NCBI GenBank assembly: GCA_013003715.1
Contig: JABDIN010000094.1
Location: 1 to 64,000, forward strand
Reading direction: 5' to 3'
Origin: Desulfobacteraceae bacterium
GTDB taxonomy: Bacteria > Desulfobacterota > Desulfobacteria > Desulfobacterales > Desulfosarcinaceae
Length of the DNA stretch: 64,000 nt
Shown here piece by piece: positions 1 to 64,000 of this stretch (its first letter is position 1; every line of letters starts with the position of its first letter). Made by a program: the position numbers and the translations under genes. Under the pieces are notes generated by a model. It worked only from the letters and a program-made list of their open reading frames with translations. It searched no databases and was not told the origin of the DNA.

Positions 1-1
1 T

Positions 2-1516
2 CGTTGCGTTGTTTTACCATCTGGGTACCTCATCTTTTTTAAGGTTTCTGGTTCAAACCCTTTATTGATGGTATTCCAGATGGTTTTTCAACTATTCTTT
101 TATTTTTCGTGCAAGATTCAGGTAATAACTGATTTGATTTCGGTGCTGACAGAAGATGAAGCGCTTGGAAAGACTGGTCGATTAAAACCTAAAACTTTGG
201 AAATAGAGGCTGATTGCAAAAATGGATCAACCAAATGGCTGGAGATCAACGCTAGCCTATTTCGAGATCCGGAGACAAACATTTCAAGGATAATCGGTGT
301 AACCCGAGATATTTCCGAAAAAAAAGGCCTTAAAAAAGAAAAAGAAAAGATGGTGATACAACTCCAACAAGCCCAGAAAATGGAGGCAATAGGAACGTTA
401 GCGGGCGGTATCGCCCATGATTTCAACAATATCCTTTCTGCAATAATCGGTTATACTGAATTAGTCCTTGATGAGATAAAAAAAGATACGCTGCAATATA
501 AAAACCTTCAGGAAATCTTAGTAGCCGGAAATCGTGCAAAAAATCTTGTTCAGCAAATTCTTATGTTCAGTCGTCAGGCAGATCAGGAACAAATACCGTT
601 TCAGGTAAAATTAGTCGTAAAAGAAGTACTTAAGATGCTTAGGGCTTCAATACCATCTACAATTGAGATTGACCAGAGTGTAAAAAGTAATGCGTTGGTT
701 ATGGGAGATTCGACTCAGGTTCATCAGGTTATTATGAATCTATGTACAAATGCTGCCCATGCTATGGCGGAGAATGGGGGAGTGTTGACGGTTAGCCTGT
801 CGGATGCAGAGCTTGATTCAGAATTTTGCTCTAATCATCCGGGGTTATCACCCGGACAGTATATAATTCTAACGGTTACCGATACTGGCCATGGCATGTC
901 CCCTGACGTTCTGAAACAAATTTTTGATCCTTTTTTCACTACCAAGGAAAAAGGAACCGGTACCGGAATGGGGCTTTCAGTTGTCCATGGCATTGTTAAC
1001 AGTCATCAAGGTAAGATTTTCGCTTACAGCGAAGCTGGGGAAGGGACTTCTTTTAGGGTCTTTTTACCAATAGTCACGAGGCGATTTACGCCGGAGAACA
1101 AGATAGAGAAACCTATCCCTACCGGAACCGAACGCATCCTATTCATCGACGATGAACGCGTGATCGTGAATATGGGTAAACAAATGCTTGGTTCTCTGGG
1201 TTACGATGTTGTGCCAAGAACCAATGGCGTTGAAGCTTTAGACTTGTTCAAGGCACAAATAGATTTATTTGACCTTGTCATTACCGATATGACCATGCCG
1301 CATTTGACAGGTGATGCATTAGCCAGAGAGCTCTTCAAGATAAGATCCGATATTCCGATCATCGTGTGTTCCGGATTTAGTGCAAGGATGGATGAAAAAG
1401 AAGCCTTGGCTACGGGAATCCAGGCCTTCATTACCAAGCCGATACTGAAACGGGATCTTGCAGAAACAGTTCGCGCGGTGCTTGATAAGCGAAAGAGGAC
1501 AGGAGGTGGCGATTAA
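2..1516 (+). CDS. PAS-histidine kinase-receiver hybrid sensor, 5' end outside window
   Basis: Hybrid two-component sensor that should autophosphorylate on His and pass phosphate to its own C-terminal receiver. The frame stays open to the left edge and no ribosome-binding site precedes the first ATG (68), so the true start lies outside. Counting from the TTG at 65: the last part of a PAS domain with PAC motif (about residues 45-87), a dimerisation/phosphoacceptor helix with H118 in AGGIAHDFNN, the N box (NLCTNAAHAM), G boxes (DTGHGMS, GTGTGMGLS), then a receiver domain with acidic pair D362/D363 and phosphoacceptor D408 in ITDMTMP. No membrane segment is visible. The residues before about 20 do not look like PAS sequence, so the N terminus may be degraded. 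The target is unknown; there is no DNA-binding output domain. Confidence 0.85.
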   Translation, partial: RCVVLPSGYLIFFKVSGSNPLLMVFQMVFQLFFYFSCKIQVITDLISVLTEDEALGKTGRLKPKTLEIEADCKNGSTKWLEINASLFRDPETNISRIIGVTRDISEKKGLKKEKEKMVIQLQQAQKMEAIGTLAGGIAHDFNNILSAIIGYTELVLDEIKKDTLQYKNLQEILVAGNRAKNLVQQILMFSRQADQEQIPFQVKLVVKEVLKMLRASIPSTIEIDQSVKSNALVMGDSTQVHQVIMNLCTNAAHAMAENGGVLTVSLSDAELDSEFCSNHPGLSPGQYIILTVTDTGHGMSPDVLKQIFDPFFTTKEKGTGTGMGLSVVHGIVNSHQGKIFAYSEAGEGTSFRVFLPIVTRRFTPENKIEKPIPTGTERILFIDDERVIVNMGKQMLGSLGYDVVPRTNGVEALDLFKAQIDLFDLVITDMTMPHLTGDALARELFKIRSDIPIIVCSGFSARMDEKEALATGIQAFITKPILKRDLAETVRAVLDKRKRTGGGD

Positions 1517-1549
1517 GAAAATAATAGAAAAACTTTCGGTATTAGCCGA

Positions 1550-1726
1550 GGGCCAATGGGCCCGATGATATACATTCGATACTCATTCAAGTCGAAGCAA
1601 TGTTACTTGCCGCTTTACGAGGGAAAATAAGGACGTTTTTAATCGTTGTTATGTTGGTTTTTTCTTTTGGCAATTGGGCGCAGGCAGCAGATTATGCGGT
1701 TGAAGCCGCAAGCGAGAAACAACAGG
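1550..1726 (+). repeat. Upstream copy (A) of a duplicated leader/signal-peptide segment
   Basis: This stretch matches 4391-4554 in order and orientation: the same GGCCAATGGG...CCGATGATATACATTC leader, then the region coding for a signal peptide (LVFSFG.WAQAADYAVEAASEKQQ). Copy A carries a short internal insertion near 1577-1588 and scattered substitutions. Homology stops at about 1726, where the intact gene in copy B continues. Confidence 0.85.
1626..1726 (+). pseudogene. Truncated, start-less copy of the secreted protein gene at 4455
   Basis: The reading frame matches the first 33 or so residues of the secreted protein at 4455-4850, including the signal peptide and the first mature residues. 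The start codon aligned with ATG of the intact gene reads ATA here, and similarity ends abruptly after SEKQQ. A longer open frame runs through to 1980, but its downstream part overlaps the next real gene and does not resemble the intact homologue. It is therefore a decayed fragment and probably not expressed as a functional protein. Confidence 0.75.
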
Positions 1727-1849
1727 TAGCGGACGAATCAGGAAAAAGCTTTATCTTTTTTACGAAAGCCAAACGAGAGTTGCTTCGAGCATGTAGGTCG
1801 ACGAAAAAGCCAGGAAAAAGATCATTTTTCAGTGAACTCAGGAGGAAGG

Positions 1850-3721
1850 ATGAAATATACTATAATACCTGGATTACTGTTGTGTGTACTTCAGCTCGGT
1901 TGCCAGAACACACAAATGATTTTGGATACTACAACGGAACAGTCGTCCCTAACCCGCTCAGGTATCATCAAACAGGATGAGACTTGGAAAGGAATAGTAA
2001 ATGTTACCGGCACAACGATCGTCCCGGAAAATGTAACTCTGACAATTGAGCCGGGGACCATTGTGAACTTCAAACACGGAAGTTCATACGAAGCTTATCT
2101 TATAAAAAACAAGAAAGCTTCCCTCCATGTAGCGCATGGTAAGCTGAAAGCAATAGGCACCGCCGAAAAGCCGATCTGGTTTACTTCTGATAGAAAAAAC
2201 CCGATCAATGAGGACTGGGGAGGAATATCCTTTGTTTACAGCACAGGTAATGAACTGCGCTATGTAATTGTGGAATATGCAGACATTGGGATAGAGCTTG
2301 AACTTAATTCTTCTGTTGCTATTTCGAATTCCATCCTGCGATGGTCGCAAACAGGCATCTATCAGGAAGTACACTGCTCAGCAGTTGTGAAGAAGAACAG
2401 GTTCTACGGCTTGGGACATGAGGCCTTTGCCATGGAGGAGTATTGTAGCGCTATTGTAGAGAACAACAAGATAACGGCCTGTAACAGTGCCATAGTCGTC
2501 GTCGACGGTAAAGCAGAGGTCCGCCATAATCTTGTTTCCCATAATTTTGGAAAAGGGATGGAGATCATCGGTGCGTGGGGGGATTCCGAAGTTGTATTTG
2601 CCGGCAACAAGATCACACGAAACTACGGGCAGCACACCGTGATGATCGGTAAAGGCGCTAGGGCAACTTTCACATCGAATGAGATAAGCCACAATCAAGA
2701 AGGCGGGATTTTGTGTCTGGAAGCCGACGAGTTTGTATTTACGAACAATGCTGTCTATGATAATCGCAACGGTATTGACATCGCGGAAGCCGGAAGCTTT
2801 TACATAACTCATAATTGGTGGGGAACAACAGACAGGAAAGAGATAGCAAAAAGGATTGGATACAACAAAGAACTCAATTTCGAGCCTTTCCTGGATGAAT
2901 CCCCAACCGAATTTGTAGTTCCAATATTTGATTACAATGATATAAGGAAAATGGAGTTGGATTATCTCCCCGGAGATCCGGATGATAGATATATACGGGT
3001 ATTTCCGGAGGAAGATGAAACCAGAAGAATCGTAAAGAGAATAGGTGAAGAGTTCGGCTATGAAGGCGTAGGTTGGTCGCTTTGCTGGGATGGTGAATTC
3101 CTGTGGACATTTCGCCACGATAGTGCAAATTTATGTAAAGTTGATTCAGATACGGGAAAAGTTCTGAAGCAATTCAAGATTCCCGGCATAAACCGGTCAC
3201 GCGGCATAGCATTTGATGGAAAGCACCTCTGGGTCAATGATTTTGCCGGGATGAAGATTTTCGAGATTGATCCGGAGGATGGAAAGATTATCTCCACCTT
3301 CAAGGTTCCGGATGAAATTGAAATAGTGCAAACCGTTGTGTGGGACGGGAGTTATCTTCATTTAAGCGGATACGGTGAGCCGCGGTTGTATAAGGTGGAC
3401 AAGAAAGGTAATGTTCTGGGACTCACGAAGTTAGAAAAAGGAGGGGCAGCAACTATAACCTGGGATGGGAACCATTGGTGGAGCGCTGCAGATGACGGGG
3501 CAATATACAAGTTGAATGAAAGCGGAAAGGTCGTTGGAATGATCAACGGCGCAGCTGAAGAACCTTGGTCGCTTATGTGGGATGGAGCGTATTTGTGGAC
3601 TATCGAAAGACTTCACGAAAGATGGGAAAATGTTCCCAGAATGTTTAAGATAGAGGTATTGGACGATCAATCAGCGTTAAAGAAATGGAAGGAGGATCAG
3701 AGTATGAATTCCGGCCATTAA
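1850..3721 (+). CDS. Lipoprotein with right-handed beta-helix and C-terminal propeller
   Basis: Predicted lipoprotein of 623 residues. The ATG at 1850 is chosen over the in-frame ATG at 1832 because GGAGG lies at 1841-1845 just before it, and it begins a lipoprotein signal peptide ending in the lipobox LQLGC. Roughly residues 40-330 resemble NosD/CASH parallel beta-helix proteins: repeated short N-rich turns (NNKITACNSAIVVV, GNKITRNYGQHTV, NNAVYDNRNGIDI) and the ending NWWGTTD. About residues 390-610 carry repeated WDG/FDG..LW units spaced 40-45 residues apart, like glutamine-cyclotransferase-type or NHL-like beta-propellers. Such folds often bind or modify polysaccharide or copper, but no catalytic residues can be assigned, so the function is unknown. 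The next small gene begins 8 nt downstream and is probably cotranscribed. Confidence 0.8.
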   Translation: MKYTIIPGLLLCVLQLGCQNTQMILDTTTEQSSLTRSGIIKQDETWKGIVNVTGTTIVPENVTLTIEPGTIVNFKHGSSYEAYLIKNKKASLHVAHGKLKAIGTAEKPIWFTSDRKNPINEDWGGISFVYSTGNELRYVIVEYADIGIELELNSSVAISNSILRWSQTGIYQEVHCSAVVKKNRFYGLGHEAFAMEEYCSAIVENNKITACNSAIVVVDGKAEVRHNLVSHNFGKGMEIIGAWGDSEVVFAGNKITRNYGQHTVMIGKGARATFTSNEISHNQEGGILCLEADEFVFTNNAVYDNRNGIDIAEAGSFYITHNWWGTTDRKEIAKRIGYNKELNFEPFLDESPTEFVVPIFDYNDIRKMELDYLPGDPDDRYIRVFPEEDETRRIVKRIGEEFGYEGVGWSLCWDGEFLWTFRHDSANLCKVDSDTGKVLKQFKIPGINRSRGIAFDGKHLWVNDFAGMKIFEIDPEDGKIISTFKVPDEIEIVQTVVWDGSYLHLSGYGEPRLYKVDKKGNVLGLTKLEKGGAATITWDGNHWWSAADDGAIYKLNESGKVVGMINGAAEEPWSLMWDGAYLWTIERLHERWENVPRMFKIEVLDDQSALKKWKEDQSMNSGH

Positions 3722-3729
3722 ACGAAAGG

Positions 3730-4056
3730 ATGTCGATTATGAAAATGATAAGCAAGAAAGACAGGATCGGGATAATAGTACTGGTGTGCTTCATTGGCGT
3801 TATGTTTGTAATTCAGGCTTTAGCGGATCAAAAATACGGTGTTCAAAAAATCACAGAAGATTCCAGTGGCCTCTGGCTTTCACATATAGTGGGTGATGAG
3901 GTGATTGTGACTTTTATCTCGGCACCTCGGGACATGGGCAAAACCGTAAAAGCAAGACTGATGGACGCAGAAGTCCCGGGGATCGTTCTTCAGTTTGAAA
4001 AGGAAGAGATTTTCTTCTCATTCTCCAACATTATTTCTGTTCAACTGTCCAAGTAG
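3730..4056 (+). CDS. Small membrane-anchored or exported hypothetical protein
   Basis: About 108 residues, not recognised. The start is 3730 or the in-frame ATG at 3739; AAAGGA (3725-3730) is better spaced for the latter. A hydrophobic stretch (IIVLVCFIGVMFVIQALA) near residues 13-31 is a signal peptide or single membrane anchor with a possible cleavage site at ALA-DQ. The mature part is short, rich in beta-forming residues, and lacks Cys. It starts 8 nt after the beta-helix lipoprotein, which suggests one transcript and perhaps one envelope function. Confidence 0.65.
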   Translation: MSIMKMISKKDRIGIIVLVCFIGVMFVIQALADQKYGVQKITEDSSGLWLSHIVGDEVIVTFISAPRDMGKTVKARLMDAEVPGIVLQFEKEEIFFSFSNIISVQLSK

Positions 4057-4454
4057 TAATTGCTCAACAATACAATTGAAGAGACTTCGAGAGATTATAG
4101 TTTAGGGACATTCCATAAATAAAAGAAAGGCAGAGGAGTATATATTTTACAGACGGGCGTCACCGGCAATTGATTGCCGGGGTTGCGAAGCAATATGAGG
4201 TTTATTTACCAAGAAAAGACGAACTTGAAGATGATCATTGGAGTTCTTTCATGATCTTGCGATTCATGGAGCAATAAAAAACCGACCGATACCAACGGCA
4301 AGATGGACTCGTTCCCGGATCTTACCAATCCGGGGACATTTGGGGTCTTTGACTTTTACCCTCAATCTGGTTCATACTGAGCCATGGATGGGCCAATGGG
4401 GCCGATGATATACATTCAAGTCGAGGCAATGGTATTTGCCGTTTAGGAGGGAAA
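4057..4454 (+). other. Intergenic stretch with hairpin and repeat copy B
   Basis: No convincing gene is seen here. It contains an 18-nt perfect palindrome at 4163-4180 (CCGGCAAT-TG-ATTGCCGG) and, at its right end, the leader part of repeat copy B. A stop-to-stop frame crosses the palindrome but has no start codon and no recognisable similarity. Confidence 0.5.
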
Positions 4455-4554
4455 ATGAGGAAATTGTTGATTGTTGCTATGTTGGTTTTTTCTTTTGGTA
4501 TTTGGGCGCAGGCGGCAGATTATGCGGTTGAAGCCGCAAGCGAAAAACAACAGG
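4391..4554 (+). repeat. Downstream copy (B) of the duplicated leader/signal-peptide segment
   Basis: Second copy of the segment at 1550-1726, in direct orientation and about 2.8 kb away. Here it forms the leader and signal-peptide part of the intact gene at 4455, with a proper AGGAGG and ATG. The two copies bracket the beta-helix lipoprotein and its small partner gene. Confidence 0.85.
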
Positions 4555-4850
4555 AACTACTTGAGGCAATGGTGAATGAGGGGTGTAAGGTTAAAAAACT
4601 CGCTGTCGTAAAATCTCAAAACCATGAATTGGCATATTATATCGGTGCTGAAATCAAGTGCAACGATGAAAAAAAATCCTTTATTGGATTTTGGTTGATG
4701 CCTGGTCCGAAGGACGATCCGGAATTTGCGCTTTCCGTTGATGATAATGCGGCAAGGGAATCGTGGGCACCACCGCCAAGCGCTGCAATGCTTAAAGCCG
4801 ATGCAACGGATAAGGAGTGCGGTGTTCTATCGGCACACTTTAAAAAGTAG
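4455..4850 (+). CDS. Secreted hypothetical protein with cleavable signal peptide
   Basis: 131 residues, preceded by GGAGGG at a good distance. Residues 1-20 form a clear Sec signal peptide (MRKLLIVAMLVFSFGIWAQA) with an AQA-AD cleavage site. The mature part is a small alpha/beta sequence with two cysteines (one in NEGCKV, one in DKECGV) that could form a disulfide. The family is not recognised. A truncated copy of its first part lies at 1626-1726, so the locus has been duplicated and one copy lost. Confidence 0.75.
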   Translation: MRKLLIVAMLVFSFGIWAQAADYAVEAASEKQQELLEAMVNEGCKVKKLAVVKSQNHELAYYIGAEIKCNDEKKSFIGFWLMPGPKDDPEFALSVDDNAARESWAPPPSAAMLKADATDKECGVLSAHFKK

Positions 4851-4882
4851 CTGACGATACTCAACAGATAAGGAGGAATCTC

Positions 4883-5314
4883 ATGACAAATGATGTTCTT
4901 CGGAAATATGCAAAACATGTAAAATACTCGGATACGGAACTGCAACAATTTCAGGAAGGCGGCCACCGGGTGCGACATGTGGAACGAATATCAAAGGCGG
5001 CGCTTCGATGGTCAATTGAAGCGGAGGTGGTAAGATCACGGAATTGTAATTCCGGGCATATTGAAGGGCAGAAATTAATTATGGATATCAACGGCAACCT
5101 TATATCCAAATACTGTCCGGCCAAGATGTGCGTCTATCTGATATCCCAGTTAACTGTTCCTGTCGCTGTGATAAGTGAGAGGTTCAGTGAAGGCCTGCCT
5201 CCGAACGATTTTCATTTTATGCGGTATGTGCGCTGTCCCGATGCCGGGGTTGAATGCATGGGGTATGGTGAAGTGATGTTAAAGGTTCAGGTGGTTCCCA
5301 GAATTAGGGATTGA
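4883..5314 (+). CDS. TIGR04076-like cysteine-containing small protein
   Basis: 143 residues; AAGGAGG sits just before the ATG. The layout resembles the TIGR04076 family of small conserved proteins of unknown function: a first strand ending in RSRNCNSGHIEGQKL, then KYCPAKMCVYLISQL (Cys-Pro followed by a helix), and a final region VRCPDAGVECMGYGEV. The repeated cysteines suggest metal binding or redox use, but that is inference. The N-terminal 45 residues are charged and extra. It follows the secreted protein gene by 32 nt. Confidence 0.55.
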   Translation: MTNDVLRKYAKHVKYSDTELQQFQEGGHRVRHVERISKAALRWSIEAEVVRSRNCNSGHIEGQKLIMDINGNLISKYCPAKMCVYLISQLTVPVAVISERFSEGLPPNDFHFMRYVRCPDAGVECMGYGEVMLKVQVVPRIRD

Positions 5315-5351
5315 GCCCGTTAAATGGTGTATTGTTTACCCGGAGAAATGA

Positions 5352-5729
5352 ATGAATTTCGAAATCATTTTTGACCACATGCCGGCGTATGTCTTAATAC
5401 GGACCGAAGGCGCAGCCTTGGATCGCGACTTCGATGATCTGTTAACAACCCTTGTTGACTCACCGGAATGGACTATCGGAACCGATCAGCTTCTAGATCA
5501 CAGAAATCTCATTGGCAGTTATCTCACCTGGGATCATCTCGACCGCATATCATCAATCATTAAAAAACATGCTGAAAAACTGGGTAATGGCCGTTGCGGT
5601 TTTGTAGTCCCGAGTGACACAGGGTTTGGCCTTGTAAGAATGTACGAAATGATGGGTGGAGAAAGTGTCCACCGTGAGGTTCAGGTTTTCTACTCGATGG
5701 ATGAAGCAGTTGAATGGATATCACAATAG
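5352..5729 (+). CDS. SpoIIAA/STAS-SEC14-like small protein
   Basis: 125 residues; GGAG precedes the ATG by 6 nt. The pattern of an N-terminal strand, LLDHRNL near the middle, a helix before GRCGFVVPSDTGFGLVRMYEMM, and VQVFYSMDEAVEWI at the end is typical of the short STAS/SEC14 (SpoIIAA-like) proteins found widely in bacteria. These lack a known enzyme activity and may bind ligands or partner proteins. There is no signal peptide, so it is cytoplasmic. It lies just upstream of the Crp/Fnr regulator, with a 210-nt gap. Confidence 0.55.
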   Translation: MNFEIIFDHMPAYVLIRTEGAALDRDFDDLLTTLVDSPEWTIGTDQLLDHRNLIGSYLTWDHLDRISSIIKKHAEKLGNGRCGFVVPSDTGFGLVRMYEMMGGESVHREVQVFYSMDEAVEWISQ

Positions 5730-5827
5730 ACTATGAATGGTATTAATCCGTTTCTGAACCCGGTAAAATGTCACAACCCCTTTTTTTATCTTGAATGTCA
5801 TGCTATTGTTAAGACCGGTTAAAAAAT

Positions 5828-5837
5828 CCAGTTCACA
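5828..5837 (+). promoter_or_regulatory. Candidate Crp/Fnr half-site upstream of the regulator gene
   Basis: The 10-mer CCAGTTCACA here is identical to the right half and spacer of the perfect palindrome at 6656-6665. The matching left half (TGTGA) is absent, so this is only a half-site. It lies about 100 nt before the likely start of the regulator and could mediate weak autoregulation. Confidence 0.3.
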
Positions 5838-5939
5838 AAATGTACCATCAACAAGCTGTTGAAAATGTCACGAACGCTTCCGGGATTAGCTCGGTCGTTT
5901 ACAACAACTTGTTATTTCCGTAACGGCACCGGTTACACC

Positions 5940-6596
5940 ATGAGTCACGGTATGTTCAATCAAGTCCCCCTTTTCGAATATTTGAATGATATTGAGTTGG
6001 ATCAACTCCTCGGTATCTCCCTTAAGAAACGATTCCCCGCCAACGCCATCATTTTCAATGAGGGGGATTCTTCAGATGCATTGTATATTGTCAAAAAAGG
6101 CAAAGCCGCCGCGGTATGCTTTGATGAAGAAGGCAAGCAAATCATCCTGAATCTGTTCGGTCCCACGGACTATTTTGGCGAAATGAGTTTTTTTGACGGC
6201 AGCTCCAGATGCGCGACAATTGTTACCAGGGAACCCTCCGAATTTGCCATTATTCCCAGGCAAAGTTTCCTGGGGATCGTCTCCAGCAACCCGACCATTT
6301 TAGAACAACTGGTCAAGGGGCTGCTGCAGAAAATCAGAAAGGCCACGCAGCAAATTGAAGACCTGGCATTTCTTGATGTTTATGGCCGGGTCGCAAGGCT
6401 TCTCACCGAAAAACAAAACCAGGACGGTATCATCGAAGAGAAGCTTACCCATCAGTATATTGCAGATATCGTTGGTGCTTCCCGTGAGACGGTGAGCCGG
6501 ATTTTCAAGGAATTGACAACTCAAGGTTATGTCAAACGCCAGAGCGGTCGATTCGTTTTTTTGAAAGAACTGCCTTATAAATTCAAACGCTCCTGA
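5940..6596 (+). CDS. Crp/Fnr-family transcription regulator
   Basis: About 218 residues from the ATG at 5940; the frame extends upstream to 5859, but the added residues do not look like this family. The N-terminal half is a cyclic-nucleotide-type beta-barrel (FNEGDSSDALYIVKKG, then GPTDYFGEMSFFDGSSRCATIV, which keeps the GE and R-A residues of a cNMP-binding pocket). The long dimerisation helix is followed by a winged helix-turn-helix with the classic THQYIADIVGASRETVSRIFKEL. The four-cysteine Fe-S motif of FNR is lacking. A recognition helix of this kind usually reads TGTGA-N6-TCACA, and exactly such a site lies 54 nt beyond the stop codon. Confidence 0.9.
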   Translation: MSHGMFNQVPLFEYLNDIELDQLLGISLKKRFPANAIIFNEGDSSDALYIVKKGKAAAVCFDEEGKQIILNLFGPTDYFGEMSFFDGSSRCATIVTREPSEFAIIPRQSFLGIVSSNPTILEQLVKGLLQKIRKATQQIEDLAFLDVYGRVARLLTEKQNQDGIIEEKLTHQYIADIVGASRETVSRIFKELTTQGYVKRQSGRFVFLKELPYKFKRS

Positions 6597-6649
6597 TCTT
6601 TCTGCCGACACCCCCTTTTTTCAATTTTTTTTATCTTTTTTCCAAATTG

Positions 6650-6665
6650 TGTGAACCAGTTCACA
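6650..6665 (+). promoter_or_regulatory. Perfect CRP-type operator, TGTGA-N6-TCACA
   Basis: TGTGA (6650-6654), a 6-nt spacer ACCAGT, and TCACA (6661-6665) make an exact match to the CRP consensus. The site lies between the Crp/Fnr gene and the small gene at 6834, about 170 nt before the latter, in an AT-rich stretch. It is the obvious candidate target of the regulator encoded next door. Confidence 0.7.
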
Positions 6666-6833
6666 TACAAGGCCATTTTTTTCTGCCATATTTTACCAGA
6701 TCGGAGTTGGTTTTCAGATAATCGACCCATGATCCGGACGTTTTACGGATATTTTCGAAAAAATATTCATATCATCGTTTGGAGATCAACGTCCATTATC
6801 GTTTTGATTAACTGCTTGATATGGAGAGGTCAC

Positions 6834-7178
6834 ATGGCACTACGTGTACTATGCGGTGAGATAAAACCCACGGATAGTAAAGGGAAAGCAATCATTTTAT
6901 TTAACCCGCACCGGGTATCGGGAGATGGGATGGGAATTGATCTTTGTGAATCGGGATCAACAGGCAAGTTCAGGGCAATACCGGACAAATTTGTCCAGAT
7001 TAAGGAATTTATGCTTATAAAAGCGAATTCAGTGGTACCCGGATTCAATTACGAGCCGCTGACCATCAGCAGCAACTCATGTGACGAACAAATGCTGGAA
7101 GTTTCCTGGGCTTGTGGACATGCCGGCAAAATCAACACCTTATCCTATCTTATCTTCGGCGAAGCTGAAGATGGATGA
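6834..7178 (+). CDS. Small hypothetical protein under a CRP-type operator
   Basis: 114 residues. The frame is open from 6651, but the ATG at 6834 with GGAGAGG just upstream is the plausible start; the upstream part would run through the operator. There is no signal peptide or membrane segment. It has a few Cys residues (LCGEIK, LCESGS, NSCDEQ, WACGHA) and a compact beta-rich look, and the family is not recognised. The position downstream of the perfect CRP site suggests direct control by the adjacent regulator. Confidence 0.6.
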   Translation: MALRVLCGEIKPTDSKGKAIILFNPHRVSGDGMGIDLCESGSTGKFRAIPDKFVQIKEFMLIKANSVVPGFNYEPLTISSNSCDEQMLEVSWACGHAGKINTLSYLIFGEAEDG

Positions 7179-7201
7179 TCGCTGAAAAATGGCAATCATG
7201 G

Positions 7202-7217
7202 CCGGAATTCCTTCCGG
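7202..7217. terminator. Small hairpin between convergent genes
   Basis: CCGGAA-TTCC-TTCCGG can fold in either transcript between the convergent stops at 7178 and 7273. It has no U-tract, so termination activity is only possible. Confidence 0.3.
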
Positions 7218-7272
7218 ATGTCCAATGCCGGACGATTGAACATCCGTGTACCACCACACCACTGATGAAAAG

Positions 7273-9669
7273 TCAGGACATCATTTGTTTCAATGCGATG
7301 GACTGGTCCAGGTATTTTTTAAGTTTTTTCTGTATTTTGCCGTAAAGGGAATCCGGCGGAAAAGTTGAATTCTTGTCCGGTGTACCCACCGCCTCACCGG
7401 TCAGGATCTGAATGCCCTCTTCCACCGTGGAAACGCTGAAAATGTGGAATTTTTCACTCCGGACCGCATCGATTATCTCCTGCTTCAACATCAGATTCTT
7501 CACATTCGATGCTGGTATGAGAACTCCCTGGCTGCCCGTGAGCTCCTTGGTTTTACATACTTCGAAAAAACCCTCAATTTTCTGGTTAACCCCGCCAATG
7601 GCCTGAATTTCCCCTTTTTGATTGACGGATCCGGTGACGGCGTACCCTTGGTGTATCGGTATACCGGATAGACTGGACAATATTGCATATAGTTCGGTGG
7701 ACGATGCACTGTCACCGTCAACACCGCTGTAGCTTTGCTCAAATGTCAGGCTTATGGAAAGGTTCAACGGAAACTCCTGAGCAAATACACGCCCCAGATA
7801 TCCGGCGAGAATCAACACCCCCTTATCATGGGTTTTCCCGCTGAGGTCCGCCTCACGCTCGATATTGATAATGCCGTCCTTTCCCATGAAGGTTTCCGCG
7901 GTGATCCGGGAGGGACGGCCAAAGGAGAGGTCCCCCATCTGATATACCGCCAGCGCATTGACCTGTCCGACAACTTTTTTATCCACATCGATTAAAATGG
8001 TTTCATCCTGGTAGGATTCATGGATCTTTTCTTCGTACAAATTGTAGCGGAAGCGATGTTCGTTAAAAGCTTTCGTCACATGCCCATCGCCGATGATGGT
8101 GTCGCCCGTTTTTAACGCCCAATAATTGGCTTCCTTGATCATCCCCACGATGGGGCCGAATCTCAGCGACAACTTCTGTTTATCCGATACAAAGGACTGG
8201 CTGTATTCAACAATGGCCGCAACGCCTTTCGGTGAAAACGGCAGGAGGTCATTCTCCTTGCACACCCGGGCGATAAATCCGGCATACAGACGCATATTAT
8301 GGTCGGTGAGTTCGGTTTCATAATCAAAGTCTGCACGCACTTTAAAAATCTTGTTAAACTTGGAATCATGATTTTGTAATATTTGAAAGGGGCCGTACTC
8401 GCCGATAAGGATTACCTTTACATCCAACGGAATGGGTTCCGGACGAAGGGATGATGACGCAAATCCCATCCCTTCGGGGATATCTTCTATGAATAGAAGT
8501 TTATTTAGGAGGGCACGTTTCAATGCTTCCCAGACCATGGCATTTTGCAATATCGACTCAACTTCCATGATTAAAAAGCCACCGTTGGCTTTTAAAAACG
8601 AACCGGCTTGAACCATGGTGAAGTCGGTGGTGAAAGCCCCCATCATCTGCTTCTTCTCAATATGACCGAAAACGTTTTTATATGTCGGATTGGGTTCAAA
8701 AATCACCGGCGCCCCGGTGGTGTTTTTATTGTCCACCAGAACATTCACCTGATATCGTGCAAAAAGCGGTTTGAAAAGCTTCAAAGCCGCCTCTTGAGGA
8801 TCTTCGGCCCCGTTTTGCGGCGCAATAAAGGTTGCGGCCTCTTCAATAATATTTTCCTGCACTTCCATCAGGTAGGTTTTAATCTCTTCACACTCGGGAT
8901 ATTCATCCTGTATGGTGGACATACGGTTCCCGACTATGAAACGCGCCATTTCCTGGATATTTTTTTCGATGGCTTTCTGCTTGGCCAGGTTGATTTTACC
9001 GATTTCCAATTGAGCGGATTCCAACTCCGAAATAATCTTTTGAACGGCCGATTCAATCTGCGCCTGGTTTTCCGGCGTCAGTGCCTTGAATTCGTCCTGA
9101 GTCATGGGACGATTCTCCAGCATGGGGATCGGCTGATAACCGGCCGAACCCTTGGTAATCTGTAACCCCACATCAGCCGCATTCCGATTTATATCTTCGA
9201 ATACCGCTTGTTTCTGGTCATTGAACGCACTCTGGGTTTCACCCAGCTTGTCCTGGAACTCTGCCGATTCAAATTCCCTGGGCAGACGGATCTGCAAATC
9301 CTTTATCAGCCGAAACATCGATTTCGAAAACTGCCGGGCTTTCCCGGGTGGTATGCATAAAGCCCTGGGGCGAAATTCATCTTTGAAATTATGTACCAAA
9401 CTCCAGTCTTGCGGCGTTTGCAATGTCATCGCATGTTTTCGGAGAATATCCTGTACTATGGTGGATTTGCCTGTACCTTCCAGACCGGTCACAAAGATAT
9501 TGTAGCCCGCGCTATCCATATGTAAACCAAAGTCAATGGCCTGGACCGCGCGCTCCTGCCCGATCACTTCATCCAAAGGCTCAAGTTCCGCTGTAGAACT
9601 GAATTTATAACAGGATGTGTCGCAATCCCGCCTGAGTTCGTTCACGCTTAGCCGCTTGCTGTTGTTCAT
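7273..9669 (-). CDS. Lon-like AAA+ protease (LonB/LonC type)
   Basis: 798 residues, an ATP-dependent serine protease of the Lon group that lacks the substrate-binding N domain of LonA. An AAA+ domain has a P-loop GLEGTGKST near residue 66; a long helical insertion occupies about residues 115-300. The C-terminal Lon domain carries the catalytic dyad: S654 in GDSAS and K697 in NQKIEGFF. The 43-residue spacing equals that of Lon S679/K722 in E. coli. No membrane segment is seen, so it should be cytosolic. It lies 28 nt downstream of the channel-like remnant in the same direction and may be the last gene of that group. Substrates are unknown. Confidence 0.88.
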   Translation of the reverse strand: MNNSKRLSVNELRRDCDTSCYKFSSTAELEPLDEVIGQERAVQAIDFGLHMDSAGYNIFVTGLEGTGKSTIVQDILRKHAMTLQTPQDWSLVHNFKDEFRPRALCIPPGKARQFSKSMFRLIKDLQIRLPREFESAEFQDKLGETQSAFNDQKQAVFEDINRNAADVGLQITKGSAGYQPIPMLENRPMTQDEFKALTPENQAQIESAVQKIISELESAQLEIGKINLAKQKAIEKNIQEMARFIVGNRMSTIQDEYPECEEIKTYLMEVQENIIEEAATFIAPQNGAEDPQEAALKLFKPLFARYQVNVLVDNKNTTGAPVIFEPNPTYKNVFGHIEKKQMMGAFTTDFTMVQAGSFLKANGGFLIMEVESILQNAMVWEALKRALLNKLLFIEDIPEGMGFASSSLRPEPIPLDVKVILIGEYGPFQILQNHDSKFNKIFKVRADFDYETELTDHNMRLYAGFIARVCKENDLLPFSPKGVAAIVEYSQSFVSDKQKLSLRFGPIVGMIKEANYWALKTGDTIIGDGHVTKAFNEHRFRYNLYEEKIHESYQDETILIDVDKKVVGQVNALAVYQMGDLSFGRPSRITAETFMGKDGIINIEREADLSGKTHDKGVLILAGYLGRVFAQEFPLNLSISLTFEQSYSGVDGDSASSTELYAILSSLSGIPIHQGYAVTGSVNQKGEIQAIGGVNQKIEGFFEVCKTKELTGSQGVLIPASNVKNLMLKQEIIDAVRSEKFHIFSVSTVEEGIQILTGEAVGTPDKNSTFPPDSLYGKIQKKLKKYLDQSIALKQMMS

Positions 9670-9697
9670 TTGATTCTCCTGTCTGGATGATCTTCGT

Positions 9698-9838
9698 TTA
9701 GATGAACATTTTGAAAAACTGTCCCGCGGTGTATGCTACGATACAGATACCCGTAATGATGAGAACAATGGCAACCATTCTCCCAGCGGTGGAACGGGGC
9801 ACTATTTTCGAAGAACCGACGGTACTGATTGCGGTCAT
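9698..9838 (-). pseudogene. 46-residue remnant of a K+-channel pore/second TM helix
   Basis: This short frame starts at an ATGA overlap with the preceding gene. It reads like the end of a two-TM K+ channel: a TVG filter start, VPRSTAGRM, then a 20-residue hydrophobic helix (VAIVLIITGICIVAYTAGQF). In channels the filter is TVGYGD and is followed by ..VP.S..GR and this helix; here YGD reads SSK, so the filter is lost. The first TM helix, pore helix and any RCK domain are missing. It is either a decayed channel gene or a fragment reused as a one-helix membrane peptide. Confidence 0.55.
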
Positions 9839-10764
9839 GGATCTTTTTTTCTAAGATTTGAATGAATTTCAGCCAGATCATTGGTTTCACCCATATGTGC
9901 TTCGACCCAGGCACTTGTCTTGCCATATTGAGCGGCAAGATCGTTGATGGCCGATTGTAACGAATTGAATTTTGAAGTCCGGCTGGTCCAGTATTTCTGC
10001 AGCCGCCGGGGATTATAAAACTGGATGCCGCGGAAAGAATCCGAACCCTCATGATACTGTTTTGCGGTATCAATCGATAAATCTTCATCAGCCGGTGCCG
10101 GCACTGATCCCGACAGCGGCGGAGAATCCGTCGTTTGAACCGGATCGGTACCATTTATTACCCGGTCGTTCACATTTTCATCCGCCGACTGCAGATATTG
10201 CCGGTATAAATGATTATGAATCGCCCCGAGATCGTTTGTCTCACCCATGTTCTGCCGCACCCAGGAATCAGACCGGCTATAAATTCGAGCCAGGGAGGAT
10301 ACCGCTTCACCATAAGTTTTATGACGGGAGGTTTTCGTTGTCCAGTATTTCAAGGGTCTTCTGGGATCATAGAATTGAATACGCTGGTGCTCAGCCACAA
10401 GACGATTCATATCGGGGCTGTCCGCAGTACCGGGGGATACAGTGGCCGGAGGTGCGGTGACAGCATGTGAATTCCCGGTTATGCCTGCATTCTCTGCCGG
10501 GTTGTCCCCGGTGTGCTGAAACGCCCTGGAATCGAGGATGATTGGAAGTATAACGCCCTCGTCGGTGATAATCTTGTCTACAATTTCCCTGGCATATCGG
10601 ATTTCAACACTAGTGGTCCCCATCAGGATAAAGTGAATGTAACCGCCCTCTTCCCATATTTTATCGGATTTTTCACTGGTGCCGTCCTTCAGATAAATCG
10701 TATCGCAGTGAACGGAGTGGGAAAAAAGGGCGATGAAAAACAGCAGTGACACACCAAATTTCAT
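9835..10764 (-). CDS. Exported protein with a duplicated 60-residue domain
   Basis: 309 residues from the ATG at 10764, which begins a signal peptide (MKFGVSLLFFIALFSHSVHC). In-frame ATG and TTG codons lie just upstream. Residues 21-70 (TIYLKDG...SVEIRYAREIVDKI) resemble the small SH3-like region often found after signal peptides in delta-proteobacterial proteins. Two copies of one domain follow, at 129-188 and 247-306. Each has IQFY(D/N)PRR..KYWT..TS, a helix, and MGETNDL..IH, and they are separated by a Pro/Ser/Thr-rich linker. The repeat is not recognised. The gene follows the ExeA-OmpA gene closely, so it may act in the same envelope process. Confidence 0.7.
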   Translation of the reverse strand: MKFGVSLLFFIALFSHSVHCDTIYLKDGTSEKSDKIWEEGGYIHFILMGTTSVEIRYAREIVDKIITDEGVILPIILDSRAFQHTGDNPAENAGITGNSHAVTAPPATVSPGTADSPDMNRLVAEHQRIQFYDPRRPLKYWTTKTSRHKTYGEAVSSLARIYSRSDSWVRQNMGETNDLGAIHNHLYRQYLQSADENVNDRVINGTDPVQTTDSPPLSGSVPAPADEDLSIDTAKQYHEGSDSFRGIQFYNPRRLQKYWTSRTSKFNSLQSAINDLAAQYGKTSAWVEAHMGETNDLAEIHSNLRKKDP

Positions 10765-10794
10765 TTTTTCGGATTCCCTTGGCAGTACCATCAA

Positions 10795-12570
10795 TTATTG
10801 GGTCGGTGCATCATCGGTCGAAGGATTTATAAAAATAATTTCAACTCTTCTGTTCAGTTTTCTTCCTTCGAGCGTATCGTTGGAGGCAAGTGGATTTTCC
10901 GGTCCCAGTGCAAAAGTTTGAATTTGATCGGAAGGTGCACCCTTCCCGACCATATAGGATTTTACGATATTGGCTCTGAACTGGGATACGCTGAGGTTAT
11001 AGGATTGTGAACCGCTGGAATCCGTATATCCCTTGATAAAAACCCTGTGGGTCCTGCTCTTTTTCATAAATTGCGCAACTTCATTGAGCTTGATGATATC
11101 CGTGGACGAAATCTCGTTCGAATTCAGATCAAAATATACGCGGATGGTGTCACCGGTTTTAAATTTAGTATTCAGATCTCTGGCCGGTGTACTTGAATTG
11201 CCGGCTGCTGCGGACGATGAAACCGTGTTCGCCGGATCGGACGTCTCCGTTGCCGGGATTCCGGTTGCGGTATCCGTCGACGCTTCAAGTCTTGCACCGC
11301 CGTCTGGCGATGATATTCCGGTGGTTGACGCTGATTCGGGATTCTCGCCGGATGACAGGCTGGCTTCAAGACTCAGTTTCTCCTGCTCCAGACTGGTTCG
11401 GTATTTCTGCGGCGTCAACTCGTCAACTGCCCATTGCGGTTCATCGGATGGTCGCCAACGCATGAAGGCATACCCTATCATTCCCAGCAATACGAACGAT
11501 AGTAATACGGAAAGTACCGGTATCACGAAGGAGCGCTTGTCCTTCGCCTGTATTGGTCCGGTTACGATGGGCGTACCCGGATTGACCGCGCTGCGGACTG
11601 CGTCTCTGCCACGGGGTGCTGACCCGGTATGACCATTTGTGGGGTGAACCGCCGCCGGCTTAGCGCCCGTCCTGGTAATTTTGTTGATAATTTCTTGCTT
11701 TATTTCATTTATTCCATCTTGAAGCCCCTCGATATCCTTCTTGTCCCGAATGGGAATTTTCAATTCCTCGGTGCATTCTTTAATAATTGCGGCGCTTATT
11801 TTAGCCTTCCCCCGGGCATAACCGATAAGGAGGGCATGATCGCAGATGACATTGATCAATCTCGGAATTCCCCGTGTGAATACATGAATCTTTTTGACGG
11901 CATCCGCTGCAAAGATCTTTTTCACTGTACCGGCGACATTTAATTGATGCCGGATGAAGTCCCCCGTCTGCTTTTCGGTCAGTGGCGATATATCACATCG
12001 CTGTGATATCCGCTGGTCGACCGCACGATTTTTCGGCAGCGAAATGGTGTTCACGATGTCATTGCGTCCCACAAAAAAGAGATTGATCAATTTCCGGTCA
12101 TGGAGTTCGATGTTTGATAACAACCTGAGTTCTTCCAGCAGTCTGTAACTGAGCCGTTGGGCTTCATCAACGACGAGGAGAACATGCTGATGACTATCAT
12201 GGGATTTTAAAAGATATTCACGCAACCGGATTAAAAAATCACCTTTACTTTTAAAAGAACCCGAAAAACCGAAACCGGATGCCAGCAATTTGAAAAAATC
12301 CAGGGTTTCGATATTCGGCGCAGGCATCGATACCACTATGGACCTGATATCCAGGGTCTTGATCAACTGATTGACGAGAACTGTCTTGCCGGTTCCCGCC
12401 TCACCGGTGAAAAGAAGGAAACCTTTGTGTTCGAGGACGCCGGATTTAAGCGTGGACAGGGCTTCATTTTGTTTTTCACCGAGCCATAGGAACCTGGGAT
12501 CTCCGGTGATCTGAAAGGGTTTAAGCGATAGATTGTAATAGGATAAGTACATGTTTTGGTTATGCTCCAC
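10795..12570 (-). CDS. ExeA/GspA-type AAA+ ATPase fused to an OmpA peptidoglycan-binding domain
   Basis: 591 residues from a GTG at 12570 (AAGG five nt upstream); an in-frame ATG follows at codon 7. The N terminus YYNLSLKPF is the hallmark of ExeA/GspA-like ATPases. A Walker A GEAGTGKT is at about residue 57 and a Walker B LLVVDEAQ near 130. A single TM helix (VIPVLSVLLSFVLLGMIGYAF) lies near residues 350-370. A Ser/Thr/Pro-rich periplasmic stretch follows, then an OmpA C-like domain (VYFDLNSNEIS, GYTDSSGSQSYNLSVSQFRA, GRKLNRRVEI). In Aeromonas, ExeA with ExeB helps assemble the secretin through the peptidoglycan. Here the usual C-terminal peptidoglycan-binding domain is replaced by OmpA. No ExeB is adjacent. 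Confidence 0.88.
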   Translation of the reverse strand: MEHNQNMYLSYYNLSLKPFQITGDPRFLWLGEKQNEALSTLKSGVLEHKGFLLFTGEAGTGKTVLVNQLIKTLDIRSIVVSMPAPNIETLDFFKLLASGFGFSGSFKSKGDFLIRLREYLLKSHDSHQHVLLVVDEAQRLSYRLLEELRLLSNIELHDRKLINLFFVGRNDIVNTISLPKNRAVDQRISQRCDISPLTEKQTGDFIRHQLNVAGTVKKIFAADAVKKIHVFTRGIPRLINVICDHALLIGYARGKAKISAAIIKECTEELKIPIRDKKDIEGLQDGINEIKQEIINKITRTGAKPAAVHPTNGHTGSAPRGRDAVRSAVNPGTPIVTGPIQAKDKRSFVIPVLSVLLSFVLLGMIGYAFMRWRPSDEPQWAVDELTPQKYRTSLEQEKLSLEASLSSGENPESASTTGISSPDGGARLEASTDTATGIPATETSDPANTVSSSAAAGNSSTPARDLNTKFKTGDTIRVYFDLNSNEISSTDIIKLNEVAQFMKKSRTHRVFIKGYTDSSGSQSYNLSVSQFRANIVKSYMVGKGAPSDQIQTFALGPENPLASNDTLEGRKLNRRVEIIFINPSTDDAPTQ

Positions 12571-12618
12571 ATAAACCTTAGCGGGTTCACGTCATCTACA
12601 ATAATGAAAAACTCCGGA

Positions 12619-13194
12619 TCATATATGGGCGGTAGCTGACTTTCTAAAAATGATACCCCGGCTGTAATAGAGATAAATGATTATCCAGAACACAAAAAAC
12701 AGGACGATATAGGCGGTACGTTGCCGTATTAATTTCTTACGTTTTTTCTGAAGAAGATTGGCGGAATTTCGCAATTCCCGTTTAACGACCTCCATTTCGT
12801 CCATCAGGCTTTTTACATCCGAAGTCTCCGTAAATTGCATCATCCGCCGCAATTGGTCTTCGAATTTACGCACGTTATACTCGTCGAACAATATGCGTTG
12901 TCGTTCAGTCACATTCGATAATTCATGAATTTCCTTTGCAAGCTCAACACAATAAAATTTCCGGAAAGGGTTCTTCTCAGGCACTTCACCGAATTGTGCG
13001 ACCCGGTTATCGATGCCGGACTTCAATTCCAAATTAATTTCTTTCGCAAGCACATCAATCTTTGCGATCAGTTCATTATTCTTCAGTAAATCTTCACCGG
13101 CCAGGGCGGAGATGAAAAAAATGAGGGATCCTGCGGTCAAACAACTGGCCACTATCCGCAACAGAACAAAAAATTCTTTTTTTATCAAATACAT
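12619..13194 (-). CDS. Membrane protein with two TM helices and a coiled coil between them
   Basis: 191 residues from the ATG at 13194 (AAGGGGAA upstream); the open frame extends further but without a credible start. One hydrophobic helix lies near residues 11-33 (FVLLRIVASCLTAGSLIFFISALA). About 110 charged helical residues follow with heptad character, then a second TM helix (AYIVLFFVFWIIIYLYY) and a short basic tail. The middle part is predicted periplasmic. The family is not recognised. It is followed after 48 nt by the ExeA-OmpA gene, so it may be a partner of that ATPase, but that is inference. Confidence 0.65.
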   Translation of the reverse strand: MYLIKKEFFVLLRIVASCLTAGSLIFFISALAGEDLLKNNELIAKIDVLAKEINLELKSGIDNRVAQFGEVPEKNPFRKFYCVELAKEIHELSNVTERQRILFDEYNVRKFEDQLRRMMQFTETSDVKSLMDEMEVVKRELRNSANLLQKKRKKLIRQRTAYIVLFFVFWIIIYLYYSRGIIFRKSATAHI

Positions 13195-13596
13195 ACGGAA
13201 GTTCCCCTTGAGCTTAGCACATAATACCTGAATTTTGCACGTGTTGGAGGCTTTCATATGCCCCGGCGGCGGGATATACGATCCGCTCCAACAAGGCATT
13301 AAGGGTGAAGCCGTAATAGCCTACCGCGATCCCTTAATACACGCAGGCTTAACCTATTCATCGATATATAATTGTATTTCGACGATATAACCTGGGAAAG
13401 ATGCCAAAAAACAGTTGGTCTGTCAAATTCTAATTCCTTAAATCGATCGCACACGCCAATGCTTGTATTTATACATCTTGTGCTTACATTTGAGCTAACT
13501 TTAGAAAAATGAAAACAGAACCCGAAACATTTAAAAAACTAACGGACCATTCGATCAACAATAAAAACAGGAATATCTCATAAAAGGGAGGCGACA
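13195..13596. other. Intergenic stretch between divergent genes
   Basis: About 400 nt separate the minus-strand membrane-protein gene from the plus-strand gene at 13597, so both promoters must lie here. The right half is AT-rich. No promoter or operator could be assigned with confidence. Confidence 0.5.
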
Positions 13597-14022
13597 ATGA
13601 AAGAAAAAAGATCTCTCCACATGCAAGTACAGGAACATTGCGATTGTTACGCTACAACGGATCCATTGAAAGAGATGTCAACCATAGGGACGGAAACCGA
13701 CAAGAACGAGGCGGGTATCAAATGGCTTGCACTCGCGGCTCTACACGGTGTGAATTCCGGGGCCAAAAAAATCAGCATCACGGCAAATAAAAAGGGTGAG
13801 GTGGATGTAGAAGCGAAATACTACACATCCAACTTACCGGCACCTGATATAGAAACCGCTTCGAGTATTGTAACGGCCGTCAAGGAAATTACCCATCTTG
13901 AGGACACCAGCGGAAAGACCAAACTGGCTTTGGGAATCCGGGACAGCAGTCTTGATTTAACGGTTAAAGTCTCCATCGAAAATGACTCGAAACGCGTAAC
14001 CATTAAGTTCCCACCCCTGTAA
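13597..14022 (+). CDS. Hypothetical cytoplasmic protein
   Basis: 141 residues, preceded by GGGAGG. There is no signal peptide or TM helix. The N terminus has CDCYATTDP; the rest reads as alternating helix and amphipathic strands (KKISITANKKGEVDVEAKYY, LTVKVSIENDSKRVTIKFPP). The family is not recognised. It is followed by a hairpin at 14040-14067 and a second small gene at 14322. Confidence 0.65.
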   Translation: MKEKRSLHMQVQEHCDCYATTDPLKEMSTIGTETDKNEAGIKWLALAALHGVNSGAKKISITANKKGEVDVEAKYYTSNLPAPDIETASSIVTAVKEITHLEDTSGKTKLALGIRDSSLDLTVKVSIENDSKRVTIKFPPL

Positions 14023-14039
14023 AGATATATCGCATTTGA

Positions 14040-14067
14040 CAGCACCTATCGATCCCGGTAGGTGCTG
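14040..14067 (+). terminator. Hairpin after the gene at 13597
   Basis: CAGCACCTA (14040-14048) and TAGGTGCTG (14059-14067) form a perfect 9-bp stem with a 10-nt loop, 18 nt after the stop codon. There is no clear T-run, so it may be a weak terminator or a 3' stabilising hairpin. Confidence 0.5.
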
Positions 14068-14321
14068 CCTCGATCCGCTGCACCGGGTGGGACACAGTGA
14101 TTCATCGAACGATCAAGATGCCCGAATATTGAAAAAAAACCACAATTTGGCGCACCTATATTTCACAATCTCCATGCGCCGGCGTGACAGCCAAAATCAT
14201 AACATATTATATTTATTAACAATTTGAAATATCCGCCATCTGGCCCGATATTTGCTGATGAAGTTAGCTGAAGGCAGGAGACATCCATAAACCCTACAAC
14301 AGACGATGTGGAGGAGATGCG

Positions 14322-14501
14322 ATGCAAGAACAAGGTATTCAAAAATTATTGGAAAAGGCGAGAAAGGATTTCAGAATTCCGGAGAATGTAAATTACTATT
14401 CCGATGAAGATTACCGACTGGCTGAACGCAAATTTCTGCAGCTCTGCATAATCCAGGGTAAATGTTCCACTGATAATCATCATGGCGGGACCGGGCGATA
14501 A
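14322..14501 (+). CDS. Small 59-residue hypothetical protein
   Basis: ATG at 14322, preceded at 5 nt by the strong ribosome-binding site GGAGGAG (14310-14316). The peptide begins MQEQGIQKLLEKARKDF, is helical and charged, has NYYSDEDYRLAERKF in the middle, and ends in a short His/Gly tail. It has two Cys (LCII, GKCS). No signal peptide is seen and the family is unknown. The ribosome-binding site and codon pattern argue that it is real despite its size. Confidence 0.55.
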   Translation: MQEQGIQKLLEKARKDFRIPENVNYYSDEDYRLAERKFLQLCIIQGKCSTDNHHGGTGR

Positions 14502-14574
14502 TCGTCGGAGCCGGGTGGAAGCTGCCGGTTTATATTCCCTCCATTTTCAAAACTACCCTTATTAGAAAATAAAA

Positions 14575-14610
14575 AGGGCTGCGATAGAATTACAATTCAA
14601 TCGCAGCCCT
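14575..14610 (-). terminator. Rho-independent terminator of tRNA-Leu
   Basis: AGGGCTGCGAT (14575-14585) pairs with ATCGCAGCCCT (14600-14610), with further GAATT/AATTC pairing inside. On the minus strand the hairpin is followed by the complement of an A-rich run (14561-14575), giving a U-tract directly after the tRNA. Confidence 0.85.
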
Positions 14611-14619
14611 GTATATGTG

Positions 14620-14706
14620 TGGTGCCGAAGAGAGGACTCGAACCTCCACGGGAATACACCCACTAGACCCTGAACCTAGCGCGTCTACCAGTTCCGCCAC
14701 TTCGGC
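14620..14706 (-). tRNA. tRNA-Leu (CAG)
   Basis: 87 nt with an encoded CCA. The acceptor stem GCCGAAG/CTTCGGC, D arm, anticodon stem CTAGG/TCTAG with loop TTCAGGG (anticodon CAG), the long class II variable arm expected for Leu, and the T arm GTTCGAGTC are all visible. Confidence 0.95.
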
Positions 14707-14814
14707 AGCAAAAACCTATCAAACCAAAAAAGGTTGATTTCAGGATTAGGATGCACTAATTATATTTTTTTGTCTATCATGTCAAGGGCATATTTCAAGG
14801 TTTACCGGTAGAAA

Positions 14815-15747
14815 ATGAAGATCATCAAATCAATTGAAGGTATTGAAAAACCGTTTCACAAGGCTGTAATTACCATCGGGAATTTCGATGGTGTCCATAT
14901 TGGACACCAGGCTTTATTTCACGAAGTGATTGAGAAGGCGGACAGTCTGAAGGGAACCTCTGTTGCCCTGACCTTTGATCCGCATCCCATCCGCGTGCTA
15001 GCGCAAAACAATCATCCGCCGCTGATCACCCTGCTCGAACAAAAAACGGAACTCATCGCAAAATCCGGCATCGATGTGCTGGTCTGTGTGCCATTTACAC
15101 CGGAATTTGCATCATTGACGGCCAAGACATTCATAGAAGACATCCTGGTACAGCGCATCGGCATGAAAGTAATTGTGGTTGGCCAGGATTACACCTTCGG
15201 AAAAAACCGTGAAGGCAACGTCACCCTTTTGAAGGAATACGCCGGCAAGCTAGGTTTCGAATTGATCGTGCCCCATTGGATACTGGCCAAGAGTACGACG
15301 GATGGACGAATCAGCAGCACCGGTATTCGTCAATTGGTGACGGACGGCAGAATGGGTGCGGCGAGCAGGATGCTGGGCCGGGATTATCAAATTCGGGGAA
15401 GTGTCACCACCGGACGCAATCGCGGCGCCAAGCTGCTGGGGTTTCCCACTGCCAACATCACTCTTCAGGATGAACTCTGTCCGAAACGAGGGATTTATGC
15501 CGTAACCGTAGAATTCGAAGAAAATATATATCCGGCAGTAGCGAATATCGGTTTTAGTCCGACCTTCGACGATCATCTGTTCACTGTCGAAGTCCATATT
15601 CTCGATTTCAATCGTGATATTTACAACAAGAAAATACGTATTAATTTTGTCGAGCGTCTTCGGGATGAGATCAAATTTGCCAATGTTGAAGAACTCGCGG
15701 ATCAGATTCGAAAAGACATTGAAGTGGCGCGCAAGTTACTGGCATGA
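14815..15747 (+). CDS. ribF: Bifunctional riboflavin kinase/FAD synthetase
   Basis: 310 residues, the usual length for RibF. It phosphorylates riboflavin to FMN and adenylates FMN to FAD in the cytosol. The N-terminal FAD synthetase domain shows TIGNFDGVHIGHQ (nucleotidyltransferase HxGH type), TFDPHP and ISSTGIRQLV. The C-terminal flavokinase domain shows GRNRGAKLLGFPTANI, ANIGFSPTFD and VEVHILDFN. It opens a long plus-strand block and overlaps the next gene by 4 nt (ATGA). No FMN riboswitch is visible in the 108 nt between tRNA-Leu and the start. Confidence 0.95.
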   Translation: MKIIKSIEGIEKPFHKAVITIGNFDGVHIGHQALFHEVIEKADSLKGTSVALTFDPHPIRVLAQNNHPPLITLLEQKTELIAKSGIDVLVCVPFTPEFASLTAKTFIEDILVQRIGMKVIVVGQDYTFGKNREGNVTLLKEYAGKLGFELIVPHWILAKSTTDGRISSTGIRQLVTDGRMGAASRMLGRDYQIRGSVTTGRNRGAKLLGFPTANITLQDELCPKRGIYAVTVEFEENIYPAVANIGFSPTFDDHLFTVEVHILDFNRDIYNKKIRINFVERLRDEIKFANVEELADQIRKDIEVARKLLA

Positions 15748-16814
15748 AATTGAAAATAGCGGCCTCTCTGATCATAGGGGTGATCGTCTCCCTGGCGACA
15801 TTGATGTTGGCTTTTCGAAACGTACCGGTCCGGGATCTGTTGGATTATGTCCAATCCATTAATTATATCTGGATAGTACCAGCCACGGCTGCCATTCTGA
15901 TCAGCTACGCATTTAAAGCGGTTCGATGGCAACTGATCCTGGGAACAACCGCACGGATAGGATTCTGGCAGTCATTCCATCCGATTATGATCGGGTTCAT
16001 GATCAATTGCGTCCTTCCGCTGAGGGCGGGTGAACTTGCAAGACCGGCCATTTTAAAAAAAAAGGAGAACATCCCCTTTTCCCTGGGACTGGCGACGGTG
16101 GCGGCAGAGCGGTTTTTTGACATTGCGCTGTTATTGACACTGTTTATCGTTGTATTGTCCACGATACCACTTGATGCGCAAGCTAAAATTGACTTCGCCG
16201 GATACCGTCTCAATGCCGGGGATCTGCAAATGGTCGCCGGAACCATGGCAAAACTGAGTGTCGTTTTGTTTGCCGGTATTATTTTCATCAGTTTCAACGC
16301 GACACGGTCATGGTTGCAGGCGGTACTCATAAAAATCCCGTCGGCCGGCGCTATCTTCAATAAAGCTATGGAACGGCCGCTGATCCGAATATGCACCTGG
16401 ATGAACAGCCTGATTGAAAATTTCGCGGCCGGTTTTCAAATGTTGAAAAGCCCGAAGAGAGTTGCGGCCTGTGCGGGATTATCCGTTTTGGTCTGGGGTT
16501 TTGCCGCCCTGTCGTATTATATATTTTCCATGGGCTGTCCCGGCATCAACCTGTCGTTCTGGGCCATGACGGCGGTCATGATCATCATCTGCTTTTTCAT
16601 CACGCTGCCCTCTGCACCCGGATTCTGGGGACTTTGGGAAGCCGGTGGAGTTTTCGCCCTCAGCTTGTTCGGTGTGGTTGCCAAAGACGCCGCGGGTTTT
16701 ACTTTGGCAAATCATGCCATACAATTATTTCCGGTGATACTTTTGGGAATTGTATCGGCAATGATAACCAGTGTTAATATCATTCGGATTTCTTATGAGC
16801 GGGAGGTACCCTGA
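15744..16814 (+). CDS. YbhN/AglD-type flippase-like membrane protein
   Basis: 356 residues of the lysylphosphatidylglycerol synthase TM-region family (UPF0104), with about eight hydrophobic helices. Typical motifs are AFKAVRWQLIL early, LPLRAGELARPAIL with the conserved GE..R segment, and the C-terminal PSAPGFWGLWEAGG. Members are inner-membrane proteins thought to flip or modify lipids; the substrate is not known here. There are 4-nt overlaps with ribF upstream and a 1-nt gap to def downstream, so translation is coupled. Confidence 0.8.
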   Translation: MKLKIAASLIIGVIVSLATLMLAFRNVPVRDLLDYVQSINYIWIVPATAAILISYAFKAVRWQLILGTTARIGFWQSFHPIMIGFMINCVLPLRAGELARPAILKKKENIPFSLGLATVAAERFFDIALLLTLFIVVLSTIPLDAQAKIDFAGYRLNAGDLQMVAGTMAKLSVVLFAGIIFISFNATRSWLQAVLIKIPSAGAIFNKAMERPLIRICTWMNSLIENFAAGFQMLKSPKRVAACAGLSVLVWGFAALSYYIFSMGCPGINLSFWAMTAVMIIICFFITLPSAPGFWGLWEAGGVFALSLFGVVAKDAAGFTLANHAIQLFPVILLGIVSAMITSVNIIRISYEREVP

Positions 16815-16815
16815 C

Positions 16816-17325
16816 GTGGCACTTTTGGATATCGTCACTTTTCCGGACTCTTTTTTAAAGAATAAAACCGATCAGGTGACAAATATTGACGCCACCACCC
16901 AGGCACTCGTCGATGACATGTCGGAAACCATGTATCAAGCACCCGGTGTCGGTCTTGCAGCTATTCAAGTGGGTATCAATCAGAGCCTGTTGGTGTTCGA
17001 TGTGGCGCCTCAGGATGAAAATCGGCAATTACAAGTATTGATCAATCCGACCATTGTTACCCAGGAAGGGGAGATCCTGTCCGAAGGCGAAGGATGTTTG
17101 AGTGTTCCGGAATACAGGGCGGATGTCATGCGCGCCCGGAGAATTCTCGTGGAAGCGGTTGATCGTGACGGAAACCCGTTGCGATTTGAAGCGGAAGGCT
17201 TTCCGGCGGTGGTAATTCAGCATGAAATAGATCATTTGAACGGCACCTTATTTATAGACCACATCAGTTCACTCAAACGTCAGATGTATGTGAGACGAAT
17301 TAAAAAGAGATTGAAAAACCAGTGA
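16816..17325 (+). CDS. def: Peptide deformylase
   Basis: 169 residues from the GTG at 16816, which follows GGGAGG by 9 nt and gives the normal N terminus MALLDIVTFPD; upstream ATGs would add unusual residues. The enzyme removes the formyl group from nascent proteins. All three motifs are present: GVGLAAIQVG, EGCLSVPE (Cys metal ligand) and QHEIDHLNG (two His ligands and the catalytic Glu). It overlaps fmt by 4 nt, the common def-fmt arrangement. Confidence 0.95.
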   Translation: MALLDIVTFPDSFLKNKTDQVTNIDATTQALVDDMSETMYQAPGVGLAAIQVGINQSLLVFDVAPQDENRQLQVLINPTIVTQEGEILSEGEGCLSVPEYRADVMRARRILVEAVDRDGNPLRFEAEGFPAVVIQHEIDHLNGTLFIDHISSLKRQMYVRRIKKRLKNQ

Positions 17326-18263
17326 CTTCTTCATTTAATCTGATATTCATGGGTACACCGGATTTTGCGGTGCCTTGCCTCGTTGCATTGCATAACAGCC
17401 GCCATCAAGTGCTGAAGGTGATTACCCAACCGGATCGCCCGAAAGGGCGCGGCCGAAAACTGACGCCGCCGCCAATCAAAGAAACCGCCATGGAATTCGG
17501 GTACCCTGTCCTGCAGCCGATCAGTCTCCAAACCCCTGAATTAATGACGGAATTGAAATCAGATGCACCGGATCTTTTCGTCGTTGTCGCCATGGGTCAC
17601 ATCCTTAAGCCGGAGCTTCTTCAGATTCCTTCCCACGGCGCTGTCAATATTCACGCGTCATTGCTGCCAAAATACAGAGGGGCCGCACCGATTCACTGGG
17701 CCATCGTCAATGGTGAAAACACCAGTGGTGTCTCCAGTATGTTGATGGCTGATGGTGTGGACACAGGCGATATCCTCTTGAGCGAGTCCGCCCCGATATA
17801 TGCCGATGATACCGCCGGCTCCCTTCACGACCGGCTGGCCCGGGTGGGAGCTTCGATCCTCATCCAAACACTGGACGGCCTTGCCGACGAACGCATCGCA
17901 CCACGTCCCCAGGACCACACCCAGGCGACCTATGCGCCTATGTTGAAAAAACAGGATGGTCATATCAATTGGCAATTGCCGGCCAGAAAGCTGGATGCAT
18001 TCATTCGCGGAATGACACCCTGGCCTGGCGCATTCACTTTTTGCGGCGATAAACGATTGAAGATCTTCAAAGCCCATGTCCATGAAGCCGATACAAACCA
18101 ACAGCCAGGCACCATCCTTCAAAGCTTTCCCGATGAGCTCCGTGTCGCAACCGGTGAAGGTATGATCGTCATCACCGAATTACAGGAAGCTTCAGGAAAA
18201 CGGATGTGCACACCGGATTATTTATGCGGTTGCGAAATGCTTCCCGGTACCGTTTTCGAATAA
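17322..18263 (+). CDS. fmt: Methionyl-tRNA formyltransferase
   Basis: 313 residues from a GTG that overlaps the def stop. It formylates initiator Met-tRNA using 10-formyl-THF. The N-terminal domain has FMGTPDFAVPCL, the folate/catalytic segment NIHASLLPKYRGAAPIHWAI and DTGDIL; the C-terminal OB-like domain contains IRGMTPWPGAFT. The length fits the family. It works opposite to the deformylase encoded just upstream. Confidence 0.95.
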   Translation: MTSSFNLIFMGTPDFAVPCLVALHNSRHQVLKVITQPDRPKGRGRKLTPPPIKETAMEFGYPVLQPISLQTPELMTELKSDAPDLFVVVAMGHILKPELLQIPSHGAVNIHASLLPKYRGAAPIHWAIVNGENTSGVSSMLMADGVDTGDILLSESAPIYADDTAGSLHDRLARVGASILIQTLDGLADERIAPRPQDHTQATYAPMLKKQDGHINWQLPARKLDAFIRGMTPWPGAFTFCGDKRLKIFKAHVHEADTNQQPGTILQSFPDELRVATGEGMIVITELQEASGKRMCTPDYLCGCEMLPGTVFE

Positions 18264-18299
18264 TCGAATATCAACTATCCTGGTGTGAAGCACCTCACT

Positions 18300-19700
18300 A
18301 TGGCACGGAAAATTCGCGCAAAAACAAATCTGCCCATTTCATCCCTGGACCCGCGAAAAGCAGCGGTCGACGTACTCACCGAATTCGATGGAACCCGGGC
18401 GCCCATCGACGACATCATCGACCAACGGATAAACCGGCAGGCCATGGAATCGCGGCTGGACCGGGCTTTCTTCAATATGCTGGTCTATGGGGTGCTGCGC
18501 CACCGGCTTCGGATTGACTGGATCATCGCCCGATTTTCAACCACACCTGTAAACCGGATTAAATCCAAGGTCCTTAACACACTACGCATAGGCCTTTTTC
18601 AAATCTTCTTTATGGATCGCGTGCCGGTATCCGCAGCCGTGAACACCAGTGTTGACATCGCCAAAACGCACAACGCCCCCTGGATCGTGCGCTATGTGAA
18701 TGGGTTGTTGCGAAATATTGTCAGGCGGTCTGATGAAGTGGAATTTCCGGATATCCGGAATGACCCGGTATCGGCAATTTCCGTGACGAAATCGTTCCCA
18801 CGATGGATGATTAAACGGTGGCTGGTCCGATTTGGCCAGGAGGAAACCATCCGGTTGTGCGATGCGATAAATACGGTACCGCCGACAACCGTAAGAATCA
18901 ACACCCTGACCACCGGCAGAGTGCAATTGATGGAACAGCTAACGGACCAGGTGAAATCGGTTTACACCTGCCGTCATGCATCCACCGGCGTCCATTTTGA
19001 GGGCCCGTCAATGCCCATCGATCAATTGAATGCTTTCAAAACAGGATTATTTCAGGTACAGGATGAAGCCGCACAGCTTGTGGGCTTCCTCGTCGATGCG
19101 AAACCAGGTGAAACCATCGTGGATGCCTGTTGCGGCCTGGGGGGTAAAACCGGCCATCTCGCCATGCAGATGAACAATAACGGCAGGATTCTTGCTATAG
19201 ATAATAAACATTCCCGGCTGAAGCAGCTTATGGATGAGATGGGCAGACTGGGTGTTACATGTGTGGTGACGGAAAAGGCTGATCTCTGCAATCCCTTAAG
19301 TCCGAAGACGATCAAACTTGCAGATCGCGTCCTGCTGGATGCGCCATGTTCCGGACTTGGTGTCATGCGACGTAATCCGGATGCAAAATGGGTATCCGAA
19401 AAACAGAACATGGGCAAATTTCAGCATCGCCAGATGGCTTTTTTAGACCAGCTTTCGGGAATCTTAAGGCCGGGTGGATCGTTGGTTTACACCGTATGCA
19501 GCTTCGAACCGGAGGAAAATGAACAGGTTATCAATGGTTTTTTGAAAAAACATCCGGAATTTGTTATGGTGAACCCATCACAGCGTTCACCGTTTGATTC
19601 GACAAAAATGATTGACAGCGACGGCTTTCTGAGAACTTTTCCTCATATCCACGGCACAGACGGATTTTTTGCAGCGGAACTCCAAAAAAGAATTAGATGA
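18300..19700 (+). CDS. rsmB: 16S rRNA (cytosine-967-C5) methyltransferase
   Basis: 466 residues from the ATG at 18300 (an in-frame GTG at 18285 is an alternative; neither has a strong ribosome-binding site). The N-terminal NusB-like RNA-binding domain (about residues 15-150) precedes a Rossmann methyltransferase: VDACCGLGGKTGHLA binds SAM, DAPCSGLG carries one conserved Cys, and YTVCSFEPEEN carries the catalytic Cys region. It completes the translation-linked group def-fmt-rsmB and is followed after 9 nt by gspF. Confidence 0.92.
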   Translation: MARKIRAKTNLPISSLDPRKAAVDVLTEFDGTRAPIDDIIDQRINRQAMESRLDRAFFNMLVYGVLRHRLRIDWIIARFSTTPVNRIKSKVLNTLRIGLFQIFFMDRVPVSAAVNTSVDIAKTHNAPWIVRYVNGLLRNIVRRSDEVEFPDIRNDPVSAISVTKSFPRWMIKRWLVRFGQEETIRLCDAINTVPPTTVRINTLTTGRVQLMEQLTDQVKSVYTCRHASTGVHFEGPSMPIDQLNAFKTGLFQVQDEAAQLVGFLVDAKPGETIVDACCGLGGKTGHLAMQMNNNGRILAIDNKHSRLKQLMDEMGRLGVTCVVTEKADLCNPLSPKTIKLADRVLLDAPCSGLGVMRRNPDAKWVSEKQNMGKFQHRQMAFLDQLSGILRPGGSLVYTVCSFEPEENEQVINGFLKKHPEFVMVNPSQRSPFDSTKMIDSDGFLRTFPHIHGTDGFFAAELQKRIR

Positions 19701-19709
19701 GAGACGAAC

Positions 19710-20936
19710 ATGCCTGTATATGATTATACCGCCCTGAATCCCAAGGGAAAAACCATCAACGGCATCATTGATGCCGACGGTCTTGGTGGTGCTCGTCAAA
19801 AAATCCGGTCCGCCGGCAACTATCCGACATCCATAACGGAATTGAAGAACACAGATGCCGCCAGGAGTAAAAAAGAACTCTCTTTATCAGGGCTTTTCTC
19901 ACGAGTAAGGCCTGCGGAAGTCGCCATCATGACTCGGCAGTTATCGACGCTGCTCGGAGCCGGCTTCCCATTGGTCTCGGCCATTGATTCGCTTTTAACC
20001 CAAACAAAATCCCAGGGTTTGGCCAAGACCGTTGCCAAACTAAAAGACGACATCGTCGAGGGCAGCAGTTTTGCAGCGGCATTATCCCAGCACACCAATG
20101 TTTTTACGCAACTTTTCATCAACATGGTCCGGGCCGGTGAATCTTCCGGCACACTTGAAATTGTGCTGGACCGCCTGGCGGATATCACAGAGAAACAGCA
20201 GGCCCTGCTCCGGCGAATTCAGGCAGCCCTGGCCTACCCTATTCTGATGAGTTTTATCGGTAGCGGGATACTCATTTTTCTCCTGGTCTACATTGTGCCA
20301 AGCATCACTTCCATATTCACGGATATGGACCGGGTCTTACCGACACCAACGCGCCTGCTGATTTATATCAGCGGTATGTTCAAAGCGTTTTGGTGGGTAA
20401 TTTTATTATTAATTATCGGTATGTTAATGGTGTTCCGGAGTGTAAGAAAGACCACCAAAGGCCGGCAATTCATCGACAGATCAATCTTAAAGCTGCCCCT
20501 GGCCGGCAACCTGGTGAAAAAAATTGCCGTGTCACGATTTTCACGCACCTTGGGGTCCTTATTGGAGAATGGCGTCCCCATGCTGAAATCCCTTGAAATC
20601 GTCAAGGAAATTGTAGGGAATGTCATCATCTCGGATGTCATCCTAAGCGCCACCGGACAAGTGGAAAAAGGTCAGGGCTTGGGCAACTCAATCGCAATCG
20701 ATGAGGTTTTCCCCTCGCTGTCGGTACAGATGATCCAGGTCGGTGAACAAAGCGGTCAGTTGGAATCCATGCTGATGAAAGTGGCCGATGTATACGAAAA
20801 TGAAGTGGAATCAACCATCATGAGCATGACGGCTTTACTGGAGCCGGTCATGATACTGGTAATGGCCGTGGTGGTAGGCTTTATCGTGCTGTCCATCTGT
20901 TTACCGATATTCGAGATGAGCAATCTGGTATCCTGA
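19710..20936 (+). CDS. gspF: Type II secretion inner-membrane platform protein GspF
   Basis: 408 residues, the family length. Two GspF/PilC cytoplasmic helical domains (MTRQLSTLLGAGFPLVSAI and FSRTLGSLLENGVPMLKSL) alternate with three TM helices, including one near the C terminus (EPVMILVMAVVVGFIVLSICLPIFEM). It forms the inner-membrane platform that couples the GspE ATPase to pseudopilus growth. It is the first gene of the F-G-H-I-J-K-L-M-N-C-D-E cluster. Confidence 0.95.
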   Translation: MPVYDYTALNPKGKTINGIIDADGLGGARQKIRSAGNYPTSITELKNTDAARSKKELSLSGLFSRVRPAEVAIMTRQLSTLLGAGFPLVSAIDSLLTQTKSQGLAKTVAKLKDDIVEGSSFAAALSQHTNVFTQLFINMVRAGESSGTLEIVLDRLADITEKQQALLRRIQAALAYPILMSFIGSGILIFLLVYIVPSITSIFTDMDRVLPTPTRLLIYISGMFKAFWWVILLLIIGMLMVFRSVRKTTKGRQFIDRSILKLPLAGNLVKKIAVSRFSRTLGSLLENGVPMLKSLEIVKEIVGNVIISDVILSATGQVEKGQGLGNSIAIDEVFPSLSVQMIQVGEQSGQLESMLMKVADVYENEVESTIMSMTALLEPVMILVMAVVVGFIVLSICLPIFEMSNLVS

Positions 20937-21036
20937 TGGAAAAACATCACCCATAGAACTACATATCCGGTCTGAAAATAAATCAGATCGAACGACCCAT
21001 TGAAACTGACTGGAAAGTTCAGATAACGGAGGTAAA

Positions 21037-21492
21037 ATGAAATATAAAATACAACAGGATGACCATGTCCGGTCAGGATTCACCCTCATTGAGTTGATGG
21101 TTGTAATCGTCATACTCGGGATATTGGTGAGCTTTATCGGGCCGAGATTTATGAGCCAACCTGACAGTGCGAAAGTCACCAAGGCCAAAATCCAAATCGA
21201 AAGTATCAGCACCGCCCTGAAAATGTATAAACTGGACAATGGTTTTTATCCAACCACCGACCAGGGACTACAGGCCCTGATCCAGCCACCGGATTCCGGC
21301 CGGATTCCCCAAAAATGGCGTAAAGGCGGCTATCTCGAGAAAAGTTCCATCCCCAAGGACCCGTGGGGAAGCGAATTCGTCTTCATTTCTCCTGGGACCC
21401 ATGGCGATTTCGATCTGATATCCTATGGCGCCGACAGCGTTCCGGGTGGTGAAGAATTCGATAAAGATATCTCAAGCTGGGATGTCGAGTAG
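21037..21492 (+). CDS. gspG: Major pseudopilin GspG
   Basis: 151 residues; GGAGG lies just before the ATG. A short basic leader ends at G, and FTLIELMVVIVILGILV follows with the conserved Glu at +5, the prepilin peptidase signal. The C-terminal half has the GspG pattern (KLDNGFYPTTDQGLQAL, PKDPWGSEFVF, DLISYGADSVPGGEEFDKDI), including the calcium-binding loop region. It polymerises into the pseudopilus. No prepilin peptidase gene (gspO) is in the window. Confidence 0.95.
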   Translation: MKYKIQQDDHVRSGFTLIELMVVIVILGILVSFIGPRFMSQPDSAKVTKAKIQIESISTALKMYKLDNGFYPTTDQGLQALIQPPDSGRIPQKWRKGGYLEKSSIPKDPWGSEFVFISPGTHGDFDLISYGADSVPGGEEFDKDISSWDVE

Positions 21493-22063
21493 ACATATTC
21501 ACAATCTGACGATGCCAATTCATGTAAAAACGGACATCAACACGGATAGCAACGGCTGTCATCCAACAACCAGCGCCGGATTCACCCTCATAGAATTGGT
21601 GGTGGTGATGGCCCTTATCGGTATCATGCTATTTGTTGCCGTTCCACGCTTCCAGGATGATTACCTGTCATCGAAAACCAAAAAGGTATCGAGGTGGCTG
21701 CTGATAAACATTCCGTCCTGCAAATTAAAAGCCATCCGCGAACAAAAACATGTTATACTGAGGATTGATCTGGATGCCCACAAAATGTGGATCATCAGCG
21801 AAGATATGGATGAAGGTGCTCCAGAGTCCGCCCTTAAAAACGCTTTTCAATTTCCGGAGGGCGTCGTCATCAAGGATGTGGATTTCGGCGATGGCGACCT
21901 GATCACGTCCGGTGAAACCGAGATCGTCTTTTATCCCGCCGGATACTCGTATAGGGCAATCCTACACGTTGAAGACAACGATGACAATCAACTCTCTTTT
22001 ATCGTCGAACCTTTTCTCACGAAGACGAAAATGATTGAGGAATATGTAAATTTCGGGACATAG
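21482..22063 (+). CDS. gspH: Minor pseudopilin GspH
   Basis: About 193 residues from the ATG at 21482, which overlaps the end of gspG; the ATG at 21512 is an alternative and neither has a strong ribosome-binding site. The leader is long and basic, followed by G-FTLIELVVVMALIGIM with Glu at +5. The rest is a beta-rich GspH/FimT-like domain. It should form part of the pseudopilus tip complex. Confidence 0.85.
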   Translation: MSSRHIHNLTMPIHVKTDINTDSNGCHPTTSAGFTLIELVVVMALIGIMLFVAVPRFQDDYLSSKTKKVSRWLLINIPSCKLKAIREQKHVILRIDLDAHKMWIISEDMDEGAPESALKNAFQFPEGVVIKDVDFGDGDLITSGETEIVFYPAGYSYRAILHVEDNDDNQLSFIVEPFLTKTKMIEEYVNFGT

Positions 22064-22131
22064 CTCCCTGAGGGTATTTATCGAATTATGTTCAATATGC
22101 TCAATTTAAACCTAAAAATCATCTTAAAAAA

Positions 22132-22545
22132 ATGTCTCGAACACGATTGACGGCAACAGCAACACCACCTCGTACCGCCGGATTCACGCTTCTGGAAATC
22201 ATGGCCGCTATCGCTATAATTGCCATCGTGCTCGTCGGTGTATACCGGTTATACGCCCAGTCCATACGCATGAGCGGGGCGGCACAATTTTATACCGTCG
22301 CCACCTTGCTGGCACAGGAGATTACGGCCCGTATCGACGCCAGTCCGAATGAGCAGCCGACAGACGATTCAGGGGATTTCGAAGATGAATATGCCGCATA
22401 TTCCTGGAAGCTGACGGTCGAGGATCTCGAATCGGAAAGCTTTTCGGATGCGGATACAAAACCGCGTAAAATAGAAATTCAAGTGGTATATAATGAAGAC
22501 GAGTATTCTTACTCACTCCAGACGCTACGCTGGTTCTCCGATTAA
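22132..22545 (+). CDS. gspI: Minor pseudopilin GspI
   Basis: 137 residues. The leader MSRTRLTATATPPRTAG precedes FTLLEIMAAIAIIAIVLVGVYRLYAQ, a type IV prepilin signal with Glu at +5. The mature region LLAQEITARI... and YSWKLTVEDLE fits GspI. It acts with GspJ and GspK at the pseudopilus tip. gspJ starts 53 nt before its stop. Confidence 0.88.
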   Translation: MSRTRLTATATPPRTAGFTLLEIMAAIAIIAIVLVGVYRLYAQSIRMSGAAQFYTVATLLAQEITARIDASPNEQPTDDSGDFEDEYAAYSWKLTVEDLESESFSDADTKPRKIEIQVVYNEDEYSYSLQTLRWFSD

Positions 22546-23245
22546 CCGGAACGGACAAACCGCACCGGACACGGCGGCATCGGGTTTCACCATTCTTGAG
22601 CTGATGGTGGCAATTTTTATTTTCGCTATCGTGGTATCCACTGTATTCGGTTCTTTCCGGTCTGTTTTTTCAAGTTCCGAGGCCATGAATACGAGCACGG
22701 ACCTCAGGGAGATGGCCGCCAACTGCCTGGATCGCATGCGATCGGATCTCTTGTCAATTTACGTTTCAGTTCCACCTGCGTATATACCACCGGAATTTAA
22801 CGATGATCCTGACATTTTCAGAGTAGTCGGCGATGTCTCGGATGATGGGAGCGGGGATTACGGCCGATTGACATTCACCAGCACAGCCCATCTTCCATTC
22901 CGAAATGACAACAGAACCGGTATCGCCCAAATCATCTACTATGCAGATACGGACGCGGACGACGGGATTGTGATACGGCGCCAGGACAATTTATACCCCT
23001 ATCCGGACGATTTTGAGAAAAAGGAAGGTGATCCGATACTCTGTGAAAGAGTGAAGGGGTTGACCTTTACGTATTATGATCATGATAACGAGGAAACAGA
23101 CCGGTGGAATTCAGAGAGTGATGAGAATAGTTTTGCGAGTCCCATTGCTGTGAAAATAGCATTGGTTCTGGGTGATGAAGACTCGGAAATGGCCTTGCAA
23201 ACACGGATAAATATACCCATGCACCGGCCTCCGGTGGAAAAATAA
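22493..23245 (+). CDS. gspJ: Minor pseudopilin GspJ
   Basis: 250 residues. A 30-residue leader ends at G before FTILELMVAIFIFAIVVSTVF (Glu at +5). The C-terminal domain is large and beta-rich, with segments such as VKGLTFTYYDHDN that match GspJ. No other ATG gives a prepilin leader, so the overlapping start within gspI is accepted; translation may be coupled. Confidence 0.88.
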   Translation: MKTSILTHSRRYAGSPINRNGQTAPDTAASGFTILELMVAIFIFAIVVSTVFGSFRSVFSSSEAMNTSTDLREMAANCLDRMRSDLLSIYVSVPPAYIPPEFNDDPDIFRVVGDVSDDGSGDYGRLTFTSTAHLPFRNDNRTGIAQIIYYADTDADDGIVIRRQDNLYPYPDDFEKKEGDPILCERVKGLTFTYYDHDNEETDRWNSESDENSFASPIAVKIALVLGDEDSEMALQTRINIPMHRPPVEK

Positions 23246-23250
23246 TCCCC

Positions 23251-24402
23251 ATGAGAAAACTCAAAACTCCGACGGCTCGCAATATCCTTAATATCATTGG
23301 TAAGAAGATCATCACCCTGATGAACAGGCATATTTTCTTTGCGCCGCTAAAAAACAATCGTGGTGTTGCACTGCTGGTTACCGTGGGCATCATCACCATC
23401 ATGATTGCGGCGGGTATGCAAATCAACCAGAAAATGACGCTGGCGGCCACACGAGCCGCCACCATACGGGATCGATTGAATGCATATGAAATGGCGGTCT
23501 CCGGCGTCCACGGTGCAATGGCCTTGTTGCTGAAAGACAAAAAGGAGACCACCGCGGATTCCCTGCAGGAGGAGTGGGCCGACCCGGAGTACCTCAAATC
23601 GATGGTGGAAGAGTTCGGATTCGAAAACGGCGGGCTTGAAATCATCATCTCCGATGAATTAAGCAAGATCCAAATCAATGCCCTCGTCCAGTTTCCTGAA
23701 GGCCGGAACTTCGATGAAACCCAGCTGGCATTCTGGGAACGTTTTGCCAATCGCATGATGCTGCTGTACGAGGAAGTCGAAGATACCGACGCCGTTACCA
23801 TTATCCATACCGTTAAAGATTGGCTGGATTCCGGAGATGATGATGCCATTACCGGACTCAGTGGGGCGGAATCCGACTATTACGAAGGCCTGGATCCCCC
23901 TTACGCTTGCAAGAACGGGCCGTTCACCCACCTGGGAGAAGTAGTCCTGGTCAAGGGCATTACACCTGAAATTTTCTATGGTTTTGGTGAAATTCTAGGT
24001 TTCTCCAATTATATCACCATTCATGGCATGTCCGAGACCGAAGAGAAAAAACTTACATACCCTGGCAAAATCAATATCAATACCGCGCCATTGCCGGTTG
24101 TGGCGGCGTTGCTGCCCTCGGATTCGGAAGGCTTTGCACAGGCACTTATTGATTATCGAGAGGACAAATCCGATGAGAAATTCGTGAATGAGTTGACCGA
24201 TGAAAAGTGGTATAAAAACATCCCTGGATTCGGAAGCATTGATATATCCCCCGGTCTTATTCAGGTAAGCTCCGATGTATTCAGAATCCGCTCTACCGCC
24301 ACTGTAAACGACGTAAAATTGACCATAAAAGCCGTCGTACAACGGGAAAAGAATGAAAAGAATGAGAAATGGCAGTGTAAGGTCTTGAATTGGCAAGCAT
24401 AA
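23251..24402 (+). CDS. gspK: Large minor pseudopilin GspK
   Basis: 383 residues. After the leader it has RGVALLVTVGIITIMIAAGMQ, and like GspK in general it lacks the Glu at +5, in line with its place at the very tip. The large alpha domain includes INALVQFPEG, VKDWLDSGDDD, GPFTHLGEVVLVKGIT and the NINTAPLPVVAALLP helix-hairpin-helix-like segment typical of the family. It starts 5 nt after gspJ. Confidence 0.92.
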   Translation: MRKLKTPTARNILNIIGKKIITLMNRHIFFAPLKNNRGVALLVTVGIITIMIAAGMQINQKMTLAATRAATIRDRLNAYEMAVSGVHGAMALLLKDKKETTADSLQEEWADPEYLKSMVEEFGFENGGLEIIISDELSKIQINALVQFPEGRNFDETQLAFWERFANRMMLLYEEVEDTDAVTIIHTVKDWLDSGDDDAITGLSGAESDYYEGLDPPYACKNGPFTHLGEVVLVKGITPEIFYGFGEILGFSNYITIHGMSETEEKKLTYPGKININTAPLPVVAALLPSDSEGFAQALIDYREDKSDEKFVNELTDEKWYKNIPGFGSIDISPGLIQVSSDVFRIRSTATVNDVKLTIKAVVQREKNEKNEKWQCKVLNWQA

Positions 24403-24583
24403 TAGAATATATTGACGAGGTTCGATCCGTGCGACCTTGTGGGCATGACTCCTGCAATGTATTATCAGGTCCTTCTTTTCAGTATATAAGCTATACCGGC
24501 CCCATCGCACATGGATGTCCGGGGGGCGAACACCTGGTTACCGTCAGGTAACCGATCACTGGTAATTATGATATGGGCTTGAC
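24403..24583 (+). other. Gap within the T2SS cluster, with small hairpin
   Basis: About 180 nt without a gene, the longest gap in the T2SS cluster. It has a perfect short hairpin at 24536-24553 (GGTTACC-GTCA-GGTAACC). It could hold an internal promoter for gspL onward or an attenuator, but no promoter is clear. Confidence 0.4.
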
Positions 24584-26029
24584 ATGAGCCGCTCACTATT
24601 GGGAATAGATATCCGCAAAGATGCGATTGCGGCGGTCCTGGTTAAAGGAGGCATCAAAGGATACTATATTGATGACACCTTTCTTGCACCGCTGCAGATC
24701 AATGGGTCCAATAACAACGGCCTTGCGGAAGCGCTGGAAGGGTTGATCCAGAAGATTGACCTGTCGAACACGATTTGTACCGTCTCGTTCCCGGGCGATT
24801 CGATTTCGTACCGGAATCTTCGCGTACCATTCAAGGAAAACCGTAAAATCCGCCAGGTTCTTCCCTTTGAACTCGAACCGATGTTGCCGATACCGGTTGA
24901 TGACCTGGTTTTTGATTACCACATCGTTGAAACCGGCGACACCAGCAGACTTCTTGCCGCCGCTGCCCAGCAATCCATAGTTGACGGTTATCTGCAGGCA
25001 TTATCCACCCATGGTATCGATCCCGTGCTGTTAACAGCGGGAACACTTCCCACAGCATTAAGCCTGATACACCTGGCCGATACCCCTGAAAATGTGCTGA
25101 TCATCTCATCGGGAGGTGTTCAACACACCCTTTTCGTGGTTGCAAACCGCAAGGTTCAGTTGTCCCGGTCGTTTTTAAGATCAAAAACCCCGCTGGGAGA
25201 CGCGCAGAACATACTGATGAATGTTCAGCGAACCTTGAGCGGATTCGAGGAACTCTCTCAGACGGATTTTATTCCCCAAGCGGCTATCCTTTCCGGATTC
25301 GAATCCAATACCGAGAATATTTCCAATCGAATTGCTTCGATGTTCGATTGTCCGGTGGCGGTGGCCGATCTGATCGATGATACGGAAGTACTGCAACCGG
25401 CGGAAAATTTTTCCATTACCAACCGCGAAGCGTTTCAGAACGCTGCCGCCCTGGCGCTGCTTGAACTGGAAGGCATACCATGCATCAATTTTCACCGGCA
25501 TCGGTCGGTGTTGAAACAACATTTGCTGGACTATAAACCCAGATTGATCCGGACCGGCTGTCTGGTGGCACTATCCCTTATCCTTATGATCGGCGGCGTC
25601 CTGATTGACGGGTACGCAGCGAAACGGCAAATCAGGGAATTGGACACCCAGATAATGGATATATTCAAAATTTCCTTCCCGGCCGCCCAATCGGTGAAAT
25701 ATCCGGCCAGGGAAATGGAAGCGAAACTCAATGAACTCAAAAAAGACCTGGCCGGCGCCGACCAATCCGACCCCTTGCCGCGGTTTATCGATATACTGCA
25801 CCGCATGAGCGAGCTGATCGCAGGCACGATAGATGTTGAATTTACACGTTTTGTTTCGGGCACGGATGATATAACGATTACAGGCAACACCAATGATTTT
25901 AATGCGGTGGATGAGGTAAAAAACCGTTTGGAGCAGGAACCATGGTTTAAAAAGGTAACCATCAGTTCTTCAAACAAATCCAAATCCGGTGATCGTGTGG
26001 AATTTAAATTAAAAATTCAATTGCAATAA
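24584..26029 (+). CDS. gspL: Type II secretion inner-membrane protein GspL (PilM-like)
   Basis: 481 residues. The cytoplasmic part is actin-like (LLGIDIRKDAIAAVLVKGG at the start; YRNLRVPFKENRKIRQVLPFELEPMLP matches GspL/PilM). One TM helix follows (GCLVALSLILMIGGVLIDGY, about residues 326-345), then a periplasmic ferredoxin-like domain (VEFTRFVSGTDDITITGNTNDF). It recruits GspE and pairs with GspM. Confidence 0.9.
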   Translation: MSRSLLGIDIRKDAIAAVLVKGGIKGYYIDDTFLAPLQINGSNNNGLAEALEGLIQKIDLSNTICTVSFPGDSISYRNLRVPFKENRKIRQVLPFELEPMLPIPVDDLVFDYHIVETGDTSRLLAAAAQQSIVDGYLQALSTHGIDPVLLTAGTLPTALSLIHLADTPENVLIISSGGVQHTLFVVANRKVQLSRSFLRSKTPLGDAQNILMNVQRTLSGFEELSQTDFIPQAAILSGFESNTENISNRIASMFDCPVAVADLIDDTEVLQPAENFSITNREAFQNAAALALLELEGIPCINFHRHRSVLKQHLLDYKPRLIRTGCLVALSLILMIGGVLIDGYAAKRQIRELDTQIMDIFKISFPAAQSVKYPAREMEAKLNELKKDLAGADQSDPLPRFIDILHRMSELIAGTIDVEFTRFVSGTDDITITGNTNDFNAVDEVKNRLEQEPWFKKVTISSSNKSKSGDRVEFKLKIQLQ

Positions 26030-26033
26030 TGCC

Positions 26034-26579
26034 ATGCTGAAAAAAATAACCCTGCCCTTCAACATCGATAAACGGGAAAAAATCGCGATATCAGCCGCAT
26101 TGGTCTGCATCGGACTGTTTATCATCATCGAGCTGGCCATACTTCCCTTTTTTAACAATAGGGACCGGTTAAAACAGGAGCTTATCCTCAAACAAAACGA
26201 ATACACCAAAATGCTGTTGATGCGGCAGGAATATCTTGATGTGACAAAGGGTGTGGAACGGTCTAAATCAAAACTGCAACGACGCCGGGCCGGGTTTCGG
26301 CTATATTCATTTATGGATACGCTTGCGGGCCGGACCGGTATTAAAGCGAATATCGCTTATATGAAGCCGTCCACATCAACCAAAAAAGACAGCCCCTATA
26401 AGTTCTCCCTGGTGGAACTGAAGCTGCAGAGCATCACAATGAAACAATTGATTGCCTATCTGTACCAGGTGGAGACATCAAATAATGTCATCACCGTGAA
26501 ACGTATTTCCATTTCGAAAACAGAGAAAAAAGAGAGCTTGATCGATTCGATTCTTCAAGTGGAAACGATTGAATTATAA
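26034..26579 (+). CDS. gspM: Type II secretion inner-membrane protein GspM
   Basis: 181 residues. One N-terminal TM helix (IAISAALVCIGLFIIIELAILPFF) is followed by a coiled-coil stretch and a small periplasmic ferredoxin-like domain. The sequence is poorly conserved, and assignment relies largely on the position right after gspL (4-nt gap) and this topology. It stabilises GspL. Confidence 0.82.
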   Translation: MLKKITLPFNIDKREKIAISAALVCIGLFIIIELAILPFFNNRDRLKQELILKQNEYTKMLLMRQEYLDVTKGVERSKSKLQRRRAGFRLYSFMDTLAGRTGIKANIAYMKPSTSTKKDSPYKFSLVELKLQSITMKQLIAYLYQVETSNNVITVKRISISKTEKKESLIDSILQVETIEL

Positions 26580-26585
26580 CTAAAT

Positions 26586-27455
26586 ATGAATAACCAAAAA
26601 ACATATGTCGCTTATGTCGCATTTTTCATCGCGGCCATGGTGTTTTTTATCTATTACCTGTTCCCGTCAACAACCATCGCGGACTATATGTCCAATGCGG
26701 CTTCATTGCAGCATCCGGATCTCGAAGTGTTTGTGGATCATGTATCACCCGCTTTTCCACCCGGCTTGAAATTTGACGGGTTGAAAATAGATTACCGGCA
26801 GCAACCGGCGCTGACCGCCCAGCGTGCCCGATTCTCCCCGGTGCTGAGAACACTGTTTTCGACCAGCCGAAAGGTGAATTTTGATATCGTTTGCGCGGAC
26901 GGCAGTATCAATGGCCAGGCGGACATTATCAAAGAGAAGGACGGCGTTTTAATAAAAAGCAAAGCCGAACTTTCCGATATCGAAATCGGCAAAATCAATG
27001 CGGTCAACGTCTATTCCCCGCATCTGTTGAGCGGTATCCTCAACGGGCAGGTGTCGGTAAACACGGATCTGACATCCGATGTCCAGAATGAGGCCGAGTT
27101 GACCATCAGCGATTTTAAAATTACACTGGAAACGCCGATTATCAATGTGGAAAGTTTCGAGTTCAAGTCCATCGTAGCCAGTCTCAGTTTGTCGCAACGC
27201 CGTATCCGTCTCCGTAAATGCACACTCAAGGGCAGGGATATGGATGGGGAAATCACCGGCACCCTCTCCATTAGGGTTCCTTTTGAGAACAGCCTGTTGA
27301 ATTTCTCCGGCACCATTCAGCCGCATCCTGAATTTATGGCGCAACTGAGCAGCACATTGCCTGTGGCAATGCTGTCAGCGCAAAGTATCGGACAAAAAGG
27401 GCTACCGTTCCGAATTCGCGGTACGGTAAACAATCCCGGATTTTCATTGAGGTAA
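26586..27455 (+). CDS. gspN: Type II secretion protein GspN (delta/Leptospira type)
   Basis: 289 residues. There is an N-terminal signal anchor (YVAFFIAAMVFFIYYLFP), then a beta-rich periplasmic part with GLKFDGLKIDY near residue 60 and a C-terminal FRIRGTVNNPGFSL, a pattern seen in the GspN of delta-proteobacteria and Leptospira and in AsmA-like domains. The role is uncertain. Its place between gspM and gspC supports the name. Confidence 0.8.
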   Translation: MNNQKTYVAYVAFFIAAMVFFIYYLFPSTTIADYMSNAASLQHPDLEVFVDHVSPAFPPGLKFDGLKIDYRQQPALTAQRARFSPVLRTLFSTSRKVNFDIVCADGSINGQADIIKEKDGVLIKSKAELSDIEIGKINAVNVYSPHLLSGILNGQVSVNTDLTSDVQNEAELTISDFKITLETPIINVESFEFKSIVASLSLSQRRIRLRKCTLKGRDMDGEITGTLSIRVPFENSLLNFSGTIQPHPEFMAQLSSTLPVAMLSAQSIGQKGLPFRIRGTVNNPGFSLR

Positions 27456-27460
27456 TACAA

Positions 27461-28339
27461 ATGATAATCAATCGTTCCATAACCGGCATTAATTTCGCCA
27501 TCTTGTTATTGGCCGCTTACTTCAGCGTCAATATCGTTTATAACGTCGTTGATATGCAGCTGAGCCGAAAACGGCCGCTGCCTGTATTCCAAAACACGGA
27601 AACGCCGCAGGAAACCATCATCAACCATCCCGAAACCCACTATCAGCTTGTACTCGACCGCAATTTATTTAAGGTCGCTACCATGGTAGTCAAAAAAGAG
27701 CTGCCGAAACTTGACCCGGACTCCCTGGAGCAAACAAAACTTCAGCTCAAACTATGGGGGACGGTTTCGGGTGAAGGCAATGCGCTGTATGCCGTTATCG
27801 AAGAGACCACCAATCGCCAGCAGAACCTCTATCGTATCGGTGATGCCATCCAGAACGCCAAGGTCAGGGCGATTCTGCGGGAAAAGGTGATCCTCAACGT
27901 CAACGGCAAAGATGAGGTGTTGGGCATGGAGGAGATGACCCTTGGCGGGGGTAGTGGAACGCGCCGCAACATTCCGACCCGAACACCCACTTCAACCGTG
28001 GCCGGCACAAGACCCCAGTCTCAAAAAATCACGCTAAGACGGTCACTGATAGAAGATTCAGTTCAGGACATCTCCAAATTGATGACGGAAGTACAGATAC
28101 GCCCCTACCTGGAAAATGGCGCCCCGGCCGGATTGGCCTTGTCGAATATCAAACCCAATTCAATATTCCGGCGAATGGGCTTGAGAAATGGAGACATTAT
28201 CACCGGGGTCGATGGCCAGAATATTCAGTCGGTGGACGATGCACTCAAACTATACGAAAACCTCCGTTCGTCTTCCAATGTAAATGTCGATATTAAACGC
28301 AGAGGCAGGGAAAGAAATATCGAATACCAGATTCGATGA
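27461..28339 (+). CDS. gspC: Type II secretion protein GspC with PDZ domain
   Basis: 292 residues. An N-terminal TM helix (FAILLLAAYFSVNIVYNVV) leads to the homology region (LQLKLWGTVSGEGNALYAVIEE...NLYRIGDAI), which binds the secretin N0 domain. A C-terminal PDZ domain follows (LALSNIKPNSIFRRMGLRNGDIITGVDGQNIQ), used for substrate contact. It overlaps gspD by 4 nt. It links platform and secretin. Confidence 0.92.
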   Translation: MIINRSITGINFAILLLAAYFSVNIVYNVVDMQLSRKRPLPVFQNTETPQETIINHPETHYQLVLDRNLFKVATMVVKKELPKLDPDSLEQTKLQLKLWGTVSGEGNALYAVIEETTNRQQNLYRIGDAIQNAKVRAILREKVILNVNGKDEVLGMEEMTLGGGSGTRRNIPTRTPTSTVAGTRPQSQKITLRRSLIEDSVQDISKLMTEVQIRPYLENGAPAGLALSNIKPNSIFRRMGLRNGDIITGVDGQNIQSVDDALKLYENLRSSSNVNVDIKRRGRERNIEYQIR

Positions 28340-30753
28340 TGGAATATGTTGCACCTGCACATGGTTTGGAAATAATAACAGCAAAGGGCATTTTTGTGAA
28401 AAAGAATACAATTAAGGTTCGAAGAATTCCGATGGCGGCCCGCATCACTTTGTTCACGCTGATGGTTCTGCTGACCACCCTGTTGTTAATTTTCATCGGA
28501 GACAATAATCAGGCGGTTGCTGAAGAAGGGGCTGTTCAAAACAAGCGTTTTGTTTCCATTGATTTCAATAATGTGGATATCAGTGTTTTCGTCAAGTTCA
28601 TGAGTGAACTGACCAAAAAAAACTTTGTCATCGACCAGCGGGTCCGCGGCAAGGTGACCATCATCTCCCCGGCCAAAATATCCGAGGATGAGGCCTACCG
28701 CGTTTTCGAATCCGTTTTGGAAGTCCATGGATTTGCCCTGGTGCCTTCAGGAAAAGTGGTGAAAATCATCCCCTCGCCGGATGCGCGGACCAAAAGCATT
28801 GAAACCCGGTTGCGGGAAGAGGCGCTATCACCCAATGACCGGATTATCACCCAGTTGATACCGCTACAATACGCTGATCCGACACTTCTGAAGCGGCTGC
28901 TGACACCGATGATTTCGAAAAGCAGCATTATCCTGGACTATGCGCCGACCAATATGCTGATCATCACCGACGTGGAATCCAATATCAAACGCTTGTTGAA
29001 GATCATCAACACCATCGATGTCACCGGCGTGGGACAGAAAATAAGTGTGATCCCGGTTGTCTATTCGGATGCGACCAAACTGGTCAAGACCTTGAGCACT
29101 GTATTTCAGTCGGCCACCAGGGCCGCAAAGGGGACGACCGGTCCCAGTCTGACGATGGTGGCGGATGAACGTACCAATACCATCGTCATGCGGGCCAGCG
29201 ATGAACAGACCCAGCATGTGGAGGCGCTGATCCAAATGCTGGATATGGATACGCCGCGGGGTAAAGGCAATATTCATGTCGTATACCTTGAAAATGCAGC
29301 GGCGGAAGATCTTGCCAAAGTGCTTCAGGAGATACCCAGCAAGGATGCGAGCGGCGCACCCGGCAAAACGCCGTCACCGGTGGTATCGGATAAGGTTCGC
29401 ATCACGGCGGATAAAGCCACCAACAGCCTGATTATCATGGCGGACAAGGAAGATTTCCAGGTTATTGAAAATATAATTAAAAAAATCGATATCCCCCGTG
29501 CCATGGTCTATATCGAAGCGCTGATCATGGAGGTGAATGCCGACAAAAACCTGAAACTCGGCACTGAATGGCTTGTGGGAGATGATTTCGAATATCAGGG
29601 GAAGGATGCCCTCGCCGGTGGCGGATTCAACAGCGGATCCCCCTTATTCGGATTCGACCCTGCCACCGGTGGTCTTGCCTTACCGGCCGGTATGGCCCTC
29701 GGTGTGTTTGGAGAAACCCTCGACATCGGCGGGATTAGATTTCCAAGCCTTTCCGCCGTTGCCAATGCATTCCAATCCGATTCGGATACCAACATATTGT
29801 CGACACCGCAGATCAGCGTGCTGGACAACGAAGAAGCCTCCATCATTATCGGTGAAACGATCCCCTTCCGGACCAAAGCCACCACCACCAGCAGCAGCGA
29901 CACCTTCAATTCTTTTGAATACAAGCCGGTGGGGAAGAACCTTAAAATCACGCCGCACATCAGCAAGGACCGCATGGTTCGCCTTGAACTGGAATTGAAT
30001 GTGAGTGCCGTCAAACCCGGAGCAGACGATCCGCTGACCCCGTCCACCTTTACACGTGAAGTCAAAACCACGGTCATCGTCCGGGACAAACACACGCTGG
30101 TCATCGGCGGATTGATCGACGACACAAGCAATACCAGCACACAACAGGTTCCCTGCCTGGGGGACGTTCCCGGTTTCGGGTGGCTGTTTAAAAACAAAAC
30201 CAATACGGCAAACCGAACGAATCTCTATATTTTCCTGACCCCGCGGGTGATTCAATCGCCGTCGGAAGCAAGAAAGATCTTTGAAAAAAAGAAAAGTGAC
30301 ATGGAAAGCATCAAAGGCGGCAAGATCGATCTATTCAAAGAGATAGACGAATCAGGCGATGCCGGTCAAATCCCCAGTATTGAAAGTTTTGATTACAGTG
30401 AAACCGATCAAGCCCTGGACGCCACTGCAGCACCGGCGGAACCTGTTGAACCGGTCGAAGCTGCGGAACCGGTGGCATCGGATGAACCGGTACAAGATGA
30501 GCCAAGGTCCGCATTGCCGGCCGCTTCCATTTATACCCTCCAGGTCGCTTCATATCAGAATTTGGAGAAAGCGGAGCTTAGAAAACAGGAATTGGTGAAC
30601 TTCGGACACAACGCATATATCGTTGAGTCGGACATCAATGGCATGGTATGGTATCGCGTTCGCGTCGGGCAATTTGCAAGCGAGGAGGAGGCACTGGCGT
30701 TGGGTGAAGAGATGCAGGAACAGATGATTTCCACCATTCTGATAAAGATTTAA
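28336..30753 (+). CDS. gspD: Secretin GspD with C-terminal SPOR domain
   Basis: 805 residues, the outer-membrane secretin ring. The N-terminal signal anchor is ARITLFTLMVLLTTLLLIFIG (near residues 35-55). N0 (FVSIDFNNVDISVFVKFMSELTKKNFVID) and repeated N1-N3 domains (NMLIITDVESNIKRLLKII, and others) precede the secretin core, which ends in VPCLGDVPGFGWLFKNK...LYIFLTPRVI. A Pro/Glu-rich linker follows, and then about 75 residues of a SPOR domain (YTLQVASYQNLEKAELR, NGMVWYRVRVGQFASEEEA). SPOR domains bind glycan strands lacking stem peptides. A SPOR tail is not part of textbook GspD. No pilotin (GspS) is seen nearby. Confidence 0.93.
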   Translation: MMEYVAPAHGLEIITAKGIFVKKNTIKVRRIPMAARITLFTLMVLLTTLLLIFIGDNNQAVAEEGAVQNKRFVSIDFNNVDISVFVKFMSELTKKNFVIDQRVRGKVTIISPAKISEDEAYRVFESVLEVHGFALVPSGKVVKIIPSPDARTKSIETRLREEALSPNDRIITQLIPLQYADPTLLKRLLTPMISKSSIILDYAPTNMLIITDVESNIKRLLKIINTIDVTGVGQKISVIPVVYSDATKLVKTLSTVFQSATRAAKGTTGPSLTMVADERTNTIVMRASDEQTQHVEALIQMLDMDTPRGKGNIHVVYLENAAAEDLAKVLQEIPSKDASGAPGKTPSPVVSDKVRITADKATNSLIIMADKEDFQVIENIIKKIDIPRAMVYIEALIMEVNADKNLKLGTEWLVGDDFEYQGKDALAGGGFNSGSPLFGFDPATGGLALPAGMALGVFGETLDIGGIRFPSLSAVANAFQSDSDTNILSTPQISVLDNEEASIIIGETIPFRTKATTTSSSDTFNSFEYKPVGKNLKITPHISKDRMVRLELELNVSAVKPGADDPLTPSTFTREVKTTVIVRDKHTLVIGGLIDDTSNTSTQQVPCLGDVPGFGWLFKNKTNTANRTNLYIFLTPRVIQSPSEARKIFEKKKSDMESIKGGKIDLFKEIDESGDAGQIPSIESFDYSETDQALDATAAPAEPVEPVEAAEPVASDEPVQDEPRSALPAASIYTLQVASYQNLEKAELRKQELVNFGHNAYIVESDINGMVWYRVRVGQFASEEEALALGEEMQEQMISTILIKI

Positions 30754-30772
30754 TACTGGTATTTCAAAACGG

Positions 30773-32530
30773 ATGAAAAACATTCTCCCTGATATTTTAG
30801 AACAGAATTTCGGTGTTCCCCGTACAGTTTTTACCGAATCCCAACGGATCCAGAGGGAAAAAGGCGGAAGCATCGGCGATCTGCTCATCCAGAAAAAGGC
30901 AATTACCGAATCCCAGCTTCTGGAAGCGTACAGCCTGCTTTATGAGATCCCATTCTGGCCAGAACTGCCCATCGACAAGGTCAGTGTCGATCTGACCCAG
31001 AAAGTCTCCATACAGTTTCTGAAAAAATTTTTCATGGTGCCGTTGGCTCTGGATGCGGAAAAAGTGACCACCCACCATCCGGGCCCCCTGAACGGACCCG
31101 ATGCCGAGCCGGAAAAAATCAATATTCAATCCACCGTCATCGCGGTGAACGATCCATCCGCCTTCCAACCCCTGGATGATTTGATTCGCCTGCTGGGCAT
31201 CGAAGAATACCAACTTGTGCTTTCGACCAGGAACGCCATACTTTCCGTAATCAATCTTTCCTATGATCTTGGCCAGAACTCGGCCGAACAATTGGTGCAG
31301 GACATGGAGGACAGCGACGAGTCCCTGATCAGCGAAATCGAGGATACCGCTGACCTTCTGGATGATACCAGCGATGCCCCGATCATTAAACTGGTCAACA
31401 ATATCATCTCCCAATCCATAAAAGCACGCGCCAGTGACATCCATTTTGAACCCTACCAGGACAGTTTCAAGGTCCGGTACCGGATCGACGGTATATTGTA
31501 TGATCTGTTGACACCGCCCAAATGGATTCAGCCGGCCCTGACATCCCGTATTAAAGTCATGGCCAAACTGAATATCGCGGAGAAACGGCTGCCCCAGGAT
31601 GGCCGATTCGAGGTCAAGATCGGCAATCAGGTTATCGATGTGCGGGTTTCGACACTGCCCATTTCCTATGGCGAAAGAGTGGTACTGCGGTTGCTGGTCA
31701 AATCAGGATCGGTCTTGATGATGACCGACCTCGGCTTTTCACCTAAAATGCTGAGTCAGATGACCGAACTGGTGAAATCCCCAAACGGTATCATCCTGGT
31801 GACCGGACCCACGGGTAGTGGTAAGACGACCACCTTGTATTCCATACTCTCATCCATCAACACCCCGGATATCAATATCATCACGGTGGAAGATCCGGTG
31901 GAATACCAATTGAAAGGGATCAGCCAGATACAGGTGAATCCCAAGATTGAACTTACCTTTGCGCGCGGTCTCCGATCCATCGTACGTCAGGATCCCGATG
32001 TCATCCTCATCGGCGAGATTCGCGATAAGGAGACGGCTGAAATCGCCGTTCAATCCGCCTTGACCGGCCACCTGGTGTTCTCGACCATTCATACCAACGA
32101 CTCAGCCAGTGCCATCACCCGGTTGGTGGATATGGGCGTGGAACCTTTTCTGATTTCTTCATCGGTGATTGCCATAGTTGCCCAACGATTGGTGCGTGTA
32201 TTGTGTAATGATTGTAAAAAAGTTTACAATCCCGGCTCGAGCGCCCAAAATCTAGGATTTAAAATCGAAAACATTGATAGCTACAGGTTCTATACACCTG
32301 TGGGATGTGATAGTTGTTTCAATACCGGATACAGGGGCCGGATCGGTATTTTCGAACTGATGATCATGGGACCGAGCCTCAAGGAACTGATCATTAAAAC
32401 GCACGATTCCGTAAGAATAAAGCACGAAGCATTGAATGAGGGCATGGTCATGTTGCGCAATGACGGACTTGATAAAGTGCTCAAAGGCATCACCTCCATC
32501 GAAGAGGTCATCAGGGTAACCCAGAAATAG
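30773..32530 (+). CDS. gspE: Type II secretion ATPase GspE
   Basis: 585 residues. The N-terminal MshEN-like domains (GGSIGDLLIQKKAITESQLLEAYSLLYEIPF) contact GspL. The ATPase core has Walker A GPTGSGKTTT, the Asp box DINIITVEDPVEYQ, Walker B ILIGEIRDKETAE and the His box HLVFSTIHTNDS. The tetracysteine zinc module is intact (LCNDCKK ... GCDSCFNTGYRGR). It powers the pseudopilus from the cytoplasm. It ends the gsp cluster. Confidence 0.95.
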   Translation: MKNILPDILEQNFGVPRTVFTESQRIQREKGGSIGDLLIQKKAITESQLLEAYSLLYEIPFWPELPIDKVSVDLTQKVSIQFLKKFFMVPLALDAEKVTTHHPGPLNGPDAEPEKINIQSTVIAVNDPSAFQPLDDLIRLLGIEEYQLVLSTRNAILSVINLSYDLGQNSAEQLVQDMEDSDESLISEIEDTADLLDDTSDAPIIKLVNNIISQSIKARASDIHFEPYQDSFKVRYRIDGILYDLLTPPKWIQPALTSRIKVMAKLNIAEKRLPQDGRFEVKIGNQVIDVRVSTLPISYGERVVLRLLVKSGSVLMMTDLGFSPKMLSQMTELVKSPNGIILVTGPTGSGKTTTLYSILSSINTPDINIITVEDPVEYQLKGISQIQVNPKIELTFARGLRSIVRQDPDVILIGEIRDKETAEIAVQSALTGHLVFSTIHTNDSASAITRLVDMGVEPFLISSSVIAIVAQRLVRVLCNDCKKVYNPGSSAQNLGFKIENIDSYRFYTPVGCDSCFNTGYRGRIGIFELMIMGPSLKELIIKTHDSVRIKHEALNEGMVMLRNDGLDKVLKGITSIEEVIRVTQK

Positions 32531-32631
32531 CAACCGCCATTCCCAAACAGGGGATCCCTTTTTGTTAACTGCGCTTTTGAGTACGATGCGATTTCACAAT
32601 CACCGGATTTAATCAAATAACAGCACCTTGT

Positions 32632-33561
32632 ATGAAAAAAACTAAATGGATCATCTTATGCTTCATCGCTTTTGTCTGCCTGACTGGCCCCTTTACGGTG
32701 TCGGCGAACACCATGAGAATGATAGATGCCGATGACCAGTTCAATCTTGCCAACGCTTACTATCAGGATCAGGAATTTGAGCTGGCCATTATCGAGTTCA
32801 ACCGGTTTGTCTATTTTTTTCCACAGGACATGCGCCTGGAGCAGGCTCGGTATCATATCGGACTATCCTATTTCAATACGCGCCAATACAAAAAAGCCGT
32901 TAAACACTTTAGCAATCTTATCAATTTCCACGAAGACTCGACTTTAGCCGTTGAATCCTATTTCATGATCAGCCGCTGTTATGTGCAGCTCAACCTGATG
33001 GGACAGGCGGTCTCCACCTTACAGAACATTGCCACCCTCTCCACGGATACCAATGTAAAGGACCGGGCGTATTATACGATGGGTTGGATCGAAATCGACC
33101 AACTCAATCTCCGTCAGGCAAAAATATATTTCAATAAAATAAGTGAGTTGAATCGAAAGACTTACCAGATCCCGGAACTTTCGACAGCCATCGGCAAGGA
33201 CGCCGGGATCCCAAGGAAAAATCCGACCGTGGCCGGGGCGCTGTCCATCCTGCCGGGAGCCGGTCAACTATACTGCCACCGGTACAAGGATGCCTTGCTG
33301 GCATTCATCATCAATGGCGGATTAATCTGGGCCACCGTGGAGGCCTTTGACAAGGAGAATTATGCCCTGGGCAGCGTCATCGGGTTTGTGGAGCTGGGTT
33401 TTTATACCGGCAATATATATAGTGCAAAATCCGCCGCACACAAATATAATCGGGACCAAACACAAAGATTCATCGATGACTTGAAACAGAATTTATCTGT
33501 CAGCCTCACTCCCACCTCCGGGCTGGACGGTGTATATCTTGGTTTTCAATATCGATTTTAA
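32632..33561 (+). CDS. Exported TPR protein with C-terminal membrane segment
   Basis: 309 residues. The signal peptide is MKKTKWIILCFIAFVCLTGPFTVSA. Four or so TPR-like units follow (FNLANAYYQDQEFELAIIEFNRF, ARYHIGLSYFNTRQYKKAVKHF, ...). Then LPGAGQLYCHRYKDALLAFIINGG matches the membrane motif of DUF5683-like proteins, and another hydrophobic stretch lies near residues 240-260. The end (GLDGVYLGFQYRF) looks like an outer-membrane beta strand with terminal Phe. It follows gspE by 101 nt, so an accessory role for secretion is possible but unproven. Confidence 0.7.
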   Translation: MKKTKWIILCFIAFVCLTGPFTVSANTMRMIDADDQFNLANAYYQDQEFELAIIEFNRFVYFFPQDMRLEQARYHIGLSYFNTRQYKKAVKHFSNLINFHEDSTLAVESYFMISRCYVQLNLMGQAVSTLQNIATLSTDTNVKDRAYYTMGWIEIDQLNLRQAKIYFNKISELNRKTYQIPELSTAIGKDAGIPRKNPTVAGALSILPGAGQLYCHRYKDALLAFIINGGLIWATVEAFDKENYALGSVIGFVELGFYTGNIYSAKSAAHKYNRDQTQRFIDDLKQNLSVSLTPTSGLDGVYLGFQYRF

Positions 33562-34553
33562 TGTGGGTGCCGCCGGTGGTCAAAAAAATAATAAAAATCT
33601 GTTTCCTTATCATCATTTTTGTGACCGCTGCGGTGGCCGGAGGCTACTTCACCCTCACCTTCATTATCGACAGCGAGAGCACGGTAATCATACCGGATCT
33701 TCACAGTAAAGATGTTGTATATGCGCTGGAACTATTGACGGATCTCGGGCTGAATGTAAAAGTCAAGGGGTCCGAATACAACGCGGATATACCGAAAAAT
33801 TATATTGTTTTTCAATCCCCGGATGCCGGCAATGAAATCAAACAGGGCCGTGACATCAGGATCACCCTCTCCAAGGGACCCAAAACGCTTCCGGTACCGA
33901 ATCTTAAGAATATGAATTTATCCCAGGCGAATATCATTCTGGATGAAAATGATTTGTGTTCAGCGGACCCGACATTCGCCTACCATGATCACTTTGACAA
34001 ACACCGGATTATCAGCCACTATCCCCTGGCCGGCAGTCTGGCGAATCGGGGTCAATGCCTGAATATGCTGGTCAGCCTGGGGTCCCGCCCGCAGGCGTTT
34101 TTGGTCCCCGAGTTGTCCGGCAACTCTCTGGATGTGGTTATCGCCACCTTTGAACAGAGCCGTCTTTATATCGGTGAAATCCGTTCCGAGGTGAATACGG
34201 ATTTCCCTGAGAATATGATAATAGGACAGGACCCCAAACCGGGCAGCCGGTTGGAAGCGGGGGCCAGTATCAATCTGTCCATCAGTAAACTTACCGCTGC
34301 TACGGAACAAGCCTGGTCCTCCGGATTGTGGTTATTCCGCTACCGCGCAGATCCCGGTTTTTTAAGACAACACGTGCGGGTATTGTGGACAAGGCTTGGT
34401 TTTGCGACAGATCTTCACAATGATCTGATAACCCCGGGCAGCGAGTTATGGTTTTTCATACCCAAAGAGTATCACTCGACCATCCGTTTGTACGTGGACG
34501 GCGAATTGATAAAAACTGAAATCATGGACCTATTTGAGGAGAAATCAAGATGA
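33561..34553 (+). CDS. Membrane-anchored protein with three PASTA domains
   Basis: 330 residues, overlapping the previous stop. One N-terminal TM helix ([27 protein letters not shown]) is followed by three PASTA repeats, at roughly residues 42-110, 112-180 and 185-250. Each has VP(D/N)L..., a helix and a final SKG or SLGS segment ([48 protein letters not shown]). PASTA domains bind peptidoglycan or muropeptides. There is no kinase or transpeptidase domain, unlike most PASTA proteins. It overlaps rpe by 4 nt. Confidence 0.82.
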
Positions 34554-35212
34554 AGCAGATTGCCCCTTCCATACTTTCCGCAGACTTTTCCCGGTTGGGG
34601 GAGGAAATCAAAGCGGTTGAAGCAGCCGGTGCCGACTGGATCCATGTGGATGTGATGGATGGCCACTTTGTCCCGAACATTACCATGGGCCCCCTGGTCG
34701 TGAAGGCGGCCAAAAAAGTAACGACCCTGCCCATCGATGTTCATTTGATGATCGAAAATGCGGATCGCTATATCCGCGACTTTGCGTCAGCTGGTGCGGA
34801 TTATGTCTCCGTTCATGTGGAAACATGTCCTCATCTTGAACGCACCATTCAATTGATTCGCGACAATGGGGCCAGGCCCGGTGCTGTCCTGAATCCGGCC
34901 ACGCCCCTGAATACCCTGGAATGGATCCTGGAAGACCTTGATTTTGTTCTCATCATGAGTGTAAATCCCGGTTTCGGCGGCCAGGCATTCATTCCATCCA
35001 GCCTCGATAAGATTCGACAGCTCAAAAAAATGATCCTGGAACGAGGTGATTCAGTGGTCATACAGGTAGATGGCGGTGTGAACAACGGGACCATCGCCGA
35101 TCTGTCAGCGGCGGGCGCAGATGTATTCGTCGCCGGTTCGGCGATCTTCGGCAGTCCGGATTACGCGGCCGCCATTTCCTCATTTCGTCAAAAATTGGGG
35201 GCCGGAACATGA
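34550..35212 (+). CDS. rpe: Ribulose-phosphate 3-epimerase
   Basis: 220 residues, the family length. It interconverts ribulose 5-phosphate and xylulose 5-phosphate in the pentose phosphate pathway. Visible motifs are [32 protein letters not shown] (metal ligands and catalytic Asp), [25 protein letters not shown] and [10 protein letters not shown] with the second catalytic Asp. It overlaps its neighbours by 4 nt on both sides. Confidence 0.95.
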
Positions 35213-35664
35213 CAACAGCCCAAAAGCGCATCATGGTCATCCACGGACCGAACTTGAATCTGCTGGGTAAACGCGAGCCGGATATTTACGGCCATACAAC
35301 CCTGGAAGCCATCGATGCGGAGATCGCCGAGAAGGCGAAGCAGCTCAATCTGTCGGTGACCTTCTTTCAGTCCAACCATGAAGGCGCCATCGTGGACATA
35401 ATCCAGGCCACCATGGATCATGAAAACGGATTGATCATCAACCCGGCCGCCTATACCCATACCAGTGTGGCCATCCGGGATGCACTGCAGATGCTGACCA
35501 TACCGATCATAGAGGTTCACCTGTCCAATATTTACAAAAGGGAGGACTTCCGTCACCGCTCGCTGACCGCTGCGGCGGCTACGGCTCAGGTGGCCGGATT
35601 TGGGGCGAGGGGTTACCTGCTGGCGCTGGAGGGTCTGATGCACCTGCTCGCCACGTCATCGTAA
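35209..35664 (+). CDS. aroQ: Type II 3-dehydroquinate dehydratase
   Basis: 151 residues. It dehydrates 3-dehydroquinate to 3-dehydroshikimate. The family motifs are clear: [48 protein letters not shown] and [16 protein letters not shown]. The catalytic Tyr (in DIYG) and His (in VHLSN) are present. It is the last gene of the plus-strand block and faces a minus-strand lipoprotein gene 11 nt away. Confidence 0.95.
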
Positions 35665-35675
35665 CCCGACAATCC

Positions 35676-36197
35676 TCACGGCAATGCCAATTCCCCGCGA
35701 TTCCGCCCGGTCTGGTCGACCACGCGGATTTTAGTAAACCCGGTGTTGGGCAGCTTCACGGCCATGCACGGGTGGGTGATAACCTGTGCGAGAAAGGCGT
35801 CCGGAGGAGGTTCCATCCATTCCACTGTCACGACGGCGGTGCCATCCAAAACAGGCACCCGGCTTTGGGCCAAACCCAGGGAATATCCGGATGTGTTTTT
35901 CGTTCCCATGTCTATCACCAACACACCTTCGTGTTCAAAATCCACAGCATAGCTGCCGCAATCGCCGCTGCCGATGGTTTTCCGGGGAAAACGGCGGCAG
36001 AATTGTTCGAACGCCACGGCATCGGAGATCCAGCTCAATCCCGAACGCCGGTTCTCCACGGCATAATGTTGTCGGGTGAACAACTCGTGGGCGTTGATAT
36101 TTCCGGAATGATCGGCATTCAGGCCGGTATCCCGGCAACCGGGTATCGCTACCATCAGCAGCGAAAAAAAGATCAGCAGACGGGCAATTGTTTTCAT
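35676..36197 (-). CDS. PrcB-like lipoprotein
   Basis: 173 residues with a lipoprotein signal peptide (MKTIARLLIFFSLLMVAIPGC). The mature part has the pattern of the PrcB C-terminal domain: VLVIDMGTKNTSGYSLGLAQ, VTVEWMEPPPDAFLAQVITHPCMAVKLP. In Treponema denticola, PrcB is the lipoprotein subunit of the dentilisin (PrtP) protease complex. Here the gene directly follows, by 3 nt and on the same strand, a subtilisin-family lipoprotein protease, which strongly supports a functional pair at the cell surface or in the periplasm. Confidence 0.7.
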   Translation of the reverse strand: MKTIARLLIFFSLLMVAIPGCRDTGLNADHSGNINAHELFTRQHYAVENRRSGLSWISDAVAFEQFCRRFPRKTIGSGDCGSYAVDFEHEGVLVIDMGTKNTSGYSLGLAQSRVPVLDGTAVVTVEWMEPPPDAFLAQVITHPCMAVKLPNTGFTKIRVVDQTGRNRGELALP

Positions 36198-36200
36198 GGC

Positions 36201-38876
36201 TTATCTCCGGATACGTTTCGCATCGTCCATACGCCGCATGGGCATCGGTTCTCCATCGACGGATGAGACGGACAAGGGCAAGGTGGTTCTGAAACCGGTG
36301 GTGAAGTCCAATCCGGCGGTATCGGCATCGACCTCGATCATGAACGGTTGGAGATACGAACTGTAAGCACTTACGGCTTCCCCGTTATCGCCCAGATAGT
36401 AATCATTATTCAAATCCGTACCGGCATAAATAAAATAGTTACCAGCGCGTACATTGGTGAATTCATATGCGTACCTTCCGGATTCAGCTTCTATACCGGC
36501 ATCGCTGACCACGTTCCAGACACCGTTGAGCAGGTCATCCCCATCGACCAGCAGTACATAGTGATAACCGGCATCTGCATTCGGGTCCGCTACCATGGAC
36601 TGGGCACTAAGCGTGACAATAACCGTATTCATTGAAAAATCAACTGGCTCATAAGTAATGGTTGCGTAGAATACACCTGCACCCATGGCATCAAGCATAT
36701 CTCGATCAACTGTGGCTTGGTATTGACCGAGTTTAAATGCATCAATACTCGACCCGGTCACCGTCAACCAAGCCTGATTGCTGACAGGATCGTTAATTTC
36801 TAATTCATCACCGCCAAGCTTCTCAGCCGTCATTTGAAAACTGTCTTCTCCGGAGCCTATATTGTAATAGTTCGGAGACACCGACAACACCGTGGGAGCG
36901 CCGTTCTGAACGGCATATACCGCTTTTTGCGCATTTATCAGGCCGTGTCCGTAGCTATTGTCCCGGCCGGCTGTCCCCAGGTCATCTGTGATTTCTCCAC
37001 TGATGAGATACGCATCAAAATCATCGGGTGTCATGGCGGGATCGAGATTCTTCATCAATGCCGCCACACCCGCCACATGGGGTGCAGCCATGGACGTTCC
37101 CATCAAAAATGCATAGGTGTATTCAGGATCGGATGTCGATACGGAATCATCTCCGATGGTGCTCAGCACGCCGTCGGTATACCCATCGTTGTTCAAATCC
37201 CCCTGGTCGCCGCCCGGCGCCGCCACATCGATGGAGCCGCCGAAATTAGAATATGAGGCCAGGGTGCGCTGGATGTCCACCGCGCTCACCGACACCACGC
37301 CGGTATAGGCGGCCGGATATTTGGGCGTGCTGGTGCGTTCGTTTCCGGCGGCCGCGATGATAATGACGCCCGCGTTTCTGGCGGCGGTGATCGCCTCCAG
37401 CTCGGCCTGGGAGGAACCGCTGTGGCCGATACTCATATTGATGATATCGGCGGCTTCGGCGGGTACGGGCTTGGTACCATTGGCAATGCCCGCGGCGTAA
37501 TAGATGGAATTGATCACATCGGTAAGAACACCGCCGGCTTTACCCAGGGCCCGCACCGGCATGATCCGGGTGGTGCCCCGGCCGACGCCGGCGACGCCGA
37601 CAGAATTATTAGTTTCCGCGGCAATAGTGCCTGCCACATGGGTGCCGTGGAAGGAGGAGTTGCCGATATCGCCGTCACCGGGATCGTCCGGATCGTCGTC
37701 CACCCCGTCTCCATCCCCGGCACTGGCCACATTTTCAATAAAATCGTATCCATCAACCAATCTATCGGCCAGGTCCGGATGATTCACCAATACCCCGGTA
37801 TCGATGACCGCCACAATGACTTCTCCGCTGTCCGGAGGCACATCCCACGCCTCGGACAGGTGAATCAGGTCATAGTGCCATTGCAAGTCAAAATATTCGT
37901 CATCAGGATCGGCAAAGGCGTATACCCGGTAGTTGGGTTCGGCATAGGCCACATCCGGGCGGTCCCGGAGTGCCTTGATCACCTTCAGGGTGTCCATTTT
38001 TTTCTGCATTTCCGGATCTGTGATCGGTACCGAAGGGATGCCGGTGCCCTGAACCGGATCGATGCCCAGTGACCGGAATACAGCAGTTTTCTGTTGATCC
38101 GTATCGAATTTCACCAGAATGGCAGGTCCCACGGACGCGTTTTTGACAACGAATCCCTGGGATTTGGCAAGAGCGGTTTTCGTTTGTGCGGCGGAAGAGA
38201 TATCGGCACCTGGGATGAACTTAACAATGGCTTCGCCGGGCACAAAATCAGAACTGAGTCTCAGGCCGCTGCCCGAGGACGAAATCGTGGATTGCCCGAT
38301 GGTGAGGGTGTAATTCGATGCACCGGAGATTATCTTCACTTCAATGTAGTAATCGTCATCGGTAGGTATGGTCAAGGTAGCTGAATCCGTAATACCGGGC
38401 TCCGAAACCACCACGGTAGAGGTGTCACTGGTGGTGTATAAAAAAAAATCGAAAACCGCATCTGAGTCTGCAACAAACAGGGTGATGGTTTCGTCCGCTT
38501 CAAGGTAAGCCGTATATATATCCTTTATATCACCGGCTATCCTGGATCGTCCGGTCGCACCGGCCATGGACCTGTTCGCATAACCGCCAACGGTGGCGGG
38601 GTTGTCGAGTTCCTGTGCATTGGCAAAATCGTCATTGGCGGCATATTCGGCCAAGGGATCGTTGACATCACTGTCGATGGCCATGTTGGCTTCCGCCAGG
38701 ATGGTCCCGCTGACGGTGTATCTTGGCGTCGGTGTAGGGTCATCTCCTCCTCCACTGCCGCCGCCGGAACAACCGGCAAGGGACAGGAGCAGCATACTGG
38801 TGATAAAAAGACCGATGGCGAATACATGTCGGGAAAGCACGTGGAAGGATATGGGATAAACAATTGTTTTTTTCAT
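36201..38876 (-). CDS. Subtilisin-family (S8) lipoprotein protease with PPC domain
   Basis: 891 residues. The lipobox is LSLAGC (C36). Residues about 108-195 form a pre-peptidase C-terminal-like (PPC) domain at the N-terminal side (SRIAGDIKDIYTAYLEADETI ... SNYTLTIG). A propeptide-like region follows (FVPGEAIVKF), then the S8 catalytic domain with D359 (VAVIDTG), H413 (HGTHVAG), N512 (AAAGNE) and S595 (GTSMAAPH). The C-terminal 230 residues are beta-rich. All catalytic residues are intact. It should be exported and lipidated; the PrcB-like gene follows at 3 nt. Confidence 0.93.
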   Translation of the reverse strand: MKKTIVYPISFHVLSRHVFAIGLFITSMLLLSLAGCSGGGSGGGDDPTPTPRYTVSGTILAEANMAIDSDVNDPLAEYAANDDFANAQELDNPATVGGYANRSMAGATGRSRIAGDIKDIYTAYLEADETITLFVADSDAVFDFFLYTTSDTSTVVVSEPGITDSATLTIPTDDDYYIEVKIISGASNYTLTIGQSTISSSGSGLRLSSDFVPGEAIVKFIPGADISSAAQTKTALAKSQGFVVKNASVGPAILVKFDTDQQKTAVFRSLGIDPVQGTGIPSVPITDPEMQKKMDTLKVIKALRDRPDVAYAEPNYRVYAFADPDDEYFDLQWHYDLIHLSEAWDVPPDSGEVIVAVIDTGVLVNHPDLADRLVDGYDFIENVASAGDGDGVDDDPDDPGDGDIGNSSFHGTHVAGTIAAETNNSVGVAGVGRGTTRIMPVRALGKAGGVLTDVINSIYYAAGIANGTKPVPAEAADIINMSIGHSGSSQAELEAITAARNAGVIIIAAAGNERTSTPKYPAAYTGVVSVSAVDIQRTLASYSNFGGSIDVAAPGGDQGDLNNDGYTDGVLSTIGDDSVSTSDPEYTYAFLMGTSMAAPHVAGVAALMKNLDPAMTPDDFDAYLISGEITDDLGTAGRDNSYGHGLINAQKAVYAVQNGAPTVLSVSPNYYNIGSGEDSFQMTAEKLGGDELEINDPVSNQAWLTVTGSSIDAFKLGQYQATVDRDMLDAMGAGVFYATITYEPVDFSMNTVIVTLSAQSMVADPNADAGYHYVLLVDGDDLLNGVWNVVSDAGIEAESGRYAYEFTNVRAGNYFIYAGTDLNNDYYLGDNGEAVSAYSSYLQPFMIEVDADTAGLDFTTGFRTTLPLSVSSVDGEPMPMRRMDDAKRIRR

Positions 38877-39136
38877 TAGCGGTCATTACCTCTGAGCATT
38901 GTTATAAATAAAAAAATTCACATAAACCCTATATTATAAATTGAAATATTATAAATCAAATTCTGAATTCGGCACATAAAAAAGTTCGTACCGCTGAATT
39001 CTTGTTTTTAGTTGACGGGCCACAAACAATGGGAGAACGCAAAGTTCATGCCGAATTCAGCGGGCTGGAATTTTGGAAATGAACATGTTATCAACCTCGA
39101 ATCATCCATATATGGTGGTGAAAAATTATCAAATCG
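38877..39136. other. Divergent promoter region with long-spaced inverted repeat
   Basis: 260 nt between the protease gene and the SprT-like gene. CTGAATTCGGCA (38963-38974) and TGCCGAATTCAG (39049-39060) form a perfect 12-nt inverted repeat 74 nt apart. The repeat could be paired operator sites or the ends of a small element. Promoters for both genes must lie here; none is assigned. Confidence 0.45.
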
Positions 39137-40297
39137 ATGTCCCTGATGGGGTGGCATACCATGGATACTCAATGCGATTTACGTCAAAAAATTGAACACC
39201 GGATTCTCAAAGGTCTCGACTGCGAATGGAAAGCGGCGGCGGACAGCATTGAACCGCCCTATCAGGGCCGGTTGAAAATGCCGATGTTCCGTCTTGAAAA
39301 TATGGAACGTCAACTCGGTGCGTGGTCGTCTCACACCCGGGAAATACGGCTAAGCCGGCAATTCGTCATGACTTATCCATGGGATGCCGTGCGTGAAGTC
39401 TTGCACCATGAAATGGCCCATCAATTCAGCCATGAGGTCCTGAACGCATCGCCGTCCCTTGAGCCGCCGCACGGATCATCCTTCAGGACGGCCTGTCAAA
39501 TCCTGCGGGCCAATCCAAAAGCATCGGGTCATTATCGCCCTTTGCAGGACCGCATTTCCAGCCGCAATCAAAACGAACCGGACCGGATTATGCGACGAAT
39601 CCGCAAACTGATGTCCCTGGCGCAAAGCAGCAATCCGAATGAAGCTGAAGCGGCGATGGTCAAGGCCCATCAATTGATCACCAGGCACAATGTGGATCTG
39701 ATCCGTTCTCAACAGGAATTGTCCTATGCGAGTATATTCATCGGCCGGCCCGCCCTACGCCACTTTCGCGAAACCTATCAGCTTGCCAATCTGCTCATAG
39801 CACATTTTTTCATAAAAGGCATATGGGTACCGGCCTATGTGATGGAAAAAGAAAAATTGGGCCGGGTACTGGAGATCTCCGGAACACCTGAAAATGTTGA
39901 AATCGCCGCCTATGTCCATGATTGCGTGGTTCGATACATCGAATCCCAATGGACGGCATACCGGCAACGGCAAGGCCATAAATTGAACCGCTATCGTAAA
40001 ACCGATTTTGCCGTGGGCATCATTGACGGATTCCGCGAGAAACTGGAGATGAAAACCAATGACCACAGGTTGATGGCAACGGCAACACACGCGCTGATAA
40101 AAGTCGAGGACGCCCGGCTCAACGCCTACATTAAAGAACGATATCCTTATGTCACCTCTTTCCGCCGGGATGGCGGCCGGCAGGATGACCGGGTTTTAAA
40201 AGACGGTATGGATGTCGGGCGGCAATTGATCATATCAAAGGGAATAACGGAAAGGAAAACCACTGCGAAACCGCTGCTCGTGGAGCCACCGACCTGA
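39137..40297 (+). CDS. SprT-like metallopeptidase domain with DUF2786
   Basis: 386 residues. The N-terminal half has REVLHHEMAHQFSHE, an HExxH zinc motif as in SprT-like proteins. Around residue 150 a DUF2786 region starts (IRKLMSLAQSSNPNEAEAAMVKAHQLITRHNVD), followed by its usual helical tail (ISGTPENVEIAAYVHDCVVRYIESQW). SprT-type proteins act on DNA-protein crosslinks in eukaryotes, but bacterial members are not characterised. The start could be 39137, 39146 or 39161. Confidence 0.8.
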   Translation: MSLMGWHTMDTQCDLRQKIEHRILKGLDCEWKAAADSIEPPYQGRLKMPMFRLENMERQLGAWSSHTREIRLSRQFVMTYPWDAVREVLHHEMAHQFSHEVLNASPSLEPPHGSSFRTACQILRANPKASGHYRPLQDRISSRNQNEPDRIMRRIRKLMSLAQSSNPNEAEAAMVKAHQLITRHNVDLIRSQQELSYASIFIGRPALRHFRETYQLANLLIAHFFIKGIWVPAYVMEKEKLGRVLEISGTPENVEIAAYVHDCVVRYIESQWTAYRQRQGHKLNRYRKTDFAVGIIDGFREKLEMKTNDHRLMATATHALIKVEDARLNAYIKERYPYVTSFRRDGGRQDDRVLKDGMDVGRQLIISKGITERKTTAKPLLVEPPT

Positions 40298-40331
40298 AGA
40301 GAATAACAATTCAATGCTGCAAGCATTTCAG

Positions 40332-40362
40332 ATTTCAGGGGGTAAGAAATACCCCCTGAAAT
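40332..40362. terminator. Bidirectional hairpin between convergent genes
   Basis: ATTTCAGGGGGTA (40332-40344) and TACCCCCTGAAAT (40350-40362) form a perfect 13-bp stem with a 5-nt loop, midway between two convergent stops. It should end transcripts in both directions even without long U-tracts. Confidence 0.75.
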
Positions 40363-40420
40363 CGGGTACCGGTCATTCGACAACTATGTGGGGTCGCAAA
40401 TTCACGCGCACCGAATCACA

Positions 40421-42046
40421 TCAGTTTTTTTTCCAATAGGGATCGATCAAGTCCTCAAAAATCGTCATGGCGGCTGAAGATCCCTGCCCCGTGGCGGTGA
40501 CAATCTGTTTGTAGCCGCCCTCGACATCGCCCGCGGAATAGACACCGGGAATGTTGGTCCGGTGCTTCTCATCGTGTTTGATATATCCTTCTTCATTGAG
40601 TTCAATACCCATTTTAACGGCCAGGTCCACTGCCGGTGAATAGCCGATGGCGATAAATACCCCATCCAGCGGCATTTCCGATACCGAACCATCCCGGGTG
40701 TTCTTCAGCAGGACACCGGACACTTTCTCCTTTCCCAATATTTCCTGGACCTGCCTGTCCCACATCACCGCAATCTGGCTGAGTTCCAATTGTTTGATCA
40801 GAAATTCCTGAGCGCGAAGGCTATCCCGGCGATGTACCAGGGTTACATCTACCCCCATGTTTTTAAGATGCAGGGCTTCGGTCACAGCACTGTTCCCTCC
40901 CCCGACCATGATTACCTTCTTGCCTTTGAACAACGGGCCATCACACGTACTGCAATAGCTGACACCTCGTCCCGACAACCGGGTTTCTCCCGGAACACCA
41001 ATGGTGTTGTGACTGGCGCCGGTGGCCAGCAACAATGTTTTGGTTTTAAATTTACGTCTGGATGTCTGAACGGTGATCGGAAAGCCCGCCTCGATCCCCA
41101 CAACCTCCTCACCCTGAAAAATCTGTACATACTGAAGGGCGTGGGTCACCATGATATCCACCAGGGACTTGCCGCCGATCTGAGGGTAACCCGGATAGTT
41201 TTCAACAATGGGGGTGGTGGCCACCTGTCCGCCCAGCGCGCCCTTTTCAATGACAGCAGCATTCAACCCGCTCCGCACGGCATATATACCCGCCGAAAGA
41301 CCGGCCGGGCCGCCGCCGATGATTACCAGATCATTTTCCACCAGTTCGGCATCGCTATCGGGAATGAAGATGGTTTGGGCCTCGAGTTTTTCCAGGGAGG
41401 AGACAAAAACCTCCTCCTGTTGAGCGCCCTGACCGATCAACAGGTCATTTGCATACGCCTGGGGTACGGAATGGGCTGAGTATTGTTCGGCCAGGTCCGG
41501 GCGGCATTGAATATCAATGATTTCAAGGGAGATCAGGTCCGGTTTTTCAACAACCGCTCTGACCGCATTTACCGCCTCCTGCGGACAATAGGGGCACGAG
41601 GGGCTCACAAATACCTTGACGGCCCTTGGCGAAGTGATACGTTCAAGCACTTTTTTGGATTGATCCGACAGATTGCTCTTTCCCAGTCCAACCAGGATCA
41701 GGGTTTCAAGGAGAATTCTCGCCTCCTCACCCATGGGTGCGCCGATCCATCGAATGGAGAATTTCTCAGGTGAAATTAACAGCGTGGGGGAACTGTCAAC
41801 GTGCCACTTGCTTGCCAATTCATGGTGCAGATTGTATTCTCGAAAATTGATTCTATCAGTGAACTCTCTGAACGCCCGTACCACCTGCCGCGTAGATTGA
41901 CTGAAAACATCATCCTTTGCGGGATCCGTGAACAGGTACAGGTCGATATCATTGGGCAGCTGCTCAAATGTAGTTCGAAGTTGTTGAATGAATGCACGTT
42001 CGTCTGCGGCAGGCGCTCCGGCATTCATTTGCATTTGATTTGACAT
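40421..42046 (-). CDS. AhpF-like FAD disulfide reductase with two N-terminal thioredoxin folds
   Basis: 541 residues; GAGGGAG precedes the ATG. Residues 1-225 form two thioredoxin folds, the second with redox C151-P-Y-C154, as in AhpF and archaeal PDO. The thioredoxin-reductase part follows: FAD site GGGPAGLSAGIYA (about 244), redox C365-S-T-C368 (CSTCDGPLFKGK), NAD(P)H site GGGNSA and the final GVYSAGDVEGG. It should move electrons from NAD(P)H to a peroxiredoxin or other disulfide partner. No ahpC is adjacent. Confidence 0.9.
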   Translation of the reverse strand: MSNQMQMNAGAPAADERAFIQQLRTTFEQLPNDIDLYLFTDPAKDDVFSQSTRQVVRAFREFTDRINFREYNLHHELASKWHVDSSPTLLISPEKFSIRWIGAPMGEEARILLETLILVGLGKSNLSDQSKKVLERITSPRAVKVFVSPSCPYCPQEAVNAVRAVVEKPDLISLEIIDIQCRPDLAEQYSAHSVPQAYANDLLIGQGAQQEEVFVSSLEKLEAQTIFIPDSDAELVENDLVIIGGGPAGLSAGIYAVRSGLNAAVIEKGALGGQVATTPIVENYPGYPQIGGKSLVDIMVTHALQYVQIFQGEEVVGIEAGFPITVQTSRRKFKTKTLLLATGASHNTIGVPGETRLSGRGVSYCSTCDGPLFKGKKVIMVGGGNSAVTEALHLKNMGVDVTLVHRRDSLRAQEFLIKQLELSQIAVMWDRQVQEILGKEKVSGVLLKNTRDGSVSEMPLDGVFIAIGYSPAVDLAVKMGIELNEEGYIKHDEKHRTNIPGVYSAGDVEGGYKQIVTATGQGSSAAMTIFEDLIDPYWKKN

Positions 42047-42592
42047 ATCTCACTCCCTCACATCCGTTTTATATGGTCGAATTAACATTACCCATGGTCG
42101 TTCCGGTGGTTCTAGTGGGTAATTTCCCTTGCGTAGCCAACTGAACCGATCTATTAAGATAAGGTATTTTGTCCGTGAATCAAGTTCCCTAAAGGGGAAT
42201 TGTAAATTCATCTGACTATTAGAGGGATCGGGGAGTTTTTAATAAGAAACGGGGGGCAAGCGGGTTGGGTGATTTTTCAGCACGCTTGTGCATTGTTTGA
42301 ATGCTTTAGGAACCGTTGGTAAAAAACAAGGCAATAGAGACATGTCAATTTGCACGTGTTGTTTCTATATAATTCAAACTTCTGTATTCATAGAATAAAT
42401 ACTGTTTTTTAGTTACGAGTCCTGGAGCATGAGTTTGCACAACGGAATGAAACATTATCCAATACGCGGCCCAATGGGAAAAGCACCCCGGCACCTCGAT
42501 TATTTATTACGCCTATAGAGCAACCACATGATGGTTTGGATACAAATCCGGCTCATTTTTTTATCGTCAACACCTCAATGGGATCATCTGAA
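42047..42592. other. Intergenic stretch holding dispersed repeat copy 1
   Basis: About 545 nt upstream of both the AhpF-like gene (minus) and yvcK (plus). Half of it is the 274-nt repeat at 42223-42496. Outside the repeat nothing further is recognised; promoters for both genes must be here. Confidence 0.5.
42223..42496 (+). repeat. 274-nt dispersed repeat, copy 1
   Basis: It matches 54951-55224 over the whole length, in the same orientation, with many substitutions and small compensating indels. Conserved blocks include GCAAGCGGGTTGGGTGATTT, TTTTTTAGTTACGAGTCCT and GAGTTTGCACAACGGAATGA. A short frame reading (A/S)TLVHCLNALG.VGKKQGN.DM.IC.CC is open in both copies, but its start is broken in copy 1 by a one-base difference. 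Confidence 0.85.
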
Positions 42593-43579
42593 ATGCCCTC
42601 AACACCTATACGCATTGTAACCATCGGCGGCGGTAGCGGCCAATACGCTTTATTGTCCGGACTTCGGGATGTTAACAACACCATAATCAGTGCTGTGGTG
42701 TCGATGATGGACAGCGGTGGCAGCACGGGTCGTCTGCGAGACGAGTTAGGCACCCTGCCACCGGGTGATGTATTGAAATGTTTGATAGCCCTCTCACCCC
42801 ATCGAGACTTAATGCGCTCCATACTGCAAAAACGATTTCAGCAGGAAAGGCGGTTAAGGGGTCATACCGCCGGAAATATCCTCCTGACGATGCTGTCCAA
42901 CTATACCGGCAATTTCATCGGCGGTATCCGTGCCATGGCGGAAATCATGGCGGTAAAAGGTGATATTTTACCGGTCACCATCGACAAGGCGACGCTGGTG
43001 GCCGAACTGACCGACGGGAGCCGGATTTACGGTGAAGGGGCCATTGATGAACCCCGGGGCGATCAACGAAAAAAAATAAGTGATGTCTTCCTGGTCCCCC
43101 ATCACAGCGATGCCATTTCGGTATATCCGCCGGTGATTGACGCTATTCGGTCGGCATCGTTCATCATCATGGGGCCTGGGGATCTTTACACCAGCATCAT
43201 CCCCAACCTTATCGTTCCGGGATTGAAAGAAGCACTGCGGCAGTCCGAAGCACCCTTAATCTTTATTATTAATATCATGACAAAATACGGCGAAACATTT
43301 CAATTCAAAGCGTCAGATTTCGTGAAAAAACTTGAAGAATTCGCCGGAAGACCCATCGATATCATTATCTATAATAATCGACGGCCGGAATCCCGCGTGA
43401 TGGCATTGTATGCAAACCAAAAAGCGGAGTTCGTGACCATAGACGATACATTGCCCGTTTGGCAAAATTACAAAGTGATATCCGGCGACCTAGTGGAATA
43501 CTCAGAAAATATTATCCGTCACGATTCCAGCAAATTATCCAATGTAATTCAGCAAATTATCAAGGGAGATCATCAGTGA
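42593..43579 (+). CDS. yvcK: YvcK/CofD-like gluconeogenesis factor
   Basis: 328 residues from the ATG at 42593 (GGGA 9 nt upstream); in-frame ATG 42578 and TTG 42536 are alternatives. It starts IVTIGGGSGQYALLSGLRD, then SMMDSGGSTGRLRDELGTLPPGDVLKCLIAL and IMGPGDLYTSIIPNLIVPGL, the family signatures. YvcK proteins bind UDP-sugars and influence cell-wall precursor supply and growth on gluconeogenic carbon. It overlaps the next gene by 4 nt (GTGA). Confidence 0.9.
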   Translation: MPSTPIRIVTIGGGSGQYALLSGLRDVNNTIISAVVSMMDSGGSTGRLRDELGTLPPGDVLKCLIALSPHRDLMRSILQKRFQQERRLRGHTAGNILLTMLSNYTGNFIGGIRAMAEIMAVKGDILPVTIDKATLVAELTDGSRIYGEGAIDEPRGDQRKKISDVFLVPHHSDAISVYPPVIDAIRSASFIIMGPGDLYTSIIPNLIVPGLKEALRQSEAPLIFIINIMTKYGETFQFKASDFVKKLEEFAGRPIDIIIYNNRRPESRVMALYANQKAEFVTIDDTLPVWQNYKVISGDLVEYSENIIRHDSSKLSNVIQQIIKGDHQ

Positions 43580-44076
43580 AACGCCAACGTCCCCCGATCA
43601 TCGGCGTCATGGGTGGCGGGGATGTCGATGAGACCACGGCTGAATCGGCATATGAATTGGGGACTCTAATCGCCCGAAACGGATGGGTATTGCTCAATGG
43701 CGGCCGGAACGCGGGAGTCATGCAAGCGTCGGCAAAAGGGGCCGCCGCTGCCGGTGGACTGACCATTGGTATTCTGCCGGATGATCACAAGGGTCGCGCC
43801 TCGGAATTCATCCGGATACCGATTCTTACCGGCATGGGGCACGCCCGGAACATCATCAACATTTTAAGCAGCGATGTGGTGGTGGCGTGTGCCGGCGGTG
43901 CCGGAACAATATCCGAAATAGCCATTGCCGTGAAACAATCAAAACCGTTGATTCTGCTGAATTTCATGATCAATGATATGGTGGGGGAAAATGTTGCAAA
44001 AGGTCGGGTATTCAGTGTCCGGACACCGGCACAAGCCATCGCAAAAATAAGGACGATCTTGAATATACCGGGTTAA
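43576..44076 (+). CDS. TIGR00725/LOG-like Rossmann protein
   Basis: 166 residues from the GTG at 43576, with AAGGGAG 7 nt upstream and overlapping the yvcK stop. A longer open frame exists but overlaps yvcK. It shows IGVMGGGDVDE, LLNGGRNAGVMQASAKGAAAAGG (the PGGxG-like fold of LOG/molybdenum-carrier proteins), ILPDDHKGRASEFI, and VACAGGAGTISEIAIAVKQSKPLI. The family is related to lysine decarboxylase-like (LOG) nucleotide-binding proteins; its function is not settled. Its stop overlaps that of ispD on the other strand. Confidence 0.82.
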   Translation: MKRQRPPIIGVMGGGDVDETTAESAYELGTLIARNGWVLLNGGRNAGVMQASAKGAAAAGGLTIGILPDDHKGRASEFIRIPILTGMGHARNIINILSSDVVVACAGGAGTISEIAIAVKQSKPLILLNFMINDMVGENVAKGRVFSVRTPAQAIAKIRTILNIPG

Positions 44077-44777
44077 TCAGGGTTATCCATGGCAAGGAAG
44101 GACGCAAATATCTGTTCGGCGAGCAGAAGATCCTCGGGTGTGGTGATTTTGATATTATTACGATAGCCGGAAATAATTTTCACCGGTATACCCATTTTTT
44201 CCACGAGCGCTGCATCGTCGGTCTCCACGATCTGCCCCATAGCTGCAAGTTCATGGGCTTTCTTGATAATCTCATACGAAAACACCTGTGGCGTTTGGGC
44301 CGTCCACATGTACTCTCTATCTACGGTGGAGGTGATATTTTGATCCTTATCGATTTTCTTCAAGGTTTCCATAACCGGGAGACCGGGTATGCAGGCCTTA
44401 TATTGACGGGCATTCCGTATACACCGCGAAAGCAGGGAAGACGATATAAATGGCCGGACACCGTCATGGATCAGCACAATTTCCGTATCATCAGGCAGGA
44501 CATTGAGGCCGTTGGATACCGATTGCTGCCGCAATACCCCGCCGGCCATCATCTTCACCTTTTTCCGGTGACGGCTGGTGTCAATGATATCGGACCGGAC
44601 GAAAGGCATGTCTTCGTCGGGGCATACGAGGATAATGCCATCGATTTCCGGACACCCACCGATGGCTTCCAGGGTGTGCCATAAAATGGGTTTGCCGGCG
44701 ATGTGGAGGTATTGCTTGCGGGTGGTGTTCTGCATTCGGACACCTGAACCTGCAGCAACGATGATAGCGGAAACCAT
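44073..44777 (-). CDS. ispD: 2-C-methyl-D-erythritol 4-phosphate cytidylyltransferase
   Basis: 234 residues. It makes CDP-ME in the MEP isoprenoid pathway. Motifs: SAIIVAAGSGVRMQNTTRKQYLHIAGKPILWHTLEAI (CTP-binding P-loop-like start), VLIHDGVRPFIS, TVDREYMWTAQTPQVF and ETDDAALVE. The length is typical. It starts 14 nt after the HPr-domain gene, and ispF is not adjacent. Confidence 0.95.
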   Translation of the reverse strand: MVSAIIVAAGSGVRMQNTTRKQYLHIAGKPILWHTLEAIGGCPEIDGIILVCPDEDMPFVRSDIIDTSRHRKKVKMMAGGVLRQQSVSNGLNVLPDDTEIVLIHDGVRPFISSSLLSRCIRNARQYKACIPGLPVMETLKKIDKDQNITSTVDREYMWTAQTPQVFSYEIIKKAHELAAMGQIVETDDAALVEKMGIPVKIISGYRNNIKITTPEDLLLAEQIFASFLAMDNPD

Positions 44778-44791
44778 AATACACTATCCGA

Positions 44792-46096
44792 TCATCTTAA
44801 ATATTTAAGTGCCTTTGGAAGGGGAATCCCCTTGCCCATGGTATCTTCACCATAATTCACACCGGCGAGAATTTCTATATCCTTTAAGGCCCTGATGTCC
44901 CCTTCAAACGTCACTTCGGTGATTTTCTCTTTCTGAATTTTGCCGCCGGCCCATTGAATATCAAGGACACTGCTGGCATCGAACCGATCTTCCCCCACCA
45001 CTAGTTCAACCTGACCACCGTAATGCTGTACGATTTTGGCGACCAGCAGGCTCGGACGGCTGTGAAATCCAAGCTTCACCGGGATTCCGACCTTGATGAG
45101 CGATCGTTCGATATTCTCATTGAGAATTTCCCGGGCCTTCTCTTTTCCGGTGTTCAGGTAGTGACATGCATAAAAAAGCCCGTAATTGATGGTGCGATCC
45201 AGAAGCTGTTCGGGAGAGACGTGGGCCGACAACCGGTCCTGAACGCGTTTATAGGTGTTCTTATAACCAGCTTCATGCAGGTGGCGCTCATAGAAGTGCA
45301 GAAGCCTGCCCATCATTTGCAACAGGTGAAATACAACCGAAAAATGACTTCGCAATTCTTTTAATTTTCGATTGCCGAACCTGAACCCGCCGTGAATGAC
45401 GTAGGTATCGAAGGAGGATTGAAGATTGTGGAGAAGCATTTCAAACCGTCGGGTCTCTACTTCATTGACTTTTTCGGGGACAATGGAAAGGATCTTTTTC
45501 AGATCGCAGATCTCATAGAGTCCGACATGGTCAAAGCTTCCGGCAACATCCAGAAATTCACTGGCAATTTTGACAATGTTTTTTTTCTGTACATTGGCGG
45601 CTTCATCGTCGATATTGTATTTCAGCATTTCACTGGTGGTGATACCTGGAAAATCCTCGGGCCCGAAAGAGTCTTCCGGCAACGGGATATTAAGCCGCTT
45701 TGCTTCATCAATGATAGTCGGGGCCAACTTAATCAGGCATTGGTTTAGAAATACAAGTGTTTCCTGTCCTTGCGTTTCGAACTCGGCCGTGTCCCCCAGC
45801 TCATAAAAAATAAGACGATTCGAAATATGCTTCTGAGAATATGCTCCCAAACTCAGATGACGTATGGCCGCAGATAATTCACGATAAAAATACCAGTCCT
45901 CGTTGTTTTTGGCGCCATGAAAATCCAGAAAATCCTCGAGCACCTGGGAAGTGCCGATGAGTTTTGAATACAGTTTTTTTGTGAAGGCATGGTGCGGGGC
46001 ATCAAGCACCGTAATATATTTACAACACTTGATGTAATCGTGGGAAAAAATCCTGACTTTTTCGGCGAAGGATATTTCGCAAAATGACTCACGCAC
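44792..46096 (-). CDS. Protein with C-terminal HPr-like phosphocarrier domain
   Basis: 434 residues from the GTG at 46096, which sits 8 nt after AAAAGG; a GTG at 46105 is an alternative. The first 340 or so residues are helical and not recognised. The C-terminal 90 residues are HPr-like: VKLGFHSRPSLLVAKIVQHYGG carries the phosphorylatable His (H345), and DASSVLDIQWAGG resembles the Ser-46 region. It may be a regulator tied to a reduced PTS, as in many delta-proteobacteria. It starts 29 nt after the end of RNase P RNA and is followed by ispD. Confidence 0.72.
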   Translation of the reverse strand: MRESFCEISFAEKVRIFSHDYIKCCKYITVLDAPHHAFTKKLYSKLIGTSQVLEDFLDFHGAKNNEDWYFYRELSAAIRHLSLGAYSQKHISNRLIFYELGDTAEFETQGQETLVFLNQCLIKLAPTIIDEAKRLNIPLPEDSFGPEDFPGITTSEMLKYNIDDEAANVQKKNIVKIASEFLDVAGSFDHVGLYEICDLKKILSIVPEKVNEVETRRFEMLLHNLQSSFDTYVIHGGFRFGNRKLKELRSHFSVVFHLLQMMGRLLHFYERHLHEAGYKNTYKRVQDRLSAHVSPEQLLDRTINYGLFYACHYLNTGKEKAREILNENIERSLIKVGIPVKLGFHSRPSLLVAKIVQHYGGQVELVVGEDRFDASSVLDIQWAGGKIQKEKITEVTFEGDIRALKDIEILAGVNYGEDTMGKGIPLPKALKYLR

Positions 46097-46124
46097 AAGG
46101 ATCACCTTTTACATTATGTAACAA

Positions 46125-46526
<402 letters not shown>

Positions 46527-46563
46527 CATATCACCGGTTTTTCAATTGCTTTCAGGGATAAAA

Positions 46564-47286
46564 TCAATCCTCTTTCCAGTATATGATACGATGGCAATTC
46601 GGACAAAAAAATAATTTATCAAACCGCTGCAGTTCATTGAAAAGTTGGGGGGGGATATTCATATGACACCCCTGACAAACTGCATCGATTACCGGCGACA
46701 AGGCGGTTATGCCGACAATCTCCTTCACATAATCGAGTTGTTTCCTAAGGTCGGCATGAATCTCGCTATTAATTGTCTCCATGGAATCAGTCAATTCGGT
46801 ATATCTACTTTCTTTAACACTTGCGTCCTCGCTGATATCACGCTTCTTTTCTTCTATTTCCCTTTCAAAAGCAGCTAAATCCTGTTTTTTTTCTTTTAAT
46901 TCAAGGTCCGCCGTATCGAGTTTTTCCAGGTATTCAAGCATGAGATCTTCGGTTGTCGAGTTCTTTTTGGTAAACTCGTCAATCTCTTTCAACATGGATT
47001 GATATTCTTTATTGGTTTTTACAGCTCGCAATTTCTCATTGCATTTGGCTATATTCGACAAATTGGCCTGTGTGTCCGATTCCAAATCGCGATATGCCTT
47101 TTTTAAGGATTCAGTCTGCTCACTATCCTTGTCGAAAGTCAATTGAGACGCCTTAAGCTCCTGGTCCAATGCTTCAAGCCGGACCTCAACCGAATCGAGA
47201 ACAGATCGCAATTGCTGGGCTTCATTTTCAACAGCTTGGAGTTCCACCATCTTTTTAATCTGCTCACGGATATCGTTTGTTTCCAT
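46564..47286 (-). CDS. Coiled-coil protein with C4 zinc ribbon (CT398-like)
   Basis: 240 residues; AAGGTG precedes the ATG. Residues 1-180 form a long antiparallel coiled coil rich in Glu and Lys. The C terminus is a zinc ribbon: CQGCHMNI ... FFCPNCHRIIYW, four Cys. This matches the CT398/HP0958-like family, whose Helicobacter member aids flagellar RNA and RpoN function; a general role is not known. It lies 12 nt after nif3. Confidence 0.85.
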   Translation of the reverse strand: METNDIREQIKKMVELQAVENEAQQLRSVLDSVEVRLEALDQELKASQLTFDKDSEQTESLKKAYRDLESDTQANLSNIAKCNEKLRAVKTNKEYQSMLKEIDEFTKKNSTTEDLMLEYLEKLDTADLELKEKKQDLAAFEREIEEKKRDISEDASVKESRYTELTDSMETINSEIHADLRKQLDYVKEIVGITALSPVIDAVCQGCHMNIPPQLFNELQRFDKLFFCPNCHRIIYWKED

Positions 47287-47298
47287 TCAGCACCTTAT

Positions 47299-48120
47299 TC
47301 AAAACATTGAAAACGGTTCGCTTTCCAAATCACAAGCTTTTATGTCAACGTCCATATTGTCATTGAAGAGCCGATCACGAATCCGATTGACCAGCATATC
47401 CACCACAAGGTGTTCAGAGGCAAAATGGCCGATATCAATGAGTGCACGTCCCGCCATCTCAACATCCCGTGCATCGTGGTATTTCAAATCGCCACTGATA
47501 TATGCCTGCGCATCACCGGATAAAAAGTGTTTGACAAAGCTGGATCCGCTTCCGGAACATACGGCGGCGCTACGTATACGCATGTCAGGATCGCCGCTGA
47601 CCAGAACCCTGTCAAGGCCCAGTTTCTTTTTTATGGAGATTACCAGTTGTCTAAGGGTCAATTCGCTGTGAAAAGACCCCACTCTTCCAATGCCCGTCAC
47701 CATTTCACGGTTATCGCCACCGGCTGCCGAAGTATCCTCCAAAGGCGTCAATCCGTCTAGTCCGATGGCAGATGCCAGTACTTCATTAACCCCGCCTGCG
47801 GCACTGTCCAGGTTGGTGTGGGCGCAATAAATTGAGAGTTTATGCTCAACGGCGGATTGTACAATGGAGCCCAGGGGGGTTTGAAAATCTATGGACTTGA
47901 CAGGTGTAAAAAACAGCGGATGGTGGGTGATCAGAAGATCGACCTTGTTCATGCAGGCGGCCTGGACGATCCGGGGCAACGGATCCAAGGATACCCAGAT
48001 GGAACGAACCGGCCAATCCGGATGGCCGATGTGCAGCCCGACATTGTCCCAGGCTTCAGCTAAAACCGGTGGCGCAATATCCTCCATTATGTTGATTATC
48101 CGTGATACGTTGACTGCCAT
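47299..48120 (-). CDS. Nif3-like dinuclear metal protein
   Basis: 273 residues from the ATG at 48120 (GAGG 6 nt upstream). Metal-binding motifs are present: LLITHHPLFF, YCAHTNLDSAAGGVNEVLA and DIGHFASEHLVVDML. It belongs to the Nif3/YbgI family, also annotated as GTP cyclohydrolase I type 2-like; the reaction is uncertain. It forms a group with the zinc-ribbon gene downstream. Confidence 0.9.
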   Translation of the reverse strand: MAVNVSRIINIMEDIAPPVLAEAWDNVGLHIGHPDWPVRSIWVSLDPLPRIVQAACMNKVDLLITHHPLFFTPVKSIDFQTPLGSIVQSAVEHKLSIYCAHTNLDSAAGGVNEVLASAIGLDGLTPLEDTSAAGGDNREMVTGIGRVGSFHSELTLRQLVISIKKKLGLDRVLVSGDPDMRIRSAAVCSGSGSSFVKHFLSGDAQAYISGDLKYHDARDVEMAGRALIDIGHFASEHLVVDMLVNRIRDRLFNDNMDVDIKACDLESEPFSMF

Positions 48121-48143
48121 CCTAATCCTCGTTCCGGAAGACA

Positions 48144-48184
48144 TAAAATAAAAAGGCGTGGTCTATTTAAATTTCCCACGCCTT
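48144..48184 (-). terminator. Rho-independent terminator after tRNA-CAU
   Basis: AAGGCGTGG (48153-48161) pairs with CCACGCCTT (48176-48184). On the minus strand it is followed by a U-rich run from the complement of 48144-48154. It ends the tRNA transcript just ahead of nif3. Confidence 0.82.
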
Positions 48185-48275
48185 CCATTCATTTTCTTCG
48201 TGCAGACAAAAAGCCATTACCCAACCTTTTGTTTTCTGCGGGCTTTGTATTTAAATAAAACCATATCAGTTCGCA

Positions 48276-48348
48276 TGGGCCCACCTGGGATCGAACCAGG
48301 GACCTACCGGTTATGAGCCGGTGGCTCTACCAACTGAGCTATGGGCCC
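48276..48348 (-). tRNA. tRNA with CAU anticodon (Met or Ile2)
   Basis: 73 nt, CCA not encoded. Acceptor GGGCCCA/TGGGCCC, D arm GCTC...GAGC, anticodon stem ACCGG/CCGGT with loop CTCATAA (anticodon CAU), T arm CCTGG TTCGATC CCAGG. It is not an initiator by its first base pair. Elongator Met versus lysidine-modified Ile cannot be decided from the sequence by eye. Confidence 0.93.
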
Positions 48349-48508
48349 GTAATGACTGAAGGCCAATTAACTAACTTTAAGCAGCCAATTTGTCAAGCAT
48401 AAGTCATCTAATTTAATCATTCGGACCATAAGCCGTCCCAACCGGCGATCGGCGGGTGCGAAATCCGCATAAGCCGTTGGAGCATGAACAGACTGATTAA
48501 ACCGGGAA

Positions 48509-50389
48509 TCAATAGTCGATGAAACTTTTAAGCTTTTTACTGCGCGTCGGATGTCGAAGCTTTCTTAATGCCTTGGCTTCGATCTGCCGGATGCGTTCAC
48601 GGGTGACCGTGAAATCCTGACCAACCTCTTCGAGGGTATGGTCTGCTTTTTCTCCAATGCCGAATCGCATCCGCAACACTTTCTCTTCTCTTGGCGTTAA
48701 GGTTGCCAGCACTTTCCGGGTTTGTTCCGCCAGATTCATACTCACAGCCGCATCAGAGGGTAGCATGAATTTCTTATCTTCAATAAAATCCCCAAGGTGG
48801 CTGTCTTCCTCTTCTCCGATAGGTGTTTCGAGCGAAATGGGTTCCCGTGCGATTTTTAACACCTTTCGCACCTTGTCCAGGGGGATTTCCATCTTTTCGG
48901 CAATCTCTTCCGGACGGGGTTCCCTGCCTAGCTCCTGGACAAGGTACCGGGAAGTCCGTATCAATTTATTTATGGTTTCAATCATATGCACCGGGATCCG
49001 GATGGTACGGGCCTGATCCGCGATGGCCCGGGTAATGGCTTGCCGTATCCACCATGTCGCATAGGTACTGAATTTATAACCCCTGCGATACTCGAATTTA
49101 TCCACAGCCTTCATCAGGCCGATATTGCCTTCCTGGATGAGATCGAGAAACTGCAGTCCCCGGTTGGTGTACTTTTTGGCGATGCTGACCACAAGGCGCA
49201 GGTTCGCTTTTATCAATTCGCTCTTTGAAAATTTGGCCCGCCGCCGTCCTTCATCCACATTGGAAACAACCCGTTTTAACATCCGGCTGTTGATTTTGAA
49301 AAAATGGCTTCTTTCAACGATCTGGTTGATGATGGATTCGAGTTCCCGGTAAACCAGCTGTAAGTCTCCCTTATCCAAATCACAGTGTTTTTCAGCATAA
49401 CCCAGGAATTTTTTTTCACTGGTCAAATGTTGCTTCAGTTCGCCAACCGGAAGATCAAGTGTCTCCGCACACATTGCGATCATCTTGTTCATCGAATCAA
49501 ACCAGTTGATATTATCCCTTATATCATCCTCAATGCGGTCAACAACACTGCCTTCCAACCGCCATTCCTTTAAAAAATCGAATATCTTGTTGTTTCGACG
49601 ACCGATGCATCGCCGGATGCGACGTTGCTCGTCGGCTTCCAGTTCTTCATTGAAAAGCTGGTTCCGAAATCCAACATTTTCCTGATGTATTTCGCGAATA
49701 CAGCGGACGGTCTCTAAGAATCTTTCAATCTGAACCACTTCATCGAGATAGGTATCTCCTTCGTCAATATCCCTTAACACGTGTTTGGGACGGATCAGTG
49801 CCTTCTCGATATGGTCTCCCATTTCAAGGATGGACTCGACACCGATGGTCGTTTCAAGAAGCGCCTTCAGTACGTCCTGCTCGCCGGCTTCAATCTTTTT
49901 TGCAATTTCCACCTCCCCTTCCCTGCTGAGAAGTGTAACCAGGCCCATTTCACGTAAATACATTTTCACAGGGTCGGTGACAGCCCCGAAATCCGACACG
50001 GAAGAGGTTCCGGCTTTTTTCTTGGTGGTTTTTTCTTTGGCGGCTTTTTTGGCTGGAAGTGCCTTTTTATCGTCAATAACAGAGATTCCCATTTCATCAA
50101 ACATCATAAGGGTATCATCGATCTGTTCCGAGGACAGCATCTCTTCGGGTAAGGCATCATTTATATCTGCAAATGTTAAATGTCCCTGGTCCTTACCACG
50201 ATCGATCAGCTTGGTCAGGGCTTTCTTGCGTTTCGCATTATTTTTTTCGGAAATGGAATCGGCTTTGGCTAAAACCGCGTCTGTGGTTTTCTTCGTATCT
50301 TTTTTTGACATTTTCGCTTTCACGGATTTTTTTGCACTCTTTTTGGAACGATTGTCGGGTTTCCGTTTTTTATCGGGTGATTTTGCCAT
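48509..50389 (-). CDS. rpoD: Primary sigma factor RpoD
   Basis: 626 residues. After a very Lys-rich N terminus (about 60 residues) and region 1.1 come region 1.2 ([29 protein letters not shown]), regions 2.1-2.4 ([36 protein letters not shown]), region 3 and region 4.2 ([28 protein letters not shown]). It directs housekeeping transcription. It lies 29 nt downstream of dnaG, the usual macromolecular synthesis order without rpsU. Confidence 0.97.
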
Positions 50390-50418
50390 AAAGTTTAGCC
50401 TCCTGCAGATTCCGCATT

Positions 50419-52242
50419 TTAAATATCCTGACGGGCCTGAAACTGTTTCTCCTTCAACAATTGTTGCAGCAATTCAAGATCGTTCTGCTCCTCGGCAGCC
50501 CTGATCTGTTGCATCAACTCTTTTTTTCTCCGTTTCAAACTGATTTCGTACTGGTTTAGTAAGCGCATGCAGCCGTTACGATCCCATAGCTCCTCTTCGA
50601 TGATGAGACTGGCAATAAAACTTTTTTCCGTATCATTTTCAAAGTCCCCTAATATATCAAAATCTTTTACCTGTAGTGCTTCGCTTTTCCGGAGTAATTT
50701 TCCTCCAATGGATTTTAATCTGGCATCTTCGAACTGGTTGACCAGATTCCGTATCCTGATTTCATCAATCATCTCGGGATATTGCAACATCATCGACAAT
50801 ATCCGGCGTTCCAATCGGTTAACCGCCTGGAAGTCATGAAGGTCCGTATTTTCCGGTGGATCATCCGTATTTTCAGACCTCCGCTTGCTTACGGATGAAT
50901 TCCGCACCATTTGGGGGTTTGGACGATTTGACGGTCGCGTTGCCTCGCGGATTTTCTTTAAAATGGCGGTTTCGTCGATGCCGAGACGCTCGGAAACCTG
51001 TTGGATATAAAGAGACCGTGCCATACTATCCGATATTTGGGATAATGGAATCTTCAATTCGTCAACAATTCGGAGCTTTCCTTCCACGGATTGCCCATGC
51101 TGCTGTATGGCGGATTCCGTTAAAAACGGTATTATCCCAAGTGTCTGTTTTGACAAACTCAGAAATTCATCCGGTCCCTGTTCCAAAAGGAATGAATCCG
51201 GGTCGTGTCCTTCGGGAAGGACCATGATGCCGGCATCCATGAATCCCTCGTTAAATACGCTTATGCTGCGCCGGGCAGCCTTGATACCGGCCTGATCGGA
51301 GTCATAGACCAGCATCGCCTTCCCGGATGTCCCCACAAGTCCCTTTAAAATCTGGAGGTGTTCAGGTGTCAGAGCCGTACCTAATGTGGCAACGGCGTTC
51401 TCAATGCCATGCATGTGAAGGGATATCAGGTCGAAATATCCTTCCACGATATATACCTTTTGGCTATGCCGGCAACTCTGTTTGGCACGATGAATGCCGT
51501 ATAATGACCGGCTTTTGCTGTACAACGGTGTCTCAGGTGAATTTAAGTATTTGGGCAAACCATCATCCAGGACACGCCCTCCGAATCCAACCACCTGCTC
51601 ACTGATATCAAAAATCGGGAATATGATGCGATCGCGAAACCGGTCGTAATAGCCTCCTTTTCCTTTTTTAGGTATTATAAGACCGGATTTTTCAAGAAGC
51701 TCCGCCTTGATCTTTTTTTTATTGAAATATCGTAATATATTATCCCAACCCGCAGGAGCAAACCCCAGTTGGAAATTATCCAAAACCTGCAGCGTCATGC
51801 CGCGTTGCAGCAGATAGGACAAGGCTTTCTGGCCCGAATTTGATGATGTCAGTTGTTCGCGGTAAAAAAGAGCGGCACTTCTATTGATCGATAGCAGTTG
51901 TTCACGTTCCGTCATCCGCTTTTTCTGCTGCGGTGTCATGTTGGCCACGGGCAGATCAATGCCGCATCGCCTGGCAATCAACTTGATTGCTTCAGGAAAA
52001 CTGAGTCCATCCTGACGCATGATAAAATGTATTGCATTGCCACCGGCGGCACATCCAAAGCAGTAAAAAATCTGCTTGTCCGGACTAACGGTGAATGACG
52101 GCGTTTTCTCGACGTGAAATGGACACAATCCCAGAAAATTCTTTCCGGCCTTCTTCAACACCACACGTTCGGAAACGATATCGACAATATCCGCGGTGTT
52201 TAAGACTTCCCTAATTTTCTCATCGGGGATAAAGGCGCTCAA
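50419..52242 (-). CDS. dnaG: DNA primase
   Basis: 607 residues from the TTG at 52242, which has GGAGGG 8 nt upstream and gives the normal DnaG start ([22 protein letters not shown]). It makes RNA primers in replication. The CHC2 zinc finger is [25 protein letters not shown] (Cys, His, Cys, Cys). The TOPRIM part has [11 protein letters not shown] and [10 protein letters not shown]. The C-terminal helicase-binding region is less conserved. rpoD follows. Confidence 0.96.
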
Positions 52243-52457
52243 TAGGCGTACCCTCCATGTCGTATGGGAATCGTAGTGATTTTACTAAGCCGGAAGGAGC
52301 ATACTTAAGGTGACTGAAACATGATGACGTTATGGAACGGATTGTCGCTTGAAGGCCATATGATTTTGGCTGAAAATGTATTGAAATCGCACTTTTTTCC
52401 CTCTCTTTCAAAAATTTTTATCTGTAACTCATTTTTTTTTCGATGTCAAATATGAAT

Positions 52458-53180
52458 TCAACCGGCTAATTGAATTGCCGCCGCCAAATTCATGGTACCG
52501 CTGTATAACGCTTTACCGGTAATAACACCGACGACACCGGCCTTCTCCAAGGGCAGCAAATTCCTGATATCCTCCAAGGTTGAAACGCCTCCGGAGGCTA
52601 CCACCGGGATTGAAACCGACTCAGCCAATCGCTGTGTTTCCTCGAGGTTGGGTCCTGTCTGCATACCATCCCGATGAATATCGGTGAAATTTATGGCCGC
52701 AATACCGCAATCCTCGAAACGCCTGGCCAATTCGATGGCGGTTATATCGGTCACTTCGGTCCACCCTTCTATTGCCACAAGCCCCTTATGGGCATCAATA
52801 CCCACAACGATCCGATCGGGAAAGCGAACAGCGGCGGACCTGATGAGCTCGGGATTCCGAATCGCCTCGGTACCCAGGACCACTCTTTCCACTCCTTTGT
52901 CAATCAACATGGCAATAGTATCCACGGAGCGAACGCCCCCACCAAACTGCACCGGAATGTCAATTACGGATAGGATCTGATCGATGGCCGTTAAATTTTG
53001 CGGGTTTTTTTGAATTGCGCCATCAAGGTCCACCACATGTAGCAATTTTGCGCCTTCTTTTTCCCATCTCAACGCCATGGCTGCCGGATCATCACCATAT
53101 ACGGTTTCCGAATCCATACGTCCCTGCTGCAACCGTACACACCTGCCGTTTTTTATATCTATTGCCGGAATTACAAGCAT
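52458..53180 (-). CDS. hisA: HisA, ProFAR isomerase
   Basis: 240 residues from the ATG at 53180 (AGGTG 7 nt upstream); an in-frame GTG three codons earlier is less likely. A (beta-alpha)8 barrel with the catalytic Asp pair: VIPAIDIKNGRCVRL at the start and NFTDIHRDGM in the middle. Phosphate-binding GGGVRS and SGGVSTLEDI are present. It converts ProFAR to PRFAR in histidine synthesis. It is separated from hisB by a lipoprotein gene. Confidence 0.95.
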   Translation of the reverse strand: MLVIPAIDIKNGRCVRLQQGRMDSETVYGDDPAAMALRWEKEGAKLLHVVDLDGAIQKNPQNLTAIDQILSVIDIPVQFGGGVRSVDTIAMLIDKGVERVVLGTEAIRNPELIRSAAVRFPDRIVVGIDAHKGLVAIEGWTEVTDITAIELARRFEDCGIAAINFTDIHRDGMQTGPNLEETQRLAESVSIPVVASGGVSTLEDIRNLLPLEKAGVVGVITGKALYSGTMNLAAAIQLAG

Positions 53181-53221
53181 GTAAAACACCTTTCCATGAT
53201 GGCGTGTCTTCGAAGAATTGT

Positions 53222-53932
53222 TTATCTTGGCTGTCCCAGTCGTTTCTCTATTTCAGTCGCCATCTCATCCAAGCCGGTTTTGGCCATCTCCGCGGCTCTC
53301 ACCCATCGTGCTCTTCGTTTAAAAAACCGTCGAATCGAAAAAAGATTTTCCGTGAGTGATGTTTGTGTTTCATCCATATGACGATGCCAGACCACGCTGC
53401 CATCGGTTGTTTGAAGCAACAGAAGATCAAAGGCCACCGAGGCGGGTGATTGTATACCATAGGTGGTTCCCACACGCTCCACATACCGGTAAAGTCTTCC
53501 GGCGATGACCGCATCGGCTTTAAAATGACGACCGATCTCCATATAAAGTTCCCTCTCATTCACAACACTGCCACTGGTGGACAGCAAGCCGCCGGTGATA
53601 TCCTGTACATTCTCAGGTACGATCACTTCGATGTTCAGCCGTGTGTTCAACGTGTCGGCCAAAGCGTTGGTCAATACAGCATCTGCACCGGTTTTCACCG
53701 GACCGGTCGTGAACATTTTAAATGTCAGTGGATTCCTGACACTTTGTCGTTCACCTGCGGTTTTTGAGATATTAACAAATGGCAGGACAATCAGGCTATT
53801 GATTTTCTCAGGTGGGGAAGCCGGCGAAGCCGGAGTGTAATGCGACGGGTTTGCACAGGAAAACAGAAAAGTCATGGATATCAGAATCAAAACGATATCG
53901 CATCTGACCGGCGCTGAAGCAATATTTTTCAT
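53222..53932 (-). CDS. Lipoprotein of unknown function between hisB and hisA
   Basis: 236 residues; AGGA precedes the ATG. The signal peptide ends at FLFSC, a plausible lipobox. The mature part starts with a Pro-rich stretch, then LIVLPFVNISK and ADAVIAGRLYRYVE, typical of the CsgG/LpoB/GNA1162-like fold. The end is a basic helix. A role in envelope assembly is likely in general terms, but none can be named. It sits between hisB and hisA with gaps of about 60 and 40 nt and is likely cotranscribed. Confidence 0.7.
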   Translation of the reverse strand: MKNIASAPVRCDIVLILISMTFLFSCANPSHYTPASPASPPEKINSLIVLPFVNISKTAGERQSVRNPLTFKMFTTGPVKTGADAVLTNALADTLNTRLNIEVIVPENVQDITGGLLSTSGSVVNERELYMEIGRHFKADAVIAGRLYRYVERVGTTYGIQSPASVAFDLLLLQTTDGSVVWHRHMDETQTSLTENLFSIRRFFKRRARWVRAAEMAKTGLDEMATEIEKRLGQPR

Positions 53933-53991
53933 TAATATCCTGGATTCCCTTTTCGGGTTGGGGAGAATACGTTTTCGATTTTAACTTCAGG

Positions 53992-54579
53992 TTAAAGAGA
54001 TCCCTTGGATGACCGAATCCCTTTTATTCTGGAATCCATTCCACAAGCCTGATTCAGTGCTCTGCCGGTGGATTTAAAAATAGCTTCCAGAACATGATGC
54101 AGATTTTCACCATACTGGACGTTTATATGCAGGTTAAACAACCCTGTATTGGTGAAGGCTCTGAAAAATTCCTTAGCGGTCCCGGCATCAAACGCATCAT
54201 TAAAGTTAGTACATGTTGGCAGGTTGTAAACAAGGAAGGGACGATTTGATAAATCAACAGCCACTGTAGCCAATGCATCGTCCATGGGCGTTACGGCATA
54301 ACCGTATCGTGCAACCCCTTTCTTTTCCCCTGTGGTATCTTTTATTGCCTGGCCCAGAACCAGACCGATGTCTTCAACAGTATGGTGGAAATCGACATCT
54401 AAATCACCATTTGCACTGATCATCAGATCAAAGAAGCCATGAACCGTGAAAAGCGTTAACATATGGTCAAAAAAAGGAATTCCGGTTGTAATGTCACATT
54501 TGCCCGATCCATCCAGATCAAATTTAAGACGTATTTGCGTTTCCTTGGTAATACGCTCTATTTCAGCGATTCGGCCCAT
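53992..54579 (-). CDS. hisB: Imidazoleglycerol-phosphate dehydratase
   Basis: 195 residues; AGGTGA precedes the ATG. It is the monofunctional dehydratase, without the phosphatase half of enteric HisB. Motifs: GIPFFDHMLTLFTVHGFFDL and DVDFHHTVEDIGLVLG with the Mn-binding His and Glu residues, and HHVLEAIFKSTGRAL. It is the first gene of the hisB-lipoprotein-hisA group, and no leader peptide is seen upstream. Confidence 0.95.
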   Translation of the reverse strand: MGRIAEIERITKETQIRLKFDLDGSGKCDITTGIPFFDHMLTLFTVHGFFDLMISANGDLDVDFHHTVEDIGLVLGQAIKDTTGEKKGVARYGYAVTPMDDALATVAVDLSNRPFLVYNLPTCTNFNDAFDAGTAKEFFRAFTNTGLFNLHINVQYGENLHHVLEAIFKSTGRALNQACGMDSRIKGIRSSKGSL

Positions 54580-54775
54580 GTGTCGTCACCTTTGTTTTCT
54601 CCGGCCCTGATGTGTCTTGCGATACCCGATATACACCGGATCTCAAATGTAATTGGACGTTCTTATCAGAAACCGTGATGGATTGTCAATGAAAGCTGAA
54701 ATGCCTCCAGGGTTGACGCATGTAATAATGATACAGTTGAAATAGTGTACGATGAAAACAGGTAATGTCACTGGT

Positions 54776-54904
54776 AATGTCAAATAACAAAGCTCAAATT
54801 TCAAATGGCGGCATGCTATCTGATAAAGGACCGCTTTGACGATAATGTGAAGATAAAACGACAGCATTCCGCCATTTGGCATTTGGATCTTGTCATTTGA
54901 CATT
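54776..54904. repeat. Long imperfect inverted repeat (42-nt arms)
   Basis: Arms 54776-54817 and 54863-54904 are reverse complements at 34 of 42 positions by hand count, with a 45-nt loop. Both outer ends read AATGTCAAAT inward, and both inner ends read CCGCCATTTG outward. It can fold as a large hairpin in RNA or DNA. This form is common for non-coding intergenic elements of the MITE type, though no target-site duplication was identified. Confidence 0.75.
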
Positions 54905-54950
54905 GAAACCGTACATTGTATCAAAAAATACTAATATTATTAAGTATCTA

Positions 54951-55224
54951 AGGGTTCAGGGAGTTTTTGATTAAAAAGCAGCGGGCAAGCGGGTTGGGTG
55001 ATTTTTCAGCCACGCTTGTGCATTGTCTGAATGCGTTAGGAATCGTTGGTAAAAAACAGGGCAATGGAGACATGTTCATCTGCGCGTGTTGCGCCCCTAT
55101 TTTGTAGCTACATGAAAATATAGAACAAATACTGTTTTTTAGTTACGAGTCCTTACGCATGAGTTTGCACAACGGAATGAAAAATAATCCAACACGCGGC
55201 TCAATGAGAAAAGCTCCCCGACCT
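54951..55224 (+). repeat. 274-nt dispersed repeat, copy 2
   Basis: Second copy of the element at 42223-42496, same orientation, about 12.7 kb away. Here the short conserved frame is open further upstream (QRASGLGDFSATLVHCLNAL), ending at a TAG after CACCAPIL. No terminal inverted repeats or transposase are seen. Confidence 0.85.
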
Positions 55225-55247
55225 TTTAAAGTCTGATGCCATGCAAA

Positions 55248-55400
55248 TCACCATGTGACCACCCTAAAATCTCCCTTGCCAAACCATACTACAATGTCAT
55301 AGCTATCGTTGTCGGGATCATAAGATTTTTGGGCATATGATATGACAATGTCGTCAACACGACCCTGGCTGCCTGAATTGGCGGTGGATGCTGAATAAAA
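55248..55400 (-). pseudogene. C-terminal remnant of an unidentified protein gene
   Basis: An open frame of 50 codons without a start, directly preceded by a stop, reads like a natural protein end: GRVDDIVISYAQKSYDPDND then YDIVVWFGKGDFRVVTW and stop. It has no homologue in the window. It is probably the tail of a deleted gene, perhaps cut off by the adjacent repeat. Confidence 0.35.
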
Positions 55401-55434
55401 TCATTGCTAATGCAATACGAAGTCTTAAAAAACA

Positions 55435-55460
55435 AGGGTTAGGCGAATCAGCCTAACCCT
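55435..55460 (-). terminator. Rho-independent terminator after tRNA-Ala
   Basis: AGGGTTAGGC (55435-55444) and GCCTAACCCT (55451-55460) form a perfect 10-bp stem with a 6-nt loop. On the minus strand it is followed by a T-rich run (complement of 55425-55434), 16 nt after the tRNA end. Confidence 0.85.
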
Positions 55461-55475
55461 TTGATTTTATTGAAA

Positions 55476-55548
55476 TGGAGATGAGGGGGATCGAACCCCT
55501 GACCTCAGCGTTGCGAACGCTGCGCTCTCCCATCTGAGCTACATCCCC
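55476..55548 (-). tRNA. tRNA-Ala (CGC)
   Basis: 73 nt, CCA not encoded. Acceptor GGGGATG/CATCTCC (one wobble pair), D arm GCTC...GAGC, anticodon stem CAGCG/CGCTG with loop TTCGCAA (anticodon CGC), and T arm with GGTTCGATCC. Confidence 0.93.
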
Positions 55549-55744
55549 GATACCAGATGGCCGATTATAAGAGATGTAACCGGACTTGGTCAAATTAAAA
55601 AAGCTTTTGACTTTTTCGACTAAACCTTGAGATTAACGATGTTTGCACATCATGCCGCAATGGCCGGCATGTGCCGGAAACCAAAAAGTTTGATCCTGTA
55701 ATGTCATGCCAACGGTTGAAAATACGGATCACCAGGAGGATACA

Positions 55745-57481
55745 ATGGGAACCGATATGATTATTCTAAAAGATGCATTCAAACAATTTACCCTGGATCA
55801 GGATAAAATCATTACTCCCCGGGAAACCCTGGCCCGGTTTAAAAAAAGACTGAGAGATATGGATTTGGACATCTTGAAAGAGACGGTTCGGATTGACAAC
55901 CGGCGACTGGATATACCGGTGTTTTTCAGTCAGTGCGGCAAAGATGCCGCTTCCATCATCGGCACTAAAAAACAAATGGGCAAAGGGGCAACGCCGGAGC
56001 AGGCGGAAGCCAGCGCGGTTATGGAATTGGCCGAAAGATTCAGTTTTTTCAGTTTTTCCAAAGATGATAAGAATTTTACGGTTGAAACCAGCGAGCGTCT
56101 TGGCGATCAGGCCCTATCCTTTGAACTCATCGCCAAATCGGTGCACGATGAATCTGAACATCTGGAAAAATCCAAATTGATCTATGATAAAATCCCCATG
56201 AAATGGACGAAGGCCTTCAATCTCACCAGACAAACACCTGTTCTGGTACCATTCAGCTGGTTTTACATGATCAATGAATTCAATGGGCCTTCTGCCGGAA
56301 ATTGCCAGGAAGAAGCCCTGCTTCAGGGAATATGTGAAATAGTCGAGCGTCATGTCTCTTCACTGGTCAGCCGTGGGGAATTGCATGTTCCGGGTATTGA
56401 TCCCCAATCGGTCACCGATGTTAAAAGCATTGAAATGCTTCAAAAATACAAAAATAACGGCATTGAAATGTTTCTCTCGGATTTCACGCTGGATATGGGC
56501 ATCCCCACCATCGGCGCATTGGCTTATGATCCCTCGACCTACCCCCGAAAAAGCGAAATCGTGTGGACCGCCGGCACCACACCTGACCCGGAAAAGGCAC
56601 TCAGCCGGGCGCTGACCGAAGTGGCCCAATTGGCCGGTGATTTCAACACCGGCTCAAATTACGTGGCCAGCGGCCTGCCGAAACCGGTGAACACGTCAGC
56701 GGTGGACTACATTCTATCCCCGGAACAGATGGTGGACATCGGGAAGCTCCCGAACATCTCCAATGGGAATATCAGGATTGAAGTCGAAAATTGCATTGGT
56801 GCATTAGCCGAGCGGGGATTCGAGGTCATTGTCATCAATACCACTCACGCTGCATTGGAAATACCCGCCTTTTATACCATTGTCCCCGGCGCTCATTTTC
56901 GGGAAAGAGCATCGGGAACCAGTGTGGCGATGTTTTCAGCTAAACTGATAACTGAAACCCAACCGGCTAAAACAGCCCTGGCCAAATTGATGGAAATGGA
57001 TGAATTGCTGCCCGGGAAGTATTTTATTCATTTTTATCAGGGCATGTGCAGAATTTCACTGCATCAATACGAAAAAGCGTTGGATGATTTTAACCGGGCC
57101 ATTGACGATAATCCCACACCCGAGGATATTCCCAGCATTTATTCTTACATGGGGGTATGCCTGAAGGAAATGGGAAAATACCCGGCGGCGCTCGGTGTTC
57201 TGGAAAAAGGGGAAGCATTCGATCCGGATAGAACGGATATCCACAACCTGAAAGGGTTTTGTTACTTCAAACTGAAGCAACACGAGGCGGCCATATCGAG
57301 TTTTAAAAAGGTGATCGCATTGAACCCCAACTCTGCCATCGACTACGCCAACATTGCCTCCAATTATCGGGATCTGGGAGACGCCACCCAAGCCATCAAA
57401 TACTATAAAATGGCCTTGAATATCGATCCCGGGATTGAGTTTGCCATTGAAAATCTATTGAGGCTTGAATTGAACAGTTAA
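55745..57481 (+). CDS. YcaO-domain protein with C-terminal TPR repeats
   Basis: 578 residues from the ATG at 55745, which has AGGAGG 5 nt upstream; the frame extends to 55706. The YcaO ATP-binding core shows EASAVMELAERFSFF and QEEALLQGICEIVERH, the Glu-rich helices that bind Mg-ATP. Residues about 430-575 form TPR repeats (SIYSYMGVCLKEMGKYPAALGVLEKGEAFD; AISSFKKVIALNPNSAIDYANIASNYRDLGD). YcaO enzymes cyclise or thiolate peptide backbones; E. coli YcaO is linked to RimO and S12 methylthiolation. The C-terminal PxPxP of azoline-forming YcaOs is absent, and no precursor peptide or partner gene is adjacent. Confidence 0.88.
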   Translation: MGTDMIILKDAFKQFTLDQDKIITPRETLARFKKRLRDMDLDILKETVRIDNRRLDIPVFFSQCGKDAASIIGTKKQMGKGATPEQAEASAVMELAERFSFFSFSKDDKNFTVETSERLGDQALSFELIAKSVHDESEHLEKSKLIYDKIPMKWTKAFNLTRQTPVLVPFSWFYMINEFNGPSAGNCQEEALLQGICEIVERHVSSLVSRGELHVPGIDPQSVTDVKSIEMLQKYKNNGIEMFLSDFTLDMGIPTIGALAYDPSTYPRKSEIVWTAGTTPDPEKALSRALTEVAQLAGDFNTGSNYVASGLPKPVNTSAVDYILSPEQMVDIGKLPNISNGNIRIEVENCIGALAERGFEVIVINTTHAALEIPAFYTIVPGAHFRERASGTSVAMFSAKLITETQPAKTALAKLMEMDELLPGKYFIHFYQGMCRISLHQYEKALDDFNRAIDDNPTPEDIPSIYSYMGVCLKEMGKYPAALGVLEKGEAFDPDRTDIHNLKGFCYFKLKQHEAAISSFKKVIALNPNSAIDYANIASNYRDLGDATQAIKYYKMALNIDPGIEFAIENLLRLELNS

Positions 57482-57570
57482 TCCCCGGCTTGTTTTTTTC
57501 ATATTCAATCATTAGCTTTGCTACATAACTTTTTCTCTGACCTTAACCAGCCACATATATGAGGAATAAA

Positions 57571-57774
57571 ATGGAAAACAAAACATTCAGCATACCCAAT
57601 ATCAGTTGCGGTCATTGTGTTGCGGCCATCAAAACTGAGTTGTCAGAGCTGTCCGGTGTGAAAAAGGTCGACGGTAAACCGGAAGATAAAACCATCACCG
57701 TGGAGTGGGAAATCCCAGCATCCGAGGCACAGCTTTTGGCAAAACTTGAAGAAATCAACTATCCGGCTGAGTAA
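57571..57774 (+). CDS. CopZ-like heavy-metal-binding protein
   Basis: 67 residues from the ATG at 57571 (GAGGA 5 nt upstream). A single HMA domain with the motif SCGHC in [15 protein letters not shown], the usual M.C..C metal site without the Met. It should bind Cu(I) in the cytosol and hand it to the ATPase encoded 2 nt downstream. Confidence 0.9.
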
Positions 57775-57776
57775 AC

Positions 57777-60227
57777 ATGGCGGAACAGACCGTTACCATA
57801 CCCGTAAGCGGCATGACCTGCGCGAATTGCGCGATGAATATTGAACGGGGCGTCCGCAAGCTATCCGGTGTAAAATCAGCGGCTGTCAACTTTGCGGCTG
57901 AAAACGCCCTGGTGGTATATGACACAGGTGAACTCGGCATCGGGGAACTGGTCGGCCGGATCCACGATACCGGTTTTTCGGTCCCGAAAGCCCGGATCGA
58001 AATACCGGTAACCGGCATGAGCTGCGCCAATTGTGCCATGAACATCGAACGTACCTTGAACACCAAGGTACCGGGGGTAATCCATGCCGCTGTCAACTTT
58101 GCAACGGAACGGGCGACTGCTGAATATATACCCGGCATTAGTTCTGTTGAGGATATGGTTGCGGCTATTCGGAAAGCCGGATTCGATGCGGTCATCCCTT
58201 CGGATGCAGAAGACCCGGATGATGCGGAAAGCAAGGCGAGACAATCTGAAATTGCCGACCAGACGCGCAAATTCATGGTGGGCATTGTCTTTTCCCTGCC
58301 GCTGTTTCTGCTGAGCATGGCCAGGGATTTCAGCCTGCTGGGCGGGTGGAGCCACCTCCCCTGGGTGAACTGGATGTTCTGGGTGCTGGCGACTCCAGTA
58401 CAATTTTACACTGGTTGGGATTATTATGTCGGCGGATTCAAAAGCCTGAAGAACCGGAGTGCGAATATGGATGTACTGGTGGCCATGGGGTCATCGACGG
58501 CATACCTTTATTCAATGGCCCTTCTATTTATGCCTGTTTTGGGCCATCACGTATACTTCGAGACTTCAGCCGTCATCATTACCTTGATAAAGCTTGGAAA
58601 ATTACTGGAGTCAAGGACCAAGGGACGCACCGGTGGGGCCATCAGAAAATTGATGGGGCTCAGGCCCAAAACAGCGTTTATCATTTCTGACGGAAAGGAA
58701 AAAGAGGTTCCCCTCTCTCAAGTAGCAATGGGAAACGTGATCCTGGTCCGTCCCGGTGAACGGATTCCCGTGGACGGAGTTGTCGTTGAGGGCAACAGCG
58801 CCGTTGACGAATCCATGCTGACAGGAGAGCCGCTGCCGGTGGATAAACAGACCGGCGATGCTGTTGTCGGCGGCACCATAAACGGTCAGGGGCTTCTGAA
58901 ATTCACCGCCACCCGTGTGGGTAAAGAGACCGCGTTGGCCCAGATTATCCGCCTAGTTCAACAAGCCCAAGGCAGCAAGGCACCCATTCAAGCCCTGGCG
59001 GATCGGGTGGCGGCCGTTTTCGTTCCATCCATCATCCTTATCGCCGCAGTAGTTCTGGTGTTATGGTGGCTCATCGGCGGTGAATTCGTACCGGCAATGA
59101 TCCGCATGGTGGCCGTACTGGTGATCGCCTGCCCTTGTGCTCTGGGCCTTGCCACGCCAACAGCCATCATGGCCGGGACCGGGAAAGGCGCGGAAAACGG
59201 TGTTTTATTTAAAAACAGCGAGGCTCTGGAAAACGCCACCCGCGTTCAAACCATGGTACTGGATAAAACAGGCACCATCACGAAAGGTGCGCCTGCCGTA
59301 ACGGATGCCATCGTATTTGGAAGGCTTTGCATTGATGAAAAGGAATTGATCCGTATCGCCGCAAGCGTGGAACAGGGTTCCGAACATCCGTTGGGAAAGG
59401 CAATCGTTGAGGAAGCCAACCGGTTGGCCCTTGAATTGGATCCGCCGGCACAATTTCTCGCGGTTGGTGGATTGGGGGTCGAAGCCGCCATTGACAGCAG
59501 CCGCGTATGGGTCGGGAAACCGCAATGGCTCACGGAAAAGGGAGTGGATCTGTCCACAGCCGCCGACACCATCAAAGCGGTTCAGGCCAAGGGAAAGACG
59601 GTCATGGTCGTGGCCAAAGACAATCTCCTGTGCGGCATTATAGGGGTATCCGACACCATCAAACCGGAATCACCGGCCGTGATCGCAGAATTGATCGCCT
59701 CCGGGTTGAACGTGGTGATGCTCACCGGTGATAATCATGATACCGCCCGTGCCGTTGCCGATCAGGTAGGGATTACAAAAATCGTATCGGAAGTGCGTCC
59801 GGGGGAAAAAGCGGAAAAAATCAAAACCCTGCAGGCGGATGGAACCCGTGTGGGGATGGTAGGGGACGGCATAAATGATGCCCCTGCGCTTGCACAGGCC
59901 GATGTGGGATTTGCCATCGGTACCGGTACTGACGTTGCCATAGAAACGGCCGGTGTCATCTTATCCAGTGGGCACCTGACCGGTGTATCCCGGTCTATCC
60001 GTTTAAGCCAGGCGACCATGCGCACGATCCGCCAGAATTTGTTCTGGGCCTTCTTTTACAATATCATTCTTATACCGGTGGCTGCCGGTGTACTTCATCC
60101 ATTTGAAACGCTCCCGGTGTTCCTGCGGCAATTGCATCCGATTCTGGCTGCCCTGGCCATGGCCTTCAGCAGTATCTGTGTTGTGAGCAACAGCTTGAGG
60201 CTATATCGCGCCGATATCGGTGATTAA
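57777..60227 (+). CDS. copA: Cu+-exporting P-type ATPase
   Basis: 816 residues of the P1B-1 group. Two N-terminal HMA domains (GMTCANC at about 14 and GMSCANC at about 80) precede eight TM helices. Functional motifs: TGE in the actuator domain ([11 protein letters not shown]), CPC in the membrane ([13 protein letters not shown]), phosphorylated Asp in [20 protein letters not shown] with the HP signature, and [17 protein letters not shown]-terminal NSLRL is normal. It pumps Cu(I) out of the cytosol. It pairs with the CopZ-like gene; no CueR/CsoR-type regulator is nearby. Confidence 0.96.
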
Positions 60228-60257
60228 TTTTATTGAGAAACAATCACTGATGTAAAT

Positions 60258-61052
60258 TTACGAAAATCCGGTTTTGGCTATCAGTTCCTCCGCCAAATCA
60301 TTATAATCGATGTAACCGAAACTGCTTTTTCGGAAAAAGACCACCGGTTTCCTGACGTCCGCACTTTCCGCAATGGTTGTATTGTGGCGGATGACGGTAT
60401 TGAACATCAAATCACGATACCTCATATCGGATTGAAGTTGATTCAGCACTTTCCGCCCCACGCGTGTGCGCTTATCAAAAAGCGTCGCCACGATACCGGA
60501 AACGTGAAGGTCCGGGTTAATACCTTCCCGGATGGCCGCAATGGTATCAAACAGTTCATCCAGAGCCGCAAAAGCATATGGATGGGTCTGGCAGGGTATT
60601 AACACCTCTTTTGCGGTGGCAAACACATTCACCGTGAGAAGAGATAGGCTGGGTGGTGTATCGATGAGGATGAAATCATAGTCGAGATCCAGTCCAACAA
60701 GCGCTTCCTTCAACCGATTCTCACGGCCCTCCTCATCCACCAATTCCACTTCCGCACCGGAAAGATCCACTGTGGATGGAATGATATCAAGATTTTCCCA
60801 CCTGGTGTTCAACACCACATCATCGCGTTTTAAACTTTTGCTGTCCATAATGAGATCATAAACACTGGGTGCGTTCTCAGGCAGATCGATACCCAGTCCT
60901 TTTGTGGCATTGGCTTGGGGGTCCATATCCACAATAAGCGCAGACCGATTTTCCAATGTTATTGCGGCACCCAAATTGATGACGGTCACTGTTTTACCGA
61001 CACCGCCTTTCTCATTGGCGACGGCAATACATCTCATTTTATTACTGTTCAT
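60258..61052 (-). CDS. ParA/Soj-type ATPase
   Basis: 264 residues; GGAG lies just before the ATG. A deviant Walker A EKGGVGKTVTVINL, the conserved VDMDPQANATKGLG, and Walker B-like ILIDTPPSLSLLT. The C-terminal part keeps the Soj pattern (RVGRKVLNQLQSDM). It overlaps the dynamin-like gene by 4 nt (ATGA), so both are translated together. No parB follows; the next gene is on the other strand. It may position a complex rather than segregate DNA. Confidence 0.85.
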   Translation of the reverse strand: MNSNKMRCIAVANEKGGVGKTVTVINLGAAITLENRSALIVDMDPQANATKGLGIDLPENAPSVYDLIMDSKSLKRDDVVLNTRWENLDIIPSTVDLSGAEVELVDEEGRENRLKEALVGLDLDYDFILIDTPPSLSLLTVNVFATAKEVLIPCQTHPYAFAALDELFDTIAAIREGINPDLHVSGIVATLFDKRTRVGRKVLNQLQSDMRYRDLMFNTVIRHNTTIAESADVRKPVVFFRKSSFGYIDYNDLAEELIAKTGFS

Positions 61053-63301
61053 TCCATGGTCTCCTGTACAAGTTGAGACAAACCTTCTCGGACAGCATCG
61101 ATGCGATCCCCGATTTCACCGGCGGTCTGGCCCATATCCTTAAGGATATCATTTGCCTTCTGTCTATCGGACTGTTTTTCACCGATGAGATTCTTGAATT
61201 CAGCCATTTGAAGAACAGAGGCCTGAAATCGCTCGCATAACCGTTCATTGATTTCACGGGATGCGGCATCGGCCAACTTCAATACATACTGAAATTTAAT
61301 ATTCTCCCGATGATCTTTAAGTTGGGCCAGGACCGATCTTTCAGTCTCCTGTTTTATTCTTTTGACGGCGCCTTTAAATGCCATCACCGTTTCCTCATTC
61401 TCACTGGAGAAAGGTTTCCTGATCACTTTTTTTACTGCTCCGATCAACTTATAAACGCCCAGTCGAATGACGGCATCTGTCTTTACATGAGCAGAATATC
61501 GCATCATGGCTTTCGCTGGTGGTATGACAATCCCAACGATGGTTTTGATACGCTCAAGATCCAATTCGGTATTGCCGCCGTATTCACTGCCATTGATGTT
61601 AAGGCCGATATTTTCAAGGGCGAATCGGTGTTCAGAAATGACCTCCCGGATCATGTTGTCAAAAGGCTTCGTGATGGTGACGATACTGTCGGCAAGTTTT
61701 TTTTCCAATCTTTTGACGAATCGGACAATTTCAGGCGTCAGATTCTCTGCCATGTAAATATCGACGGCTTGCTTGAAATCCTGGTATATCACATAAAGCG
61801 TTCCACCAAAGCCTGAGGACTCAATACCGTCAAGATAGTCGTTGTAATTGATTGAATACGATCGGATAAAATCGATTAATTGTCTGACCATTTCTCCGCT
61901 TCGCGCATCAAAGAATCGATCGATTTCGGGTTTCAGATCGCGTTTTAATTTATCAATGGCACCTTCCAGGGTGTTTTGAATTACAGATTTCATCTGATTG
62001 ATGCGCAGCCTGTGCAGCTCGATTTTTTCCGTAATTTTCCCGGCACCATCGGCATCCTGATCGAGCATAACCTTGCTCAATTGTATCCATTGGTCAATGC
62101 CGTCACCAACCATGGACAGCCGTTCCAGGTGATTTTTCAGAAGCAGTGCGAATCGTTCTCTATTGATCTTTTGGTAAAAAGTGTCAAAAAACCGCTGACG
62201 CTCAGCCGATGAATATGTGATAAAATCAGATTCCTGTTGCCATTGATCCAACCGGGCCTGATCTTTAGCGGATAGCTGGCCTTGCTGTTCATCGAATAAA
62301 TGATAAAGACCGGAAAATGAGAACAGTACGGCCCCCGGTATGAGTAGCTTCAGCTCCTCATGTATCTTTTCAATACCATTTTCCAGATCTCCAAGTGAAT
62401 CATGTTCACTGAAATCACAGTTCACGACAAACAGTATATTGTCGATGATGGCCATTTTTTTGATCATGGATAAAAATCTGATATCAGCCTGACGAACTCC
62501 GGTACGGCTGCTGACGACATAAACAATGAGGTTGGTTCGATATAAGTAGTCTTGAATCATGGCGAGATGGAGCGGATTTGGAGAATCACTTCCCTGGCAA
62601 TCGGCAATCTCAATATGGTCCCCCAATTTTGTGTCGGCCACTTCAAGGCGAATGTCGCTGAGATATACGGACAGGGCATCACTGGAGACGAATTCACGAT
62701 GGTCCGGAAAGTGGTCCGGGTCAAAGTGTAATTCCGTACTGTCCGATGCAACAATATCGTGCACGCGGTCATATCCGTTCAAATACGACGACAACAGCAC
62801 GGAATTCACATTGCGCATATCCTTTGTGAATAGCTGATCCGCGCTCAGTGAACTGATAGCGCGTTCAAGTTCTTCCCGATCCTTTTGACGACGGATATCG
62901 AAATTGTCTGTACTGGAAAATCGATCGTCAGGGAATAAAATCAAGGCTTGTTGAATATCGTGATTCACCTCATCCCATGACTTGAAAAAGAGGTGAGCCT
63001 GTTTGTGTTCTCCCCCGACAACCCGTGTGACAATGGATGTGACCACACCGGCACCACGCTTCAGGTAATCGCCGGTGAGCAATGTATTTACAAAGGTACT
63101 CTTACCTGATTTTATCGTGCCCACAACGGCTACGTGGATGTCGTCGCTGGTAGTGTCCTTGGTGATGCCGGTACAGGTATCCTCCCACTGATCAAAGGAT
63201 TGGTTCTTCAAGCCTGGTATGGATCTGGCCGTCTCGAACAGACCGGTCAGGATTCCGTTGATATTCAACAATTCTGTTTTTAGTGTCTCGTAAGTCTTCA
63301 T
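61049..63301 (-). CDS. Dynamin-family large GTPase
   Basis: 750 residues. The GTPase domain lies in the N-terminal third: G1 GTIKSGKST, G2 threonine in VVTSIVTRVVGG, G3 DCQGSDSPN, G4-like VNCDF. Long helical stalk-like segments follow, with hydrophobic patches near residue 570 (IVGIVIPPAKAMM) that may insert in membranes. It has no PH domain, as expected for bacterial dynamin-like proteins. These remodel or protect membranes in characterised cases. Its stop overlaps the ParA start. Confidence 0.82.
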   Translation of the reverse strand: MKTYETLKTELLNINGILTGLFETARSIPGLKNQSFDQWEDTCTGITKDTTSDDIHVAVVGTIKSGKSTFVNTLLTGDYLKRGAGVVTSIVTRVVGGEHKQAHLFFKSWDEVNHDIQQALILFPDDRFSSTDNFDIRRQKDREELERAISSLSADQLFTKDMRNVNSVLLSSYLNGYDRVHDIVASDSTELHFDPDHFPDHREFVSSDALSVYLSDIRLEVADTKLGDHIEIADCQGSDSPNPLHLAMIQDYLYRTNLIVYVVSSRTGVRQADIRFLSMIKKMAIIDNILFVVNCDFSEHDSLGDLENGIEKIHEELKLLIPGAVLFSFSGLYHLFDEQQGQLSAKDQARLDQWQQESDFITYSSAERQRFFDTFYQKINRERFALLLKNHLERLSMVGDGIDQWIQLSKVMLDQDADGAGKITEKIELHRLRINQMKSVIQNTLEGAIDKLKRDLKPEIDRFFDARSGEMVRQLIDFIRSYSINYNDYLDGIESSGFGGTLYVIYQDFKQAVDIYMAENLTPEIVRFVKRLEKKLADSIVTITKPFDNMIREVISEHRFALENIGLNINGSEYGGNTELDLERIKTIVGIVIPPAKAMMRYSAHVKTDAVIRLGVYKLIGAVKKVIRKPFSSENEETVMAFKGAVKRIKQETERSVLAQLKDHRENIKFQYVLKLADAASREINERLCERFQASVLQMAEFKNLIGEKQSDRQKANDILKDMGQTAGEIGDRIDAVREGLSQLVQETME

Positions 63302-63514
63302 AGGATATTATGAAAGGCATTTCTGGTTTGGCACAACTCAAAAATCTATGACTTCAATCAACTTTTTGAGAAGTGGTATGAAACGTACCCTGCGCGTCAG
63401 GCCCGGTCATACAAGGGTTGGTATGGATTGTCTAAACATAGCTCGTTCTTGTGCTGTCGGACAACCACAATGAATCGTGTATTGTCTGCACAACGCCCCG
63501 CCGCACGCCTTGTA
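63302..63514. other. Gap between the dynamin gene and the right-edge gene
   Basis: 213 nt without a gene. It must contain the promoter of the dynamin-ParA pair unless they are read with the right-edge gene. No hairpin or promoter stands out. Confidence 0.4.
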
Positions 63515-64000
63515 TTATTCAGGAGCGGTACTTGCTCCCCCTGACGAAGCGGCTGTAGAGCCGGTTACACCAACGCCACCGGAGAAGACCTTACCAGTCC
63601 CGGTGTTGGATGGTGTTGCATCGTCCGGAAAAATTTGTGTACTGCCACTACCGGGCTGTACATTGACATCAGTCGATGGTACTGCGGGCGACTCCGGAAT
63701 GGTCGTATCGATGGGACCAGCTTCCGGCATGATGGTACTGCCGGGAGGCTCTGTTTCGGTTGAATCCGGTGTGTTACCAGTGCTAATTGGATCGCCATTT
63801 CCAGCCTTCAACTCTCCAAGCTGGCGATTGGCTTCAGCCAGTTCTCTCTGGACATCCAGTAATTTTTTTCGAAGGTTCTCCCGGGTTGTCATCTCCGTTT
63901 TGATACGTAACTGCGCACTAGCCAACTCTTTTTTCAGGGACTTAATTTCCGCTTGAGAATTTTTAGCATCTGTTTCAGCGGAATCCCGGGAATTTATCTG
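63515..64000 (-). CDS. Coiled-coil protein with Ser/Thr/Pro-rich tail, 5' end outside window
   Basis: The frame stays open to the right edge, so only the last 161 residues are seen. The first part is a charged coiled coil (QAEIKSLKKELASAQLRIKTEM..., LRKKLLDVQRELAEANRQLGEL). The last 90 residues are low-complexity and rich in Ser, Thr, Pro and Gly, ending in SSGGASTAPE. The family is not recognised. It lies upstream of the dynamin-ParA pair on the same strand and could belong to the same unit. Confidence 0.6.
   Translation of the reverse strand, partial: QINSRDSAETDAKNSQAEIKSLKKELASAQLRIKTEMTTRENLRKKLLDVQRELAEANRQLGELKAGNGDPISTGNTPDSTETEPPGSTIMPEAGPIDTTIPESPAVPSTDVNVQPGSGSTQIFPDDATPSNTGTGKVFSGGVGVTGSTAASSGGASTAPE

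Follow-up and report, generated by a model that had tools for sequence, protein, structure and literature searches.

A type II secretion secretin with a C-terminal SPOR domain, a probable tie to the cell wall, in one family of Desulfobacterota

The stretch of 64,000 nucleotides analyzed here (the window) encodes, in a single unbroken frame of 805 residues at positions 28336–30753 of the forward strand, the secretin GspD of a type II secretion system (T2SS) with a SPOR domain at its C terminus; the real start is possibly residue 33. This SPOR arm probably links the channel to the cell wall, and does so from an unusual side. The whole protein reaches 532.5 bits against the NCBIfam model TIGR02517 (cut-off 351.35), and Pfam recognizes N0, three stretches of Secretin_N and Secretin in the expected order, followed by SPOR. 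Judged by these matches, the product is a complete GspD secretin, and from its family membership we infer a role as outer-membrane channel. A signal-peptide-like stretch was recognized by eye at residues 33–62 (28432–28521); N0 (PF21305, 97 bits) occupies residues 75–144 (28558–28767) and Secretin (Pfam, 163.4 bits) residues 478–640 (29767–30255). Behind the latter comes a segment that we call S-domain-like from its position (residues 641–672; 30256–30351) and that resembles the end of many tail-less GspDs of the order, then a linker whose composition is rich in proline, glutamate, alanine, aspartate and serine (residues 673–724; 30352–30507), and finally SPOR at residues 731–803 (30526–30744). 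The SPOR match to PF05036 amounts to 51.4 bits (E = 1.4e-13, cut-off 21) in a scan of the whole protein and to 56.4 bits when the tail is scanned alone, and it is also found in a six-frame search of the genome. The first-pass annotation had placed such a domain at residues 725–805, in frame behind a complete secretin and a Pro/Glu-rich linker, and the profile search that it proposed bears out both the range and the architecture, the linker being Pro/Glu/Ala-rich.

The gene sits in a T2SS operon, all of it on the forward strand. On the basis of Pfam matches, it is flanked by gspC (T2SSC and PDZ domains; 27461–28339), which overlaps the gspD frame by four bases, and by the gspE ATPase gene (T2SSE, 479 bits; 30773–32530), which begins 19 bases past the gspD stop. 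The remaining genes, named by eye, lie upstream in the order F, G, H, I, J, K, L, M and N (19710–27455); the frame named gspN (26586–27455), the only one of these that was scanned, gave no Pfam match. A scan of 30400–30900 for promoters and terminators found nothing. A short way past gspE, a membrane protein with PASTA domains (101.8 bits) is encoded at 33561–34553 (forward strand), PASTA being another type of wall-binding domain. Also near the T2SS genes is a large subtilase with a fervidolysin-type prodomain and, by eye, a lipoprotein-like start (36201–38876, reverse strand).

The features of the tail are those of a glycan-binding SPOR domain. A profile of 25 GspD tails matches the solved structures of CwlC (E = 8e-9), FtsN (5.6e-5), DamX (3.8e-4), DedD (2.2e-3) and RlpA (8.5e-3). 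These proteins share the fold and contact positions with the GspD tail, although they are division or wall enzymes, unlike the GspD channel; according to PMC6895207, published in 2019, every SPOR protein known has a role in division or morphogenesis. The same source describes denuded septal glycan as the SPOR target and five residues of FtsN, Q251, S254, W283, R285 and I313, as important for septal localization. The first four align with Q736, S739, W772 and R774 of GspD, positions that are kept in 23, 23, 22 and 24 of the 25 tails, respectively, and the window's GspD has the conserved glycan-contact glutamine and a basic patch through Q736 and R774. Three of the four positions are lost in the tail of L007, two in each of L020 and L028, and one in L074. 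In 8 of the 25 tails, glutamine takes the place of another arginine, R776. The structural prediction that had been suggested as a check also returned a SPOR-like fold: a single-sequence model of the tail (pLDDT 74.9, pTM 0.54) has the RNP-like β-α-β-β-α-β arrangement, and its best Foldseek matches are the SPOR domain of RlpA (PDB code: 6i05; E = 1.1e-3) and its glycan-bound form (PDB code: 6i09; E = 1.2e-3). With no match below E = 1e-3, this result agrees with a SPOR assignment and is not strong alone.

Of 30 genomes surveyed for GspD architectures within the family, 26 have GspD, at 27 places in all, and 23 of these places carry the SPOR tail. One place is cut by a contig end (G018) and three are tail-less, namely those of G017 and G028 and the second GspD copy in G029. 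In G017 and G028 the frame stops after a short tail and gspE follows directly, so the absence looks genuine; with three of the 26 uncut family places lacking it, the tail appears dispensable in some relatives. The gene is broken in two assemblies, being frameshifted in G025 (L059) and split over two contigs in G003 (L064/L065); both genomes were counted as SPOR-bearing, and the halves in G003 were not joined. The tails of 25 genomes each match PF05036 individually (25/25), and all except those of G025 and G003 share one unbroken frame with their secretin (23/25). A frameshift or a fusion of two separate genes, which the first-pass annotation had named as a finding that would overturn its claim, is thereby excluded, and the SPOR domain is, moreover, under purifying selection.

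Outside the family, a GspD match was obtained in 155 of 194 genomes of the order and in 84 of 198 of the phylum, samples that overlap and include a few family genomes. From the order, genomes with a GspD-type match were taken and then chiefly long frames, so the counts that follow are no estimate of frequency. Among the matches listed, the frames that were not fetched measure at most 728 residues, and the shortest unbroken SPOR-bearing frame has 783; short, broken or contig-cut frames (for example, in G065, G145, G203 and G210) and the weakest matches of the order were left out, and tails there could be missed. The core set comprises 135 rows, of which 26 belong to the family, 74 to other parts of the order and 34 to other parts of the phylum, and one is a named duplicate, after removal of L137, whose locus could not be mapped, and of both G003 halves. 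A SPOR tail is present in two of the 74 order rows (G068/L074 and G074/L075), two LysM domains stand behind the secretin in another (L082), and one more has a fervidolysin-prodomain-like end (L066); TPR repeats occupy this place in six phylum rows (L114, L115, L117, L118, L119 and L141). All 36 non-SPOR tails of at least 60 residues were scanned with Pfam, shorter tails being too small for SPOR. Because TPR and prodomain-like tails occur there in other lineages, the domain matches show that the C-terminal spot of GspD is not reserved for wall binders. The LysM domains of L082 (4563–7007, reverse strand) are nearly identical to each other and score 95 bits; the end of the GspD frame in L066 (7789–8079, forward strand) scores 35 bits against a domain type that is usual on proteases.

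Comparison of 21 family proteins gives a mean pairwise identity of 66% for the core, 40% for the S-domain-like segment, 22.5% for the linker and 39% for SPOR. In relatives, the linker varies from 28 to 133 residues, and 71–87% of it is P, E, A, S, T, G, Q, D or N. As read from these alignments, the pattern is that of a loose leash ending in a folded domain. Also, in seven close pairs dN/dS is 0.025–0.123 for the core, 0.062–0.260 for SPOR and 0.257–1.073 for the linker, with SPOR below the linker in all seven, dS being close to saturation in some; by this measure, purifying selection acts more strongly on SPOR than on the linker. In a tree of the GspD core (112 rows, linker and SPOR removed), the 26 family rows and G074 fall on one starred branch, of whose 27 rows 23 have SPOR, three have none and one is cut; in a re-run with 51 rows, the branch of the family plus G074 has a support of 87 and is unstarred. 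The simplest account of this topology would be one gain of SPOR on that branch, the tail having been lost in G017/G028 and in the second GspD copy of G029. G068 (L074) lies beside a tail-less relative in the 112-row tree, away from the main SPOR branch, and constraining it to that branch costs 54.6 log units, but a single SPOR branch is not rejected (p-AU 0.07, for a group picked after the tree was seen). The placement in the tree suggests a second, independent gain in G068. Nonetheless, transfer or losses may account for it instead, since its SPOR is closest to some family GspD SPORs, with local scores of 171–182 against 132 for the FtsN-like SPOR of the window's genome. The LysM pair of L082, a different kind of domain, is on its domain type a separate event.

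The tail does not stand alone as a possible link between this secretin and the wall. The first-pass annotation had seen no pilotin gene in the window, and this holds genome-wide for the PulS/OutS type (PF09691), for which a search of the genome, 97% complete, gave no match at E <= 1; other helpers do exist, as GspB and GspA are encoded on another contig. No lipobox cysteine was seen by eye in residues 31–75 of GspD, so it does not resemble the self-piloting lipoproteins of the HxcQ and XpsD type. GspB (PF16537, T2SSB, 45.5 bits) is encoded at L160:5281–6174 and GspA, with AAA_22 and the wall-binding PG_binding_1, at L160:6181–7848, the two genes adjoining on contig C98; a partnership of this pair with the window's GspD is putative. 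In the family, 26 of the 30 genomes have a GspB match (E <= 1e-4), 19 of them over the cut-off, with the tail-less G017 and G028 included. The match is absent in G001, G003, G004 and G021, of which G004 has no GspD and the other three carry the SPOR tail. The idea that the tail substitutes for GspAB was rejected on this distribution; as the window's genome holds both GspB and a wall-binding GspA, the tail would add to GspAB. The genome also has two places for Amidase_3 proteins, which could be a source of denuded glycan, and four further SPOR places, recognized by eye as FtsN-like, RlpA-like, ending NlpC/P60-like, and a larger protein beside gspAB. Taking these together with GspAB, the GspD tail would be one wall link among several. 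The SPOR protein at L160:8217–9683 (reverse strand, 51 bits), encoded immediately upstream of gspA and gspB, is a possible extra T2SS or wall factor.

The reading that we favor, with fair though incomplete confidence, is that SPOR tails tether the T2SS channel to peptide-stripped glycan and work beside GspAB. By its sequence, GspD ends in the S-domain-like segment and then a leash of about 50 residues with SPOR at its tip. A stretched chain spans 0.36 nm per residue, which gives about 19 nm for the 52-residue leash. In studied secretins, the S domain lies at the inner leaflet of the outer membrane, each channel has 15 subunits, and the distance from outer membrane to wall is 12–25 nm, as described in PMC9239104. 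Given this location of the S domain, the SPOR domains of GspD would be expected to hang in the periplasm around the exterior of the channel, about 15 per ring. There, they would bind peptide-stripped glycan, and the channel would be held to the wall via many weak contacts, alongside GspAB and without replacing it. Such a ring of weak sites would approach the wall from the side of the outer membrane and jointly give a good hold. Given the preference of SPOR for denuded glycan, the tether may favor recently cleaved wall, at the septum and the new poles; this is the weakest step, and selection of the septum would depend on how far denuded glycan is confined to the septum in this organism. The main structural doubt comes from PilQ, whose C terminus is reported to be exposed outside the cell (PMC5285504); if GspD were arranged alike, its tail would be out of reach of the wall. 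That GspAB already provides a wall link was also counted against the tether, and the LysM pair of L082, another wall-binding type in the same place, was counted for it. Placement at sites of wall turnover, as proposed in the first-pass annotation, would follow from the biology of SPOR domains, but this LysM counterpart suits general wall tethering equally well.

In a rival account, the tail could be a plain anchor that stabilizes the channel within the wall at any point of the cell and leaves the site of its construction unaffected; we rate this as a serious possibility, a little short of even. The doubling of LysM at the same spot in L082 suits it, as does the long, loose linker of variable length, which is what a tether would call for, and assembly could be the work of GspAB, which most of the family has. 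Nonetheless, SPOR favors glycan free of peptides, and according to PMC6895207 and PMC5285504 such glycan is concentrated at septa and poles. Another rival has recruitment to the septum as the main job, a plausible role for the tail that we hold more tentatively: GspD monomers would bind denuded septal glycan before assembly, so that channels would be built at openings in the wall and finish at the poles. There is a precedent in PilQ, whose AMIN domains are described as placing it at midcell before oligomerization (PMC5285504); the denuded septal glycan is the reported SPOR target (PMC6895207), and amidases as well as SPOR proteins of the FtsN-like and RlpA-like kinds are encoded in the genome. 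However, the LysM domains found in the same place in L082 are no particular pointer to the septum. A third account, in which the SPOR fold has turned to protein binding, for example of wall enzymes or of the SPOR protein beside gspAB, is improbable. The TPR tails of six rows from other lineages suggest protein docking in this place, the SPOR protein adjoins gspAB in the window's genome, and L007 lacks three of the four glycan positions; against this, those positions are kept in 22–24 of the 25 tails. Finally, a joined frame or a functionless tail, for which the three tail-less family places could be cited, has next to no probability, with all 25 tails matching SPOR, 23 of them in unbroken frames, and a SPOR dN/dS (0.06–0.26) that is not near 1.

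There is a precedent for SPOR in a T2SS secretin. LspD of Legionella, where the domain is predicted and N-terminal, is described as the only such case known (PMC9239104; also PMC6617341), so the first-pass list of known wall links of secretins, which ran to pilotins, GspAB and LysM-like parts, was incomplete in this respect, whereas the C-terminal SPOR itself stands. The two proteins differ in the position of the domain, which in LspD precedes N0, at the inner-membrane end, and here (731–803) follows Secretin (478–640), the S-domain-like segment and a long linker, at the outer-membrane end. They also differ in their helpers, as Legionella is said in the same two sources to be without GspA and GspB, and both are encoded in the window's genome. 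PilQ, the secretin of the type IV pilus, likewise has built-in wall-binding domains, which bring it to midcell (PMC5285504), but these are of the AMIN type, at the N-terminal end and in another machine. GspA/ExeA (AAA and PG_binding_1) with GspB also links the T2SS to the wall, although as separate inner-membrane proteins. The GspD of L082, a single survey row, shares the position, its wall-binding module likewise standing behind the secretin, LysM there and SPOR here. Judged by the listings of full-text searches, outside which most subscription journals lie, no report describes a C-terminal SPOR or LysM on GspD, and the C-terminal placement is apparently new.

The passage of wide secretin rings through the wall, and their hold in it, have so far been explained by GspAB helpers or by N-terminal modules, such as AMIN in PilQ and SPOR in LspD. 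The GspD tail puts such a module on a long leash at the opposite end of the protein; most members of the family retain it, and LysM parallels it in another lineage. It would represent a second geometry, and it raises the question of whether the chemical state of the wall decides the position of the T2SS channel. Tentatively, we propose that the GspD C terminus behind the S domain could be an evolvable docking port in Desulfobacterota, where SPOR or LysM would dock to the wall, TPR to protein, and the port once holds a protease-prodomain-like end; in the SPOR form, the ring of about 15 leashes might make the T2SS septum- or pole-seeking.

Two neighboring genes on the reverse strand belong to the surroundings of the T2SS operon. 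The first (9835–10794) encodes an exported-looking protein that has two similar stretches of about 60 residues (IQFYxPRR...GETNDL) and no Pfam match. Beside it, at 10795–12570, is the gene of a GspA/ExeA-like ATPase (AAA_22, 82 bits) with a C-terminal OmpA domain (69 bits), which is 31% identical over 267 residues to the GspA encoded on contig C98, making it a possible second wall-linked relative of GspA in the T2SS neighborhood.
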